A DNA stretch of 64,000 nt. Source: Geovibrio thiophilus. Its GTDB lineage: Bacteria > Chrysiogenota > Deferribacteres > Deferribacterales > Geovibrionaceae. The notes beneath the pieces were generated by a model. It worked only from the letters and a program-made list of their open reading frames with translations. It made no database searches and had not been told where the DNA came from. Below, in pieces: positions 1 to 64,000 of this stretch. Location of the stretch: NCBI RefSeq assembly GCF_004087915.1, contig NZ_CP035108.1, positions 2,480,001 to 2,544,000 of the forward strand. The letters run 5' to 3'. Within the stretch, counting starts at the first letter, position 1; each line of letters begins with the position of its first letter. A program made the position numbers and the translations under genes.

Positions 1-2653
1 CTCTATCACCGGTAAGAATACCTTCAGCAACAGCATCTGCCGGATTAATCCATATCGGTTCATAAACATTATTGTCCCAAACTTCTCCAAGCTCACGTTC
101 AGGATCCAGATACGCACTGTTACCGTCAGCGTCTTTTTTGAAAACTTCATTGATGTAGGCATTGTTAGAGTGTGTAGAGTGAGAACGGTAATAGATGTGC
201 CATCCATTAAGGCAATATGGATAATTAGTTTTGTAACCTTGTGGATCTGCTGCAGAGCCATCTGCAAAAGAACCTTCAAGCATAGGAATAACCATAGGAA
301 TAGCGTACACAAATTTCCCTGTTGTTTTCCCATCGTGAAGTGGGCCCTCAAGAGTAACTCTTGCATCATCATTATCGTAAAACCTTGCTTCGTAGTCTTC
401 TACCATAGCCTGAGAATATATTTCAAACTTTCCGGTGGGAGTATAAAGCGCACCAACATGCGGATCCGTTCTGTAGGCGGCAAGCGGATCAGTTATCCCG
501 TATGACGAATCCATATGGAAAAGACCTTTCTCCTTCCATTCATCATAAGTCATTCCTGCGTTGTAAGCTGTAAGCAGAGGTTCAATGGCTTCTTTTCTCC
601 AGTCATCAACAGTTTTGCCTTCGGTGTATTCGCTGAGAACACCCAGTTTATCCGCAATCTTCGCGACAATGTCATAATCAGGCAATGCTTCACCGAGAGG
701 TTCCACTGCTTTATTCATACATATTAGTGCATCGCCGGCAAGCCAGCCTGAGCAGGCACCTTCTTTCTCAAAAGCAGTAGCAGCAGGAAGAACATAATCT
801 GAAAATTTTGCTGATGCTGTCATAAACTGGTCAGCAGTTACAATTAACTCTACATTATTTCTGTCTTTAATAATCCCAGAAACCGTATTGTAGTCACCAC
901 ATTGATTAACAAGGCAATTTCCGCCAAAATTGAGTATAGCCTTCATTGGAGTGGGAAAGTTTTTAACCTGTCCATCATTCCACATTGATTTCCCAGTTCC
1001 ACCGTATTTGGCTATATCCGGCCAGAGAAATACAGGATAGGACGATCTGGTTACAGCAGGAGTATAGTCAGGAGCTGTGAGCTTGCTTAAATCATATATA
1101 CCTGTAAAATCCGCATATGCGTTATTTGTTCCGGTAGGGAATGTAACACCGAAAGATAACGGCTGCCTGTCGGTGTACACTCCGACATGCCTTCCGGGTT
1201 CGCCAAAGTTTTTGGTTATGACTCCAAGAGTATAACCATTCAGGGGTAATTGTTCACCTTCAGACTGCCTCTGAAAACCACCGCCAAACCAGAGTGTTAC
1301 TTTCTTTTTTGCAAAAATTTCAGCAAGCTCTCTTATTTTAGCTGCCGGTATACCGCATATAGATTCAGCCCACTCAGGAGTTTTGGCAACTTTTCCGTAT
1401 ACTGAAACAAGTGCATCCTTAAGATTATCATTCGGATCATCGGCATTGTAGTTGTTGTAGCCTATCTGTGACGGGTAAACAGATACATCTCCGTTAAGCC
1501 CTGCCTGAACAAGCCTGTCGTCAGTACCCATTATATAAGCACTGAGGGAAGAACCGTCGGGAACAATATAATCTGTGCTCCTGTCCACATCAGCGTGGTA
1601 TGTTTTGGCTATTGCAGGATACAGCGTAAAAGCCTCATCATCGAAAAATCCGTGAGTATATCTGAGAATGAACTCAGCATCCAGCCAAGGATCTGCTTTC
1701 AATGAACCGTCGGTGTTCCATGTATTTACTATGAGTTCGTGCATAATAGCCTGTACCAAGGCAGCATCCGTTCCGGGAACAACTGCTATGTGTTCACTGG
1801 CATGGGATACAACAGTTTGAGAAACTCGCCCGTCAATAACAAAGACCTTTGTGCCTTTTTCTTTAATCTGCTGTATATACCATGCAGTATTTGTTCCCCA
1901 AATGCTTTCCGCGAAGTTTCCGCTCCAAATGAACAGTGCATCAGAGTTAAAAGCGTCCTGTCTGGATTTTCCCGGAGGAAAATAAAAATTCTGTCCGAAA
2001 AAGAACCAACTTGTGTGTTCAAGTGAAGGCCAGCTGTAGTCGTTGCGGTATGTCATCTGTCCGCCCATGATATTAAGCAGACGTGATGCGCAGGAAGCAG
2101 CACCTGCAACTTCCGAACCATCGCCTGAAGCATAATGAGCTGAAAAAGATTTTGCGCCATACAGAGCTTTAAGGCTGGTAAGTTTAGCAGCTATTTCAGT
2201 TGCGACCTCTTCCCATGAAATCCTGACAAAACCGTTTACGTCGCCCCTTTCACCGGTTTGTTTAAGAGGGTAAAGAACACGGTCGTTACGGTAAAATCTC
2301 TGAGTATTCGACCGGCAGCGTATACATGCTCTCATCTGAGGCAAATCTTCGCTTTCACCGTTGACTATATTCAGATCGGGTGTTTCGTCGGTGACAAACC
2401 TTTTGATTACGCCGTCTTTAACATACGCCTTTGTCACACAGCGCCCGCCGCAGTTGTGCGGTGCAGCTCCTGCCACAACCGTTTCCGTGATTGCAGGAGG
2501 CGTGAGACGGTTTTCCTCGTCCTCTTCCATGTATGTTTTGCCGCCGTCGCCGGAACCGCCGCAGCCGTATACAGCAGCGGTGGCGCCCACTGCGCTCACT
2601 CCCTTAAGGAAGTCTCGGCGGGTTACCTGATTAAGTTTATCTTTAAGACTCAT
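1..2653 (-). CDS. Tat-exported DMSO reductase-family molybdopterin subunit (partial)
   Basis: About 884 codons are open from the ATG at 2653 to the left edge, so the C-terminus is missing. The start has an AGGAGG site just upstream. The N-terminus has a Tat signal (TRRDFLKG) followed by a possible lipobox (VYGC). The Fe-S region reads PHNCGGRC and later RACIRC. The position that is the first Cys in DmsA-type enzymes is Ala here, and an extra Cys replaces the usual Gly of RACxRG. The stretch NDYSWPS probably supplies a Ser ligand to Mo. The family transfers oxygen atoms or electrons at a bis-MGD cofactor; the substrate cannot be read from sequence. It follows the six-heme cytochrome and barrel genes closely and was likely co-transcribed with them. 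Confidence 0.9.
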   Translation of the reverse strand, partial: MSLKDKLNQVTRRDFLKGVSAVGATAAVYGCGGSGDGGKTYMEEDEENRLTPPAITETVVAGAAPHNCGGRCVTKAYVKDGVIKRFVTDETPDLNIVNGESEDLPQMRACIRCRSNTQRFYRNDRVLYPLKQTGERGDVNGFVRISWEEVATEIAAKLTSLKALYGAKSFSAHYASGDGSEVAGAASCASRLLNIMGGQMTYRNDYSWPSLEHTSWFFFGQNFYFPPGKSRQDAFNSDALFIWSGNFAESIWGTNTAWYIQQIKEKGTKVFVIDGRVSQTVVSHASEHIAVVPGTDAALVQAIMHELIVNTWNTDGSLKADPWLDAEFILRYTHGFFDDEAFTLYPAIAKTYHADVDRSTDYIVPDGSSLSAYIMGTDDRLVQAGLNGDVSVYPSQIGYNNYNADDPNDNLKDALVSVYGKVAKTPEWAESICGIPAAKIRELAEIFAKKKVTLWFGGGFQRQSEGEQLPLNGYTLGVITKNFGEPGRHVGVYTDRQPLSFGVTFPTGTNNAYADFTGIYDLSKLTAPDYTPAVTRSSYPVFLWPDIAKYGGTGKSMWNDGQVKNFPTPMKAILNFGGNCLVNQCGDYNTVSGIIKDRNNVELIVTADQFMTASAKFSDYVLPAATAFEKEGACSGWLAGDALICMNKAVEPLGEALPDYDIVAKIADKLGVLSEYTEGKTVDDWRKEAIEPLLTAYNAGMTYDEWKEKGLFHMDSSYGITDPLAAYRTDPHVGALYTPTGKFEIYSQAMVEDYEARFYDNDDARVTLEGPLHDGKTTGKFVYAIPMVIPMLEGSFADGSAADPQGYKTNYPYCLNGWHIYYRSHSTHSNNAYINEVFKKDADGNSAYLDPERELGEVWDNNVYEPIWINPADAVAEGILTGDR

Positions 2654-4516
2654 TATATCCTCCTAACATCTAGTACGCATTAGGCGCGTGCGCCGTTTTG
2701 TGGCATACAAAGCATGAATTGTCCTGCACAGGGTAGTGGCAGTTGTTGCAGTGTCTGTTCAGGCTCGCTCCGGAGCCGCCCCAGCCCGGTCTGTGGCTGG
2801 AAGGGGGAGTTACGCTGTGACACTCTATGCAGCTGTCTTCCTTATGGCAGGTCGTACAGGAGCTTCTGTCCCATCTCGCCTCAAGTCCGTGACCCCTCTT
2901 CGTCCATGAAGGGGTATGGCTTCTCGGTGATACTTCCTGATGGCACTGGATACAGCTCACCTGATCGGTATGGCACTCAAGGCATTCCTGCTTGTTCACC
3001 CTGCTTGCCGAGCCGTGTCTGTCCATCCATGAAATATCGTGACTGGAGGGTTTATTCGATTCCACGGCAAAGGCATACACAGCAACAAGCAGCATAGCCA
3101 TTACCATAGAGAGTACAGTTATCTTCGCTTTCATAAATCTCCTCCCTAAAAAATGATGTTAGCCCACAGCTCTGCCGTGTAGTTCTTGTCAAGGCTCGTA
3201 TCAACATCATCATAGAACTCCGTATCCTCCATGCTCAGATCCGCCATGAGGCTGAGGATCTTCGTCGGCTGATACTGACCGCCTATGTAGTAGCTTCTTA
3301 CAGAGTCCTTCCTTCTGTCGTTTATGTAGTCATACTCATAACGGCTGAAGGACGTGCCTGCCCATACGTCCATAGTGCGTCCGACCTTCTGGCTGACCTG
3401 AACTCCGTACTGAAGACGCTCGTTGTCGTCTGAGTCGGGGGTGTTCTTTACATCCCAGTAGTCTACGCTGAACGATACATATGTGTTCTCGGAGGGGAGT
3501 CCGTAAATGTCGAATTTACCCTTGATTCTGGAATAATCACGGTTGTCGAAGTTCTCCGTGCCGCTCACTGCCTTGGTCTCATAGGTGAGTCCAGCGGCGA
3601 AGTTCTTAAGGAATGCCTGATATACTCCCGCTTCGTACTTGCTGTACTTGCTCTCCGCGAGAAGGGTATTCGTCAGGGGGTTCACCACGTATGAGTTCTC
3701 GTAGTCGACCTCATCAGTAAGACCTTCATATTTCAGCGTGAGGATAGTTCCCGTGGAGACTATCTCATAGGTGCCTTCGGCGTTAACTGTGGCCGCGTCA
3801 TTCAGAAGAGTGTAGGCGAGAACAAGGTTACCGTTAGGGATAGCCTGATCGAGCCTGAACTTGGTGTAGTCGTCATCTATGTCCGTTACATCGAGACGGA
3901 CATATTCTGCTCCTACCTTGGTCTGCTCCATCACCTTAACATTGATTCCGCCGCCGAACAGCGTGTCGTCATCAACATCATAGTAGTAGCTCACGGGTTT
4001 GCCCCCGAAAGCGTATACCTCTACCATCTCGCCGAGCTTCACTGAAGCGTCCGCTCCGTCAAGCTGGAAGGTGTTCTGATGGGAAAGATAGAAGCGTCCC
4101 ACGTTCAGGACTGTGTTCTTGATTACGCCGTCAAACTGAGCGTAGCCGTTGTACAGTCTCGGAGCCCAGTCATCATAACCGAGCTGGGTGTCAAGAGCGT
4201 CACGGTGATAATAGTAGTAATTATCTCCCCAGCTCTTCTTGTGGTCTCCGTCAATGTCATCCGCGAATCTGGCGAACGCGGCGAATCTCACCGTTCCGTC
4301 ACCGAGCTTCACTGCGTCCGTGTGGACACGGAGATACTGGTAAAAATCCTGATCGTCTGCGTAGTCGTTCGTACGCAGTCTGTAGCGGGACGTCAGCGTA
4401 AGGTAGATCTTGGTGTCCTCTGTAAGACCTATACCCTCGTAGCTCTCCTTGAACTGTCCGGGAGAGACCTGCTGCGTCCGGCTGTCCGGCGTGTTTGAAG
4501 CGCCGTTCTCAAATGC
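2632..4516. repeat. Duplicated barrel-cytochrome segment, copy 1
   Basis: This 1885 bp block matches 15879-17763 at a constant offset of 13247, with no indel and only scattered substitutions. It starts within the first codons of the molybdoenzyme Tat leader and ends at the signal peptide cleavage region of the barrel protein. Sequence outside these limits is clearly different in the two copies. Confidence 0.9.
2670..3134 (-). CDS. Periplasmic six-heme cytochrome c
   Basis: This 154-residue protein has an N-terminal signal peptide ending near YAFA. It has six CxxCH heme sites (CLECH, CIQCH, CTTCH, CIECH, CNNCH, CFVCH). Repeated SH-x-P-x-W segments between hemes are seen in small electron-transfer cytochromes. 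It probably passes electrons in the periplasm or through the outer membrane between the quinone pool and the molybdoenzyme encoded 16 bp downstream. The upstream neighbour is the outer-membrane barrel gene. It differs from the copy at 15917-16381 at one residue (Arg versus Lys near position 45). No close named family was recognised. Confidence 0.93.
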   Translation of the reverse strand: MKAKITVLSMVMAMLLVAVYAFAVESNKPSSHDISWMDRHGSASRVNKQECLECHTDQVSCIQCHQEVSPRSHTPSWTKRGHGLEARWDRSSCTTCHKEDSCIECHSVTPPSSHRPGWGGSGASLNRHCNNCHYPVQDNSCFVCHKTAHAPNAY

Positions 4517-4579
4517 CTGTGCCGTGCCGCTGAGAAGCAGAAGACACACAAGCATACAACTAACAGACAGGTAGCGCAT
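3146..4579 (-). CDS. Outer-membrane beta-barrel protein, copy 1
   Basis: The ATG at 4579 was chosen over a longer frame to 4621 because GGAGG lies just upstream and it gives a normal signal peptide ending near AQA. The mature part is rich in alternating Tyr/Phe/Asp strands and ends in Phe (ANIIF), typical of BAM-inserted barrels. It is about 477 residues, the size of a 16- to 18-strand barrel. There is no N-terminal CxxC as in MtrB. The cytochrome and molybdoenzyme genes follow within 20 bp. By analogy with the Shewanella dms operon, which pairs a barrel with a multiheme cytochrome and DmsA, it may form an outer-membrane electron conduit or export path; this is inference. Confidence 0.88.
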   Translation of the reverse strand: MRYLSVSCMLVCLLLLSGTAQAFENGASNTPDSRTQQVSPGQFKESYEGIGLTEDTKIYLTLTSRYRLRTNDYADDQDFYQYLRVHTDAVKLGDGTVRFAAFARFADDIDGDHKKSWGDNYYYYHRDALDTQLGYDDWAPRLYNGYAQFDGVIKNTVLNVGRFYLSHQNTFQLDGADASVKLGEMVEVYAFGGKPVSYYYDVDDDTLFGGGINVKVMEQTKVGAEYVRLDVTDIDDDYTKFRLDQAIPNGNLVLAYTLLNDAATVNAEGTYEIVSTGTILTLKYEGLTDEVDYENSYVVNPLTNTLLAESKYSKYEAGVYQAFLKNFAAGLTYETKAVSGTENFDNRDYSRIKGKFDIYGLPSENTYVSFSVDYWDVKNTPDSDDNERLQYGVQVSQKVGRTMDVWAGTSFSRYEYDYINDRRKDSVRSYYIGGQYQPTKILSLMADLSMEDTEFYDDVDTSLDKNYTAELWANIIF

Positions 4580-4689
4580 ACTTCCTCCTATTTTTTTAAA
4601 TAAGCGCACATTTAGGAGCAATCCGAAATGCTTAAGTTGACTTTAAAGGATAATTAGACTTAAAGCAACGGTTAAAGTTATGTAAGCAG

Positions 4690-5660
4690 AGGTGGTCCCC
4701 AAAATCTGTACAGTATGCTAAGGTGTAAAAAGCATATTGGAGGACCATGCGATGTCAAAGGCCAAACGTACCCGTTACTCAGCGGAGTTTAAATCGAAAG
4801 TAGCTCTTGAAGCTCTTCGAGAAGAGCTGACTTTATCAGAATTATCAGCCAAGTATAATGTTCACCCGAACCAGATTTCCAAGTGGAAGAAAGAAGCCAT
4901 AGAGGGTATGGCATCAATCTTTGCCAACAAGCCCTGCAAGTCTGAAGAGCGAACAGAGTCTGAGATAAAGGATCTTCACGCAAAAATAGGCCAGCTGACG
5001 GTGGAACGTGATTTTTTGCAGCGAGCCTTCGGGAAACGGTAAGCATATCCCGGAGGAAGCTTATGATCGATAACGTAAAAAGCAGCCTGTCCATCAGCAG
5101 TCAGTGCGAGCTTTTGGGCATCAGCCGCTCCTGCTATTACTATCAAGAGTCAGGCGAGTCGGCGTTGAATCTTGAACTCATGCGCATAATAGATAAGCAG
5201 TTTATGGCGACACCTGACTTTGGTTCCAGACAGATGGCAAAGCTTATCAGAAGGTATGGATACAATGTTAGCCGCAAGCGTGTCAGCAGGCTTATGAAGA
5301 AGATGGGCATAGCTGCTGTTTATCAGAAGCCCAAGACCAGTGTTCCACATCCGGAGCATAAGACATATCCGTATCTGCTTAGAGATATTGATATAAACCG
5401 CCCTAATCAAGTTTGGTGCTCGGATATTACCTACATACCAATGAGAAGAGGATTCCTCTATCTGGTGGCTATTATGGATTGGTACAGCAGAAAAGTTCTC
5501 AGTTGGAGACTTTCAAACAGCCTTGATTCTGATTTCTGCGTGGCTGCGCTTGAGGAAGCCCTTGAAAAGTACGGAACACCTGAAATCTTTAATACTGATC
5601 AGGGGAGTCAGTTTACCAGCTATGAATTTACGCAAACCCTTAAAGATGCAGGGATTAAGA
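4690..5660 (+). mobile_element. IS3-family element, copy 1, truncated
   Basis: The left end (TGGTCCCCAAAATCTG) is present near 4693, followed by orfA and the first two-thirds of orfB. The element stops abruptly at the codons for AGIK in orfB, where the right end of inverted copy 2 begins. The missing remainder does not reappear beyond copy 2, so an insertion was accompanied by an adjacent deletion. Confidence 0.92.
4737..5042 (+). CDS. IS3-family OrfA (helix-turn-helix), copy 1
   Basis: This 101-residue HTH_Tnp_1-type protein has the HTH in residues 10-55 and a C-terminal leucine-rich coiled coil (SEIKDLHAKIGQLTVERDF). The open frame begins with a TTG; the ATG five codons later is a likely alternative start. 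A TTTTTTG run at 5012-5018 could allow a -1 shift into the orfB frame, which is open from there to the orfB ATG. The sequence is identical in all three copies. Confidence 0.9.
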   Translation: MEDHAMSKAKRTRYSAEFKSKVALEALREELTLSELSAKYNVHPNQISKWKKEAIEGMASIFANKPCKSEERTESEIKDLHAKIGQLTVERDFLQRAFGKR

Positions 5661-5680
5661 CAGGTGGTACCCATCTTTAG
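5063..5680 (+). pseudogene. IS3-family OrfB transposase, C-terminally truncated
   Basis: The first ~199 residues match the intact 289-residue transposases at 5689 and 18388. They include the first two catalytic acids (CSDITYI and NTDQGSQ of the DDE core). The frame then runs into inverted copy 2 and stops after seven foreign residues. The catalytic Glu of MIERIW is lost, so this copy cannot be active. Confidence 0.95.
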
Positions 5681-5688
5681 TACAGTTT

Positions 5689-6558
5689 TTAGACTGAAAT
5701 AAGGTGGAAACTCTCAGTCATTTTATCATCTTTTTTCCAGATTTGAATCTCTAATCCGTTATAAGCTTCATATGGCGTTCTGTCGCCCAGAGAAGAATGC
5801 GGTCTTCCTGTATTGTAGAAATTTATCCAGTCCGCCAGTCCTCGTTTCAGCTCGTGTCCGTTATCAAACGCATGGAGATAGACAAAGCTATATTTCAATG
5901 TCCGCCAGATACGCTCAATCATGACATTATCCATCCAACGCCCCTTGCCGTCCATAGAGACCTTAATCCCTGCATCTTTAAGGGTTTGCGTAAATTCATA
6001 GCTGGTAAACTGACTCCCCTGATCAGTATTAAAGATTTCAGGTGTTCCGTACTTTTCAAGGGCTTCCTCAAGCGCAGCCACGCAGAAATCAGAATCAAGG
6101 CTGTTTGAAAGTCTCCAACTGAGAACTTTTCTGCTGTACCAATCCATAATAGCCACCAGATAGAGGAATCCTCTTCTCATTGGTATGTAGGTAATATCCG
6201 AGCACCAAACTTGATTAGGGCGGTTTATATCAATATCTCTAAGCAGATACGGATATGTCTTATGCTCCGGATGTGGAACACTGGTCTTGGGCTTCTGATA
6301 AACAGCAGCTATGCCCATCTTCTTCATAAGCCTGCTGACACGCTTGCGGCTAACATTGTATCCATACCTTCTGATAAGCTTTGCCATCTGTCTGGAACCA
6401 AAGTCAGGTGTCGCCATAAACTGCTTATCTATTATGCGCATGAGTTCAAGATTCAACGCCGACTCGCCTGACTCTTGATAGTAATAGCAGGAGCGGCTGA
6501 TGCCCAAAAGCTCGCACTGACTGCTGATGGACAGGCTGCTTTTTACGTTATCGATCAT
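5689..6558 (-). CDS. IS3-family OrfB transposase (DDE), intact
   Basis: This 289-residue rve-type integrase-core transposase has the N-terminal HTH_21 region (ISRSCYYY) and all three catalytic acids: D of CSDITYI, D of NTDQG and E of MIERIW. The C-terminal motif NTGRPHSSLG is typical of IS3-family OrfB. A GGAGG site precedes the ATG, so it can be made separately or as an OrfAB fusion after a -1 shift. The protein is identical to the copy at 18388-19257. Confidence 0.96.
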   Translation of the reverse strand: MIDNVKSSLSISSQCELLGISRSCYYYQESGESALNLELMRIIDKQFMATPDFGSRQMAKLIRRYGYNVSRKRVSRLMKKMGIAAVYQKPKTSVPHPEHKTYPYLLRDIDINRPNQVWCSDITYIPMRRGFLYLVAIMDWYSRKVLSWRLSNSLDSDFCVAALEEALEKYGTPEIFNTDQGSQFTSYEFTQTLKDAGIKVSMDGKGRWMDNVMIERIWRTLKYSFVYLHAFDNGHELKRGLADWINFYNTGRPHSSLGDRTPYEAYNGLEIQIWKKDDKMTESFHLISV

Positions 6559-6578
6559 AAGCTTCCTCCGGGATATGC

Positions 6579-6884
6579 TTACCGTTTCCCGAAGGCTCGC
6601 TGCAAAAAATCACGTTCCACCGTCAGCTGGCCTATTTTTGCGTGAAGATCCTTTATCTCAGACTCTGTTCGCTCTTCAGACTTGCAGGGCTTGTTGGCAA
6701 AGATTGATGCCATACCCTCTATGGCTTCTTTCTTCCACTTGGAAATCTGGTTCGGGTGAACATTATACTTGGCTGATAATTCTGATAAAGTCAACTCTTC
6801 TCGAAGAGCTTCAAGAGCTACTTTCGATTTAAACTCCGCTGAGTAACGGGTACGTTTGGCCTTTGACATCGCATGGTCCTCCAA
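6579..6884 (-). CDS. IS3-family OrfA, copy 2
   Basis: Identical in sequence to the OrfA at 4737-5042 and 18062-18367. The HTH and coiled-coil regions are intact and the TTTTTTG run needed for a possible OrfAB frameshift is kept. Confidence 0.92.
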   Translation of the reverse strand: MEDHAMSKAKRTRYSAEFKSKVALEALREELTLSELSAKYNVHPNQISKWKKEAIEGMASIFANKPCKSEERTESEIKDLHAKIGQLTVERDFLQRAFGKR

Positions 6885-6941
6885 TATGCTTTTTACACCT
6901 TAGCATACTGTACAGATTTTGGGGACCACCTCTGGTTACAC

Positions 6942-8702
6942 TCAAAAATCATAACGCCCGTAAAACGTTTCCTTATTCTTTTGAGCATATTTTTTTATCA
7001 TGGACAAATCTCTTTTCAAAAACTCTGCTACGCCGTCTTCTCTTATTATTTTTTCATACAATCCTTTACGCTCTGCATATTCGGGTCTGAATAGCACAAT
7101 AGAAAGCATACATCCAATATAGTGAAGGCTGAGTATATTACCAAGATAATCATCAAGAAATTTCTCATCACCAAGGTTAAGAGAAAGAATTTTATCTGTA
7201 AGCATAATTGCAAATCTCTTTAAATTCTTGCTGTCAATATCGTCCAAAAGACCATAGTCGAAACTGCGCTTATACTGCAAATCATGAGCAAGCTGGAGCA
7301 TTGGTTTGTAGAATGATATATTTCCATTATTACAAAACATCTTAGCAATTATCAGTCGCACTATTTCAAGATAAATATTAACAGTATTTACTCCTGTCCA
7401 TGTATTGGGATAAGGATAATAGAAATACCGCATCGGGATGAACTCACCTTCGGCACGTTGAGCCACTCTTGTGCCTGGATAAGGATTGAGCAGAAACATA
7501 TTGGACTGTACTCTAACGTTTTTTATATCAGAGCATTGTACAGTGAAATCTATAATCTCATTAATCATCTTTTGTGAACCTAGTTCATCTTCATAAGGAG
7601 AGAGTATATATCCTAAAAAAACTTCTTGTTTACATTCTGTTTTTCTATCTTTTAAAAAAAAGATGAAATCCTTAAGAATTCTATATTCATCATCAAGTTC
7701 AGCAGTCGAGCGCAAGAGCCTGTATAGCCTTCTTCCAGTAAAACTATCTTCGATCACTCTATCTCTGCCTATAAAAAAAGTGTTTATATTAAACTGCTCA
7801 ACTAGCCTGTAGAAATCTTCATCCAAGTCGGCAGGATCGACAAAAACATTCATTCCACCAAAGCCTGCATGACTATACACATTTTTCATAAAAGCTTCTG
7901 TATTTTGCCTGTTAATACGGCTGAATGGAGCACTGTCTGACAGTGACAAAATTATTTCAGATGGTAATTGTTCTTTGATTTCTTCAACTGATTTTTTAAT
8001 CATTTTTCCAAGAACAGGAGTGTATTTCCTGTCAGTTTTGGCATGCTCAATGACACAGTAGTCACATCCATTCGGGCACGAATCGTTAAACATTGTTCTT
8101 ATTTCAATGTTTTCACCTGATACACTTACCATAGGAATAACAGGGTAAGGAAATGTTCCTTTACCATTGCCAGACAATATGCCGTCTTTCAGTACATACA
8201 TTCCTTTTGATGGAAGATTACCGTAAAATGCGTTCCTTCCATTTTCTTTTAAAATATTGACTGTACCGTCCACAAGCATCGCAGATGCAAACCTCAGAAA
8301 TGGCTCTCCACCACCTCTGAAAACGGCATCCACATCCTCGTTTTCAAGCGTGTTTTTTATCTCGTCAACAGAAAAAAAATGAGGACCACCTGCAATAATG
8401 ACCGCGTCGGGTTTGTTTGCTTTGATCTTTTTTGCAAAGTCCATTGCAACAGCATATGTGCTTGTCCAGCAGGATATGCAGTAAAGCTTTGCAGCATGTT
8501 CTGCCAGAAAACGTTCAAATGCCTGTTCAACATCAGCAATATATTTGTCTTCCTCTTTTTCAGGGAAAACAACAATATCCTTAACTCCGATTTCATACAG
8601 ATAGTGAGTCAACGTTAGAGCAGCTATGTCTTCATCAAGCATATGAAAAAATGATGATGTCTCCCTAGCGATAATAAACATCACATCATGTATCTGCATC
8701 AC
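6942..8702 (-). CDS. Cobalamin-type radical SAM protein in the second reductase set
   Basis: This 586-residue protein has an N-terminal Rossmann-like B12-binding-type region (residues ~1-140, with IIAGGPHFF and GGGEPFL). A radical SAM core follows, with the cluster motif CPNGCDYC (C-x3-C-x2-C) near residue 210. The N-terminal domain lacks the DxHxxG motif, as usual for base-off B12 radical SAM enzymes. The helical C-terminal ~170 residues are not recognised. It is the last gene of the leftward cluster after the TorD-like gene, with a 274 bp gap that contains a strong hairpin. The substrate is unknown; peptide, cofactor or small-molecule modification are all possible. Base composition is AT-rich relative to the cytochrome and barrel genes. 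Confidence 0.85.
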   Translation of the reverse strand: MMQIHDVMFIIARETSSFFHMLDEDIAALTLTHYLYEIGVKDIVVFPEKEEDKYIADVEQAFERFLAEHAAKLYCISCWTSTYAVAMDFAKKIKANKPDAVIIAGGPHFFSVDEIKNTLENEDVDAVFRGGGEPFLRFASAMLVDGTVNILKENGRNAFYGNLPSKGMYVLKDGILSGNGKGTFPYPVIPMVSVSGENIEIRTMFNDSCPNGCDYCVIEHAKTDRKYTPVLGKMIKKSVEEIKEQLPSEIILSLSDSAPFSRINRQNTEAFMKNVYSHAGFGGMNVFVDPADLDEDFYRLVEQFNINTFFIGRDRVIEDSFTGRRLYRLLRSTAELDDEYRILKDFIFFLKDRKTECKQEVFLGYILSPYEDELGSQKMINEIIDFTVQCSDIKNVRVQSNMFLLNPYPGTRVAQRAEGEFIPMRYFYYPYPNTWTGVNTVNIYLEIVRLIIAKMFCNNGNISFYKPMLQLAHDLQYKRSFDYGLLDDIDSKNLKRFAIMLTDKILSLNLGDEKFLDDYLGNILSLHYIGCMLSIVLFRPEYAERKGLYEKIIREDGVAEFLKRDLSMIKKYAQKNKETFYGRYDF

Positions 8703-8899
8703 ATTTACCGACAGATACGCGTCCTATCGTGCGACTACGTAGAGCATTCAAAACGCATAAATCAAGCAATGTATTCTTTGTCTTTTTTATCAATTCCTTC
8801 TCTCCTGATTAAAACCGTTTGAGATAGTTCAGATAACATTTATACTCATGTAAACAAACGATAAAACGCTTTTGCAATTGTGTTCAATCTCATCGTAGA

Positions 8900-8940
8900 C
8901 CAATCCTTCTGTAAATTACTTCAATTTATAGAAGGATTGG
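8900..8940. promoter_or_regulatory. Strong hairpin between torD-like and radical SAM genes
   Basis: The arms CCAATCCTTCT (8900-8910) and AGAAGGATTGG (8930-8940) pair perfectly, and the inside continues with TAAATT/AATTTA around an ACTTC loop. No T-run follows on the leftward strand, so it may be an attenuator, processing site or protein-binding site rather than a simple terminator. Confidence 0.6.
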
Positions 8941-8976
8941 ACTTATATTATGCTCTATTTATTGGTGTGGTGTCAA

Positions 8977-9675
8977 CTATTCATTACTATAACTGATTAA
9001 ATTAACAAGAAACTTGTAATCGATTCTTATAAAGCCCATAGTGAGGTCTGCAAAGGCATTATAAAAGCCATCGTAGTCAGCTTTTCTCAAATCATTTCCA
9101 AAAAGATGGACCCATTTCATAAGGTGTTTTTCCATGAATATTTTGTGAGCTTCTAGCTTACCCTGAACTTCAGCCATCTCATTTTCTAGAATAGCATTAA
9201 ATACTTGCTCGTTCAGCATACTCAAAAAACTCAATTCAACAGCTATATGATCTTCAGGCTCTTTAAAATCCTTACCGATACCAATATTGTGTTTTGCGTA
9301 AAATTCTATTACTTCATCACGCTGTTCCTGCATAACAAGTTTATTTGAAGACAGATAAACAGATTCATAAGGATGTGCGTGCGGAATAACATTATTTGGA
9401 GAAACATTTAGGAATATTGTCGCAAACTTTCTTGCAAGTTCTTCTATGTACTCATTCTCATCTTTAATACTACTTATACGCTCTATTAATTTTTCAACAC
9501 CTTTCAGATACATCTCATCTGATGTATTTTCACCCAATTTACGAAGTACAGGAATAAAGCTTATTATCTGTTGTAGATAGGCTACATCAGTTTCACGTGT
9601 GTATGCTCGTGACAGAAAGCTGTACATTCTACTCCTTAACCCTACGATATCTTTTAAATTAATAGTTTGTTCCAT
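8977..9675 (-). CDS. TorD/DmsD-family molybdoenzyme chaperone
   Basis: This 232-residue all-helical protein has the family signature EPEDHIAVELSFL near residue 135 and the upstream PYESVY element. TorD/DmsD proteins bind the Tat leader and apo-form of DMSO reductase-family enzymes until the molybdenum cofactor is inserted. The likely client is the Tat-exported subunit at 12961-15900 in the same cluster. It starts with a GGAGAGGG site upstream of the ATG. Confidence 0.88.
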   Translation of the reverse strand: MEQTINLKDIVGLRSRMYSFLSRAYTRETDVAYLQQIISFIPVLRKLGENTSDEMYLKGVEKLIERISSIKDENEYIEELARKFATIFLNVSPNNVIPHAHPYESVYLSSNKLVMQEQRDEVIEFYAKHNIGIGKDFKEPEDHIAVELSFLSMLNEQVFNAILENEMAEVQGKLEAHKIFMEKHLMKWVHLFGNDLRKADYDGFYNAFADLTMGFIRIDYKFLVNLISYSNE

Positions 9676-9819
9676 TACCCTCTCCTTATTGTTATTAAAA
9701 CTCTAATTCTCCAGAAAAGAAATCTGGTGTCTTTGAAATAAAGTCAAGTGCGTTCTCATTAGTACTCTTTTTGTAAAAGTCCCTCTTACTTTCTTTTTCG
9801 GGCGGATTAGCCTAAAAGT

Positions 9820-12141
9820 TTACTTAATTTTTGAATCTAAGACAGAACACTTATTGTTTTCAATAACCTTATGAACTTTCAGAGTCATCAATTTATGGCT
9901 TGTATTTCTGATTATTTCTTTTTTTGCAGGAAAAAGATTTTCTAAACACGCAAGCATAATCTCCCAATAAATTATATCATCTTTTCCGTCAATATTTTTT
10001 ATTATATTGTATGCTTCATTATACTTGTTTAGTTTCATATATGAATAAGCTTTTTTTAGTATAACACGTTCTATTTCATGTGACTTATTATAGTACTGCA
10101 TTGCCTCATGATGCTTATCAGCATATGAAAGAATGTCGCCAAATGTTTCTGCAACTATATGAGTTGAATTAGTGCTAATCATACTTTCATAAAGTTTTTC
10201 AATTTCATAAAATTTATGCATTTTAGAGTAGAAAGAAATCAGGAGAAGTAATTTTTGGGGAATCCTAGCAAGATGAGTGTAAGGAATACTTTTTAGTGTA
10301 AGAAAGAAAAGAAGTTCATTATGTGACTTCTCAAAAACTTCATGATTTATAAAACTGTAATTATGCCATAAATGATCCCCAGAGAGCTGCTTAACATCTT
10401 TAATTTTAACTTTATTAAATATTCCGATTATTGTAATTATAACACTGACATCAGAACGATCGTCCAACGAAACTTTTATTGAGTCCTTTACCTTCATCCC
10501 TTTCAAATATTCTTTTGGGAAATTATGTCTGAGTTCATTTAATCCTGGTTTTAGATAATGTTTTTCAGGTAGATATTGACCTGCATATTGACAGAATATA
10601 ATCACACGGCTACTGTTTTGCACTACACCTGATACTGAATACAGTTCCGCATGCCTCAGTAGCTTTTTTAATTCTTTTTTATCAGCAGAAATATTCTGCC
10701 TGAAATCATTAATGCACTGCATTATAATTTCTTTATCTTCAAGTAGTGCCCCTAAATGAATCCAGTATTCATAAAAACGTTTTTCTTCTTTTAAAATATC
10801 TTTGTGTTCTAAGATAAAATCGATGGTATGAAATATATTCATACAGTTTTTTACATTAAAGTCGGTTTCTGCATTATAGAGTGTCCAAGTAGCCTGTATT
10901 TTCTTTATGTCAGATCGTGTCAAACAATCAGTTTCGTATTCGTGCCAAAAAGAAAGATAGCGAGGTATATGTTTGGTGGCAGTCTTAAAACCATATTTTC
11001 CAGGATTTCTCCCGTAGACAGATCCGTAAACTAACTGTAATTGTTGAGCACATGAATTTGCATATATAGGTATTCCATAGCCTCTGACGGTACTGATTGT
11101 TTTTATTGCATCTTCATAAGTTTCTCCAGGTTGACCATACATAGAGAATAGTTCAACTTTTACACTCAGTGATTGTGTAAAAGTGACAATTTCATGAAAT
11201 TTAGATAAAGACACATCTTTACACATATTACTAAGTATTTTGTCAGTCCCTGATTCTAATCCGAAACCTATGCAATAAAGACCTGCTCTTTGCATCAGCT
11301 TCAACAGTTCATTATCAACCATATCAACTCTAGTTTGGCACCAAAAAGGTATTTTTATACCTCTTTTGATTTTTTGCTCCAACAGTTCAATTGTTCGATC
11401 CTTGTATGCTGTAAAATTAGGATCGCCTATCCATAAATTTTCCATACCTACTGCTTCTAAATATGACATTTCTTCTAAAACATGTTCTACAGAGTGAAAA
11501 CGTATATTTCTATGATTAAATAAAGGAGTAACACAAAAATTACAAAAATGTTCACACCCCCTGGATGTAAAAATACAAGCCGATTTTTTCATACTTAAAT
11601 CAATAATTTGATTAGTATATGGCGAAGGGTATAAATCAAGATTTTGAGGTAAGCAACTAGGTTGTTTGGTGGCAATGATTTCATTGTTGTCTTTAAACAA
11701 AATCCCAGGAACGTTATGGAGCGTATTTCCATTCTCTAATGCTTCAGCAATCTTAAGTGTAGTTAACTCTCCTTCACCTCTATTGCAGATTATGTCAAAA
11801 TCATAAAGTTCCATAAGCCCATCCACTGGGAGAAAAAGAGCTTGTGGTCCGCCTAATATCAACTTTGTTTCTGGATAATATTCTTTTATAAAACGTGCAA
11901 AAAAACGTATACGTTCCATCAAGTAATGATAGCCGGTGAATCCTATGACTTTAGGTCTAAATTCTTGCATTAACTTGTTTAGGCTTTCTAACGATAGGGA
12001 TGCATCTTTTAAATCGTCAACGATTAAAACATCATGGTTATGTTTTTTGAGATATGCTGCTATGTATCCTTGCAAAATAGGAATAGTATTGGTTGAATGT
12101 AATGTATCAAGTTGGTTCATATTAATCAAAACAATGTTCAT
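9820..12141 (-). CDS. Cobalamin-type radical SAM protein with long C-terminal extension
   Basis: This 773-residue protein has a B12-binding-type domain (residues ~1-140; VIGFTGYHY, LILGGPQ, RGEGE). A radical SAM core follows, with CEHFCNFC near residue 195 and the GLESG element. The ~330-residue C-terminal part looks alpha-helical and repeat-like (TPR-type: EAMQYYNKSHE, KYNEAYNII). It lies 69 bp after the Fe-S subunit and before torD, so it is embedded in the reductase operon. The family includes methyltransferases and other radical enzymes; the helical tail suggests a protein partner. The gene is strongly AT-rich. Its function in a respiratory operon is not known to me. Confidence 0.85.
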   Translation of the reverse strand: MNIVLINMNQLDTLHSTNTIPILQGYIAAYLKKHNHDVLIVDDLKDASLSLESLNKLMQEFRPKVIGFTGYHYLMERIRFFARFIKEYYPETKLILGGPQALFLPVDGLMELYDFDIICNRGEGELTTLKIAEALENGNTLHNVPGILFKDNNEIIATKQPSCLPQNLDLYPSPYTNQIIDLSMKKSACIFTSRGCEHFCNFCVTPLFNHRNIRFHSVEHVLEEMSYLEAVGMENLWIGDPNFTAYKDRTIELLEQKIKRGIKIPFWCQTRVDMVDNELLKLMQRAGLYCIGFGLESGTDKILSNMCKDVSLSKFHEIVTFTQSLSVKVELFSMYGQPGETYEDAIKTISTVRGYGIPIYANSCAQQLQLVYGSVYGRNPGKYGFKTATKHIPRYLSFWHEYETDCLTRSDIKKIQATWTLYNAETDFNVKNCMNIFHTIDFILEHKDILKEEKRFYEYWIHLGALLEDKEIIMQCINDFRQNISADKKELKKLLRHAELYSVSGVVQNSSRVIIFCQYAGQYLPEKHYLKPGLNELRHNFPKEYLKGMKVKDSIKVSLDDRSDVSVIITIIGIFNKVKIKDVKQLSGDHLWHNYSFINHEVFEKSHNELLFFLTLKSIPYTHLARIPQKLLLLISFYSKMHKFYEIEKLYESMISTNSTHIVAETFGDILSYADKHHEAMQYYNKSHEIERVILKKAYSYMKLNKYNEAYNIIKNIDGKDDIIYWEIMLACLENLFPAKKEIIRNTSHKLMTLKVHKVIENNKCSVLDSKIK

Positions 12142-12210
12142 AGAAATCCTTAAAATTTAAAAAGCACAGGCAGGAGAAAACTACTGAAACTCCTGCCTGT
12201 ATTTTAATAA

Positions 12211-12957
12211 CTATTTTTTAACAAAAATGATATTGGGTTCGATTCCACTACTGCTAGCAAAGTCTTCATTTGGCATTTGAGTATACTCTACAACACTCTT
12301 ACCAGCACTAGCCCATTTTGCTCTCAGCTCATCAACAGGACCAGCATCTAAAGCTCTGTTAATACAAGCGGCGACACATGCCGGTTTAAGCCCTTCTTTG
12401 ATTCTGTCCAGACATAACGTACATTTTGTCATTCTTGGTCTGGTGGGGTCATCCAAGCCATACTGACTAAAATTAGGTGCATAAAACTGTGGTGCGCCCC
12501 ATGGACATGCTTCTTTACAGCTGCCACACGAAATACAAGTATCATTGTTTACAAGAACAATACCATGAGATTCTTCTTTGTATATAATACCCATTGGACA
12601 AGCGGCAACACAAGCAGGGTTTGTACAGTGGTTACAGGCAACTGAAGTAAATTGCAACGAATAAGGAAAAGCTCTTTCGTTGGAATTCACCCTCCGCCAG
12701 TCTTCTTTCATATAGTATTTTCTGTTTTGTTCAAAATTTGTTTCTCCTTCACTGTTAAGATAGAAAGATTTATTGTCCATTTCATTAATATCGACAACAT
12801 AAGTGCCCGAACTATACCAGTCAGTATTTGGGTTCATAGGATCACTATTTATCTTATAATCGCCACGCCTGTCGTCATTCCAGCATTTACATGCAAGCGC
12901 ACAAGCATTACAGCCGACACATCTAGTCTGATCAAAATAAAATCCCCACTGGCTCAT
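12211..12957 (-). CDS. DmsB-like four-cluster ferredoxin subunit
   Basis: This 248-residue protein has sixteen cluster-type cysteines in four groups: CVGCNACALAC, CNHCTNPACVAAC, CISCGSCKEAC and the CTLC...CVAAC set. This is the layout of DmsB/PhsB/NrfC electron-transfer subunits. It has no signal peptide and would leave the cell with the Tat-exported catalytic subunit encoded 3 bp upstream. It hands electrons to the Mo subunit. No DmsC-type membrane anchor gene is seen nearby, which supports input from the six-heme cytochrome instead. Confidence 0.94.
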   Translation of the reverse strand: MSQWGFYFDQTRCVGCNACALACKCWNDDRRGDYKINSDPMNPNTDWYSSGTYVVDINEMDNKSFYLNSEGETNFEQNRKYYMKEDWRRVNSNERAFPYSLQFTSVACNHCTNPACVAACPMGIIYKEESHGIVLVNNDTCISCGSCKEACPWGAPQFYAPNFSQYGLDDPTRPRMTKCTLCLDRIKEGLKPACVAACINRALDAGPVDELRAKWASAGKSVVEYTQMPNEDFASSSGIEPNIIFVKK

Positions 12958-12960
12958 AGT

Positions 12961-15900
12961 TTACCTCCTATCAGGATGAACTTTGCTAACTTCACAAAGA
13001 TTACCGTTAAAATGATTATCTCCAACCTGTCCACACAGCGGATCTTTAGGACTGCCGAAGTCTTTGTCATGAGTTAAAGTGTTTTCACAACCACCAATAT
13101 CGACATGGACAATATGTTTATAATAATCTACTGTTTCTACAGTTTTGGTTTCTACTGAATTCCCCAAGTCTATGTCATACCAAGCTTCGTAAGTTTCACT
13201 TCCTTTCCTGTACCACACTCCATGTGGCAGACTCACAACACCTTCATTTATCGTAGGAGAAATCCCCACTCCTACTTTTATGCAGCCCCAGTCATTAAAT
13301 ATGTAAACCTCGTCTCCATCCTTGATACCTCTTTTATAAGCATCACTTGGATTCATAATTGCACGTTTAGGGTAGTCAAACTTGTCGCGTATTACTGAAA
13401 CATTGTCATAAACAGTGTGAGCCCTATTTCTTGCATGTTTTGTTGTAAACTGCATCGTATACTCAATACCTTTAACGCCCGTATTTTCTTTTTTCATTAT
13501 TTTGTCATAACCTTGGTAAGGCTCCACATACATTGCTCTTGGTTCTATCCTATAGGCGCCCTCTTGGGTGCTTAGATCACACTTGTCTCTATAGTAATAG
13601 AACGGTGAAAAGAATTGGATCTTTCCTGTCTCAGTCGTATAGGGTAGATAATTCATCAAAACTTCCATAGGGTTGGGGATGTTATCAGTATCAATTTCTT
13701 TTTGAATTTTACCAGTAATCTTTACTTTTTCAAATGTAGGCTTTTCAATATCTGCTGGTACTTCTGCTGTCTCCCAAGCTTCCTTGCAAAGTTCTTCATC
13801 TGTTTTGCCATCTTTGCCGTAAGAAATTGGAATACCTTTAGCACTAAGTTTTTTAGCGAGTTCAATGTCTATATCTACATCTGATCTGGTATCGTACATA
13901 GGTTCAACAAGCTTATTTTGAAAATATGTAGCTTCCCCGCTAGTGAAAAAAGGTTTTTCATGGTGTGAACAGGCAGGTAATATCACATCTGCATAAGCAG
14001 CTGTAGGTGTCATAAACTGTTCATACATAACGTAATGCTTAATTTTATAGTGGCTGCCTTCTTTTTGTGTAAAAATATTTACTGCTTTGTTTGTATTTGG
14101 ACATGTATTAAATGAATTGGTGATATGATAGGAACCTAACACCATGTCCACTTCAAGTTTAGCAGTTTCAGGAGAACCGAGATCAACTTCAGAAACGTAT
14201 TTAACATCTTTGTAAAATTGTTCCTTATTTCTTCCATCCCTGCCTGTAATAACAAGGTCAACAAACTTATTTGCATCCACAGCAATAAATGGATAAGTTG
14301 TCCCCTTCCCAAGCTGTGGGTACATAATACCTCCAGGGAATGTCACAGGGTTTGATTCTCCATCACTTGAGTTAACTCCGAGGTTACCGCCCTTTTTAAT
14401 AGTATGACCGCACATTGCAGCGAGACATATCATCATCCATACATTATGCATGCCGTTATTTGTTTTCTGACCACCATTATTTCCATTTTCCAGAAAGACA
14501 TCTCCTGCATGTGCAAAAGCATCTGCTAGATTTATTATTGTAGTTTTCTCTACACCAGATAGTTGAGAGGCCCATGTTACAACAGCATCTTGGTTGTCAG
14601 GAATACCTAATTCTACTGCTTTGTCAACGCCCAGTTTATCTAGATACTCAACAAATGACATTCCTGTAGGGACATGAATCTCCTGATTGTATAAATTTGC
14701 ATCAGCTAAAGGATGCTGGTTATTATTAAGTTGTTTTGTAAATGAGAAGTCTAATTTATGCATAACGTAACCTGGATGTTTAGGCGCTTCAACAAAAGGA
14801 AAAGGATTTCCAGCACTGTCATTGCCTGCATCTTGTGTCGGATAGAACCCAAAACAATTGGTTTTTATAAAATCATCATTATGCCATCCATTTTTGTAAA
14901 TGATATAGGCCATTGCAACTGCTATTGCAGAATCAGTCTGCGGTCTTACCTGAATAAACTGGGGGAGATCGTACTCAGGAAACCCAGTAGAAAGAATTGA
15001 AGCGGTGTCTGTATATTGTGCGTCTATAGTAACTATTGGTACACCAGCTTCTTTAGCTTTAGTCAGAAAAAAAGTTTTATTAGGTTCTTTTACAGCTGGA
15101 TCGGCCCCCCACTGTATGATGAAATCAGAATGTTTATAGTTATACACAGAGTTACCACCTGCTAGTCCTGGTAATAGACCAACAGAACCTACAGATGCAA
15201 AAAGCATATTTTCAAATGAAGGAGCACCTGTCGGAAGTATTGTAGGACCAAGATACTGAGATAAAGCAGAACCTGCGCCCTCTGCAAAACCCATAAAAGG
15301 CATACCCGCAAACATCATCGTATTGTGTAGCCCATTTGGAGGACCAGCAACCATAGGAACATAAGGTAGTTCACCTGTTGCATATCTGGAGTGTACTTCA
15401 GAAATCATGTCTGCCACTCGCTCAAGCGCTTCATCCCAGGTTACTCTTTTAAAACCAGTAACATCTCCTCGTTCTTTTGTTTGGACAAGCGGGTATTTCA
15501 GCCTGTCAGGTGAATAAGTTCTTTTAATCTGTGCATAGCCTCTTACACATGCTCTTGTTTGCACAAACTCAATAGATTCATCTTTATCAAGTGAATCTTC
15601 CCTGGGTATGTCTCCCGCAGAAGTGAGCTTTACGATTTTTGCCTTTGGTGTTCCAAAATCCTTTACATAGAACTTAAACGGGCATCTTCCTCCACAGTTG
15701 TGTGGGTGTGTTCCCATTACTGCTGTAAGCTCATTATCAAATTCAAAACTATCTTGATTTGTAACAACAGAACCATACTCATCTGGTCCGCCGGAACCGC
15801 CACATCCAAAAAGAGCAGCAGTAGTACTCAAGGCTCCAGCCCATTTCATAAACGATCTGCGAGTGATCTGTTTTTCCGTAAGTTTATCTTTAAGACTCAT
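12961..15900 (-). CDS. Tat-exported DMSO reductase-family molybdopterin subunit
   Basis: This 979-residue catalytic subunit starts with a Tat leader (TRRSFMKW) and a possible lipobox (LFGC) before a GGSGG linker. The first Fe-S region is HPHNCGGRC...RACVRG, so His stands where DmsA has the first Cys. Molybdopterin domains follow, including DRLKYPL, a likely Mo-ligand Ser in GAPSFENM, and the C-terminal dinucleotide-binding domain (NPSDAYKRGIKDGDEV). AGGAGG precedes the ATG, and the first seven codons equal those of the paralogue at 1-2653, after which they diverge. It heads the cytochrome-linked operon with DmsB-like, radical SAM and TorD-like genes. The acceptor (S-oxide, N-oxide, selenium, arsenic or sulfur compound) cannot be decided. 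Confidence 0.93.
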   Translation of the reverse strand: MSLKDKLTEKQITRRSFMKWAGALSTTAALFGCGGSGGPDEYGSVVTNQDSFEFDNELTAVMGTHPHNCGGRCPFKFYVKDFGTPKAKIVKLTSAGDIPREDSLDKDESIEFVQTRACVRGYAQIKRTYSPDRLKYPLVQTKERGDVTGFKRVTWDEALERVADMISEVHSRYATGELPYVPMVAGPPNGLHNTMMFAGMPFMGFAEGAGSALSQYLGPTILPTGAPSFENMLFASVGSVGLLPGLAGGNSVYNYKHSDFIIQWGADPAVKEPNKTFFLTKAKEAGVPIVTIDAQYTDTASILSTGFPEYDLPQFIQVRPQTDSAIAVAMAYIIYKNGWHNDDFIKTNCFGFYPTQDAGNDSAGNPFPFVEAPKHPGYVMHKLDFSFTKQLNNNQHPLADANLYNQEIHVPTGMSFVEYLDKLGVDKAVELGIPDNQDAVVTWASQLSGVEKTTIINLADAFAHAGDVFLENGNNGGQKTNNGMHNVWMMICLAAMCGHTIKKGGNLGVNSSDGESNPVTFPGGIMYPQLGKGTTYPFIAVDANKFVDLVITGRDGRNKEQFYKDVKYVSEVDLGSPETAKLEVDMVLGSYHITNSFNTCPNTNKAVNIFTQKEGSHYKIKHYVMYEQFMTPTAAYADVILPACSHHEKPFFTSGEATYFQNKLVEPMYDTRSDVDIDIELAKKLSAKGIPISYGKDGKTDEELCKEAWETAEVPADIEKPTFEKVKITGKIQKEIDTDNIPNPMEVLMNYLPYTTETGKIQFFSPFYYYRDKCDLSTQEGAYRIEPRAMYVEPYQGYDKIMKKENTGVKGIEYTMQFTTKHARNRAHTVYDNVSVIRDKFDYPKRAIMNPSDAYKRGIKDGDEVYIFNDWGCIKVGVGISPTINEGVVSLPHGVWYRKGSETYEAWYDIDLGNSVETKTVETVDYYKHIVHVDIGGCENTLTHDKDFGSPKDPLCGQVGDNHFNGNLCEVSKVHPDRR

Positions 15901-17763
15901 TATATCCTCCTAACATCTAGTACGCATTAGGCGCGTGCGCCGTTTTGTGGCATACAAAGCATGAATTGTCCTGCACAGGGTAGTGGCAGTTGTTGCAGTG
16001 TCTGTTCAGGCTGGCTCCGGAACCGCCCCAGCCCGGTCTGTGGCTGGAAGGGGGAGTCACGCTGTGACACTCTATGCAGCTGTCTTCCTTATGGCAGGTC
16101 GTACAGGAGCTTCTGTCCCATCTCGCCTCAAGTCCGTGACCCCTCTTCGTCCACGAAGGGGTATGGCTTCTCGGTGATACTTCCTGATGGCACTGGATAC
16201 AGCTCACCTGATCGGTATGGCACTCAAGGCATTCCTGCTTGTTCACCTTACTTGCCGAGCCGTGTCTGTCCATCCAGGAAATATCGTGACTGGAGGGTTT
16301 ATTCGATTCCACGGCAAAGGCATACACAGCAACAAGCAGCATAGCCATTACCATAGAGAGTACAGTTATCTTCGCTTTCATAAATCTCCTCCCTAAAAAA
16401 TGATATTAGCCCACAGCTCTGCCGTGTAGTTCTTGTCAAGGCTCGTATCAACATCATCATAGAACTCCGTATCCTCCATGCTCAGATCCGCCATAAGGCT
16501 GAGGATCTTCGTCGGCTGATACTGACCGCCTATGTAGTAGCTTCTTACAGAGTCCTTCCTTCTGTCGTTTATGTAGTCATACTCATAACGGCTGAAGGAC
16601 GTGCCTGCCCATACGTCCATAGTGCGTCCGACCTTCTGGCTGACCTGAACTCCGTACTGAAGACGCTCGTTGTCGTCTGAGTCGGGGGTGTTCTTTACAT
16701 CCCAGTAGTCTACGCTGAACGATACATATGTGTTCTCGGAGGGGAGTCCGTAAATGTCGAATTTACCCTTGATTCTGGAATAATCACGGTTGTCGAAGTT
16801 CTCCGTGCCGCTCACTGCCTTGGTCTCATAGGTGAGTCCAGCGGCGAAGTTCTTAAGGAATGCCTGATATACTCCCGCTTCGTACTTGCTGTACTTGCTC
16901 TCCGCGAGAAGGGTATTCGTCAGGGGGTTCACCACGTATGAGTTCTCATAGTCGACCTCATCAGTAAGACCTTCATATTTCAGCGTGAGGATAGTTCCCG
17001 TGGAGACTATCTCATAGGTGCCTTCGGCGTTAACTGTGGCTGCGTCATTCAGAAGAGTGTAGGCGAGAACAAGGTTACCGTTAGGAATAGCCTGATCGAG
17101 CCTGAACTTGGTGTAGTCGTCATCTATGTCCGTTACATCGAGACGGACATACTCTGCCCCTATCTTGGTCTGCTCCATCACCTTAACATTGATTCCGCCG
17201 CCGAACAGCGTGTCGTCATCAACATCATAGTAGTAGCTCACGGGTTTACCCCCGAAAGCGTATACCTCTACCATCTCGCCGAGCTTCACTGAAGCGTCCG
17301 CTCCGTCAAGCTGGAAGGTGTTCTGATGGGAAAGATAGAAGCGTCCCACATTCAGGACTGTGTTCTTGATTACGCCGTCAAACTGAGCGTAGCCGTTGTA
17401 CAGTCTCGGAGCCCAGTCATCATAACCGAGCTGGGTGTCAAGAGCGTCACGGTGATAATAGTAGTAATTATCTCCCCAGCTCTTCTTGTGGTCTCCGTCA
17501 ATGTCATCCGCGAATCTGGCGAACGCGGCGAATCTCACCGTTCCGTCACCGAGCTTCACTGCGTCCGTGTGGACACGGAGATACTGGTAAAAATCCTGAT
17601 CGTCTGCGTAGTCGTTCGTACGCAGTCTGTAGCGGGACGTCAGCGTAAGGTAGATCTTGGTGTCCTCTGTAAGACCTATACCCTCGTAGCTCTCCTTGAA
17701 CTGTCCGGGAGAGACCTGCTGCGTCCGGCTGTCCGGCGTGTTTGAAGCGCCGTTCTCAAATGC
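15879..17763. repeat. Duplicated barrel-cytochrome segment, copy 2
   Basis: This is the partner of 2632-4516, the same length and collinear. It keeps the ribosome-binding sites and intergenic spacers of the cytochrome and barrel genes. Most differences are synonymous. Confidence 0.9.
15917..16381 (-). CDS. Periplasmic six-heme cytochrome c, copy 2
   Basis: Same 154-residue six-CxxCH cytochrome as at 2670-3134 with one amino-acid change (Lys for Arg near residue 45). Signal peptide and heme sites are all intact. It sits 16 bp ahead of the complete molybdoenzyme gene and 11 bp after the barrel gene. It is the likely electron donor to the 12961-15900 enzyme or the link to an outer-membrane conduit. 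Confidence 0.93.
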   Translation of the reverse strand: MKAKITVLSMVMAMLLVAVYAFAVESNKPSSHDISWMDRHGSASKVNKQECLECHTDQVSCIQCHQEVSPRSHTPSWTKRGHGLEARWDRSSCTTCHKEDSCIECHSVTPPSSHRPGWGGSGASLNRHCNNCHYPVQDNSCFVCHKTAHAPNAY

Positions 17764-17832
17764 TTCCGCCTTCATTGCCGTAACTGACAATAAAAAACAG
17801 AAGAGCATACACGTAACCGACAGGTAGCGCAT
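16393..17832 (-). CDS. Outer-membrane beta-barrel protein, copy 2
   Basis: This 479-residue protein is nearly identical in its mature part to the barrel at 3146-4579 (one noted change, Ile for Val in TKIGAEY). Its signal peptide is clearly different (FCFLLSVTAMKAEA versus VCLLLLSGTAQA). It starts at ATG 17832 with GGAGG upstream and ends in the barrel signature Phe. It is the first gene of the second reductase operon. The 180 bp between its start and IS copy 3 must contain the promoter, but no clear box was identified. Confidence 0.9.
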   Translation of the reverse strand: MRYLSVTCMLFCFLLSVTAMKAEAFENGASNTPDSRTQQVSPGQFKESYEGIGLTEDTKIYLTLTSRYRLRTNDYADDQDFYQYLRVHTDAVKLGDGTVRFAAFARFADDIDGDHKKSWGDNYYYYHRDALDTQLGYDDWAPRLYNGYAQFDGVIKNTVLNVGRFYLSHQNTFQLDGADASVKLGEMVEVYAFGGKPVSYYYDVDDDTLFGGGINVKVMEQTKIGAEYVRLDVTDIDDDYTKFRLDQAIPNGNLVLAYTLLNDAATVNAEGTYEIVSTGTILTLKYEGLTDEVDYENSYVVNPLTNTLLAESKYSKYEAGVYQAFLKNFAAGLTYETKAVSGTENFDNRDYSRIKGKFDIYGLPSENTYVSFSVDYWDVKNTPDSDDNERLQYGVQVSQKVGRTMDVWAGTSFSRYEYDYINDRRKDSVRSYYIGGQYQPTKILSLMADLSMEDTEFYDDVDTSLDKNYTAELWANIIF

Positions 17833-18061
17833 ACTTCCTCCTTATGGAAATAAACATTTGTATAATGTTCTGTAAGTATTATTGTTTGTAAAAGGAGGAA
17901 TTAGAACAGTGAATCAAACACGAAAAGAAGTGATTCTTTAGGTATACAATACTTACCATAAAGCATGTTTAGGGCAATAAATTTTGTCAATACGCCAATG
18001 CGAAGAGAACATAGAGGTGGTCCCCAAAATCTGTACAGTATGCTAAGGTGTAAAAAGCATA

Positions 18062-18367
18062 TTGGAGGACCATGCGATGTCAAAGGCCAAACGTACCCGT
18101 TACTCAGCGGAGTTTAAATCGAAAGTAGCTCTTGAAGCTCTTCGAGAAGAGCTGACTTTATCAGAATTATCAGCCAAGTATAATGTTCACCCGAACCAGA
18201 TTTCCAAGTGGAAGAAAGAAGCCATAGAGGGTATGGCATCAATCTTTGCCAACAAGCCCTGCAAGTCTGAAGAGCGAACAGAGTCTGAGATAAAGGATCT
18301 TCACGCAAAAATAGGCCAGCTGACGGTGGAACGTGATTTTTTGCAGCGAGCCTTCGGGAAACGGTAA
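18062..18367 (+). CDS. IS3-family OrfA, copy 3
   Basis: 101-residue HTH protein identical to the other two OrfA copies. It ends 20 bp before the orfB ATG; the -1 frame is open across the gap from the TTTTTTG run. Confidence 0.93.
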   Translation: MEDHAMSKAKRTRYSAEFKSKVALEALREELTLSELSAKYNVHPNQISKWKKEAIEGMASIFANKPCKSEERTESEIKDLHAKIGQLTVERDFLQRAFGKR

Positions 18368-18387
18368 GCATATCCCGGAGGAAGCTT

Positions 18388-19257
18388 ATGATCGATAACG
18401 TAAAAAGCAGCCTGTCCATCAGCAGTCAGTGCGAGCTTTTGGGCATCAGCCGCTCCTGCTATTACTATCAAGAGTCAGGCGAGTCGGCGTTGAATCTTGA
18501 ACTCATGCGCATAATAGATAAGCAGTTTATGGCGACACCTGACTTTGGTTCCAGACAGATGGCAAAGCTTATCAGAAGGTATGGATACAATGTTAGCCGC
18601 AAGCGTGTCAGCAGGCTTATGAAGAAGATGGGCATAGCTGCTGTTTATCAGAAGCCCAAGACCAGTGTTCCACATCCGGAGCATAAGACATATCCGTATC
18701 TGCTTAGAGATATTGATATAAACCGCCCTAATCAAGTTTGGTGCTCGGATATTACCTACATACCAATGAGAAGAGGATTCCTCTATCTGGTGGCTATTAT
18801 GGATTGGTACAGCAGAAAAGTTCTCAGTTGGAGACTTTCAAACAGCCTTGATTCTGATTTCTGCGTGGCTGCGCTTGAGGAAGCCCTTGAAAAGTACGGA
18901 ACACCTGAAATCTTTAATACTGATCAGGGGAGTCAGTTTACCAGCTATGAATTTACGCAAACCCTTAAAGATGCAGGGATTAAGGTCTCTATGGACGGCA
19001 AGGGGCGTTGGATGGATAATGTCATGATTGAGCGTATCTGGCGGACATTGAAATATAGCTTTGTCTATCTCCATGCGTTTGATAACGGACACGAGCTGAA
19101 ACGAGGACTGGCGGACTGGATAAATTTCTACAATACAGGAAGACCGCATTCTTCTCTGGGCGACAGAACGCCATATGAAGCTTATAACGGATTAGAGATT
19201 CAAATCTGGAAAAAAGATGATAAAATGACTGAGAGTTTCCACCTTATTTCAGTCTAA
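18388..19257 (+). CDS. IS3-family OrfB transposase, copy 3
   Basis: 289-residue DDE transposase with all catalytic acids and the C-terminal NTGRPHSSLGDRTP motif. It is identical to the inverted copy 2, which implies recent transposition. Confidence 0.96.
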   Translation: MIDNVKSSLSISSQCELLGISRSCYYYQESGESALNLELMRIIDKQFMATPDFGSRQMAKLIRRYGYNVSRKRVSRLMKKMGIAAVYQKPKTSVPHPEHKTYPYLLRDIDINRPNQVWCSDITYIPMRRGFLYLVAIMDWYSRKVLSWRLSNSLDSDFCVAALEEALEKYGTPEIFNTDQGSQFTSYEFTQTLKDAGIKVSMDGKGRWMDNVMIERIWRTLKYSFVYLHAFDNGHELKRGLADWINFYNTGRPHSSLGDRTPYEAYNGLEIQIWKKDDKMTESFHLISV

Positions 19258-19906
19258 AAACTGTACTAAAGATGGGTACCACCTGTCTGTTAATAAAAAA
19301 GAATGCTATAAGAACAATTGATACTAACAGCAATATGTTAAATAGTGCTATCTCTTTATCTCCAATAATTTTACCAGAAAAAACAATAAGTTGTTCAATT
19401 ATGATTAAGATAAATGATATTATTAATGACACAAAACTATTTTTAAAGGTTATTGTTGTCTTGTTTATATTTTTCTTTGAATCGTCTATATTTTTAAAGT
19501 CACTGATAAATTGATCATCAAAAATAACCCCAAAAGTCTTTTCAGTAAATGTCACCTCATAAACAAACATGTTGCTTCTGAGTTCCCTCCATTCATTATC
19601 GATTGTAACAAAAACTTCTTTTGCTATGGGGATATTGCTTTTGATTTTATCTTTTATACAAGAATCGTATATAAGGGTAGCGATAGTAAGAGGAGACCAT
19701 ATTGCTAAATTTATTAAATATATTGAAAAATTACTGATTTTTTGAAATAAAATAAAGTTTATACTAATGAATAATAGCATTGTAACAATTAACATTACAA
19801 TAATTATTAATTTAGACTTTACGGGACTCCAATTTTTTCTCAAATTATTGATAGAATTTTTTGTATATAATTCTTCTAATTTTTTGCATTTCTCAAAAAA
19901 ATCCAT
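19244..19906 (-). pseudogene. Membrane protein gene truncated by IS copy 3
   Basis: ATG 19906 follows the hsdR stop by two bases and has GAGGG upstream. A longer frame from 19933 would overlap hsdR. The product has a Lys-rich N-terminus, two hydrophobic helices at residues ~35-85 and two more at ~160-205, with a soluble stretch between. The last 13 or so residues are encoded by the IS right end, so the natural C-terminus is lost. The family was not recognised. It is AT-rich and co-oriented with the restriction genes, suggesting it was a passenger of that locus. Confidence 0.7.
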
Positions 19907-19908
19907 TT

Positions 19909-22900
19909 CTAACCCTCTGCCCACTCGTTGCATAATACTGCTGCCTGTTCAAGGACAATACGTGTTGCGTCGTCGCTGGCTTCCGGCGGATAGCCGTATT
20001 TGCGGAGAATTTTCTTAACGATTACACGCAAACGGGCTTTCACTGACTCCCTTTTTGTCCAGTCAATGCTGACGTTCTTTTTTACCGCCTGCACAAGCTC
20101 AACAGCGATAACCTTCAGTTCATCCCCCATTTTCTTCAGGAGCATATCGCCAAAAGCGGCATTTTCCGTCAGAAGGGCATCATAAAAGGCTATTTCATCA
20201 TCAGACAACCCAAGACTGCCGCCCCTTCCTCTTTCCTTGTTAACATCATTTGCCAGATCTATGAGATGCTGAATAACCATGGCTGCCTCAATTGAGCGGT
20301 TCTGGTAGTTTTTCATTGATTCTTCCAGTTTCTCCATGAAAGAGCGGGCTTTCACAACATTACGCTTCAACCTGATCTTTATCTCATCTGCCAGAAGTTT
20401 CGCCAGCATCTCAACGGCAAGGTTTTTGTACGGATACTCTTTCACTTCTGCCAGAAACTCATCGGACAATATAGATATTTCAGGTTTATCCAGCCCCGCT
20501 GCCTGAAAAACATCAACAACCCCATTTGCTGACACAGCTTTTGACACAAGCTGCTTTATTGCTGTGTCCAGCTCATCGGGAGATTTTCTTTCTGTTGTGA
20601 TAGTGTTCTTTATCAGTCCTGCCTTGATCTCCTGAAATAAGCCCACATAATCCCTTATTTCCGCTGTCTGCGGCGCAGGAACAGCCAAAGCAAAGGCACG
20701 GGAAAGCTCTGTGACCATCTTTATGAAATCCATCTTACGGTCAATGGAGAGGATATGCTCCATCGCCTCGGCTATACCGTTTAAGCGGTCTTTGTCCTTT
20801 TTATTCAGGAGGGTTTCATAATCAAAATCGTGCAGAAGATCGATCACCTGTTCAAATTTTTCTATCATGTATGCGGCAGCTTCGTCTTTGTCGTGGTGTG
20901 ACTGTCCTTTGCCACCGCTTGCAGTATAGTTTCTCATAGCGTTTTTAAGGTCATCCGCAATGCCGATGTAATCAACAACCAAACCGCCGGGCTTATCCTT
21001 AAAAACACGGTTCACACGGGCAATAGCCTGCATAAGATTGTGCCCGCCCATTGGCTTATCAACATACATTGTATGCAGGCAAGGTGCATCAAAGCCCGTA
21101 AGCCACATATCACGGACAATAACCAGCTTGAAGCCGGTGTCAGGCTTCTTGAACCTGTTTGCCATCTCTTCCCGCTGCTGTTTGGTGCGTATATGCGGTT
21201 GCCATTCTGCCCTGTCCGATGCGGAGCCGGACATGACTATTTTCATAAAGCCTTTGTCATCATCTCCGTCATGCCATTCAGGGCGCAGCCTGGCTATTTC
21301 GTTATATAATTCAACACAGATGCGGCGGCTCATGCAGACTACCATGCCTTTTCCGTCCATGGCTGAAAGCCTTGCCTCGAAATGCTCAACAATATCCTTT
21401 GCCACAAGCTCAAGCCTGCTTTTAGCACCCACGAGTGCCTCAAGGGCTGTCCATTTTGCCTGTAGTTTTTGCTTTTCGTATTCTTCCTGATCTTCTGTAA
21501 CTTCTTCAAACTCAGGGTCAAGAGTCGGCTTTGTTTTCTCGTCAAACTCTATCTTGGCAAGGCGTGCCTCGTAATATATACGGACTGTCGCTCCATCCCG
21601 AACGGCATCTTCCATATCGTAAATATCTATGTATTCGCCGAAAACAGCGGTGGTCACTTTGTCTGATGTTTCGATAGGCGTTCCGGTAAAACCGATGAAT
21701 GAGGCACCGGACAGAGCATCTCTGATGTGGCGCGCGAAGCCGTCTATGAAGTCATACTGACTTCTGTGTGCCTCATCCGCCATTACTATTATGTTTCTGC
21801 GTGAGCTGAGTTCAGGATGACTGTCTTCGCCTTCCTTCGGGAAAAACTTCTGAATAGTGGAAAAAACTATCCCGCCTGAGGCGACATTAAGCAGTTCCCG
21901 CAGATGCGCTCTGCTTTCTGCCTGAACCGGCTTCTGACGAAGGAGATCGCTGCACAGCGAGAAGTTGCCGAATAGCTGATCATCGAGATCGTTTCTGTCA
22001 GTAAGAATAACGAGAGTGGGGTTGCTGAGTTCCGGCTTCTGAACAACTTTGCCTGAGTAAAAAATCATGGAAAGGCTCTTACCGCTGCCTTGAGTGTGCC
22101 AAACAACGCCAATCCGCTTATCACCTGCGGCAGAAGTTGCTGTTACGGTGCGCTCCAGAGCCTTGTTAACTGCGTGATATTGATGGTAACCCGCCATCTT
22201 TTTTATGATTTTGTCGTCACTCACTTCAAACACAATAAAGTTGCGTATTATGTCCAGAAAGCGTTCCTTCTGAAACATACCTTTCACAAGCACTTCAAGC
22301 TCAATCATGCCTCTGGGTTCTTTCTCGCCGTTAACGGTTTTCCACGGCATAAATCGCTCCCAGTCTGCGGTCAGGCTGCCTGCTGCGGCTTTATACCCGT
22401 CAGAAGCGATAAGGATTTCATTGTAATTAAAAAGGTTCGGAATGAAGCTTTTATAGTTTTGCAACTGTGTAAAGGCATCAAACATAGTTGCCTTTTCATC
22501 AGACGGGCTTTTCAGCTCAATTACGGCAAGGGGAAGCCCGTTTACGAATACCACAGCATCCGGTCTGCGGTTTTCCTTTGCCTCGGTGACGGTGAATTGG
22601 TTCGCCACCAACCAGTCGTTGTTGGAAATATCGTTAAAATCAAAGAGCTTGATAAGGGCAGTCTTCGCTTCGCCGTCTTCCTGATAAGGAATGCTTATGC
22701 CGTCTGTGATGTATTTATGGAACGTTCGGTTATTCTCTATGAGCTTTACGCTCTCAAGATTAAGCAGTTTCTTGATCGCTTCATCAATCTGGTCAATGGG
22801 TACAGATGGGTTAATCTGAGTGAGCTTTGTTTTCAGACGACCGAGAAGCACCACCTCTGACGCACTCTCCCGTTCATAATCGCCATCCTCATCATCAGTT

Positions 22901-22992
22901 TTTGTAAAATCAGGCGCAAAGGCGTACTGGTAGCCCAGTTCTTTAAAGAAATCGATCAAAACCTGTTCGAGAGTATCTTCAATGAGTTTCAT
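19909..22992 (-). CDS. hsdR: Type I restriction enzyme R subunit
   Basis: This 1027-residue protein has an N-terminal PD-(D/E)xK nuclease (RPDAVVF...AVIELKSP, residues ~140-163) and a SF2 motor. The motor has Walker A HTQGSGKS near 300, the DEAH box ([11 protein letters not shown]) and FTGTPIE. A helical C-terminal domain contacts HsdM. It translocates and cuts DNA lacking the methyl mark set by HsdMS. Its ATG overlaps the stop of the preceding RhuM gene (ATGA), so the two are translationally coupled. All motor motifs are intact. Confidence 0.96.
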
Positions 22993-23987
22993 CCATTAAT
23001 ATCCTTTTGAAGCCCTTTTAAATCATTTTCCAGCTCTTTTAAGCTTTCTTCTTTTTCTATACGTTTCTGCTCGTCCTTGTACTTCTCGTACTCTATAGCA
23101 GCTTTCTCGTCGGCAATTGCTCTGCTGATTTTTCCGGCATGTGTCAAAAGTTCTCTGCCGTTAAGCTGTATGATAGCATCAAGCCGCTGAATCCAGTCTT
23201 TCATATACATCGGTGTACGTTGCTGAGCCATTGTCTCGGCAAAGGCAAGATATTGTTCCACAAGCAGACCAAGAAGTTTAATTTCGTCCCCATTAAGATA
23301 ATTTTTAGAGGTCGTTATGTCGCTTTTTCTAATTGGCTTGTCGCCTTTTTTGCCGTATGAGAGCATTCCCATCAGAGGAAGTGCTGCATCCGCACGTCTG
23401 TATACAAGCTCAGCGGCAGTTTGTTCGCTTACAGCCCATATCAGCTTATTCTGCACTATTTTAAAAAACTCAATTGTTTTTTCGTCTTTCGGATCGTAAT
23501 CAATGCTGGTTCTGTATATATCTTTGATTTTCTGGTAGAAAAACCTTTCAGACAGGCGGATTTCACGGATTCTCTCTTGAAGCTCGTTGAAGTAGTTCAT
23601 AGAGTTTCCGGTTTTAAACCTGTCATCGTTAAGGGCAAAACCTTTGACTATGTATTCTTTCAGTCTTTTTGTAGCCCAAATTCTAAACTGTGTGCCTTGC
23701 AGTGATTTCACTCTGTAACCAACTGATATTATTACATCAAGGCTATAATAATTAGTTGGTTTGGTAGAAAATTCGGTATTTCCGAATTTTCTCATTACAT
23801 CTTCTTCTATAAGTTCTTTTTCATCAAAAATATTTTTTATATGCTCATTAATTGTTGATTTTGCCTTACCAAACAGCTGCGCCATCTGATCTTGAGTCAG
23901 CCACACGGTATCATCCTGAAGCCTGACATCAATTTTTATGTCTCCATTTTCAGATTGGTATATCAGCAGGTCGGAGTTATTTTTCAT
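22989..23987 (-). CDS. RhuM-family protein 1
   Basis: A 332-residue RhuM (virulence-associated DNA-binding) family protein. It has an N-terminal winged HTH-like region ([13 protein letters not shown]), the [17 protein letters not shown] and [12 protein letters not shown] motifs, and a charged coiled C-terminus. ATG 23987 is preferred to 23993 because GGAG then sits at normal spacing. RhuM genes often ride inside type I restriction loci; their biochemical role is unclear. A relic of an hsdR 5' end overlaps its start, showing how it entered the locus. Confidence 0.88.
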
Positions 23988-24078
23988 GCGCATCTCCGGC
24001 TAAAATGTATTCACACCCAAGTTCTTTAAAGAAATCGATCAAAACCTGTTCGAGGGTATCTTCAGTGGGTTTAGTCAT
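23977..24078 (-). pseudogene. Relic of an hsdR 5' end
   Basis: A 33-codon frame begins [20 protein letters not shown], matching residues 5-20 of the intact HsdR ([16 protein letters not shown]) exactly at protein level and almost exactly in DNA. It then diverges and stops inside rhuM. It marks a second hsdR start left behind when rhuM was inserted or when two loci recombined. Confidence 0.85.
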
Positions 24079-24084
24079 AGCAAC

Positions 24085-25101
24085 CTAATCTTCCATGAGT
24101 GTGTTAAGTCTATTTTTTGCATATGTGCAGCCATAGTTTTGACTGTTGCTATTATAAGCTTCTTTTATTAATTCTTTTTCTTCATCCGAAAACGGAGTAA
24201 TCTCTTCAAGTTTTTGGAAATTGGCTTTTGAATTCGCAAATGAAGATGAGTTTTTGAAGTTAAAGATTATCCCATTAAAAAGCTCATGCCTCTTGCAGTG
24301 CTTCTTAAATAGGATAGAAAAGATTTTTTCAGCTTTTTTAGAATCTGTCTTCCCAATGCAGCTTATACCTTGCCATTTACCAAAGAAGCCATATGGATCT
24401 CTACCTAGTCTTAATGAGATAATTGGAACCCTTCTTCCAAAAGCGATACCAACTTCTTGATCAGTCCACTCACTCTCGTGGAAGTCAGGAGTAAGTAAGG
24501 CTACAAGCGCATCCATACTTGAAAGAGCTCTTTCAATTTCTGTCTGCCATTCAGCGGAAGGAGTGATATCTTCATGAGCAACAAAAGCCCTTATCCCAAA
24601 TTTAGCAAGCTCATCCTTGAGTATTTTCGTTTCTTTTTTATAGTTAGCTTTATGACTAAGAAAAAGCCTTAACCCCGGTTTCTCCCACAGGTCATCGTAT
24701 TCAGACGCTTGGACTATATCTCCCTTAAGGTCTCTTGCAGCAGTTACACCATCATCTTCTCGCCAATTTGGATTAAATGAATTTTCATCTGTTTCCAAAT
24801 ATACATTTGACACATATTCGTTGTGTATATTAAGTTGTTTATTTATTAGCTCTAAAATTTCTTTATCTATTCCATCTTTTTCAATCAACTCACAAGCTAA
24901 AGAATCAGATATTTTAAAATAAATATCATGACCATACACTCCGCCATTCCAGTTATCATAATCAACAGCTTCGTCAATTCGATATTGAGATTTAATGACT
25001 TTGGCATGTTCAAGCATTTCCTTTGATTTATAATACTTGTAAAGTGTAGCTATTATCGGTTCTATTTTATTTTTTATCTTAAAAGTTTGTAATTCAGACA
25101 T
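24085..25101 (-). CDS. TIR-domain protein
   Basis: This 338-residue protein has an unrecognised N-terminal ~140 residues. A TIR domain follows (GLRLFLSHKA, FGIRAFVAHEDI, ALVALLTPDF, SEWTDQEVGIA; residues ~143-245). The Glu of TDQEVG lies where bacterial TIR NADases carry their catalytic residue. A short C-terminal region is unassigned. Bacterial TIR proteins often deplete NAD or make signal nucleotides during phage defence. It lies between a phosphatase gene (7 bp) and RhuM inside a type I restriction locus, which supports a defence role but does not prove it. GAGG precedes the ATG. Confidence 0.85.
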   Translation of the reverse strand: MSELQTFKIKNKIEPIIATLYKYYKSKEMLEHAKVIKSQYRIDEAVDYDNWNGGVYGHDIYFKISDSLACELIEKDGIDKEILELINKQLNIHNEYVSNVYLETDENSFNPNWREDDGVTAARDLKGDIVQASEYDDLWEKPGLRLFLSHKANYKKETKILKDELAKFGIRAFVAHEDITPSAEWQTEIERALSSMDALVALLTPDFHESEWTDQEVGIAFGRRVPIISLRLGRDPYGFFGKWQGISCIGKTDSKKAEKIFSILFKKHCKRHELFNGIIFNFKNSSSFANSKANFQKLEEITPFSDEEKELIKEAYNSNSQNYGCTYAKNRLNTLMED

Positions 25102-25108
25102 AATTGCC

Positions 25109-25588
25109 TCATAATACCATTATTTCATTCCAATAATTACCAAGATACAACTCAAAGCCAATACCAATTTGTGCTGGTGTATAAATATTTTTAAACTCTG
25201 TATATGCTATCTTAAAATCATTATTCTTAATCATGTTCTTTTTAGCCATATATGCTAAAGCAACCCCGGCGGAACGAGACTGCCCTTGGTTGCAATGAAT
25301 CAAAACTTTTCTCTGAGGTATTTGCTCGTCAAGAAATTCAAATGCAGCCTTCATTATTGGATGAGTAAAATTTGGAAGGAACATTCTCTCCATGTCTACT
25401 AGATTCAAAAATAAGTGATTCTTTTCAAAATGCACTAAATAACTTGGATGGTTCTGTGGAAGAGCTTTCTTATAACGAAGAAATTTTTGGTGACAGCTCT
25501 TACAAGCATGAACAATTGCCCACTCGGAATCACACATTGAGCAACTCGTGTCATTTCCAACATATAAGTTTTTAATAACTTCAATCAT
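25109..25588 (-). CDS. Dual-specificity phosphatase-like protein
   Basis: About 159 residues from ATG 25588, which directly follows the hsdS stop and has GAGGTG upstream. The active-site loop HCNQGQSRSAG (HC-x5-R) lies near residue 100. An upstream FLNLVDM and the N-terminal MIEVIKNLYVG match the dual-specificity phosphatase family found on phages and plasmids. Four extra cysteines (CSMC and CKSC) in residues ~15-35 could bind a metal. It may dephosphorylate proteins or nucleotide derivatives. Tight coupling with hsdS and the TIR gene suggests a joint function. Confidence 0.83.
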   Translation of the reverse strand: MIEVIKNLYVGNDTSCSMCDSEWAIVHACKSCHQKFLRYKKALPQNHPSYLVHFEKNHLFLNLVDMERMFLPNFTHPIMKAAFEFLDEQIPQRKVLIHCNQGQSRSAGVALAYMAKKNMIKNNDFKIAYTEFKNIYTPAQIGIGFELYLGNYWNEIMVL

Positions 25589-25589
25589 A

Positions 25590-26870
25590 CTACACCTCAA
25601 TTTTTCCGCTGATGAGTTTTGGGAGCAAGGAGTCTCTAATTACACTTAATTCAATATTCTGTTTTCTATTCAGATCTATTTTCACAAGCAAATCAGCAGT
25701 CGTAATAGAGAATGCTTTCACTATGTTTTCAGGAGGAATTACAAATTCTATATTTGCAACAACCTCTGGTCTTACGGCGGGGTAAGCCGCACCATCAGCT
25801 AAATGAGCAAAATAATCTATTGAGGAGTCTTGCGTCAGTGCTAAAAATACAAACTCTTTGAAGTCAAATTGTTTAGGGGTCATTACTGCAAAACCAGTGC
25901 TTCCTGTAAGTCCATCGTCAGAAATATAGGCAAAAGACCTATTGCCCGGTCTCACAGTTCCTATGATGGTGTCACCAATAGAAAGAACTCTTCTTGCTCT
26001 GCTTGGCGCTTCCGGAAATAAATATTCTATGACTAAACTTATCTCTCCATTTTTCGTGTTTGCTAAATCTATATATTTTATTTTTTTGGGAGCATTCTTA
26101 TTCGTCCAAGACTTAGAGTTTAAATCTGCTAAACAGCTTATAGGTTTAACTTCCCAGCCTTTGGGGATGGGTTTGTTTAGTTGGTCGGAGTGGACAAATT
26201 CGCTGGGGAAGAGGTCGGCGATTTCGTCCGGCATACCTGCGGGCTTTTCGCCTCTGGCTTTTGCATGCACAGGGTCAAAATCCACAAACCAGCTCTTGAA
26301 AATAGCTCTCGCCATCTCCTCCAGCGTCTCATTCATCTTTCGGTTTAGTTCAATCTTGTCATCAAGGGATTGCAAAATATCTGAAATTGATTCCTGTGTT
26401 TCTAGGTCTGGCAACATTATTAACGCTTTCTTAAAATCTCTAAGAACTACACGGGGAATTGCCGCACCAGAAATGAAATTTGTTTTCAAGTAACCAATTG
26501 TCCTATTAGACGAAAAATAGTACTTTAAAAATCTTGAATCAATTAATGTAGTATTAGGTCTTAAAATTGCGACAGAAGACAGTAGAACTACCTCGACAGG
26601 TTCTATTATATTGCATACAGTGTCTAAGGCACTATTGCCATCTTTAGCAATCAAGACATCCCCAACTTCAGGTTGACACCCTTGCTTAACGAGCATTTCA
26701 TAGTCCACATTTGAAATTTTTCTCGCTGTTTCTATATTTAAGCCAAAAGGTGTAAGGTCTTTAACAGATACCATTGACATTCCAATATCAACTGACTTAG
26801 GGCTTTGATGAGCTCCATCTGTTATTTTCAAGCAGACATCGTCTAAAGTATACTCTCTCCACTCACCCAT
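25590..26870 (-). CDS. hsdS: Type I restriction specificity subunit
   Basis: About 426 residues starting MGEWREYTLDDV at ATG 26870, one base after the rhuM-2 stop; a longer frame to 26981 would overlap rhuM. It shows two target-recognition domains, each followed by a conserved coiled spacer (SISDILQSLDDKIELNRKMNETL near 200-230, and the terminal LNRKQNIELSVIRDSLLPKLISGKI). The central KSWFVDFDPVHAK segment is typical of HsdS. It directs HsdM and HsdR to the bipartite target. The target sequence cannot be predicted here. Confidence 0.95.
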   Translation of the reverse strand: MGEWREYTLDDVCLKITDGAHQSPKSVDIGMSMVSVKDLTPFGLNIETARKISNVDYEMLVKQGCQPEVGDVLIAKDGNSALDTVCNIIEPVEVVLLSSVAILRPNTTLIDSRFLKYYFSSNRTIGYLKTNFISGAAIPRVVLRDFKKALIMLPDLETQESISDILQSLDDKIELNRKMNETLEEMARAIFKSWFVDFDPVHAKARGEKPAGMPDEIADLFPSEFVHSDQLNKPIPKGWEVKPISCLADLNSKSWTNKNAPKKIKYIDLANTKNGEISLVIEYLFPEAPSRARRVLSIGDTIIGTVRPGNRSFAYISDDGLTGSTGFAVMTPKQFDFKEFVFLALTQDSSIDYFAHLADGAAYPAVRPEVVANIEFVIPPENIVKAFSITTADLLVKIDLNRKQNIELSVIRDSLLPKLISGKIEV

Positions 26871-26871
26871 C

Positions 26872-27912
26872 CTACTCACCCTTTCCCAGCTTGCGGGTTT
26901 TGCTGACAAGTTTGTCAAAATCACTTGTGGGTGCTTCCGCTTCCAGCTTTTTCTGTTTTTCCGTATATTTCGCAAACTCACCGAGGGCTAGCTTCTTTGC
27001 CACTTCTGCGGATATTCTGCCTGCGTTGTTCAGCACATCCATTTCATTAAACTGTAAGAAGCTGTCCAGCTTGTCCGCCCATTCCTTCATGGTCATGGTC
27101 TGCCTTCTGCTTGCCTGTAGCTCGGCATAATCCAGATACATTACAACAATCCTGTTCAGTTCTTTCAGTTCTGTTTCTGCCAGGTAGTTTTTGGCAGTTT
27201 CAACATCTCTGCTTCTGATTTTTCCATGCGGAGAGTTTTTCCATGTCTGCAAGCCCATGTTCGGCTTATCTGCTTTTGCCCTCTCGGCGATGAGTTCTGC
27301 CGCAGTATGTCCGTGTATTGCCCAGTGGAGCTTATTCTGCACGGTGGCATAAAACTCTCTTGAAATGTCAGAATCTTTATCGTAATCAATGCTGCACTGA
27401 GCGTATATATCCGTAATTTTCTGATAAAATCTTCGTTCGGATGCTCTGATGTCCCGTATGCGTTCCAGCAGCTCATCAAAGTAATCCTCACCAAGGTTGC
27501 GCCCATCCTTCAATCGCTCGTCATCCATAGTGAAGCCTTTCACCATGTATTCGGTCAATCTCTCTGTCGCCCACTGGCGGAACTGTGTACCGCGTTTTGA
27601 ACGTACACGATAACCGACAGCGATGATCATTTCGAGGTTGTAATGGTCTATTAAACGCTCAACCTCTCTCCTGCCTTCGGTTTGAACTATTAAGTATTTC
27701 TTAATAGTTGCCTCTGGAGGCTGTTCTCCATCTTCATAAATACTTTTAATATGCTGATTAATATTCGGAACAGTAGACTGATAAAGCTCTGCGAGTGCTT
27801 TCTGGCTCATCCATACCGTTTCATCCTGAATACGCACCTGTATTTTTGTCTTGCCGTCATCCGCTTCATAAAAAAGAAAGTCTGTATTTGGTGATGCAGG
27901 GGGGTTAGTCAT
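26872..27912 (-). CDS. RhuM-family protein 2
   Basis: A 346-residue RhuM-family protein, clearly homologous but not close to the one at 22989. It shares [36 protein letters not shown] and [12 protein letters not shown] 27912 overlaps the hsdM stop (ATGACTAA) and has GGGGAGG upstream, so it is translationally coupled to hsdM. Its place between hsdM and hsdS is a known pattern for this family. Confidence 0.88.
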
Positions 27913-29464
27913 TTTTAACCTCCCCATAGCCCAGCCTCGCCAGATTTTCCTTAATCACTGCATCCAGTCTTTCTCCCTCTGCCATCTGCTTATAAAGCTC
28001 GGCAGAGAGGCGTTTCATTTTCTCATCAAAAGGTTCGCCGTCATCCTCAACCTCTTCCGCCCCGACATAGCGTCCGGGAGTGAGGACATAATCATGCTCT
28101 CTTATTGTTTCTATCGCTACGGATTTGCAGAAGCCTGCAGTGTCTTTATATTCTTCAAACTTTTCTTTGCTTCGCCATAAATGATATGTCCCTGCTATTT
28201 TCCTTAAATCTTCATCATCAAGCACACGGTGGACTCTGTCTTCCAACCTGCCCATTTTTCGGGCATCAATAAATAGCGTCTCCCCTTTGCGCTCCCTGTG
28301 CCCGTTTCTGCCTTTATTGCGGGCTATAAACCACAGGCAGACAGGAATCTGTGTTGTATAAAAAAGCTGACCGGGTAAAGCAATCATACAGTCCACAAGA
28401 TCTGCCTCTATTATGTTCTTTCTTATTTCGCCTTCGCCGCTTGTGTTGCTGCTCATTGAGCCGTTAGCAAGGACAAAGCCGGCCACACCGTTAGGTGCAA
28501 GGTGGTGTATGAAATGCTGTATCCATGCATAGTTTGCGTTGTTCTCCGGCGGAGTGCCATATTTCCAGCGCAAATCATTTTTCAGTCTGTTTCCGCCCCA
28601 ATCGCTTGTATTAAAAGGCGGGTTAGCGAGGATGAAGTCTGCCTTGAGATCCTTATGCAGATCATTTGTGAAAGAATCTGCCCACTCACCGCCGAGATTA
28701 GCCTCTATGCCCCTTATGGCTAGGTTCATCTTAGCCAGCCGCCATGTGGTAGCGTTGTATTCCTGCCCATAAACAGAAATATCTCTCAGCTTTCCGCCAT
28801 GTTCAGTGGCAAACTTTTCAGACTGAACAAACATACCGCCTGAACCGCAGCACGGGTCATAAACTCTGCCCTTATACGGCTCAATCATTTCAACCAGAAG
28901 CTTAACCACGCACTCAGGAGTATAAAATTCACCGCCGGATCTGCCCTCTTTTGCCGCAAACTTGCCGAGGAAATATTCATACACTCTGCCTAAAAGGTCT
29001 TTAGATGTCTTGGTTCTGTCAATAAGAGGAATAGAGCCGATGATGTCCAGCAATTCACCGAGGCGGGTTTTATCAATTTCCGGGCGTGCATATGTTTTCG
29101 GAAGAATGTTTTTGAGGATTTTGTTCTCTTTCTCAATGGCAATCATAGCATCATCAAGGATTTTACCTATTTCAGGAGACTTCGCCTTCGCAACAAGGCT
29201 GTCCCAGCGAGCCTCCGAAGGAACCCAGAATATATTATCACTGGTATATTCATCACGATCTTCCGGGTCGGTGTATTCCGTGTCTTTAGTCGCAAGGAGA
29301 GCGTCATATTTTGCCTGAAAAGAGTCTGAAATATATTTAAGAAATATAAGTCCCAAGACCACATGCTTATACTCTGAAGCATCCACATTTCCACGGAGCT
29401 TGTCCGCCGCCAGCCAGAGTTTGTCTTCAAAACCTATAGTTGCACTGCCGTTCTGCTTTGCCAT
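27905..29464 (-). CDS. hsdM: Type I restriction N6-adenine methyltransferase subunit
   Basis: This 519-residue protein has the HsdM N-terminal helical domain. The SAM-binding motif [10 protein letters not shown] lies near residue 195 and the catalytic NPPF motif in [12 protein letters not shown] near 270. It methylates adenine in the target defined by HsdS and is the first gene of the leftward restriction locus. All motifs are intact. Confidence 0.97.
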
Positions 29465-29581
29465 TTATTTCACCAAGAAAGTCAGGATTATTTGTCTTAT
29501 TATAAATAACAAATATCCGCTCTGAAAACAAGGCAGGATAAGGAGTTAGGAAATAAGTGAGAAATGCGGCAGGGACATGTT

Positions 29582-29722
29582 CTATCCCTCATACATCATG
29601 GCTTCGGTGAACTTCTGCTGGATGTATCCGTGGGAGATTTTGACTTTGTGGTGTTTGGCAAGGTATTCGGAGATCTCCCTCCAGGAAAGACCGTCCTCAA
29701 GATAGAGTTTTTTGTATTTTAG
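29582..29722 (-). pseudogene. 3' fragment of a small DNA-binding gene
   Basis: A stop-free frame encodes KYKKLYLEDGLSWREISEYL and then continues to YIQQKFTEAMMYEG before a TAG. The WREISEYLA part resembles an HTH-type segment. An in-frame stop precedes it and no start codon is available, so it appears to be the remnant of a truncated gene at the edge of the restriction locus. Confidence 0.5.
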
Positions 29723-30079
29723 TTAAAAAAGAATAGTTGGCTACAACCCGCAAGCCGTATTGTGAAGTGCTTTAAGAACGTTCAGGATGTTGACAAATAT
29801 AGTCAATATATTAAATTAATGTTAGCGGGCGTGCTGTCACACGTCTTGCTGTTAATATGCGTTACCGCAAATTATTAACCAGAACAACTGCTACAATTAT
29901 CTTATGCATCAATGGAATCAGGAAAACAAGACTTTTGCTTATACCGGACAACCACGAAGGGCAAAAAGCTGTTAAACTCTTGAAGTGTTCTTATAAACAA
30001 TCAAAATATATTCTTTTACTTGCCCTTTCACTCTATTCGTTTATATTGGAATCATATTCCATATTAAACGGAGCTTAGT
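29723..30079. other. Intergenic stretch upstream of the ATPase gene
   Basis: No convincing gene. A TTGACA box at about 29789, followed by AT-rich sequence, could be a rightward promoter, but no good -10 stands at ideal spacing. A short frame at 29857-30078 has no family signal and no good ribosome-binding site. Confidence 0.4.
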
Positions 30080-31282
30080 ATGTATCAACGTACAATGGAA
30101 AAGGTCTTAAAACAGGTCAGCAAGAGTTTCCCTGTGGTTTTGGTCACAGGACCAAGACAGGTAGGCAAAACGACTTTGCTCGAAATGTGTGCCGCTGAAA
30201 ACATGAAATATGTATCTCTCGATGATCTCGATGTCCGAAGCCTTGCCCAGAACGACCCCGGACTTTTCATACAGACCTACACTCCGTCCCTTATAATTGA
30301 TGAGATACAGTACGCTCCGCAACTTTTCAGTTATATAAAAATAGCAGTAGACAGGGAAAAGCAAAACGGTATGTTCTGGCTTACCGGTTCGCAGAAATTT
30401 CACCTGATGAAAGGCATCACAGAGAGTCTGGCAGGGCGTGTTGCTGTGCTTGATCTGCTTGGGCTTTCAAATGCTGAAATAAACCATACTGCTGAAAACT
30501 CTAAGCCTTTTCTGCCAGATGTGGTAATTGAGCAGGCAAATGGTATTTCTCTCACGGATGCTTACCGCAAGATATGGTTCGGCTCTTTCCCCCGTGTGAT
30601 TGATAATCCTGACGTACGGGATATATTTTACCGCTCATATATCCAGACCTACATTCAGAGGGATGTTAAAGATATTCTGAATATAACTGATGAAATAACC
30701 TTCCATAAGTTTCTCGGTGCTATAGCCGCCAGAACAGGGCAGCTGCTGAACTATGCCGATGTTGCCAGAGATGTCGCCATAGACAATAAGACCGTAAAGG
30801 CGTGGCTTTCCGTGCTTGAGGCTTCGGGGCTGGTTTACCTGCTTTATCCGTATCATACCAATGTAACAAAACGAATTATCAAAACACCTAAAATCTATTT
30901 TCTGGATACAGGGCTTTGTTCCTATCTGACGAAATGGACAACGCCGGAAGCTCTGGAAGCCGGTGCCATGAGCGGGGCAATTTTTGAAACCTATGTCGTG
31001 GCAGAGATACTGAAAAGCTATTGGCATACCGGACAGGAAGCAAATCTTTACTTTTACAGGGATACCGATCAGAAAGAGGTGGATTTGCTGATTGAGTCCA
31101 ACAATACTCTTTATCCAATAGAAATTAAAAAAACTGCCACACCATCGAAAACAGCAGTAAGAAGCTTTGATGTACTGAATAAATTAAATAAACAGATAGG
31201 TCACGGAGCTGTAATCTGTCTCACGGAAAAAAATATTCCTATCTCTGGCAATGTAACAGCAATATCGGTTGAAAATATTTAG
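30080..31282 (+). CDS. AAA ATPase with DUF4143 C-terminus
   Basis: A 400-residue protein of the AAA_14/DUF4143 family. Walker A is GPRQVGKTT near residue 25 and Walker B is LIIDEIQ near 73. A winged-helix middle region (LNYADVARDVAIDNKTVKAWL) precedes a nuclease-like C-terminus (KEVDLLIE...YPIEIKK) of the PD-(D/E)xK fold. Such proteins are common in accessory regions; a nucleic-acid role is suspected but unproven. It is a lone rightward gene between the restriction locus and the integrase module. Confidence 0.85.
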   Translation: MYQRTMEKVLKQVSKSFPVVLVTGPRQVGKTTLLEMCAAENMKYVSLDDLDVRSLAQNDPGLFIQTYTPSLIIDEIQYAPQLFSYIKIAVDREKQNGMFWLTGSQKFHLMKGITESLAGRVAVLDLLGLSNAEINHTAENSKPFLPDVVIEQANGISLTDAYRKIWFGSFPRVIDNPDVRDIFYRSYIQTYIQRDVKDILNITDEITFHKFLGAIAARTGQLLNYADVARDVAIDNKTVKAWLSVLEASGLVYLLYPYHTNVTKRIIKTPKIYFLDTGLCSYLTKWTTPEALEAGAMSGAIFETYVVAEILKSYWHTGQEANLYFYRDTDQKEVDLLIESNNTLYPIEIKKTATPSKTAVRSFDVLNKLNKQIGHGAVICLTEKNIPISGNVTAISVENI

Positions 31283-31347
31283 TGTGGACATAATTTATTC
31301 AGCAATCTCAATAGGCAGTCTTTATAGATAACTACTTGAAATTTACA

Positions 31348-31374
31348 TCCCTGCGGGGCCATTCCCCACAGGGA
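31348..31374. terminator. GC-rich hairpin after the ATPase gene
   Basis: TCCCTG-GGGG pairs with CCCC-CAGGGA around a CCATT loop, between the ends of convergent genes. It lacks a clear T-run on either side, so termination is only likely. Confidence 0.45.
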
Positions 31375-31394
31375 CATATTAGAGATATTATCTC

Positions 31395-31847
31395 TTACTT
31401 CTTTTGTTCTCCGATAATCCTTTTATCATTCTTAATATCAAAATTACGGAGAAGGGTTATTATTCGCCTTATTCTTGCCGCAAGTTCGTCCCTTTCCTCT
31501 TGCAAAGGACGAAGCTCAGACTCCATTTTTTTGAGCATGGGGTAAAGATAATCTTTTTCAATCTTCCACAGATCCCTATGTGTTATACGCTTACTAGCAA
31601 GCCTGATGCTTCTGTATCTTGTTCCTTTTTTCTGATTTTCGACATTAGTGAGCCTCTGTCGAAATTCAAAATGATGCGGACAATACAGGCAACCTTTTTT
31701 TGAGCAATAGTGCAGAGAAATATACACGGCTCCGGTTTTATAGCTAAGCTTCTGTTTTTTCACCGTCTCTTCAAGACATTTCTTTACAAACTCAAAACGC
31801 TCGAAAAGTACCCTTGTCATATCATACACTTCCAATAGTTCATTCAT
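31395..31847 (-). CDS. Hypothetical protein with Cys/His cluster
   Basis: A 150-residue basic protein. A cluster HYCSKKGCLYCPHH near residue 47 could bind zinc. The C-terminal third looks like a coiled coil (MLKKMESELRPLQEERDELAARI). GGAGG precedes the ATG. The family was not recognised; it may be a DNA- or RNA-associated protein of the island. Confidence 0.6.
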   Translation of the reverse strand: MNELLEVYDMTRVLFERFEFVKKCLEETVKKQKLSYKTGAVYISLHYCSKKGCLYCPHHFEFRQRLTNVENQKKGTRYRSIRLASKRITHRDLWKIEKDYLYPMLKKMESELRPLQEERDELAARIRRIITLLRNFDIKNDKRIIGEQKK

Positions 31848-32166
31848 CTGAACCTCCTTGATTATTTACAAGGTCATAGCTCAAACCCCAGATGAAAAGT
31901 GTGTCTTTTTTGCAATTTCTGAAGAATCTGAAGTTTTTTTCAAGCCTCAAGTTTACGCATAACGCATACTAATATTATGATTAGCGACTATAAAAATATT
32001 TTAAAAAACTATAGGCGAATGCCCAAATCACAAAATAGGCTTATAATACAGCAGTTTAGTATTAAATCTGTATCAGAGTGTTTTTTCAGGAATTTAAAAA
32101 AGACACAAAAAAGCACGGAGGAAAATTGTATGACTTGATTAAGAAGGAAGTTGATAGAGGAAACAG
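31848..32166. other. Divergent intergenic region of the integrase module
   Basis: AT-rich spacer between the leftward hypothetical gene and the rightward HTH/integrase pair. It should hold promoters for both and possibly excisionase sites, but no clear motif or repeat was recognised. Confidence 0.4.
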
Positions 32167-32463
32167 ATGTCAGACAAAAGGGTCATTTTTCTGCAAATGG
32201 TTTTTCAGGAAGACGGGAAAATAATTTCTGAAGATGTTACAAAAGAAGTCCTCAGAATGAAACAAGAAGCCAATACAAAAAAATTATCCAATGAAATTAT
32301 GTCTGTTGAAGAAGTTGCCGAACTACTCAAGATCAAAGTTCGCTCAGTACGTAATAAAATGTGTAATGGAGAATTCTTAGAAGGCACGCACTATAAGAGA
32401 CTTTCAAGGCGCCATGTCGTATTTTATAAAAAAGCATTGCTGGAAATGCTCGGTCTGCCCTAA
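32167..32463 (+). CDS. HTH excisionase-like protein
   Basis: A 98-residue protein with a MerR/excisionase-type helix-turn-helix (MSVEEVAELLKIKVRSVRNKM, residues 45-65) and the characteristic YKRLSRRHVVFYK wing. It lies 9 bp before the integrase and probably controls excision direction or integrase expression. A GAGGAAAC site precedes the ATG. Confidence 0.75.
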   Translation: MSDKRVIFLQMVFQEDGKIISEDVTKEVLRMKQEANTKKLSNEIMSVEEVAELLKIKVRSVRNKMCNGEFLEGTHYKRLSRRHVVFYKKALLEMLGLP

Positions 32464-32472
32464 CTTATTCAA

Positions 32473-33624
32473 ATGAGATACTATATCAAAGATAATAAGC
32501 TGTGGGTTGATTTTTCATATAAAGGTGTCCGTTGCAGGGAATCTTTAAAAATCAAGCCTACCAAAGCAAATCAGAAATATGCAGAGAGGCTGCTCGGAGA
32601 AATTGAAAATCGTATACTGGCGAAGACATTTAATTATGCTGATTATTTTCCTGAAAGCAAAAAATGCTTATTATTCGGCGGCAAAAAGAATGTGACTCTT
32701 TCAATAGGTGAGTTGTTTCAGCAGTGGCTGGACAATGCGGAAAAGAGGTTCAAAGCTCAGCACATATCAAGAAGCACACTCAAAAATTATTATAAAGAAA
32801 CTAAAGCATTCGTGGAATATTTTGACAGCAGCAATATTAAAAACATTACTAAAGCAGATATTGATGACTTCATCATCGACTATTCCATAGGGCGCAAAGC
32901 CAAGACTGTGAACAACAGCATCCTTACTCTGAAACAAGTCTTTAATTATGCAGTTGAAAAGGAATACCTTGAAATCAGTCCGATGCTGAAAATAGTACTG
33001 CTGAAAACAGAAAAACCGGATATACATCCGTTCAGCCATGAAGAAATGATGGCAATATTAAATGAGCTTAAAGAAAGCAGAGTATATCCAATAATCGCCA
33101 CTTTATTTTTTACCGGAATGAGGATAGGAGAAGCCCTCTCTATGAAATGGGAAAACGTTGATTTCCATGAATGGACATACCATGTCAGAGAGTCCTTCTC
33201 CAACAATATACTCACCAGAACAAAAACAAAGGAATCAAAAAGAATTATTGAACTGACAGAGCCAATGCAGCAGATTTTGCAAGGACAAAAATCAAAGACC
33301 TTTCTGCATTCCGAGTTTATATTTCTTAACAGCGATGGAAAGCCTTACACATCTTCCCACAGTATAATCAGGTACTACTGGAAACCGGTATTGAAAAAGC
33401 TTGGAATTGAATACCGTATTCCGTATCAATGCAGACATACATTTGCAGTGCTTTCCCTGAAACTAGGTGATGACCCTGAGGATGTGGCAAAACAGCTCGG
33501 ACACACATCACTCCAAATGCTTTTTACAAGATATGCAAGATTCATAAAAAACAGGGCAAAGAGAGAATCAAAGTTCGCAGAATCTGTCACGATTTCGGCA
33601 CGGAATAAAAAAGCCAGCGGTTAA
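32473..33624 (+). CDS. Tyrosine recombinase (island integrase)
   Basis: This 383-residue phage-type integrase has an N-terminal AP2-like/Arm region, a SAM-like core-binding domain (residues ~80-175) and the catalytic domain. Catalytic residues are visible as R in TGMRIGEAL, H-x-x-R in CRHTFAVLSL (QCRHTF), H in LGHTS and the Tyr in FTRYARF. The gene ends 28 bp from the 3' end of tRNA-Val, the usual place for an integrase using that tRNA as attachment site. It is the marker of the island to its left. Confidence 0.93.
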   Translation: MRYYIKDNKLWVDFSYKGVRCRESLKIKPTKANQKYAERLLGEIENRILAKTFNYADYFPESKKCLLFGGKKNVTLSIGELFQQWLDNAEKRFKAQHISRSTLKNYYKETKAFVEYFDSSNIKNITKADIDDFIIDYSIGRKAKTVNNSILTLKQVFNYAVEKEYLEISPMLKIVLLKTEKPDIHPFSHEEMMAILNELKESRVYPIIATLFFTGMRIGEALSMKWENVDFHEWTYHVRESFSNNILTRTKTKESKRIIELTEPMQQILQGQKSKTFLHSEFIFLNSDGKPYTSSHSIIRYYWKPVLKKLGIEYRIPYQCRHTFAVLSLKLGDDPEDVAKQLGHTSLQMLFTRYARFIKNRAKRESKFAESVTISARNKKASG

Positions 33625-33639
33625 CCCACTGGCTTTTTT
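33607..33639 (+). terminator. Rho-independent terminator of the integrase
   Basis: AAAAAAGCCAG pairs with CTGGCTTTTTT around the integrase stop codon, followed by a T-run. It is symmetrical and could also act on leftward transcription. Confidence 0.85.
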
Positions 33640-33651
33640 GATGATTTTAAA

Positions 33652-33723
33652 TAGGCACGGGCGGTTTCGAACCGCCGACCCTTGCGACGTCAACGCAATG
33701 CTCTCCCGCTGAGCTACGCGCCT
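33652..33723 (-). tRNA. tRNA-Val (anticodon GAC)
   Basis: The acceptor arms AGGCGCG and CGTGCCT pair and are followed by discriminator A. The anticodon stem TTGCG/CGCAA encloses TTGACGT with anticodon GAC. The T arm GGCGG-TTCGAAA-CCGCC is perfect. CCA is not encoded. The 3' end faces the integrase gene and is the probable attachment site. Confidence 0.93.
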
Positions 33724-33735
33724 CTAATTAATTAT

Positions 33736-34142
33736 AAAAATCCGTACATCCTGTCGGATTTTTATACACGCTCGCGCCGTGGTAAACACGGCTTCGCTGC
33801 GCACGGCGGGTTTCCGTCACTGGAAACCGTAAGCAAAAATCCGTACATCCTGTCGGATTTTTATACACGCTCGCGCCGTGGTGAACACGGCTTCGCTGCG
33901 CACGGCGGGTTTCCGTCACTGGAAACCGTAAGCAAAAATCCGTACATCCTGTCGGATTTTTATACACGCTCGCGCCGTGGTAAACATGGCTTCGCTGCGC
34001 ACGGCGGGTTTCCGTCACTGGAAACCGTAAGCAAAAATCCGTACATCCTGTCGGATTTTTATACACGCTCGCGCCGTGGTAAACACGGCTTCGCTGCGCA
34101 CGGCGGGTTTCCGTCACTGGAAACCGTAAGCAAAAATCCGAA
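33736..34142. repeat. Three-hairpin repeat array A (four 99-bp units)
   Basis: Four nearly identical tandem units start at 33736, 33835, 33934 and 34033, with a partial fifth. Each has hairpin 1 (AAAAATCCG/CGGATTTTT), core CACGCTCGCGCC, hairpin 2 (GCCGTG/CACGGC), core TTCGCTGCGCACGGCG and hairpin 3 (GGTTTCC/GGAAACC). It lies between tRNA-Val and the DUF1015 gene. Frames through it are repeat-encoded and not treated as genes. Confidence 0.95.
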
Positions 34143-34248
34143 CAGACAGATTCTTACATCCCCTCACATGCTGCCTTTAGCCTTCAACAGCCCTGCTTCG
34201 CATATGCGGGAAAAAACTTATTGCATAATCCGGCAAAAAAATCAATCC

Positions 34249-35508
34249 CTAAAGATCGTTAATTACCAGCCCTGTCTGAAGTTTCGGGTAGAAGTAAGTG
34301 GATTTCTGCGGCATAACAAGCCCGCTTTCGGAAATCTCCCTTACTATTTCAATATCCACACCCTTCATCATGAAGGCAAGCGCGGGCTTCTTCGCCATGA
34401 GCGCCTTTATCTGCTCCATAGTCTGAAGGAAGTATATGCCTTCCTTGCGGAGTATCTGTTCATCGGAAATGCCTGTTCCGGGTTTGATGAGAGTCTCCTG
34501 CACAAGGTAGGTGTCAACCTTTCTGTATATCGGGTGAAGAGTCTCAAGCACTTCATCACGCAGGGTGAGTCCTATGAACTTTTCCCCTGTGAATACTGCG
34601 AAGTTTCTGGCAGTTCCCTTTGTATTGAGAAATTTATCTGCCGCCTCGTAAGAAGCAAGTTCCTGAATTTCGTAGTTTTTCTCAACCTTTGCAAGGAAAC
34701 TTTCAAGAATGAAATCCTTGGGAACTTCCACAACCCTGTGTGTGGGGAAAATTTTAAGCCCTTCGTCATAGAAATTTACGAACATCATCATAACGAAATC
34801 GTAAGGCTTAACATTCCCTTCAAGATCGCCGTTATGCTCTCTTTTGAGTTTTTTATAATCCAGAGCGGTTTCGTATCTGTGATGACCGTCAGCGATGTAG
34901 ATAGCCTTGTCCTTCATAAAGCTTTCTATTTCTTCGATAACCTTCGTGTCGGTTATCTGCCAGATGGTGTTTTTAACACTTTCATCATCCACTGCGGAAG
35001 CGACAGGCATGTTTTTCTTTGCGTTGGTAAAAGCTGATGAGAGCTTATTTTCCTTGTCCATGTACAGACCGAAGATCTGGCTGAAGTTGGTCTGACATGC
35101 CTTCATAAGCTCAAATCGGTCTTTCTTGGGACCGGAGAGTGTTTTCTCGTGGGGAAAAACAGAGCCCTTGCCCAGTTCCTCAAGCTTAAGCAGACCGATG
35201 AAGCCTGTTCTCACATACTCCTTACCGCCGAAGCTGTATATCTGCTCATAGAGATAATAGCCCTGCTCCTTATCACGAAGGAGTGTGCCGTCCTTCTTCC
35301 AGTTTTCGTAAAGCTGCGCAGCATTCTGATACTTTGCGTCACCATCGCCGTCCGGAAGGTCAAGCCTTACAACGTTAGCGGCGCATCTGCCTTTCAGCGT
35401 CTCTTTCATTTCATCCGATATTACATCGTACGGAGGGGCGATAACCTGCTTGAGAAGCACCTTCTCCAGATTATAACGCACACCCATGAAAGGTTTTACA
35501 ATAGCCAC
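34249..35508 (-). CDS. DUF1015 family protein
   Basis: A 419-residue protein with the family opening (VKPFMGVRYN...APPYDVIS) and the conserved ADGHHRYETAL segment. DUF1015 proteins are widespread in anaerobes and sometimes called SpoOJ/ParA/ParB/RepB-like, but their biochemical role is unknown. It lies 9 bp after tyrS and is the last gene of that leftward run. Confidence 0.85.
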   Translation of the reverse strand: MAIVKPFMGVRYNLEKVLLKQVIAPPYDVISDEMKETLKGRCAANVVRLDLPDGDGDAKYQNAAQLYENWKKDGTLLRDKEQGYYLYEQIYSFGGKEYVRTGFIGLLKLEELGKGSVFPHEKTLSGPKKDRFELMKACQTNFSQIFGLYMDKENKLSSAFTNAKKNMPVASAVDDESVKNTIWQITDTKVIEEIESFMKDKAIYIADGHHRYETALDYKKLKREHNGDLEGNVKPYDFVMMMFVNFYDEGLKIFPTHRVVEVPKDFILESFLAKVEKNYEIQELASYEAADKFLNTKGTARNFAVFTGEKFIGLTLRDEVLETLHPIYRKVDTYLVQETLIKPGTGISDEQILRKEGIYFLQTMEQIKALMAKKPALAFMMKGVDIEIVREISESGLVMPQKSTYFYPKLQTGLVINDL

Positions 35509-35517
35509 CTGAGCCTC

Positions 35518-36717
35518 CTAGCCTGCTATGATTCTGGCAAATTTTCTTTTGCCGACTTTAAGTATGTGTTCCCCCGCAGAAGGGGTTATGTCAAGATTTT
35601 CGATACGTTCATTGTCGAGGTACACCCCGCCCTGCTTGGCGGTTCTTTTCGCTTCGCCGTTGCTGGGAGCGAAGTCCAGCTCCCTTATTATGTCAAGCAG
35701 GGTTTTGCCGCCTGATTTAAATTCAGGCATATCATCCGGATTTTCCTTGTTTGAAAATATCTTTTCAAAATTTTCCCGCGCGTCAGCTCCGGCTTGTTCT
35801 CCCCAGTATCTGGCAACAATCTCCTCCGCAAGGCGTTTTTTCGCCTCCATAGGGTGAAGAGCGCCTGAGGATATATCCTTCTTCATCTGCTCTATCTCGG
35901 CTATGCTGAGGTCTGAGAGGAGCAGGTAGTAACGCATCATAAGCTCATCGGTGATCGACATAAGCTTGCCGAACATCTCCGAAGGCTGTTCACTGATGCC
36001 CACATAGTTATTGAGGGATTTGGACATTTTATTAACGCCGTCAAGCCCTTCGAGTATGGGAACCGTGATCGCGTTCTGAGGTCTCTGCCCGTGATCCTTC
36101 TGAAGTTCCCTCCCCACAAGGAGGTTGAACTTCTGATCGGTTCCGCCGAGTTCAACGTCCGATTTAAGCGCTACGGAGTCATACCCCTGAACAAGGGGGT
36201 AGAGAAATTCATGTATGCTGATAGGTTTGTTGTCTTTATATCTTTTGGAGAAATCATCTCTTTCAAGCATTCTGGCAACCGTGTAGGAGGATGCGAGTTT
36301 AATCATTCCAACTGCGCTCATCGCTTCCATCCATGTGCTGTTGAAGGCAACCTCTGTCTTTGATGGATCGAGTATCTTAAACACTTGCTCTTTATAGGTT
36401 TCGGCGTTTTTTAATACTGCGTCCTTGGTAAGGGCTTTCCTAGTCTCGGACTTGCCGGAAGGATCGCCTATCATCCCTGTGAAGTCGCCGATGAGGAAGA
36501 TTACCTGATGTCCCAGTTCCTGAAAATGCTTGAGTTTCTGGATAAGAACCGTGTGTCCGAGGTGAAGATCCGGCGCCGTGGGGTCGAACCCCGCTTTGAT
36601 CCTCAGAGGGACTCCGGTTTTGAGTGATTCTTCGAGCTTTTTGCTGAGTTCCTCTTCGGAGATGATCTCCTCCGTTCCCCTTCTGATAAGCTCCATCTGC
36701 TGATGTACAGGTAGCAC
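35518..36717 (-). CDS. tyrS: Tyrosyl-tRNA synthetase
   Basis: This 399-residue class I synthetase has the HLGH signature near residue 52 (DLHLGHTVL), the KMSKS loop (VNKMSKSLN) near 233 and a C-terminal S4 RNA-binding domain. The length and the [19 protein letters not shown] segment match the TyrZ-type subgroup. It charges tRNA-Tyr. The ATG is preceded by GGAGGG. Confidence 0.97.
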
Positions 36718-36859
36718 TTAGCCCTCCAAATTTATACGGATAAACCGCCTGTCCTGCGCGGTTTTCCGCCGATCCGCCCTGTCCTGAAACAAGCGCAAAT
36801 TCGTAGTCAATATATACGATCTATGGTCTTTGTTCAAGCAGAGTCTTGATTTAAGCCCG

Positions 36860-37648
36860 TTACGGAAGCATGAGCGCCATAATCCGCGGTTCAAAAAATA
36901 TGTACAGAACCGCCGCTGCGGCTATGAAAACACCGAATGGAATCATGTAGTTTTTGTCCTTCTTGAGAATAACAAGGGGAATCCCCACGAGTGAGCCTAT
37001 GACTGCGCTGCCGAAAACTATGAAATACACAGGAACATAGCCGAGGAAGGCGCCTATCATCATCATGAGTTTAATATCGCCGCCGCCCATGCCTTCCTGC
37101 CTGCGGAGTTTTTTATACAGCCACGCGGGAATCCAGAGTGATAAAAAGCCGGCTAAGGCTCCGAGTAGTGATGTCTGAATACCGGGGTAGGTTATGAATG
37201 AGAAAAAAACGCCTGCGACTGCGCCGCCAAGGGTGTAAGTGTCGGGGATTATGCCGCACTCAAACTCAGCGTCGGCAGCGGTGAAAACATCTGTCAGCCC
37301 CGCTCCGAGAAGGAGGAACACGAAAACTGAATATTTGAGCGTGTACAGGCTCATGCCGAACTTCAGAAACACAAGAAGGAATATCACCCCCGTGAGAAGC
37401 TCTACCAACGGGTACTTCAGTGAAATTTTCTCCCCGCAGTCACGGCATCTGCCTTTCAGCAGAAGGAAACCTATAAGAGGAATATTATGATAAAATCTGA
37501 TCCTGTGTCCGCATTTCGGGCAGTTTGAGGGCGGAAACGCAATGGAAATACCTCTGGGCAGCCTTGCAATGAGCACATTCAGGAAGCTTCCGAACACAAG
37601 ACCGATTATAAATACATAGATAGACAGAAAAACGGGGAGGGGCAACAC
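36860..37648 (-). CDS. pilD: Prepilin peptidase / N-methyltransferase
   Basis: This 262-residue polytopic membrane aspartyl protease has two CxxC pairs in the N-terminal cytoplasmic loop (CPKCGH, CRDCGE). The two catalytic Asp are in the DVFTAADAEFECGIIPD and GGGDIKL segments. It cleaves and methylates type IV pilin-like precursors. The loop before IPD is longer than usual. Its ATG touches the stop of the cheX-like gene. Confidence 0.92.
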   Translation of the reverse strand: MLPLPVFLSIYVFIIGLVFGSFLNVLIARLPRGISIAFPPSNCPKCGHRIRFYHNIPLIGFLLLKGRCRDCGEKISLKYPLVELLTGVIFLLVFLKFGMSLYTLKYSVFVFLLLGAGLTDVFTAADAEFECGIIPDTYTLGGAVAGVFFSFITYPGIQTSLLGALAGFLSLWIPAWLYKKLRRQEGMGGGDIKLMMMIGAFLGYVPVYFIVFGSAVIGSLVGIPLVILKKDKNYMIPFGVFIAAAAVLYIFFEPRIMALMLP

Positions 37649-38118
37649 TAATCCTTTTTCCCCTGAAGCGCCGCTTCTATGACAAAGCTGCTGCCCTCAA
37701 GGCTGAATTTAACGCAGAGGCTTTTTGTTGTTCTCTGCTTGGCTATTTTATGATCCTTTCCGAGAATGACGTTTGGAATGGAAATTTTGAACCTTACGCC
37801 AAGGCGGGAGAAGATCTGTTTGGCACCGCCCGCTATCATGTTGAGAATTTCACCGATGGCATCTGTGACATCTGCGTCGATGGAGTCCTTTTCCTCTCCG
37901 GCGAAGCTTTTGTATATTCTTAGCGCCAAAGCTTCGGGCATGCTGATTATCACAAATCCGTTTGCGTCACCGGCAAGCCCGATCACACCTGAGATTTCGT
38001 TAACGAATTCTTTTTCCTCACGGACATAGACCTCTTCCTTTCTCGGTTCAGCACCGACCATGGTTTTGAAAACTTCACTTGTGGAAATTATAAAAGGGTT
38101 AATATGCTCAGCTTTCAT
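37648..38118 (-). CDS. cheX: CheX-family chemotaxis phosphatase
   Basis: This 156-residue protein has the CheC/CheX fold. The phosphatase motif is visible in DAIGEILNMIAGGAK (E and N residues acting on CheY-P). It has no CheC-type second motif, so CheX is the better match. It stands outside any chemotaxis cluster here. Its stop overlaps the prepilin peptidase start, which hints at a motility or pilus link. Confidence 0.82.
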   Translation of the reverse strand: MKAEHINPFIISTSEVFKTMVGAEPRKEEVYVREEKEFVNEISGVIGLAGDANGFVIISMPEALALRIYKSFAGEEKDSIDADVTDAIGEILNMIAGGAKQIFSRLGVRFKISIPNVILGKDHKIAKQRTTKSLCVKFSLEGSSFVIEAALQGKKD

Positions 38119-38159
38119 AAAACCTCGAAAAAGAATCCGCCGGATTTACTTTTGTATAG

Positions 38160-38960
38160 TCAGATGCCCAGAAAGGAAATACCTCTGGAATCTGCAAATT
38201 CCCTGCACTTGTCGTAGTCGACAATAAACGTGCTGCCTGCTTCTACAGCCAGAACACTTCCTTTATTATCTGCTATTTGTTTAAGGGTGTCAACCCCAAC
38301 GGTCGGAATATCAAACCTGTCGTCCTGAAAAGGACGTTTGATTTTTATAACAACAGCTTTATTTTTAGCAAGCTTACATCCCCGTTCAATTGCGGCATCA
38401 GTTCCTTCCAGAGCCTCTACCGCCATGACGGCGCGCTTGCGGACTATTATTGTCTGACCTATGTCGAGCTCGCCTATTTTTTTCGCGATCGCAAAGCCGA
38501 ATTCTATGTCTGCCTGTTCCTCCCTGTCCGGTTGGCGGGAAGAGATCTGCCCCTTGGGAGCGAGAAAGCGGGTGAGAACTTCGGTCTGTTTCATAATATT
38601 TATTCCGTTCGCTTCAAACTCCTCTTTGATGGCGCCCATGATTGTGTCGTCACGATAGTCTTTGAGCTTAAAAAGAAGCTTGAAAAGGGTCACATCAAAG
38701 CGGAGCCTGCCGAGGAGTACATCCTTGTCCACCTTTCCGGCGAACACCACATCGGTTACATCCGCGTTTTTGAGAGTCTTAATCACTTTGCCCACCTGAA
38801 GCGGTGAAAAGACAGGAAGATCCCCACAGTGAGGACGGAGAAAGTCTGCGACGCCATCCGCAAGGGCAATCACCATGTGCTCCCTTCCGGCGGCTTCAAG
38901 CTCTCTCTTCACCAGAAGGGGTATCTCGCCCCTTCCGGCTATCAATCCTACTTTACTCAA
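38160..38960 (-). CDS. lpxI: UDP-2,3-diacylglucosamine pyrophosphatase LpxI
   Basis: This 266-residue DUF1009 protein has the N-terminal GLIAGRGEIPLLV and the C-terminal catalytic domain (KIKRPFQDDRFDIPTVGVDTL). It makes lipid X in lipid A synthesis and replaces LpxH in many non-enteric bacteria. It overlaps the preceding Gfo/Idh gene by 4 bp and belongs to the lpxD-fabZ-lpxA run. LpxB is not seen in the window. Confidence 0.95.
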   Translation of the reverse strand: MSKVGLIAGRGEIPLLVKRELEAAGREHMVIALADGVADFLRPHCGDLPVFSPLQVGKVIKTLKNADVTDVVFAGKVDKDVLLGRLRFDVTLFKLLFKLKDYRDDTIMGAIKEEFEANGINIMKQTEVLTRFLAPKGQISSRQPDREEQADIEFGFAIAKKIGELDIGQTIIVRKRAVMAVEALEGTDAAIERGCKLAKNKAVVIKIKRPFQDDRFDIPTVGVDTLKQIADNKGSVLAVEAGSTFIVDYDKCREFADSRGISFLGI

Positions 38961-39931
38961 ATTCTGACCTCTTCCGCGCCAATGCCCTTGATGAGCATAT
39001 CGTCAATCTTGAGGGCAATTTTGAGAGATTTCAGTTCATGCTCAACAGTCACGACACGATTAACGGTTCCGTTGATGCAGTCGATGAAGTGCTTTATCTC
39101 CTGTTTAAGCGGGTTATCCTTGTATACAAAGAGCCTTTCCAGAATATACTCGTTTCTGTAATGAAGCTCCTTGTTGCCGAACACATGCTGACTCTGTGCG
39201 TTGCGGTATATGTTTATGTCCTGACTTGTGTAATCCAGAGTGATGAAGGCGTCCTTCTGGCTTATGCTCATTATCCTGTCTTTCTTCTGGGTAACACGGC
39301 TGACAACGATCTGCGCTGTTGTGCTGCCGTCAAAGCGGATGTTCACCGCGGCGTAATCGGGCAGCTCGGAATAGACCTTGGAGCCCGATGCCTGTATCTC
39401 AATCACATCCGCGTGCACCATGTTCACAATGATGTCTATATCGTGAATCATCAGGTCAAGTACGATGCTGTCTTTGGCGAAGTTCGGGTTGAAGGGTCCC
39501 ACCCTTCTAGATTCTATCAGATAAGGGTTGTCTGCTATCTTGCGGAGCTCCTGAACCGCTCCGTTGAACCTCTCAACATGCCCTATGTGAAGTACAAGGT
39601 TCTTTTTCGCAGCGATTTCAAACAGCTTCTGAGCTTCCTCAAGGTTTGTGGTTATCGGTTTTTCCACGAGAACATGCTTGCCTGCCTCAAGGCATTCCTT
39701 AACTATATCAAAGTGATATTTTGTGGGAGCGGCAACAGTGACGGCGTCAACCTTTGGAAGAAGGTCACGGAAATCGGTGAAAGTCTCATATCTGAATCTG
39801 GTTTTCACTTCATCCAGAACTGCCTGTGAGGCGTCGCACATTCCGTTCATCTGCACATTCTGAAGTTCGTCGTATATGTTCAGATGGTATTTCCCCATCT
39901 TCCCTATTCCTATAAGCCCAACTTTAAGCAT
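38957..39931 (-). CDS. Gfo/Idh/MocA-family oxidoreductase
   Basis: A 324-residue NAD(P)-dependent oxidoreductase. It has an N-terminal Rossmann motif (GLIGIGKMGKYH), the EKPITT motif (VLVEKPITTNLEEAQ) and a C-terminal substrate domain. Genes of this family between lpxA and lpxI (or lpxB) are common in lipid A clusters. The substrate might be a UDP-sugar, as for 2,3-diamino sugar formation, but no partner aminotransferase is visible here. Confidence 0.85.
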   Translation of the reverse strand: MLKVGLIGIGKMGKYHLNIYDELQNVQMNGMCDASQAVLDEVKTRFRYETFTDFRDLLPKVDAVTVAAPTKYHFDIVKECLEAGKHVLVEKPITTNLEEAQKLFEIAAKKNLVLHIGHVERFNGAVQELRKIADNPYLIESRRVGPFNPNFAKDSIVLDLMIHDIDIIVNMVHADVIEIQASGSKVYSELPDYAAVNIRFDGSTTAQIVVSRVTQKKDRIMSISQKDAFITLDYTSQDINIYRNAQSQHVFGNKELHYRNEYILERLFVYKDNPLKQEIKHFIDCINGTVNRVVTVEHELKSLKIALKIDDMLIKGIGAEEVRI

Positions 39932-39936
39932 GGTTT

Positions 39937-40704
39937 CTATCTCCGGGAGAAGCCCCTTTTTGAGGGTGCCTCTATGAAATCAATAAACATTTTTATTTCA
40001 TCAAACTGGGTGAGTTCCTTCAGTAGGGAAGGAACGCTTTCCCACGGGTTGGAAAGGTTTCCGTATATATGAAGAGCCTTTTTAAGCTCAAGCCTTGCCT
40101 CGCTGCTCATCCCTCTGCGGCGCAGCCCTACTATGTTCAGCCCGGGTATCCCGTCGTCAGCATAGAGGCAGAAGTGAGGCACATCCTTAGTCACGCTTGC
40201 CCTGTTGCCGAGCATCACCATTGAGCCGATTCGGGTGAACTGGTGAACAGCGGCGTAACCGCCGAACACTGTAAAATCTCCCACGTGCACATGCCCGGCC
40301 GTGCAGGAATAGTTAGTTAAGATCACGTTGTTGCCCACGACGGAATCGTGAGCGATATGAGAGCCCGTCATAAGGTAGCAGTTGTCGCCCACAAGGGTTA
40401 TCCAATTTTCCTTGGTTGTTGCCCTGTGGATCGTGGCAAACTCCCTGATGACACAGTTTTTGCCTATCTTGAGCTTGGTGTCTTCGCCTTTGAAGCCTGT
40501 ATCCTGCGGAGCCCCGCCCACATGAGCGTTGGCGCAGATTACCGTGCCCTCGCCTATCTCTGTGTGAATCTCAACCACGGCATTAACGCCGACCTTCACT
40601 CCGGCGCCGATTCGGCACCCTTTGCCCACATAGGCGCCGCGCTCTATTACCGCCGTCTCATGTACTTCACTGCCCGGATCAACATATGCAAGAGGACTTA
40701 TCAT
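39937..40704 (-). CDS. lpxA: UDP-N-acetylglucosamine O-acyltransferase
   Basis: About 255 residues from ATG 40704, which overlaps the fabZ stop (ATGA) and has GAGGG upstream. A longer frame to 40743 would lie inside fabZ. It has hexapeptide repeats of a left-handed beta-helix, the catalytic His in GSHIAHDSVVG and the helical C-terminal domain (LNIVGLRRRG). It catalyses the first step of lipid A synthesis. Confidence 0.97.
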   Translation of the reverse strand: MISPLAYVDPGSEVHETAVIERGAYVGKGCRIGAGVKVGVNAVVEIHTEIGEGTVICANAHVGGAPQDTGFKGEDTKLKIGKNCVIREFATIHRATTKENWITLVGDNCYLMTGSHIAHDSVVGNNVILTNYSCTAGHVHVGDFTVFGGYAAVHQFTRIGSMVMLGNRASVTKDVPHFCLYADDGIPGLNIVGLRRRGMSSEARLELKKALHIYGNLSNPWESVPSLLKELTQFDEIKMFIDFIEAPSKRGFSRR

Positions 40705-41135
40705 TTCACTTCCCTCATAACCGCAGTAAGAACCGCTTCGCACGCCACTTCGCCGTTAACGCTCGCCACGCACTCAGACTTGAGGAGATCTCTCTTCGCC
40801 CTGAGCACTTCACAGTTAAGTGTCAGCGTGTCGCCCGGTTCGACAATTCTGCGGAATTTTGCGTTTTCTATTGACATGAAAAGGAAAAATTTGCCTTTCC
40901 CGCTTTCACCCTGCTTGCTGAGGGCGTATATTCCCGCAGCCTGCGCCAGAGCCTCAACTATGAGCACGCCGGGCATAACCGGATAACCGGGGAAATGCCC
41001 CATGAAATGCGGTTCGTTGAATGTAACATTTTTTATTGCCGTTATTCCGTTTTCTCTTATCTCAAGAACCTTGTCCACAAGGAGGAATGGGTAACGGTGG
41101 GGAAGAATTTCAAGAATCTGTCTCAGATCCATCAT
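40701..41135 (-). CDS. fabZ: 3-hydroxyacyl-ACP dehydratase
   Basis: This 144-residue hot-dog-fold enzyme has the catalytic His in MGHFPGYPVMPG and the Glu in VLIVEALAQAAG. It dehydrates 3-hydroxyacyl-ACP for fatty acid elongation and competes with LpxA/LpxD for substrate, which explains its place between them. The start overlaps the lpxD end by 26 bp; the second Met is an alternative start. Confidence 0.97.
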   Translation of the reverse strand: MMDLRQILEILPHRYPFLLVDKVLEIRENGITAIKNVTFNEPHFMGHFPGYPVMPGVLIVEALAQAAGIYALSKQGESGKGKFFLFMSIENAKFRRIVEPGDTLTLNCEVLRAKRDLLKSECVASVNGEVACEAVLTAVMREVK

Positions 41136-42162
41136 TGTTAAGTCTCCTTGAGATTTCGTTAACCTTTTTTCTTATATCGGAAATTTCCAGCAGAGCGGCA
41201 TTGTTTTTCATCCATTTCATCTTTGACTGAATGGGAAAACCGCCGTATATTCCGCCTTCCTCAATATCTCTGTCAACTCCGCCCTGAGCGGCTATGATTG
41301 TTTTGGAAGCTATCTTCACATGATCCTTGGTGCCTGATCTGGCGCCGAAAATCACGTAATCGCCTATCTCACAGCTTCCGGCTATGCCTGTCTGTCCCAC
41401 AAAGATGCAGTGCTTTCCTATCTTTGTATTGTGCCCGATCTGCACCTGATTGTCGATTTTTGTGCCTTCGCCTATTACGGTATCACCCAATGCGCCTCTG
41501 TCCACACAGGAGTTTGAGCCTATCTCCACATTGTCACCCAATACAACGCCGCCGACCTGCGGAATCTTCACGGATACGCCCTTGTCCTGATAATAGCCGA
41601 AGCCGTCTGCGCCTATGACACAGCCGGAATGGAGAATCACGCCGTTTCCGAGAAGGCATTCTTGGTAAACGGTAACATTCGGATAGATTACGCAGTTATC
41701 GCCGACAACCGTTCCTGTACCTATGAATGAATTTGGATAAACCACAGTTCCTTCACCTATGACAGCATCTTCCGAGATTGTCGCTCCCGCTTCGATTCTG
41801 GCGGTGGGTGCAATTTTAGCGGAAGAAGCAACGTTTGCCTGCCCGCTCACTCCTGAGGGTTTCACCACAGGCGGGTAAAAAAGTTCAACAGCAACAGCAA
41901 GGGCCGCACGGGCTTCCTTCACATAGATAACAGGTCTGTCGGATACGAAAGTGTAACCCTCCGGAATAACAAAAGCGGAAGCCGCTCCCTTAAGGGCAGC
42001 CTCCGCCAGCTTTTTGTCAAACAGAAAGGACACGCAGCCGCTCTCGGCAGAATCCACAGGGCGGATGCCCGTAACTTCGGCATCCTCTCCCACAAGCCGT
42101 CCGCCTAGTTTCGAGGCGATTTCCGAAAGCTTAAGCTTTCCGCTTATTTTTTTACGTTCCAT
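41110..42162 (-). CDS. lpxD: UDP-3-O-acylglucosamine N-acyltransferase
   Basis: This 350-residue protein has an N-terminal uridine-binding domain (residues 1-100) followed by a long series of hexapeptide repeats. The catalytic His segment is QIGHNTKIGKHC and a C-terminal helix completes the protein. It adds the second acyl chain in lipid A synthesis. It overlaps skp by 19 bp upstream and fabZ downstream, indicating tight coupling. Confidence 0.97.
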   Translation of the reverse strand: MERKKISGKLKLSEIASKLGGRLVGEDAEVTGIRPVDSAESGCVSFLFDKKLAEAALKGAASAFVIPEGYTFVSDRPVIYVKEARAALAVAVELFYPPVVKPSGVSGQANVASSAKIAPTARIEAGATISEDAVIGEGTVVYPNSFIGTGTVVGDNCVIYPNVTVYQECLLGNGVILHSGCVIGADGFGYYQDKGVSVKIPQVGGVVLGDNVEIGSNSCVDRGALGDTVIGEGTKIDNQVQIGHNTKIGKHCIFVGQTGIAGSCEIGDYVIFGARSGTKDHVKIASKTIIAAQGGVDRDIEEGGIYGGFPIQSKMKWMKNNAALLEISDIRKKVNEISRRLNNDGSETDS

Positions 42163-42659
42163 TCCTTGTTATACCTTTCGATAACTATGTCAGTTATGTC
42201 AACTTTGTCGGAAAAATACATAACGCCCGCATGCTGAAACTCAACTATCAGCTCATAATTAAGCTCTTTTCCAAGTTTTTCAGTAATGTTAAGCACTTCT
42301 GACTCTATATCCTTAAGGTAACGCGCCTCTATTCTCTGGAGCTGATTGGAATAGTCTTTCTTAGCGCCGTTAAACTCTCTGACAAGTCTGTTGATTTCCG
42401 CAGATTTCTTGTCTTTCGCCTCAGGAGTGAGCAGGTTTGCCTGCTTTTCAAAATCATTCTGAAGCTTTGTAATCTCTTTGCTGAGTTTTTCAAGTTCAGT
42501 GTCAAACTCTGCCGCTTTGGTTTTCAGCTTATTGTAAACGGATTTGCCGGAATCCGAAGTGCTGAGCACTTTCTGAAAGTTGACGACACCAATCTTGGCA
42601 AACGCCGTACCGGACATCATAAGAACCGCTGCAACAACTAAAGCCGTAAGTTTACTCAT
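42144..42659 (-). CDS. skp: Skp/OmpH-family periplasmic chaperone
   Basis: About 171 residues from the ATG at 42659 (MSKLTALVV), with GGAGG a normal distance upstream; a frame to 42674 adds five residues. It has a signal peptide ending TAFA, a beta core (KIGVVNFQKVLS) and two long coiled-coil arms rich in Lys/Glu. It carries unfolded outer-membrane proteins to BamA, encoded just upstream. A hairpin-repeat array lies between the two genes. Confidence 0.92.
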   Translation of the reverse strand: MSKLTALVVAAVLMMSGTAFAKIGVVNFQKVLSTSDSGKSVYNKLKTKAAEFDTELEKLSKEITKLQNDFEKQANLLTPEAKDKKSAEINRLVREFNGAKKDYSNQLQRIEARYLKDIESEVLNITEKLGKELNYELIVEFQHAGVMYFSDKVDITDIVIERYNKEWNVKK

Positions 42660-42674
42660 TAAAATAGCCTCCAT

Positions 42675-43094
42675 AATTTATAATCACAAATTTTCCATCC
42701 ATGGAAATTTGTGATACACGCTCGCGCCGAATTTCATTCGGCTTCGCTGCGCACGGCGCATTCCCATCCGTGGAAATGTATATATTTTCTATGCCTTTGC
42801 TTCTTTAATTTATAATCACAAATTTTCCATCCATGGAAATTTGTGATACACGCTCGCGCCGAATTTCATTCGGCTTCGCTGCGCACGGCGCATTCCCATC
42901 CGTGGAAATGTATATATTTTCTATGCCTTTGCTTCTTTAATTTATAATCACAAATTTTCCTTCCATGGAAAACCGCTGGTCAGTTCCGGCGGTTTCTGAA
43001 CCAAGCCTGCTGACAATTTGTGATACACGCTCGCGCCGAATTTCATTCGGCTTCGCTGCGCACGGCGCATTCCCATCCGTGGAAATGTATATAT
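42675..43094. repeat. Three-hairpin repeat array B (three 132-bp units)
   Basis: Units start near 42685, 42817 and 42949. Hairpin 1 is CAAATTTTCC/GGAAATTTG, hairpin 2 GCCGAAT/ATTCGGC and hairpin 3 CATT-CC/GG-AATG around the shared core. The third unit carries an extra ~45 bp inserted in hairpin 1 that itself contains AAACCGC/GCGGTTT. The phrase TTTATAATCAC next to skp recurs between units. Confidence 0.95.
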
Positions 43095-43125
43095 CTTGTT
43101 TTCTACCCTATTACCTTTCTTTTCC

Positions 43126-43240
43126 GTCATTCTGAGGCAGAACCAAAGAATCTCAAATCTTTTGAGACTGCATCGTCGCTTCACACCGCCGCAGCGACGT
43201 CTCATCGTCATTGCAAGTGCCGGCGAAGCAATCTGCGACC
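43126..43240. repeat. Interspersed GTCATTCTGAG / GTCATTGCAAG repeats
   Basis: GTCATTCTGAG followed by AAGAATCTC (43126-43156) and GTCATTGCAAG followed by CGAAGCAATCTG (43206-43236) match palindromic motifs scattered in many bacterial genomes. A better preserved copy lies at 55859-55920. Confidence 0.7.
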
Positions 43241-43337
43241 ACAGATACAGTACCTTTCAAATCCTCCCCAGCTCTCCTTGACAAAAAGAGGGAGCACTCA
43301 TCCTAACAACTCCACTGAGGGAGTATTGCCGTGAGGA

Positions 43338-43455
43338 ACGAAAGGCAGTCGATCCCCTCACAGTTCCACGGAGGGAACTGCGCCGTGCGGAGCGAAGGTT
43401 TGCTCCGCAAACCGCGAGCGTGTATCACAAATCCCCACGGACGGGGATTTGTGAT
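43338..43455. repeat. Three-hairpin repeat C, inverted single unit
   Basis: On the minus strand this unit reads hairpin 1 CACAAATCCCC/GGGGATTTGTG, core ACACGCTCGCG, hairpin 2 GGTTTG/CAAACC, core TTCGCTCCGCACGGCG and hairpin 3 CAGTTCC/GGAACTG. It abuts the bamA 3' end. A decayed unit may lie just left of it at about 43300-43340. Confidence 0.88.
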
Positions 43456-43462
43456 TGTCATA

Positions 43463-45718
43463 TCAGAACATACCGCCCATTGAAAATTCCCATCTGCCGC
43501 TTTTTTTGTTGTCATCACGGTCAAGAGGAATGCCGTATTCTATTCTTATTGGTCCTATGGGGCTGTACCAGCGGAAGCCGACGCCCACACCCTGATAAAA
43601 TTTTCCGTCAAGATAGTCTTCGTCCGTGTCGTTAACCTGTCCGGCGTCATAGAAGAAAGCGCCTTTGAAGCCCTGATCCGCAGCGATGGGGAAGACCAGT
43701 TCCGCATTAAACAGGAACATCTTGTTCCCGCCGTAGTCGTAACCGTCTTCATCCTTGGGGGAGATGTAACCGTATTTATAGCCTCTCACACTGTAGATCC
43801 CGCCGAGCCTGAAACGTTCATCAACAGGGAGTTTCCCCTCACCAGTGGAATCCAGATAGCCGCCCTCAAGATGCAGCATACCCACGAATTTCCACCAAAG
43901 AGGTATAAACTCTGAGGTTTCCACTCCGGTTTTATAATAGTCGTTATCACCGCCGAGGGGACCGCCGGCGTATTTGTAATAAATCCTGGAAATATTACCC
44001 GATGTGGGATCCACAGGGTGGTTTGTTGTCCTGTAGTTGAGGATCGGGGTAAAGCTCACTGTGGTGTATTCGCCTTCCTGATCCCAGATATACTGCGAAG
44101 CGTTGTCGTCAATATCCGAGATCTTCTCTTTTTCATAGGCGAGCTTATATGTGGCGTACAGCTTGCGTCCGACAACAGGGTGTCCGAGCCTGAGAGCCAC
44201 ACCGTCATTGTATTTGTCATATTCGTAGTAGCTTCTTTTCAGCTTATAGAAGTCCACACCGAGAGTGATCGGTTTATCAAGAAACCACGGATCCGTAAGA
44301 GATATGGTGTAGTCCGTTCTTTTACTGGCGAATTCCGCTTTAAAATCTGTTGTATAGCCTGAGCCGAGGAGGTTTTTCTTTTGAAGGCGAAGCATGAACA
44401 TCAGTTCATCCACGGACGAATAGCCCATGCCCACGCTGAAAAAGCCTGTTCGCTTGTCCTTCACACTGACATTGAGATCCACGGATGAGTCGTCCACTCT
44501 TTTTTCATCAAGACGAACCTCCTCAAAGTAGTCAGTAAATTCTATGTTTTTCTTGGAGCTGTTGATTCTGCGGCTGTCATAAATATCGCCTTCGGCAATG
44601 TCCATCTCGCGTCTGATGACTCTGTCCTTGGTATCGGCGTTGCCTCTGATGTTTATGCGGCTGATCTTAACTAGAACATTCTCCTCAACCCTGTATGTGA
44701 CGGTAACAGTCTTCTCGTCTTTGTTCTCTTTTGTCAGCGGCTCAACGTTGGCAAACGCATATCCGATTTCAGTGAAACGGTCAGTGAGGCGTTTGATGTC
44801 GTTTTGAAATTCCTCAACATTGAACCAGTCGCCTGATTTAAGAACCGTTACAGACTCAAGCTCTTTATCTGTGCGGTGTCTGTTGCCTTCAAAGGCGATG
44901 CTGTCTATCTTAAATCTGTCCCCTTCCTCAACACGGAAGGTAAGTGTGATGCGTTTCTTTTTGCCTTCACTGATCTGCACCTCAGGCTCACCCACACGCA
45001 CTTGAATAAAGCCTTTCTTCATGTATTCGCCGCGGATTTTCTCGACATCAATCTCAATGAGTTCCTGTTTCAGCTTGCCGCTTCCGGTAAGCCATGAGAA
45101 GAAACCCTTCTCCTTTGTGGAGAGCATTTTCATCAGTTCTTTGTCTGTATAGAACTTGTTTCCTGCGAATACTATATCGTAGATCCTAGCTTCGGGTCCT
45201 TCCTCAATGCGGAAGAACACATCCACAGAGTTATCACTTCTGTCCTCAATATCAGCCTTCACCGCAACTGAGTAATACTTTTCATCGTGGTAAACGCCGA
45301 TAATTTTATTGATGTTCTCCTCAACCTTCGCCCTGTCAAGGATCTGACCTTCCATGGGGATCATGTCTTCCGTTATGTAGTTTTCCCTTACATTGATGTT
45401 CCCTTCCAAGTAAACCTTGTTCACATAGGGCTTTTCCTTAACCACATACACAAGGGTGAGCTTGTCGTCGTCAACACGCATGTCGACCTGAACATCCACA
45501 ACGAGATCCGTCGTGAAGATCTCCTTTATGGAGGCGCTGACTTTGTTCATGTCAAACTCTTCGCCCGCTTTCACCGTGTATCTCAGGAATGTTTCGGAGG
45601 GAACCCGTCTGTTCCCTTCTATTTTGACAAGGTCTATGACTGCGGCATAGGAGTTTGCCGCAAATGTTATGATGAGTGCACTAAAAAAAAAATTAATAAA
45701 TAGCTTTTTCAAGTTCAT
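43463..45718 (-). CDS. bamA: BamA, outer-membrane protein assembly factor
   Basis: A 751-residue Omp85 protein with a signal peptide, five POTRA domains (to residue ~420) and a C-terminal barrel ending in Phe (MGGMF). The conserved lid motif is visible as FRLGGIYSVRGY (VRGY/F). It folds barrels such as the porin-like and TonB-dependent proteins in this window. Its start overlaps the hisG stop by 4 bp, an unusual neighbour. Confidence 0.97.
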   Translation of the reverse strand: MNLKKLFINFFFSALIITFAANSYAAVIDLVKIEGNRRVPSETFLRYTVKAGEEFDMNKVSASIKEIFTTDLVVDVQVDMRVDDDKLTLVYVVKEKPYVNKVYLEGNINVRENYITEDMIPMEGQILDRAKVEENINKIIGVYHDEKYYSVAVKADIEDRSDNSVDVFFRIEEGPEARIYDIVFAGNKFYTDKELMKMLSTKEKGFFSWLTGSGKLKQELIEIDVEKIRGEYMKKGFIQVRVGEPEVQISEGKKKRITLTFRVEEGDRFKIDSIAFEGNRHRTDKELESVTVLKSGDWFNVEEFQNDIKRLTDRFTEIGYAFANVEPLTKENKDEKTVTVTYRVEENVLVKISRINIRGNADTKDRVIRREMDIAEGDIYDSRRINSSKKNIEFTDYFEEVRLDEKRVDDSSVDLNVSVKDKRTGFFSVGMGYSSVDELMFMLRLQKKNLLGSGYTTDFKAEFASKRTDYTISLTDPWFLDKPITLGVDFYKLKRSYYEYDKYNDGVALRLGHPVVGRKLYATYKLAYEKEKISDIDDNASQYIWDQEGEYTTVSFTPILNYRTTNHPVDPTSGNISRIYYKYAGGPLGGDNDYYKTGVETSEFIPLWWKFVGMLHLEGGYLDSTGEGKLPVDERFRLGGIYSVRGYKYGYISPKDEDGYDYGGNKMFLFNAELVFPIAADQGFKGAFFYDAGQVNDTDEDYLDGKFYQGVGVGFRWYSPIGPIRIEYGIPLDRDDNKKSGRWEFSMGGMF

Positions 45719-46344
45719 ATCCCGCCCAGCCGCTTAATTATTTCCTTAACGCGCTCGTGTTTGAGTCTGGTCATGCTTTTATTCCCGATAAGTCTCGCTG
45801 TGGATTCAAGCATTGTCTCAATAACCTCAAGCCCGTTTTTCCTGAGTGTCTGCCCCGTGGAGACAAGGTCGACTATCATATCAGAAAGACCGACTATGGG
45901 AGCAAGCTCAATGGAACCGTAAAGTTTTATTGTTTCAACAAAAATACCTTTCTTGGCAAAGAAGTCCTTAGTCATTTTCGGATATTTGGTTGCGACAACC
46001 ATATCATGTCTGTACCTGCTGTTGCCGTCTTTGATTCCAGCCACGCAGAGCCTGCACGCGCCGAAACCCAAATCCATGAACTCGTACACATCGGCGGCGG
46101 TTTCTTTGACAATGTCAAGACCGACTATGCCCAAATCAGCCGCACCGTGCTCAACATAGGTGGGAACATCCATGTTCCGCACAAGCATATAACGCATGCC
46201 GTGCTTCTCATCGAGGAAGACAAGCTTTCTGCTCTCCTCATCAACAACACCTTCCTGAGTGATGCCTTTTGATACGAAAAGTTCAATGGTTTCATCCGCC
46301 AGCCTGCCCTTGGGCAGTGCAACGGTTATTATATTTTCATTCAT
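45715..46344 (-). CDS. hisG: ATP phosphoribosyltransferase, short form
   Basis: This 209-residue protein lacks the C-terminal regulatory domain of long HisG, so it should need a HisZ partner, not seen here. Motifs are ALPKGRL at the start, GAADLGIVGLD and DMIVDLVSTGQTL for PRPP binding. It catalyses the first step of histidine synthesis. It overlaps murA by 4 bp. Confidence 0.96.
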   Translation of the reverse strand: MNENIITVALPKGRLADETIELFVSKGITQEGVVDEESRKLVFLDEKHGMRYMLVRNMDVPTYVEHGAADLGIVGLDIVKETAADVYEFMDLGFGACRLCVAGIKDGNSRYRHDMVVATKYPKMTKDFFAKKGIFVETIKLYGSIELAPIVGLSDMIVDLVSTGQTLRKNGLEVIETMLESTARLIGNKSMTRLKHERVKEIIKRLGGI

Positions 46345-47600
46345 TCCGCCGTCCTTGTAATATCCGCGCCCAGCAGCGAGAGCTTCTCGTCGAAGCGCTC
46401 ATAACCCCTGTCCAGATGGTAAACACGGAGGATTTCGCTTGTTCCCTCAGCCATGAGGGCAGCTATAACGAGGCTTGCGCTCGCCCTGAGATCGGATGCC
46501 ATCACCGGCGCACCCGTAATGTTCTCAGCGCCTCTGATAACAGCGGATTTATCCTTCAGCCTGATGTCGGCGCCCATGCGCTTAAGCTCGGAAACGTGCA
46601 TAAACCTGTTTTCAAAGATTGTTTCCGTAATAACGGAAACTCCTTGGGACGCAGCCATAACAGACATAAACTGCGCCTGCATATCCGTCGGGAAGCCCGG
46701 ATAAGGCTGGGTGGAAATATCAGTTCCTTCAAGCCTTCCGTTTTTTTCCGCCGTGATGGTGGAATCGTTTACCACCTTTATGTTTAAGCCGGTCTGTACC
46801 AGTTTGTCTATTATAGCAGTCATTGAGGAAACCGGGGCGTTTTCCAGAGTAATTTTCCCTCCGGCGCAGGCAACAGCGCAGAGGAAGGTTCCCGCCTCTA
46901 TCCTGTCCGGCATTACTATGTAATCATTGCTGTTGAGCTTCTCCACGCCTTTGATGCGTATGATCGTGGAGCCTTCGCCTTCGATTTTTGCGCCCATTTT
47001 CTTGAGGAAGCGGGCAAGATCCACGACCTCAGGCTCCTGAGCGGCATTGTAGAGCACAGTTTCGCCTTCCGCCAGAGCAGCAGCCATCATTATGTTTTCC
47101 GTTCCGGTTACAGTTACCACATCAAAAGTGATTTCAGCGCCCTTAAGCCTTTCACACTCGGCTTCGATATATCCGTGGGCAACGTTTATGTCCGCCCCCA
47201 TGAGTTTGAGAGCTTTTATATGCTGATCCACAGGGCGTTCGCCTATGGCGCATCCGCCGGGGAGGGAAACTTTAGCCTTCTTCTTTCGGGCAAGGAGCGG
47301 TCCCAGAGCAAGCACACTCGCCCTCATGGTTTTCACCAGCTCGTAGGGAGCGATTACCTTCTCCATGTCGTCTGAGCAGTTAAGCTGTATGCCGCCGTCC
47401 TTTCTCTCAGCAGAGACGCCTACCTCTCCGAGGAGGGAGAGCATAGTTCTTATATCTCTGAGATCGGGGACATTTGAAATTTTGTATGAACCTTCCGCCA
47501 GAATTGTAGCGGCAAGAATAGGGAGACAGGCATTTTTAGCGCCGCCGATGCGCACATTACCGTTGAGGGGCTTGCCCCCGTTTATGACCAGCTTTTCCAA
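46341..47600 (-). CDS. murA: UDP-N-acetylglucosamine 1-carboxyvinyltransferase
   Basis: About 419 residues. The start is taken at TTG 47600 (EKLVINGGKPLNG follows) because AAGGGTG stands upstream; an ATG at 47633 would lie further inside prmC. The catalytic Cys is in LPGGCAIGERPVD near residue 118. It starts peptidoglycan precursor synthesis and is the target family of fosfomycin. It overlaps prmC by about 19 bp. Confidence 0.95.
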   Translation of the reverse strand: MEKLVINGGKPLNGNVRIGGAKNACLPILAATILAEGSYKISNVPDLRDIRTMLSLLGEVGVSAERKDGGIQLNCSDDMEKVIAPYELVKTMRASVLALGPLLARKKKAKVSLPGGCAIGERPVDQHIKALKLMGADINVAHGYIEAECERLKGAEITFDVVTVTGTENIMMAAALAEGETVLYNAAQEPEVVDLARFLKKMGAKIEGEGSTIIRIKGVEKLNSNDYIVMPDRIEAGTFLCAVACAGGKITLENAPVSSMTAIIDKLVQTGLNIKVVNDSTITAEKNGRLEGTDISTQPYPGFPTDMQAQFMSVMAASQGVSVITETIFENRFMHVSELKRMGADIRLKDKSAVIRGAENITGAPVMASDLRASASLVIAALMAEGTSEILRVYHLDRGYERFDEKLSLLGADITRTAE

Positions 47601-48487
47601 AAAAGCACCCTTTTTATCCCGCTCAGATCGCAATAAAAGCGGTGTTCAAACCCACCGTATGTTTTCGATGGGTTCCGCTCAGAGCTTGCTGAAAAACCAC
47701 CGTAAATTTTCGATGATTTCTGTTCAGAGCCTGCTGAAAAACCGCTGTAGATCCCGTTGAGAGCTTTGAATTGACCCGCGCCTACTTCAGCCAGAGCCAC
47801 CCAGTTTTTATTGCACAAATCAGGGACTATGTCTATCAGTTTTTTATAGAACACAAGCCCTTCATCCGCTGCCACCAGAGCCTGAAAAGGTTCATACATA
47901 ATGCTTTTTTCTAACGTTTCATACTCCTGTTCAGTCACGTACGGCGGATTGCAGAGCACCATATCAAACCCGCCCTGAATGCCTAATTCACCGAGAACAT
48001 CCCCCTGAATAAACTCCGCCCTGCTCTCAAGCCCGAGTCGCCTGCGGTTTTCCCTCGCGACCTCTAAGGCGGCGAAGCTTATATCCACACCTACACCCGT
48101 TGCCCCCTCCATCTCCGCGAGTACGGAAAGGAGTATGCAGCCTGAACCGGTGCACAGGTCAAGAACTCGGGGATTCCTCTTCGGAGCAAGCTCAAGAGCC
48201 TTTTCCACGAGAATTTCGGTCTCATATCTAGGAATGAGCACATTTTCGTTTACATAGAACTCACGCCCGTAAAAATGCCTGCGGTTTGTTATGTAGGCAG
48301 GAGGAACACCGTCCCTCAGCTTTTCGATGATCGCTCTTACCCTTTCATCCCGCTCAACTTTTTCGGACATCAAAAGCGGAACCCGCTCATATTCCGCATT
48401 CATTATAAACGCAAGTATATCAAGAGCATCAGCCCTGTTAGGGATAATACCTGTTATCTCTTTCAGAAGAGAAGCTGCTGTAATCAT
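47582..48487 (-). CDS. prmC: Peptide chain release factor glutamine methyltransferase
   Basis: About 301 residues from ATG 48487 with GGAG upstream; a frame to 48715 lacks support. The SAM-binding motif is VLDLCTGSGCI and the catalytic motif NPPYVT. It methylates the GGQ Gln of release factors; the usual partner prfA is at 53179, separated by a foreign-looking block. Near the C-terminus two 15-residue in-frame repeats (IYSGFSAGSEQKSSK, IYGGFSASSERNPSK) extend the protein before the normal ending GIKRVLF. They come from a 45-bp tandem repeat. Confidence 0.94.
   Translation of the reverse strand: MITAASLLKEITGIIPNRADALDILAFIMNAEYERVPLLMSEKVERDERVRAIIEKLRDGVPPAYITNRRHFYGREFYVNENVLIPRYETEILVEKALELAPKRNPRVLDLCTGSGCILLSVLAEMEGATGVGVDISFAALEVARENRRRLGLESRAEFIQGDVLGELGIQGGFDMVLCNPPYVTEQEYETLEKSIMYEPFQALVAADEGLVFYKKLIDIVPDLCNKNWVALAEVGAGQFKALNGIYSGFSAGSEQKSSKIYGGFSASSERNPSKTYGGFEHRFYCDLSGIKRVLFWKSWS
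47653..47742. repeat. 45-bp in-frame tandem repeat in prmC
   Basis: Two 45-bp units (47653-47697 and 47698-47742) differ at a minority of positions. Each encodes a Gly-Phe-Ser rich 15-residue segment inserted just before the conserved PrmC C-terminus. Confidence 0.85.
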
Positions 48488-48584
48488 AAAAAAAACTCCG
48501 CATCCGCCTGTTAACTCATGTGTACCGTAAAGGGCATTCAATGGCAAGAGGTTCGGCATTCTATGCTGTGAGCGATATATTAAA

Positions 48585-48613
48585 TTGACTCTTTTGTAAA
48601 TTAACACTAAGAT
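48585..48613 (+). promoter_or_regulatory. Likely promoter of the AraC-type regulator
   Basis: TTGACT at 48585-48590 and TAAGAT at 48608-48613 are separated by 17 bp, a good sigma-70-type arrangement. They lie 32 bp upstream of the regulator ATG in the divergent prmC gap. Confidence 0.55.
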
Positions 48614-48644
48614 AGTTAGAATATTAAAACAATGGTATTGCGGA

Positions 48645-49655
48645 ATGCTGAGCGAAATATCGGTTTCAATTAATGAATCAGTGAAAAATACTGACAATGG
48701 CGCAGTGCGTCCCATGTCTTCACCTTATCTTAAGTATGCCAAGGAATACCTTATCACCCCCGAGATAGGATATTACTCAATGGATGTTCCATCCGGTGAA
48801 GAACTGAAAACAGGCTTTCAGACAGCGAACAGCTCACTTGGGATCATATTCTGCCTCGGGGGTTCTTCCGTGTTTACCATCAGCAAAAACGGACTGACCT
48901 ACGAGTACACGCTCCGGCAGGGGGAGTGCAGTATAGCCTATATGCCTTATGCCGCAGGAATCTCAGCAATCGACAGCCGGAAGAGATACAGAGCGGTAAA
49001 TATGTTCATCGTCCCCCTGCGTGTCAGAAACCATTCTTTCGGTCATCCCATGGCGGAAAGCTTTCTTCAGGAGATAACCCGCACAGCGAAAGATAGCATC
49101 TTCCTCACCAAAGGGAACATCACGAAAGATATTCTGAAAATTCTTCAGGAGCTTATAAGCACAAAAGCCTCGGGATTCTCTTACAGAAACCTTGACATAT
49201 CAAGACTGTATGAGCTGGTAATGCTCACCGTGGAAAGCCTGAATACCAAAAAGCAGTTCAGACAGAAAAATATCCTCCAGCCGGAAGATATAAACCTGAT
49301 ACTGAACGCGGGGCGCCTGATAACGGAAAATCTCTCAAATCCGCCAACTCTGGTATCCCTCGCAAAATCCGCAGGGCTTAATCTCTTTAAGCTTAAAAAC
49401 GGGTTCAAAGAGGTTTTCGGAACAACGGTCAACGGATTCATTACCGATAAGCGGATGGAAAAAGCCAAGGTCATGCTTGAAAGCGGTGATTACAGCGTGA
49501 GCAACATCGCTTGGGATCTTGGCTACACCAATGTGAGCCATTTTATCGAGCTTTTCCGCAGGCAATACGGCATGACCCCGGGGAAGCTCCTTTCCGAGCA
49601 GCGCAGCAGGTCGGTCTCCAAGCTTATATCGAGCGCCAGACAAAGCATAATTTAA
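48645..49655 (+). CDS. AraC-family transcriptional regulator
   Basis: A 336-residue protein with an unassigned N-terminal sensing region and a C-terminal double HTH (LVSLAKSAGLNLFKLKNGFKE and VSNIAWDLGYTNVSHFIELFRRQYGMTP). The layout resembles PchR-type regulators that sense siderophores with a TonB receptor. It is divergent from prmC and is followed by the DUF4198 and receptor genes, its probable targets. The ligand is unknown. Confidence 0.9.
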   Translation: MLSEISVSINESVKNTDNGAVRPMSSPYLKYAKEYLITPEIGYYSMDVPSGEELKTGFQTANSSLGIIFCLGGSSVFTISKNGLTYEYTLRQGECSIAYMPYAAGISAIDSRKRYRAVNMFIVPLRVRNHSFGHPMAESFLQEITRTAKDSIFLTKGNITKDILKILQELISTKASGFSYRNLDISRLYELVMLTVESLNTKKQFRQKNILQPEDINLILNAGRLITENLSNPPTLVSLAKSAGLNLFKLKNGFKEVFGTTVNGFITDKRMEKAKVMLESGDYSVSNIAWDLGYTNVSHFIELFRRQYGMTPGKLLSEQRSRSVSKLISSARQSII

Positions 49656-49742
49656 TTTTCGTATATTTTGAATACCTTCTCGGGTAGCGGTAAGCCACCT
49701 TCCGTTTTATACTTCTCTAACTTTTTTCGAGAGGTATATTTA

Positions 49743-50639
49743 ATGAAAAAACTTACAAGGCTTGCGGTCATCACCGCACTTTTTACTCTTCTGGCATCAG
49801 GCACTGCATACGCCCATTACTTCTGGATCAATGCCTATGAATCATTCGCCCACGGCAGCGGTCATGTGCTGATGTTTCTCGGCTTCGGTCACAAGCTTCC
49901 GGCGGATGATCTTCTTTCCGGCGATTTCGGAAACATCTCAGTTCAGAAGCTCCGGATAAAAGGTCCGGACGGTAAAACAACAGATCTCACCGTCCCTGAT
50001 ACTGCCCGCAGGGAGCGCAAAACAACTCCTTGGGGAGCCACACTGGAGACCGGTGACATAGCGCTGACCAAGTTTGCGGCAGCAGCGGAAACTCCTGCGG
50101 GAGTGTATACGGTTTCCGCTCAGTCCGCCCCGATATACATAACAAAATATCTGGACGCAGACGACAAGCCCAAATTCGCGTTCAAGCCGATGAATGAGGT
50201 TAAGGACGCCAAAAAGATCATGGATTCCATTCAGCTCCTCTCCTTTGCCAAATCCCACTTTACAATTGGCAGCGAAAAACCGTCGCCCGAAGCGGGCGGC
50301 ATGCCTCTGGAAATAACTCCGCTGACAAACCTCTCAAACATCAGGGCAGGCGAGCTTGTTTCATTTGAGACAACATTCATGGGAAGCAAAGTGCAGTCCG
50401 GAGCAGACACAGAGTACATCACGGCTTTCTCCGACACTTTCGGAATGCCTGACGGCTACCAGCTTTATTCAATGATTCTCAACGGAAAATCCGCAATCCG
50501 GTTTCCCGCTGCCGGAAACTGGCTTGTCAGTGCCGTTGTCAAAAAGGATGTGGAAAGCATGCCCGAATTGGCGGAACTGAAAGGCAAGGTCAAATCCGTT
50601 TATTACTCAGCAACGCTGAGCTTCAATGTTAAGCCTTAA
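49743..50639 (+). CDS. DUF4198 periplasmic protein
   Basis: About 298 residues from ATG 49743, with GAGAGG upstream; the frame back to 49668 lacks a start signal. It has a signal peptide ending TAYA, then His-rich HYFWINAYESFAHGSGH, the pattern of DUF4198/NikM-like metal uptake accessory proteins. It lies 30 bp before the TonB-dependent receptor and likely helps capture the same metal or chelate. Confidence 0.85.
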   Translation: MKKLTRLAVITALFTLLASGTAYAHYFWINAYESFAHGSGHVLMFLGFGHKLPADDLLSGDFGNISVQKLRIKGPDGKTTDLTVPDTARRERKTTPWGATLETGDIALTKFAAAAETPAGVYTVSAQSAPIYITKYLDADDKPKFAFKPMNEVKDAKKIMDSIQLLSFAKSHFTIGSEKPSPEAGGMPLEITPLTNLSNIRAGELVSFETTFMGSKVQSGADTEYITAFSDTFGMPDGYQLYSMILNGKSAIRFPAAGNWLVSAVVKKDVESMPELAELKGKVKSVYYSATLSFNVKP

Positions 50640-50669
50640 CAATATTCATTTTCAGGGAGAGATAGTTTT

Positions 50670-52832
50670 ATGATGAAAAAAAAGTTTTTCGGTACACTGC
50701 TTGCGGCGGCCGTAATGCTGCCCGTTCAGGCATATGCGGCAGAAAACAAAAACAGCGCTGACATTTACAAGCTTGACAATGTCAGTGTGACGGCAAGAAA
50801 GGCGGAAGAATCCGCAAAGGATGTTCCCTTCAGCCTTTCGGTTATTGACGGTAACGAGCTCACAAATCGGGGAGTTAAAAACTTTGAGGACATGCTCAAA
50901 CAGACCGTAGGCGTTGAGACAAGCACATACGGCGGGGTAAACACCAGAATAGTCCGCATGCGCGGCGTCGGTTCACTCCAGCAGGTCAGCCCCGATGACA
51001 CCTCAGTAATCATCAACATAGACGGCATTCCGAACAACGCGGGCACAGCAACACTCAGCACAATGGACATTGAGCGTGTCGAGGTGCTGAAGGGACCGCA
51101 GGGAACTCTCATGGGGCGCAACAGTCAGTCGGGAGCCATCAATATCATCAGCAAAAAGCCCACAAAGGAGTTTGAAGGTTACGTACGCGGCGAATACGGC
51201 GATGACAACACGTTCCTAACAGAAGGCGCCGTCAGCGGTCCTCTCACCGAAAAGCTCAGCGCAAGACTCGCCGCAAGATATTCCGGCTATGAAAATCAGG
51301 TGAAATATTACCGGACAGATGAACCCGTGAGCAAGCCCAAGGATCTGGGCGTTCGCGGAACACTACTTTGGGAACCTTCATCCAAAACTGAGGTGACCTT
51401 CATCGCAGGTTATGAAGAAGTCAACAACCGCCCCGAGTTCCGTGTGCTTATGCCCTATGACGATAAGCAGGAGGTAGATATACCCGAAGGCGCCTCCGAT
51501 GCGGATAAGGACACAAACAGATACACCCTTGAGGTTCAGCACAGGTTCGCGAACGCGGTCTTCACATCTGTGACAGGTTATACGGACGTGGAATCCAACG
51601 AAAAACAATTCATATACGACGGCGTCCTGTTCAGAAAATTAAGAGGCGTGACCGGAGACGGCAGCAGAACCGTTATCAACGAAAGCACTGCTTTCACACA
51701 GGAATTCCGTCTCTCATCAAAACCTCAGGACAGTATCTTCTGGGTTACCGGTCTCAGCTACTACTATATGGACAGAGATCTGATAAATACAGACGCTTGG
51801 AGCACATTTCAGCCGACCTACACATTCAACGCAGAAATGGATGTGAACTTCAAAACACGCAGTCAGGCGGTTTTCGGGGAAATGACATATCCTGTCACGG
51901 AAAGAATAAAGCTTACCGGCGGTCTCAGATACACATGGGAGAAAAAGGAATACGACGCCGACTGGGCAGCAAATCCGTCTAACCCCAACCCGATTCGCAC
52001 AGCATCCGACAGCGGTGAAATAGATGACGACTACATGACCGGACGCGCGGCAGTCAGCTACGCCCTTACTAAAACAGTGAATATCTACGGTGTTTACGCC
52101 AGAGGGCACAAAACTGCGGGATTCAATGAGTGGGCGACTGGCTTCATCACAGGAACAAGGGAAGACCGTTATTACGATGAAGCAGAAGTTGACAGCTATG
52201 AACTGGGCTTTAAATACGAATCCGCAGACAGGAGATTCGGTCTTAACGGAGCTGTATTCTACAATGATAACAAGGACGACCACGTTCTTGTATACAACTA
52301 CACAATCAACGCCAGCGATGTGGAAAACTTTGATACCGTGTCAAAAGGCGTGGAGCTTGAAGGCTACGCCAGACTGGGCAGATTCCTTATTAACGCAGGT
52401 GCGGGCTACACCGACACAGAGATAAAATCCATACCCGAAGGAAGCGCATCCGGCGCCGAAAAAGGAAATAAGGTTCCCGATACCCCCGAGTGGAACGGGA
52501 CTTTATCCGTGTCATATTTTCACAGCCTGCCGTCCTTCCTCGGTATGAAGGAGCCTGTTTTCTTCTCCAAACTCACAGAGAGATACGTCGGCTCCCGTGC
52601 GGGCGATCCTGCGGACAATTTCGAGTTTGATTCATACCACAAGCTTGATGCCCGCATAGGGATAATGAACGGCGGATTTGAGCTTTACGCATGGGGAGAT
52701 AATCTGCTTGACGAGCGTTATGACCTGTTCGGATGGTATTACGGCGTATCCGCAGTTGACGGTGACAAAGTTGTCATAGGGATGCCGTCCAAAGGGCGCA
52801 CGTTGGGCATCGGCGCGGCATACTACTTTTAA
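50670..52832 (+). CDS. TonB-dependent outer-membrane receptor
   Basis: A 720-residue protein with a signal peptide ending YAA and a TonB-box-like LDNVSVTA. It has a plug domain (residues ~55-170; VPFSLSVIDG, VEVLKGPQGTLMGRNSQSGAINI) and a 22-strand-type barrel ending in Phe (AAYYF). The sequence style is that of siderophore receptors. The AraC regulator and DUF4198 neighbours support metal-chelate uptake; the ligand is not identifiable. Confidence 0.93.
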   Translation: MMKKKFFGTLLAAAVMLPVQAYAAENKNSADIYKLDNVSVTARKAEESAKDVPFSLSVIDGNELTNRGVKNFEDMLKQTVGVETSTYGGVNTRIVRMRGVGSLQQVSPDDTSVIINIDGIPNNAGTATLSTMDIERVEVLKGPQGTLMGRNSQSGAINIISKKPTKEFEGYVRGEYGDDNTFLTEGAVSGPLTEKLSARLAARYSGYENQVKYYRTDEPVSKPKDLGVRGTLLWEPSSKTEVTFIAGYEEVNNRPEFRVLMPYDDKQEVDIPEGASDADKDTNRYTLEVQHRFANAVFTSVTGYTDVESNEKQFIYDGVLFRKLRGVTGDGSRTVINESTAFTQEFRLSSKPQDSIFWVTGLSYYYMDRDLINTDAWSTFQPTYTFNAEMDVNFKTRSQAVFGEMTYPVTERIKLTGGLRYTWEKKEYDADWAANPSNPNPIRTASDSGEIDDDYMTGRAAVSYALTKTVNIYGVYARGHKTAGFNEWATGFITGTREDRYYDEAEVDSYELGFKYESADRRFGLNGAVFYNDNKDDHVLVYNYTINASDVENFDTVSKGVELEGYARLGRFLINAGAGYTDTEIKSIPEGSASGAEKGNKVPDTPEWNGTLSVSYFHSLPSFLGMKEPVFFSKLTERYVGSRAGDPADNFEFDSYHKLDARIGIMNGGFELYAWGDNLLDERYDLFGWYYGVSAVDGDKVVIGMPSKGRTLGIGAAYYF

Positions 52833-52859
52833 GAATCACTAATCCTGTGGTTTTACTGT

Positions 52860-52896
52860 AAAAGATGCGGGGGAGCATATGCTCTCCCGCATCTTT
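52860..52896. terminator. Bidirectional terminator between the receptor and prfA
   Basis: AAAAGATGCGGG pairs with CCCGCATCTTTT, with inner GAG/CTC, and has T/A tracts on both sides. It serves the rightward receptor gene and, on the other strand, the original end of prfA. Confidence 0.88.
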
Positions 52897-52915
52897 TAAT
52901 TTGTTATTGAAAAAT

Positions 52916-53178
52916 TATAATCCGGCTTCCTTCAATCTCTCTGTCCTTACAGCCAAAATCCGCACATCCTGTCGGATTTTGCCACACGCTCGCGCCTTGC
53001 AAAGCAAGCCTTCGCTCCGCACGGCGCAGTTCCATCCATGGAACTGTTATAATCCGGCTTCCTTCAATCTCTCTGTCCTTACAGCCAAAATCCGCACATC
53101 CTGTCGGATTTTGCCACACGCTCGCGCCTTGCAAAGCAAGCCTTCGCTCCGCACGGCGCAGTTCCATCCATGGAACTG
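52916..53178. repeat. Three-hairpin repeat array D with prfA end copies
   Basis: Two 131-bp units. Each has hairpin 1 AAAATCCG/CGGATTTT, core ACACGCTCGCGCC, hairpin 2 CTTGC/GCAAG, core TTCGCTCCGCACGGCG and hairpin 3 CAGTTCCAT/ATGGAACTG. A ~29-bp copy of the prfA 3' end (codons for ERLKEAGL and the stop) lies at 52916, 53047 and in the gene itself, giving the order target-repeat-target-repeat-target. Confidence 0.95.
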
Positions 53179-54249
53179 TTATAATCCGGCTTCCTTCAAT
53201 CTCTCTGCCTGATCGTAAGAGAACAGAGCGTCGAGGATGTCGTCCATTTCGCCTTCCATGAAGCGGTCAAGGCTGTATGAGGTTACGTTGATGCGGTGAT
53301 CTGTTACCCTGTTCTGGGGGTAGTTGTATGTTCTGATCCTTTCGCTTCTGTCGCCGGAGCCCACCTGAAGCTTTCTGCTTTCGGCACGCTCGTCAGCCTT
53401 CTTGCGGATCTCTATCTCAAGTATTTTTGATTTAAGGTGTTTGAGCGCCTTCTCACGGTTTTTGATCTGGCTTCTTTCGTCCTGACAGGTGACAACTATT
53501 CCAGTGGGCATATGGGTCATACGCACCGCTGAGTCAGTAGTGTTTACGTGCTGACCGCCTGCGCCGCTGGCACGGTAGACATCAACCTTAATGTCGGCGG
53601 GATTCACATCTATCTCCACATCCTCCGCTTCGGGCAGAACCGCCACAGTACAGGCGGATGTGTGTATACGCCCGCCGGACTCAGTTTCGGGAATACGCTG
53701 AACCCTGTGTCCGCCGGATTCGTATTTCAGGCGGCTGTAAGCACCCTTGCCCTTCACCATGAACACGATCTCTTTATACCCGCCTACGCCTGTCTCGTTG
53801 AAATCGATTATCTCAGTCTTCCAGCGCTGGTTTTCAGCGTAACGGGTGTACATTCTGTAAAGTGCGGCGGAAAAAAGGGAAGCCTCATCACCGCCAGTAC
53901 CGGCACGGACTTCAACGTATATATTCTTATCATCATAAGGATCTTTCTTCACAAGCAGAAGCTTAAGCTCTTCGCCCAAAGTTTCCAGTTTTTCCCTGCC
54001 CTCTTCTATCTCCATCTCCGCAAGCTCACGCAGATCAGAATCATTAGAAGTCTCAAGGATACTTTTCGCCTCGGCTATAGAGACCTTGACAGCCTTGTAC
54101 TCCTCATATTTTTCCACAACACCCCTAAGCTCTGAGTGTTCCTTGGCAAGCTTCTGAAAGGCTTTGGGATCCTTCGCCGCTGAAGGATCATTTACCTTGC
54201 GGGTGAGGTCTTCATACCTGATGACTACTTCTTCCAGTTTGTCGAACAT
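53179..54249 (-). CDS. prfA: Peptide chain release factor 1
   Basis: A 356-residue class I release factor with the GGQ loop in ASGAGGQHVNTT near 232 and the RF1-type central domain; length is normal. It ends translation at UAA and UAG. The C-terminal codons are duplicated downstream in array D. In related genomes prmC usually follows directly; here the AraC/TonB block intervenes. Confidence 0.97.
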   Translation of the reverse strand: MFDKLEEVVIRYEDLTRKVNDPSAAKDPKAFQKLAKEHSELRGVVEKYEEYKAVKVSIAEAKSILETSNDSDLRELAEMEIEEGREKLETLGEELKLLLVKKDPYDDKNIYVEVRAGTGGDEASLFSAALYRMYTRYAENQRWKTEIIDFNETGVGGYKEIVFMVKGKGAYSRLKYESGGHRVQRIPETESGGRIHTSACTVAVLPEAEDVEIDVNPADIKVDVYRASGAGGQHVNTTDSAVRMTHMPTGIVVTCQDERSQIKNREKALKHLKSKILEIEIRKKADERAESRKLQVGSGDRSERIRTYNYPQNRVTDHRINVTSYSLDRFMEGEMDDILDALFSYDQAERLKEAGL

Positions 54250-54284
54250 TGTTTATTCCTGAACGTATTTTGTATCTTAAAATT

Positions 54285-54407
54285 GAGAGAACCCTTTTTA
54301 ACGGAAAAAAGTGTTCTCTCACACTCTCTCCCAAAAACCTTATTTCCTGCGGTGCAATCACGTTTTTTTAAGGATCCGGGGAAGCTTTTTCCGGAAAAAG
54401 TCTCCCC
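54285..54407. repeat. Conserved-loop hairpin pair downstream of DUF1385/upstream of prfA
   Basis: GAGAGAAC/GTTCTCTC (54285-54320) encloses a loop containing TTTTTAACGGAAAAAA. GGGGAAGCTTTTT/AAAAAG...CCCC forms a second hairpin at about 54378-54407. The same loop with a different stem recurs at 62955-62990, so this is a second palindromic repeat family; either hairpin could act as a terminator. Confidence 0.7.
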
Positions 54408-54435
54408 TTATAAATAATATAAAGTAAATCTTACA

Positions 54436-54716
54436 CTACTTCTATACCTTCAGGCAGTTCCTGAACTGACTTGCCGCATTAACAGGAACATCCTGTCCTG
54501 TTAATGCACACGCTCGCGCCTTGCAAAGCAAGGCTTCGCTTCGCACGGCGCAGCCGCTTCCTGCGCCTGTCAGACTACTTCTATACCTTCAGGCAGTTCC
54601 TGAACTGACTTGCCGCATTAACAGGAACATCCTGTCCTGTTAATGCACACGCTCACGCCTTGCAAAGCAAGGCTTCGCTTCGCACGGCGCAGCCGCTTCC
54701 TGCGCCTGTCAGACTA
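54436..54716. repeat. Three-hairpin repeat array E with DUF1385 end copies
   Basis: Two units with hairpin 1 GCATTAACAGGA/TCCTGTTAATGC, core ACACGCTCGCGCC (one unit has CACGCC), hairpin 2 GCCTTGC/GCAAGGC, core TTCGCTTCGCACGGCG and hairpin 3 GGCGCAG/CTGCGCC. A ~30-bp copy of the DUF1385 gene 3' end lies at about 54437, 54574 and in the gene. Confidence 0.95.
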
Positions 54717-55605
54717 CTTCTATACCTTCAGGCAGTTCCTGATCCAAGGCTGCTTTCAGAGAGATGATGGCGATTTCGAGCTGTTTGTCGTCAGGTTCTC
54801 TGGTGGTTATTTTCTGTACCCAGAGCCCGGGGGTGATGAATATTTTCAGCAGCGGGTTGCCGCAGTGACGTCCGCTGAATTTCAGTATTTCGTAAGATAT
54901 GCCCGCTATAAGGGGAATAAACACGATTCTTGCGCCGAGCTTGATCAGGAAGTGCGAATCATTGGGTATGAGCGAGAAAGAGAGTATGCACACAGCCATG
55001 ACGATTATGATGAAGCTTGTTCCGCATCTGGGGTGAAGTCTGCCCATTTTGCGGGCGTTTTCCACCGTGAGCTCCTGTCCCGCCTCAAAGGTGTAGATTA
55101 CTTTGTGTTCAGCGCCGTGATATTGGAAAACCCTCTGTATATCCTTGAAAAATGAGATTATCCACACATAGAGCACGAAAAAAACCACTCTGATAACGCC
55201 GTCAATGGCGTTATAAAGCAGGGATGATGTCTCAACGGCGGGGAGAATGTGTCTGCTCAGATCTGTAAGCAGCAGAGGGAGATAAACAAAAAGAAGCAGC
55301 CCTAGTCCGAGACCGCCCGCCATGCTGAAAAACATGCCGACTTTGCTTACCTGCTCCTCACCTTCACCTGAGGAGTGATAGGCACTGAAATTAAGCGCCT
55401 TTATGCCGAGAACAAGTGCGTCATAAAGAGCAATAAGTCCTCTGAGCACAGGTTTTTTCAGCCATTTGTTCCTATCCAGACTTACGTCCTGTTTTTTGAT
55501 GATTATGTTATCGTCCGGTTTTCTGACAGCGATTACGAATCTGCTTGGGGCACGCATCATTACACCCTCAATAACCGCCTGTCCGCCTACGTCAAATTTT
55601 GCCAT
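54709..55605 (-). CDS. DUF1385 (YqhQ-like) membrane protein
   Basis: This 298-residue protein has the family opening VGGQAVIEGVMMR and the conserved QYHGAEHKVIYTFE and HPRCGTSF segments. Several hydrophobic helices lie at residues ~90-180 and ~200-240. It is commonly found with rpmE and prfA, as here, but its function is unknown. Both gene ends are flanked by hairpin repeats and by partial copies of the gene itself. Start: ATG 55605 with AAGGAAT upstream. Confidence 0.92.
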   Translation of the reverse strand: MAKFDVGGQAVIEGVMMRAPSRFVIAVRKPDDNIIIKKQDVSLDRNKWLKKPVLRGLIALYDALVLGIKALNFSAYHSSGEGEEQVSKVGMFFSMAGGLGLGLLLFVYLPLLLTDLSRHILPAVETSSLLYNAIDGVIRVVFFVLYVWIISFFKDIQRVFQYHGAEHKVIYTFEAGQELTVENARKMGRLHPRCGTSFIIIVMAVCILSFSLIPNDSHFLIKLGARIVFIPLIAGISYEILKFSGRHCGNPLLKIFITPGLWVQKITTREPDDKQLEIAIISLKAALDQELPEGIEVV

Positions 55606-55619
55606 TCCAATTCCTTAGT

Positions 55620-55776
55620 TGTCTTATAGTTATACAGCTCAGAAACGGTACATCCTGTCCGTTTCCTCACACGCTCGCGCCTTGCAAAGCAAGGCTTCGC
55701 TTCGCGCGGCGCAACTCCGTCCATGGAGTTGTACGTACTGCGGTACACACTCCGCGGACACATACATGTGCCTAAG
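55620..55776. repeat. Three-hairpin repeat F at the DUF1385 5' end
   Basis: Hairpin 1 GAAACGG/CCGTTTC, core ACACGCTCGCGCC, hairpin 2 GCCTTGC/GCAAGGC, core TTCGCTTCGCGCGGCG and hairpin 3 CAACTCC/GGAGTTG. It is followed by further short inverted pieces (GTACGTACTGCGGTAC). Confidence 0.9.
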
Positions 55777-55822
55777 CACCCTCAATAACCGCCTGTCCGC
55801 CTACGTCAAATTTTGCCATTAA
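55777..55822 (-). pseudogene. Detached 5' end of the DUF1385 gene
   Basis: A start codon with its own AAGGAAT site encodes MAKFDVGGQAVIEGA and then a stop. The first 14 codons are identical in DNA to the start of the intact gene at 55605. This appears to be the original 5' end, now separated from the gene by repeat F; it could still be translated as a short leader peptide. Confidence 0.85.
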
Positions 55823-55858
55823 ACATTCCTTGATTTAATATATCCAATACCTTTTCCT

Positions 55859-55920
55859 GTCATTCTGAACGGAGTGAAGAATCCATTCCGATTGAGATTC
55901 TTCGCTTTGCTCAGAATGAC
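55859..55920. repeat. GTCATTCTGA inverted repeat
   Basis: GTCATTCTGA...GAAGAATC and its inverted form GATTCTTC...TCAGAATGAC form a long palindrome. It is a recognised kind of interspersed repeat in many bacteria and may also end thyX transcription. Confidence 0.8.
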
Positions 55921-56041
55921 GCATACAAGCGTAAAGCTCTTTCTGCCTCAGACACACTGACGTGTCCGGAAAACAAACCAATTTTATCGTTTGATAAATA
56001 TATACACTTTTCATAATACTTAAAGATAAAACTAAGATAAG

Positions 56042-56794
56042 CTAACGCTCTTTTTCTGAAAGGAGGGTTCTGTATTTCTCTCTGACTTCTTTTGCCTTTC
56101 CGCAGGTGAAGGCACCCTCGGGGCAAGCGCCAGATACGCAGCCGGGACCGGAGTCTTTGAATATTGAAGACGCAATTTTATTGCATTCGATAAGCATAAG
56201 CTCCGCCATTTTCCTTATCTCCCACTGCGCCCTGTTACAGCAGCGGATATGAAAAAAGTGGATAAGCTCACGGGCGTTCATGGTGACTATAATTTTGGTT
56301 TCGCAGGCATTCGGAAGCACATAACGCGCGTCCTCAGCAGGGATGCCTTTTGATGCAAGGAGATCATAAGCCTTTGCTATCTCACCCATAATGCGCTCAA
56401 ACTCAAGCTTAGCCTCCGGATCCGCCGCTACTGTTTCGGGAAGAATATATTCAAATCCTCCGCCGTGTTTAACGTATCTCTGGGATTTCTGGGAATAGCT
56501 TGCTATGCGGTGTCTGACAAGCTGGTGAGTAAGAGCTCTGGATACACCTTCAATGCCGAAAGTGAACGAGACATGCTCAAGGACTGAGTGATGCCCGATG
56601 GAGACTATTTTCTCTATGAATTTTTTCTGCTCACTGGCAGAGACCTTTTCAAAGAGGTCGTCTATTCCTGCATCGGAATAACAGAGTTTGGCGGCCATTG
56701 CCGCCGTAAGTTCACCTTCTGCGGTGCAGTTCAGCAGGCGGACGTTTATTTCCGCCGGCTGTAATTCAGCAGAACCGTTTTTCTGCCCGCACAT
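56042..56794 (-). CDS. thyX: FAD-dependent thymidylate synthase
   Basis: A 250-residue protein with the ThyX signature [14 protein letters not shown] (RHR-x7-S) near residue 93. Further conserved elements are [12 protein letters not shown] and the later [12 protein letters not shown]. It makes dTMP using FAD, NADPH and methylene-folate. The N-terminal extension is slightly long; the start has only a weak ribosome site. It lies 8 bp after rpmE. Confidence 0.95.
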
Positions 56795-56802
56795 CTGTGA
56801 AA

Positions 56803-57015
56803 TTAACCCTGAGTTTTGCCGTATTTCTTCATGAATTTCTCAACACGACCAGCCGTATCGAGGAATTTCTGTTTACCTGTGAAGAAGGGGTGGCATTCGG
56901 AGCAGATAGCAACATTTGCTTTAGCGGGATTAACAGTCGATTTTGTTTTAATCTCGCTTCCGCATGCGCATTTGAAAACCACTTCTTTGTAATCAGGGTG
57001 GATACCTTTTTTCAT
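56803..57015 (-). CDS. rpmE: 50S ribosomal protein L31
   Basis: A 70-residue protein with MKKGIHPDY at the start and the zinc ligands in CACG and CSECH, so it is the zinc-containing form. It is the first of the rpmE-thyX-DUF1385-prfA run. Its 5' leader is filled by repeat array G. Confidence 0.96.
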
Positions 57016-57021
57016 CTTACG

Positions 57022-57305
57022 TACCTCTATATTTTATAATGCAAAAACCTGCGTCCTGCGGTTTTTGCATACACGCTCGCACCGAAACAAGTTCGGCTTC
57101 GCTGCGCACGGCGCGGTTTCTTCCTGAAACCGTACAAAAAAAACCGCATGCTCTTATAGTTTATAATGCAAAAACCTGCGTCCTGCGGTTTTTGCATACA
57201 CGCTCGCGCCGAAACAAGTTCGGCTTCGCTGCGCACGGCGCGGTTTCTTCCTGAAACCGTACAAAAAAACCGCATACTCTTATAGTTTATAATGCAAAAA
57301 CCACA
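57022..57305. repeat. Three-hairpin repeat array G upstream of rpmE
   Basis: Two units with hairpin 1 GCAAAAACC/GGTTTTTGC, core ACACGCTCGC-CC, hairpin 2 CCGAAAC/GTT(T)CGG, core TTCGCTGCGCACGGCG and hairpin 3 CGGTTTC/GAAACCG. A ~26-bp phrase (CTTATAGTTTATAATGC plus AAAAACC) recurs three times as the flanking duplicated target. Confidence 0.93.
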
Positions 57306-57472
57306 CAGGGTTTGCATATGTTTTCCTTTGTCAGTGCTGTCCATATAAAATACGGCGCATTGATTTACAGGTCAAGGGAAGAGGTTATACCACAACCGCA
57401 AACCCTTTTCAAGAACAATCCTCTGAAAGCTGTCCGCCGGAGGATTTTGGAACATCCTGCGGCTCACACCCT

Positions 57473-58714
57473 TTATTTGCCCATCGATTCCAAGAAGCCA
57501 ATATTGTTTTTGGTTCCCTTCATCTTATCCAACAGGAATTCCATAGCGTCCACGGAGTTCATGCTGCTGAGGAATCTGCGGAGAATCCAGACCTTGTTGA
57601 GTTCGTTTTCGCTGAGGAGGAGTTCTTCCCTTCTTGTACCGGACTTGTTGATGTCGATGGCGGGGAAGGTTCTTTTCTCAACGAGACGCCTGTCAAGATG
57701 AAGCTCCATGTTGCCCGTGCCTTTAAACTCCTCAAAGATAACCTCGTCCATTCTGGAACCGGTATCCACAAGTGCTGTGGCGATGATGGTAAGGCTGCCG
57801 CCCTCCTCGATGTTCCTTGCGGCGCCGAAGAACCTTTTGGGCTTGTGAAGCGCATTGGCATCCACACCGCCTGAAAGAACCTTGCCGCTGGGTGGCTCGA
57901 TGGAGTTGTAAGCTCTTGCGAGCCTCGTTATGGAGTCCAGAAGGATACACACGTCACGACCGTGTTCAACAAGCCTTTTCGCTTTATTGAGAACCATTTC
58001 AGAAACCTGCACGTGTCTGTACGCCGGTTCGTCAAAGGTAGAGCTGACAACTTCCGCGTTAACGGAGCGCTGCATGTCCGTAACCTCTTCAGGACGTTCA
58101 TCTATAAGAAGGATGATCATGTACACTTCGGGGTGATTTTTGGTGATGCTGTTTGCGATTGATTTAAGAAGCATCGTTTTACCCGTTTTCGGGGGGGCAA
58201 CGATGAGACCCCTCTGTCCTTTACCCACCGGAGCGATGAGGTTCATTATCCTCGTGTCGTAATGGGTAGGGAAGGCCTCAAGTTCCAGCCTTTCCTCGGG
58301 GAAAAGCGGTGTGAGGTTTTCAAAGAGGTTCCTCTGTCTGGAGGGTTCCTCGAAGTTGACCTGCTCAACCTTGAGCAGCGCGAAATATTTTTCGTTGTCC
58401 TTTGGGGGTCTGATCTCCCCTGCTATTGTGTCACCGTTGCGAAGACCGAATTTCCTTATCTGGGCGGGAGAAACGTATATATCGTCAGGACCCGGCAGGT
58501 AGTTGTAATCCGTTGACCGGAGAAAGCCGAAGCCGTCCGGCAGGATTTCAAGCACCCCTTGTCCGAAAATGTGTCCGTTCCTTGCGCTCGTGGCTTTGAG
58601 AATCTCGAATATGAGCTCCTGCTTAAGCAGGCTCGCTGAGTTCTCTATCTCGACTGAGTTCGCAATGGCAACAAGATCCTCGATCGATTTTTTCTTCAAA
58701 TCGTTCAGGTTCAC
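57473..58714 (-). CDS. rho: Transcription termination factor Rho
   Basis: A 413-residue protein with the N-terminal RNA-binding domain ([15 protein letters not shown]), Walker A (APPKTGKT near 180), Walker B ([16 protein letters not shown]) and the Q/R-loop regions. It is a hexameric RNA translocase. Ordinary length and motifs. Confidence 0.98.
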
Positions 58715-58924
58715 TTATTCACCTCATAATTTTATACATAATACTCAGGTTGAAATAATTTGATTTGTAAATTAATAACCCGGATTTTCCTGTGTGATTT
58801 TCCGCTAAGTTAAATAGGGTGAGACATGCCATGAAGGCTGTGTACACCAAACTTTATAGACTGCTTTATCCCGTGTCAAGAGTTTTTTAGGGCATAAAGT
58901 GCTAATGTGCGCGCTTTATCCGCC

Positions 58925-59731
58925 TCAAAGCTCCATATCACGCCCGAAAACGGAGTGGATTATCTCCCTTGCTGTTTCTTCGATTGATTTATTTGTAGTA
59001 TCAACAATATGCCATCTTCTGTTCTTGCGGATGAGCTCATAGACGAACTCAACCTCCTCGAAGATTTTACGCATATCATTGTACTTGCTCTGCGTTTTAT
59101 AGTGCTTAAGCCTCGCCGTGCGCACCTTCTGGAGCACTTCCGGATCCATAATGAGACAGACAACCTTGTTCGGATCAACCTTGAAAACCTCTTCAGGAAT
59201 AGGCACTTCCGGTACAAGGGGAATGTTCACCACCTTGAATCCCTGCTGAGCAAGGAAAAAAGATGTAGGAGTCTTTGATGTTCGGGAGAGTCCGAGAACG
59301 ATTATATCCGCCTCGTCCAGCCCGACAACAATTTTGCCGTCGTCATGACTGAGGGTGAACTCCACCGCATCAATACGCTTGAAGTATTTCTCATCCACCT
59401 TACGGAGGACGCCCGGGCTCTCCGTTGCCTTTCTGCCGAGAAATATCTCAAGCTTGTCGATCGGAGGTCCCAGAATATCGTAATGCAGTATGCCGTGCTC
59501 ATGGCAGAATTGATGGATAGTGTCTCTGAACTCTCTGATAACCGTGGTGAAAGCCACAAAACCCCGATCCACTCTGGCATGCTCCAGAATAGCCTTCAGC
59601 TTGTCAAGTTTGTCCACCATTGAGTAGATGGTGAACTTCACCTGCGGATCCTCAAACTGGAGAAGTGCCGCCTTCATTATGTTGAGGGCGCTCTGCCCGG
59701 TTCCGTCAGACAGTATGTAAATACGCTTCAA
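58925..59731 (-). CDS. ppsR: Pyruvate, phosphate dikinase/PEP synthase regulatory protein
   Basis: A 268-residue DUF299 protein with YILSDGTGQSA at the start and the P-loop-like VLGLSRTSKTPTS near 150. It is a bifunctional kinase/pyrophosphorylase that controls PEP synthase or PPDK by phosphorylation. Substrate choice between PpsA and PpdK cannot be read from sequence. It lies 2 bp after ligA. Confidence 0.93.
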   Translation of the reverse strand: MKRIYILSDGTGQSALNIMKAALLQFEDPQVKFTIYSMVDKLDKLKAILEHARVDRGFVAFTTVIREFRDTIHQFCHEHGILHYDILGPPIDKLEIFLGRKATESPGVLRKVDEKYFKRIDAVEFTLSHDDGKIVVGLDEADIIVLGLSRTSKTPTSFFLAQQGFKVVNIPLVPEVPIPEEVFKVDPNKVVCLIMDPEVLQKVRTARLKHYKTQSKYNDMRKIFEEVEFVYELIRKNRRWHIVDTTNKSIEETAREIIHSVFGRDMEL

Positions 59732-59733
59732 AA

Positions 59734-62882
<3,149 letters not shown>

Positions 62883-63062
62883 TGTTTTTATTTTTTCCTT
62901 TTTTGAGTTTTTAAATACTTAAATTTAAAAGATTCGGTTTTTGGGGAAGAGTTTGAGAAACATTTTTTTTCCGTTAAAAAAGGGTTTCTCATGTTTATGT
63001 CTCGGGGAAACTTTTTATAAAAAACTTTCCCCAAACCCCTTCAAAAATTTTTAACTGCTTTG
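62883..63062. other. Intergenic region with two long hairpins
   Basis: GAGAAAC/GTTTCTC (62955-62990), with the loop TTTTTTCCGTTAAAAAA, and GGGGAAA-TTTTT/AAAAA-TTTCCCC (63004-63032). The first is a member of the conserved-loop hairpin family also seen at 54285. They probably end transcription from the methyltransferase gene's original 3' end. Confidence 0.7.
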
Positions 63063-63112
63063 CATTATTAAAAATTAACCAAAAGCACGCCGGAGCCAAC
63101 AGGTAATAACGT
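63063..63112 (-). pseudogene. Detached 3' end of the O-methyltransferase gene
   Basis: Read leftwards it encodes DMPASSTLLPVGSGVLLVNF and a TAA stop. The first ~43 bp are identical to the intact gene's end, while the last eight codons (GVLLVNF plus stop) specify the same residues with six base changes. It is separated from the gene by repeat H and has no start. Confidence 0.9.
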
Positions 63113-63240
63113 AGACGAAGCTGGCATATCTGACTTACCGATTAAAATTTCCTTCCGTGGAAATTTTAATACACGCTCGCGCCGTGGTAAACACGGCTTC
63201 GCTGCGCACGGCGGGATTTCCGTCCATGGAAATCAAAAAT
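63113..63240. repeat. Three-hairpin repeat H at the methyltransferase 3' end
   Basis: Hairpin 1 ATTAAAATTTCC/GGAAATTTTAAT, core ACACGCTCGCGCC, hairpin 2 GCCGTG/CACGGC, core TTCGCTGCGCACGGCG and hairpin 3 GATTTCC/GGAAATC. The left edge carries CTGACTTACCG, close to CTGACTTGCCG at the same place in array E. Confidence 0.94.
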
Positions 63241-63859
63241 TCACCAGCAAAACGCCGGAGCCAACAGGTAATAACGTAGACGAAGCTGGCATATCATTTT
63301 TTATTTCCTCGATGAAATTGAGGAGTTCGTCACGTCCTTGGCGGTATTTTTTGGAGACTTCCGCTGTTTCCATGGCGAGCATTCCGAAGAGGAGCACATC
63401 ATCGAATATTACAAGTCCGCCTTTATTGACTCTGCTTTTGACAGTCTGCCACATCAGCGGGTAGATTCTTTTTACGGAGTCGATAAACACCATGTCATAG
63501 GTTTCTGCTGTGCGGTTAAGGTACGCGACTGCGGATTCGCTTATGAATTCCACATTTTCCAGCTCAATGCAGAGGGTTTTCGCCACGGCTATGCGGTTGG
63601 GATTGTGGTCAATTCCGGTTATTTTCGCACTGGGAAAGCCCTGTTTTATATACGTGGTGGATGTACCTATGCCGCTGCCGATTTCAAGAACTGAGGCGGG
63701 TTTAAGCACGGATGCGAGCAGGCGGAGGAGCTCTCCTGTTTCCGGTTCGACGGAAGGAACATCGTGTTTTTTGGCATAGTCGTGCATATCTTCATTTTTC
63801 GCTCTGACTGTAGAACGGATGTATTCGAGAATACCGGGGATTAATATATCGTTTTTCAT
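63233..63859 (-). CDS. O-methyltransferase (class I SAM family)
   Basis: A 208-residue protein of the caffeoyl-CoA O-methyltransferase/TrmR-like family. It has SAM motif VLEIGSGIGTSTTY near 58 and acidic motifs ITGIDHN and FIDSVKR; GGLVIFDDVL supplies metal-ligand-type Asp residues. The substrate is not certain; YrrM/TrmR relatives modify tRNA. The ATG follows the upstream stop directly (TAAATG). Its C-terminus (GVLLVNF) is written with different codons than the detached copy at 63063. Confidence 0.88.
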   Translation of the reverse strand: MKNDILIPGILEYIRSTVRAKNEDMHDYAKKHDVPSVEPETGELLRLLASVLKPASVLEIGSGIGTSTTYIKQGFPSAKITGIDHNPNRIAVAKTLCIELENVEFISESAVAYLNRTAETYDMVFIDSVKRIYPLMWQTVKSRVNKGGLVIFDDVLLFGMLAMETAEVSKKYRQGRDELLNFIEEIKNDMPASSTLLPVGSGVLLVNF

Positions 63860-64000
63860 TTACTGACCGAGATTTACCTTTTCAGGAGTGAGTTTTTCCG
63901 TTATCTGCGATGCTTTTTCAGCATCAATTTTACCGAGAGCCGCCATGATCTTGCCTGCGTTCATGGGGGGAATCTTTCTGATAAGCTGAACGGCTTTATC
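63860..64000 (-). CDS. MotE/MgtE-N-like protein, C-terminal end (partial)
   Basis: The right edge of the window opens into a frame ending IRKIPPMNAGKIMAALGKID...ITEKLTPEKVNLGQ and a TAA. The (K/R)(M/I)PP-x-x-A-x-K-I-(L/M)AAL pattern matches the MgtE-N-like C-terminal domain of MotE-type flagellar proteins. Only 46 codons are visible, so the assignment is tentative. Confidence 0.6.
   Translation of the reverse strand, partial: DKAVQLIRKIPPMNAGKIMAALGKIDAEKASQITEKLTPEKVNLGQ

Follow-up and report, generated by a model that had tools for sequence, protein, structure and literature searches.

Two radical SAM proteins with an N-terminal B12-binding-type domain, rSAM1 and rSAM2, are encoded in Geovibrio thiophilus within a conserved operon for an exported DmsA-like molybdoenzyme. 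They are read here, tentatively, as dedicated maturation enzymes of this molybdoenzyme subfamily that would modify the catalytic (Mo) subunit or, less likely, the iron-sulfur (FeS) subunit. Enzymes of the DMSO reductase family account for much of anaerobic respiration, and their tailoring has been thought to be limited to cofactor insertion with TorD-type chaperones. That such an operon should have a radical SAM pair of its own suggests that a step of maturation has been overlooked. No paper tying radical SAM proteins to these molybdoenzymes was found in the literature searched.

The window (the whole stretch of DNA analysed, 64,000 nucleotides) contains the operon between two insertion sequences. 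Both rSAM genes had been placed correctly, in coordinates and strand, by the original prediction. The features are:

5658..6933, minus strand: IS3-family insertion sequence, ending 8 nt past the rSAM1 stop codon
6942..8702, minus strand: rSAM1, a divergent B12-binding-domain radical SAM protein (586 aa)
8897-8943, minus strand: 21-nt inverted repeat directly after the promoter-like site (joint feature 8897..8976)
8976-8947, minus strand: promoter-like site TTGACA-18 nt-CATAAT, a consensus match only, between TorD and rSAM1
8977..9675, minus strand: TorD-family chaperone (232 aa; PF02613, 90 bits)
9820..12141, minus strand: rSAM2, with a B12-binding domain, a radical SAM domain and a TPR-like tail of ~400 aa (773 aa)
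12211..12957, minus strand: DmsB-like iron-sulfur (4Fe-4S) subunit (248 aa)
12961..15900, minus strand: Mo-bisPGD catalytic subunit (979 aa)
15917..16381, minus strand: hexahaem c-type cytochrome (154 aa, six CxxCH)
16393..17832, minus strand: beta-barrel-like outer-membrane protein, or porin (479 aa), assigned by sequence appearance, with no Pfam family
18013..19288, plus strand: IS3-family insertion sequence, upstream of the operon

The GTG start listed for rSAM1 has an ATG alternative one codon on, and both ends of the protein are complete in the alignment. The promoter-like site and inverted repeat are seen in the genome of the window. The insertion sequence beside rSAM1 is an inverted 99.9% copy of 18013-19288. 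The GC content of the cassette genes is 0.32-0.39, compared with 0.447 over the whole window and 0.48-0.50 in two stretches elsewhere in the genome.

That this is a molybdoenzyme operon, as had been proposed, is supported by model scores which all lie below the curated cut-offs and point to the DMSO reductase family. The Mo subunit is DmsA/YnfE-like (280 bits; TIGR02166 cut-off 777.7), the FeS subunit DmsB-like (150 bits, cut-off 214) and the chaperone TorD-like (TorD model 107 bits, cut-off 132). Molybdopterin- and MGD-binding domains (PF00384, 91 bits; PF01568, 69 bits) are found in the Mo subunit together with a Tat signal (21 bits, just below cut-off), RRSFMKWAG with a lipobox-like LFGC, the combination by which the family is recognised. 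Its FS0 motif is H-x3-C-x3-C, and the invariant Ser228 is, from sequence, probably the Mo ligand. Among the Mo proteins compared, the clade is separate and well supported (100/100).

The B12-type N-terminal domain and C-x3-C-x2-C cluster ascribed to both radical SAM proteins were borne out by Pfam matches, retained cysteines and the rSAM1 fold, and this combination with a radical SAM core places both in class B. For rSAM2, Radical_SAM (65 bits) and B12-binding (PF02310, 33.5 bits) are matched above cut-off, and the three cysteines of its motif CEHFCNFC (residues 196-203) are kept in all three full-length rows of the alignment. For rSAM1 the two matches are just below cut-off (B12-binding 30.9 bits, cut-off 32.1; Radical_SAM 24.0 bits). 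B12-binding is matched by eight of the nine rSAM1 family members (best 5e-12), and the three cysteines of CPNGCDYC (residues 209-216) are retained in all eight members covering the region. The AF2 model of rSAM1 (pLDDT 84.8) matches TsrM, TokK, CysS and AprD4 in the PDB. AprD4 is a dehydratase with an rSAM1-like fold and is not known to use cobalamin; in rSAM1 the lower-face loop after strand 3 (SCWTS) is compatible with cobalamin, not diagnostic of it. From their domains, both proteins probably use cobalamin. Other B12 enzymes of the host are MCM and MetH. The entire genome yielded only five B12-binding domains, two of them those of rSAM1 and rSAM2, so that their pairing here goes beyond chance. 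No signal peptide was seen on either protein, which places them in the cytoplasm.

The long repeat-like tail first noticed in one of the two proteins, here rSAM2 (~residues 360-773), is a fair but weakly supported description, the tail being mostly helical in a low-confidence model and giving weak TPR-like matches; the AF2 model, built from three sequences, is unusable (pLDDT 43). The best NCBIfam score for rSAM1 is 19 bits (cut-off 251), which assigns it to no curated radical SAM family. The best curated model for rSAM2 is the P-methyltransferase PhpK (TIGR04479, 129 bits over residues 14-353, cut-off 600), and it also scores 102 bits against MgmA (TIGR04014, cut-off 360), which rSAM1 does not match.

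The cassette is conserved in relatives. The genes for Mo, FeS, rSAM2, rSAM1 and TorD are colinear in Denitrovibrio acetiphilus and in one congener of the window's genome, with proteins 47-79% identical to their counterparts. D. acetiphilus is a cultured organism with a complete genome that contains the whole cassette. The two rSAM reading frames overlap by 14 nt in one relative (G018, from the likely ATG) and by 4 nt (TTGA) in the other (G021). The rSAM genes had been described as flanking the chaperone, an arrangement that applies to the window's genome only; in both full relatives the two lie side by side with an overlap, and TorD comes after the pair.

Across the phylum, rSAM1 occurs in 9 of 51 genomes, all within the 11 that carry this Mo clade (hypergeometric 1.8e-8, phylogeny and draft gaps ignored). 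At the genus level the rSAM1 and Mo-clade sets are identical, 7 of 20 genera (1.3e-5, again ignoring phylogeny and draft gaps). In five of the nine genomes rSAM1 is no more than ~10 kb from a Mo-clade gene, with a probability of ~1e-7 under uniform placement. The four genomes with rSAM2 and the four with Mo subgroup I are the same. Beyond the phylum, rSAM1 was not found in ~334 genomes; the search of 385 genomes gave only two generic matches there (42-51 bits), and plasmids and viral contigs gave none. A scan of genome contigs outside the phylum for rSAM2 returned only generic B12-radical SAM matches (25-31%).

Lack of conservation had been named beforehand as the sign of a chance insertion. 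Since the neighbourhood is conserved and co-occurs with the Mo clade, that explanation was rejected. The operon is bracketed by insertion sequences, some lie near its counterparts in the relatives too, and GC is low, as might be expected if unrelated rSAM genes had been brought in by a mobile element. However, the same genes with overlapping rSAM frames and appreciable identity recur in two relatives, and mobility concerns the cassette as a whole. Chance neighbours are therefore very improbable.

Neither a RiPP precursor peptide nor a haem protein fits well as the target. In the two relatives rSAM2 is preceded by gaps of 62 and 39 nt and TorD by gaps of 37 and 42 nt, which, with the rSAM genes overlapping, leaves no space for a precursor gene; a RiPP cluster was discarded. 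Both the window and D. acetiphilus have a hexahaem cytochrome gene ahead of the Mo gene, which could suggest this multihaem protein, or its haem, as what the rSAM pair modifies. Yet the Mo gene of the G021 operon, one of the three that are conserved, has neither a cytochrome nor a porin gene beside it, and near-identical cytochrome/porin pairs are also found ahead of other molybdoenzymes of the same genome, ones not accompanied by rSAM genes. The cytochrome and porin are variable partners of a core cassette. A haem target is scarcely credible and was dropped as the main reading; of the targets first proposed (the enzyme, a heme protein, a cofactor or the substrate) it is the one disfavoured. 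Since a RiPP precursor has no space and a cytochrome is missing from one operon, the likely target is a small molecule, or else the Mo subunit (or the FeS subunit) or its cofactor.

Alteration of the metal centre, either the bis-pterin cofactor or the surroundings of FS0, to give a variant cofactor is unlikely. The rSAM genes adjoin TorD, and TorD-type chaperones guide cofactor insertion. The first FS0 ligand is His in Mo subgroup I and Gly in subgroup III, and Tyr122 beside FS0 is common to both, with Arg or His at this position in outgroup Mo enzymes. However, His-type FS0 is also seen in subgroup II members whose genomes lack rSAM1, so the motif does not track the rSAM genes, and the ligand change was set aside as their correlate. 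We also know of no B12-radical SAM enzyme that acts on molybdopterin. An exploratory comparison yielded seven Mo positions that subgroups I and III share and subgroup II lacks (N68, R72, Y122, P219, R824, V830 and W907), none of which was singled out as a target residue.

A more substantial alternative, though a doubtful one, is that the rSAM pair makes or alters a small molecule (a substrate, product or electron carrier) that the Mo enzyme reduces or detoxifies in the periplasm or outside the cell. The nearest proteins by fold or model, PhpK (a small-molecule P-methyltransferase), TsrM, TokK, CysS and AprD4, mostly act on small or carrier-bound molecules. rSAM1 is unlinked to Mo genes in G030, G032 and G038. 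These points count against maturation of the Mo enzyme, as does G045, where rSAM1 is kept and only Mo subgroup II is present. MocR-type regulators (GntR with an aminotransferase-like domain) adjoin several subgroup III operons, a hint of amine or amino acid control. Against a small molecule, the genes conserved in the cassette include no transporter and nothing else biosynthetic, the rSAM pair is cytoplasmic whereas the reductase is exported, and a TPR-like tail is more typical of protein partners. The tight co-occurrence with one Mo clade also exceeds the need of a general metabolite. The demethylation of a metalloid compound, an example first offered, found no specific support.

The reading favoured is that the catalytic subunit is modified post-translationally ahead of its Tat export, much as methyl-CoM reductase is by MgmA and Mmp10. 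Because the G021 operon lacks cytochrome and porin, the Mo and FeS subunits are the only other conserved structural proteins. The fold of rSAM1, that of cobalamin-dependent radical SAM methylases, and the weak likeness of rSAM2 to MgmA count for a maturation role. The rSAM genes lie in a maturation block beside TorD. In the cytoplasm, the apo-catalytic subunit would be held by the TorD chaperone prior to export while the rSAM pair, with SAM, a [4Fe-4S] cluster and probably cobalamin, carried out one or more radical-chemistry modifications. We infer that the likeliest of these would be C-methylation, and that the modified residues would lie in the Mo subunit or, with lower probability, in the FeS subunit. 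rSAM1 may be the core factor for subgroups I and III and rSAM2 an additional step specific to subgroup I, its tail docking a protein.

Several known systems resemble parts of this one. DmsABC/YnfEFGH and the Shewanella-type extracellular dmsEFABGH have in common with it a Tat-exported DmsA-like subunit, a DmsB-like FeS subunit and a TorD/DmsD-type chaperone. In two of the three genomes a cytochrome and an outer-membrane barrel are shared as well; the membrane anchor DmsC is absent. To our knowledge, two radical SAM genes are not part of these described operons. TsrM, TokK and CysS share with rSAM1 the N-terminal Rossmann-type B12 domain and a radical SAM barrel with Cx3Cx2C (Foldseek E 1.6e-11 to 1.5e-9, 11-13% identity, TM-score ~0.5), and they act on tryptophan or on small molecules bound to a carrier. 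The PhpK family differs from rSAM2 in the latter's long TPR-like tail and molybdoenzyme neighbourhood. MgmA (methyl-CoM reductase glutamine C-methyltransferase) and Mmp10 (arginine C-methyltransferase) are likewise B12-type radical SAM proteins serving one anaerobic metalloenzyme, and mgmA is often clustered with the mcr operon (PMC11796369). In contrast, the partner here is a Mo-bisPGD reductase with a putative modification. With more reserve still, rSAM1 and rSAM2 may represent two new B12-type radical SAM families for post-translational C-modification of an exported Mo-bisPGD reductase. For the DMSO reductase family this would be the first case of a protein modified by radical SAM enzymes, and it would parallel, in bacteria, the tailoring of methyl-CoM reductase.

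The operon encodes a DmsA-like Mo-bisPGD catalytic subunit (Mo), a DmsB-like iron-sulfur subunit (FeS), a TorD-type chaperone and two radical SAM proteins, rSAM1 and rSAM2. It lies in the window (bases 2480001-2544000), which is part of a complete genome of 2,997,552 bp belonging to the same family as Denitrovibrio acetiphilus, and is transcribed from the minus strand in the order porin, cytochrome, Mo, FeS, rSAM2, TorD, rSAM1.

17832-16393, minus: porin-like barrel
16381-15917, minus: hexahaem cytochrome
15900-12961, minus: DmsA-like Mo subunit, Tat-exported
12957-12211, minus: DmsB-like FeS subunit
12141-9820, minus: rSAM2
9675-8977, minus: TorD-type chaperone
8897-8976: strong promoter-like consensus match (TTGACA-18-CATAAT), then a 21-nt inverted repeat, directly after torD and ahead of rSAM1
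8702-6942, minus: rSAM1

Behind this promoter-like site, rSAM1 may be transcribed separately from the operon. The inverted repeat sits at the expected rSAM1 transcription start and is a possible operator or 5' hairpin.

The association of these genes is not peculiar to the window. A neighbourhood survey found the cassette again in D. acetiphilus (locus L047) and in G021, a member of the window's genus (L048), in the order Mo-FeS-rSAM2-rSAM1-TorD. Identities to the window proteins, in D. acetiphilus and G021 respectively, are 79 and 78% for Mo, 82 and 71% for FeS, 69 and 60% for rSAM2, 47 and 48% for rSAM1, and 45 and 49% for TorD. The window order, with TorD between the rSAM genes, is probably derived, since in both relatives the rSAM2 and rSAM1 frames overlap (by 14 nt from the likely ATG in D. 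acetiphilus, by 4 nt, TTGA, in G021) and TorD follows.

Mo, FeS, rSAM2, rSAM1 and TorD are constant in all three full cassettes. Those of the two relatives have no room for a precursor peptide gene and no conserved transporter, and that of G021 lacks cytochrome and porin. On this composition our tentative reading, given somewhat less than an even chance, is that the rSAM pair modifies the Mo (or FeS) subunit, probably by C-methylation. Gene anatomy, conservation, co-occurrence and the fold of rSAM1 are shown by the analysis; the use of cobalamin, methylation, the target and the timing are inferred. A lipobox-like motif follows the Tat signal in many Mo proteins of this clade, which suggests Tat-exported lipoproteins. 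Since the Mo subunit is a Tat substrate and, in many of these proteins, apparently a lipoprotein, a radical enzyme working in the cytoplasm would need to modify it ahead of export, while TorD holds the apo-form.

In the phylum, rSAM1 occurs in 9 of 51 genomes; a profile search returns the same nine, each with at least 497 bits, and no others at E 1e-10. The Mo clade (subgroups I, II and III), a 100/100 clade among the Mo proteins placed in the tree, occurs in 11 of 51 by profile A3, its lowest member, a fragment, scoring 398 bits and the next Mo proteins 351. All nine rSAM1 genomes fall within these eleven (hypergeometric 1.8e-8), and the genus sets coincide (7 of 20 genera, 1.3e-5), in tests that ignore phylogeny and include several draft genomes. 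Circularity is small, since Mo-protein searches supplied eight of the nine A3 rows and an rSAM1 neighbourhood supplied one (G042). Outside the phylum, rSAM1 was not found in about 334 further genomes (two generic matches, 42-51 bits); the searches as a whole covered Deferribacterota and a sparse sampling of other phyla.

G039 and G040, the two genomes that have the Mo clade but no rSAM1, hold subgroup II only. G045 is the sole rSAM1 genome whose Mo clade is subgroup II alone; there a 73-aa remnant of a MocR-type regulator adjoins rSAM1, and in G042 the same regulator separates rSAM1 from a subgroup III Mo operon. From this layout, G045 looks to have lost a subgroup III operon. MocR/GntR-type regulators are found immediately upstream of or beside subgroup III operons (L050 11326-12774, L053 5010-6455, L098 235-1665, L052 5715-7163); an aminotransferase-like domain was detected in two of the four, and these regulators may hint at an amine or an amino-acid-like compound as effector or substrate. 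The first-ligand position of FS0 is His in subgroups I and II and Gly in III.

In the window's genome, D. acetiphilus, G021, G042 and G049, no more than about 10 kb separates rSAM1 from a Mo-clade gene. rSAM2 is present in the first three and G049 (as a contig-edge fragment, 48% identity over 136 aa); these four are exactly the genomes that carry Mo of subgroup I.

The porin-cytochrome pair is present in five near-identical copies in the window's genome (porin 98-100% identity), at 2632-4589 and 15879-17842 in the window, L015 9792-11722 and 15152-17428, and L016 3734-5727. Each precedes a different molybdoenzyme gene, and in L016 the frame of the porin is split. About five porin copies in D. 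acetiphilus score similarly against the window-genome porin. The pair looks like a shared export/electron-transfer unit, homogenised by gene conversion, with molybdoenzyme cassettes swapped in.

The GC content is 0.318 for rSAM2, 0.365 for rSAM1 and 0.392 for Mo, versus 0.447 for the window, 0.476-0.497 for two other genome stretches and 0.51-0.535 for the pair ahead of the cassette. That pair is 98-99% (porin) and, for most copies, 99-100% (cytochrome) identical to those ahead of other molybdoenzymes in the genome, and identity between 15879-17842 and 2632-4589 extends through the Mo start codon. On these grounds it appears that a resident porin-cytochrome unit was joined by a foreign Mo-FeS-rSAM-TorD module. 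Inverted IS3-family copies, 99.9% identical, bracket the operon (5658-6933 and 18013-19288); with 4688-5659 the window has three, 99.8-100% identical, one interrupted by another. A gene for a type I restriction HsdR-like protein (19909-22992) lies a little past the right-hand copy. Direct repeats with periods of ~99-139 nt occur at 33736-34144, 42674-43094, 52915-53210, 54435-54742 and 57025-57302.

As originally noted, both radical SAM proteins carry Cx3Cx2C and an N-terminal B12-binding-type domain. The long repeat-like tail noted for one corresponds to that of rSAM2, whose likeness to TPR is weak. The whole genome yielded only five B12-binding domains, in MCM, MetH, a TIGR04013 protein, rSAM1 and rSAM2, and neither of the last two has a close paralogue there. 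Pfam scores for the window rSAM1 are slightly below cut-off; its assignment as a B12-binding/radical SAM protein is settled by the whole family and the predicted fold. It matches no curated family, its best score being 19 bits against a cut-off of 251, and its AF2 model (pLDDT 84.8, pTM 0.87) matches TsrM (E 1.6e-11), TokK, CysS and AprD4. For most structural neighbours the substrates are small molecules, and in some genomes rSAM1 is unlinked to Mo genes. Both observations favour the main alternative to modification of Mo (or FeS), action of the pair on a small molecule, which we consider rather unlikely. The best curated model for rSAM2 is PhpK (129 bits, below the cut-off of 600), and it also resembles other B12-radical SAM group models, including MgmA (102 bits, below the cut-off of 360).
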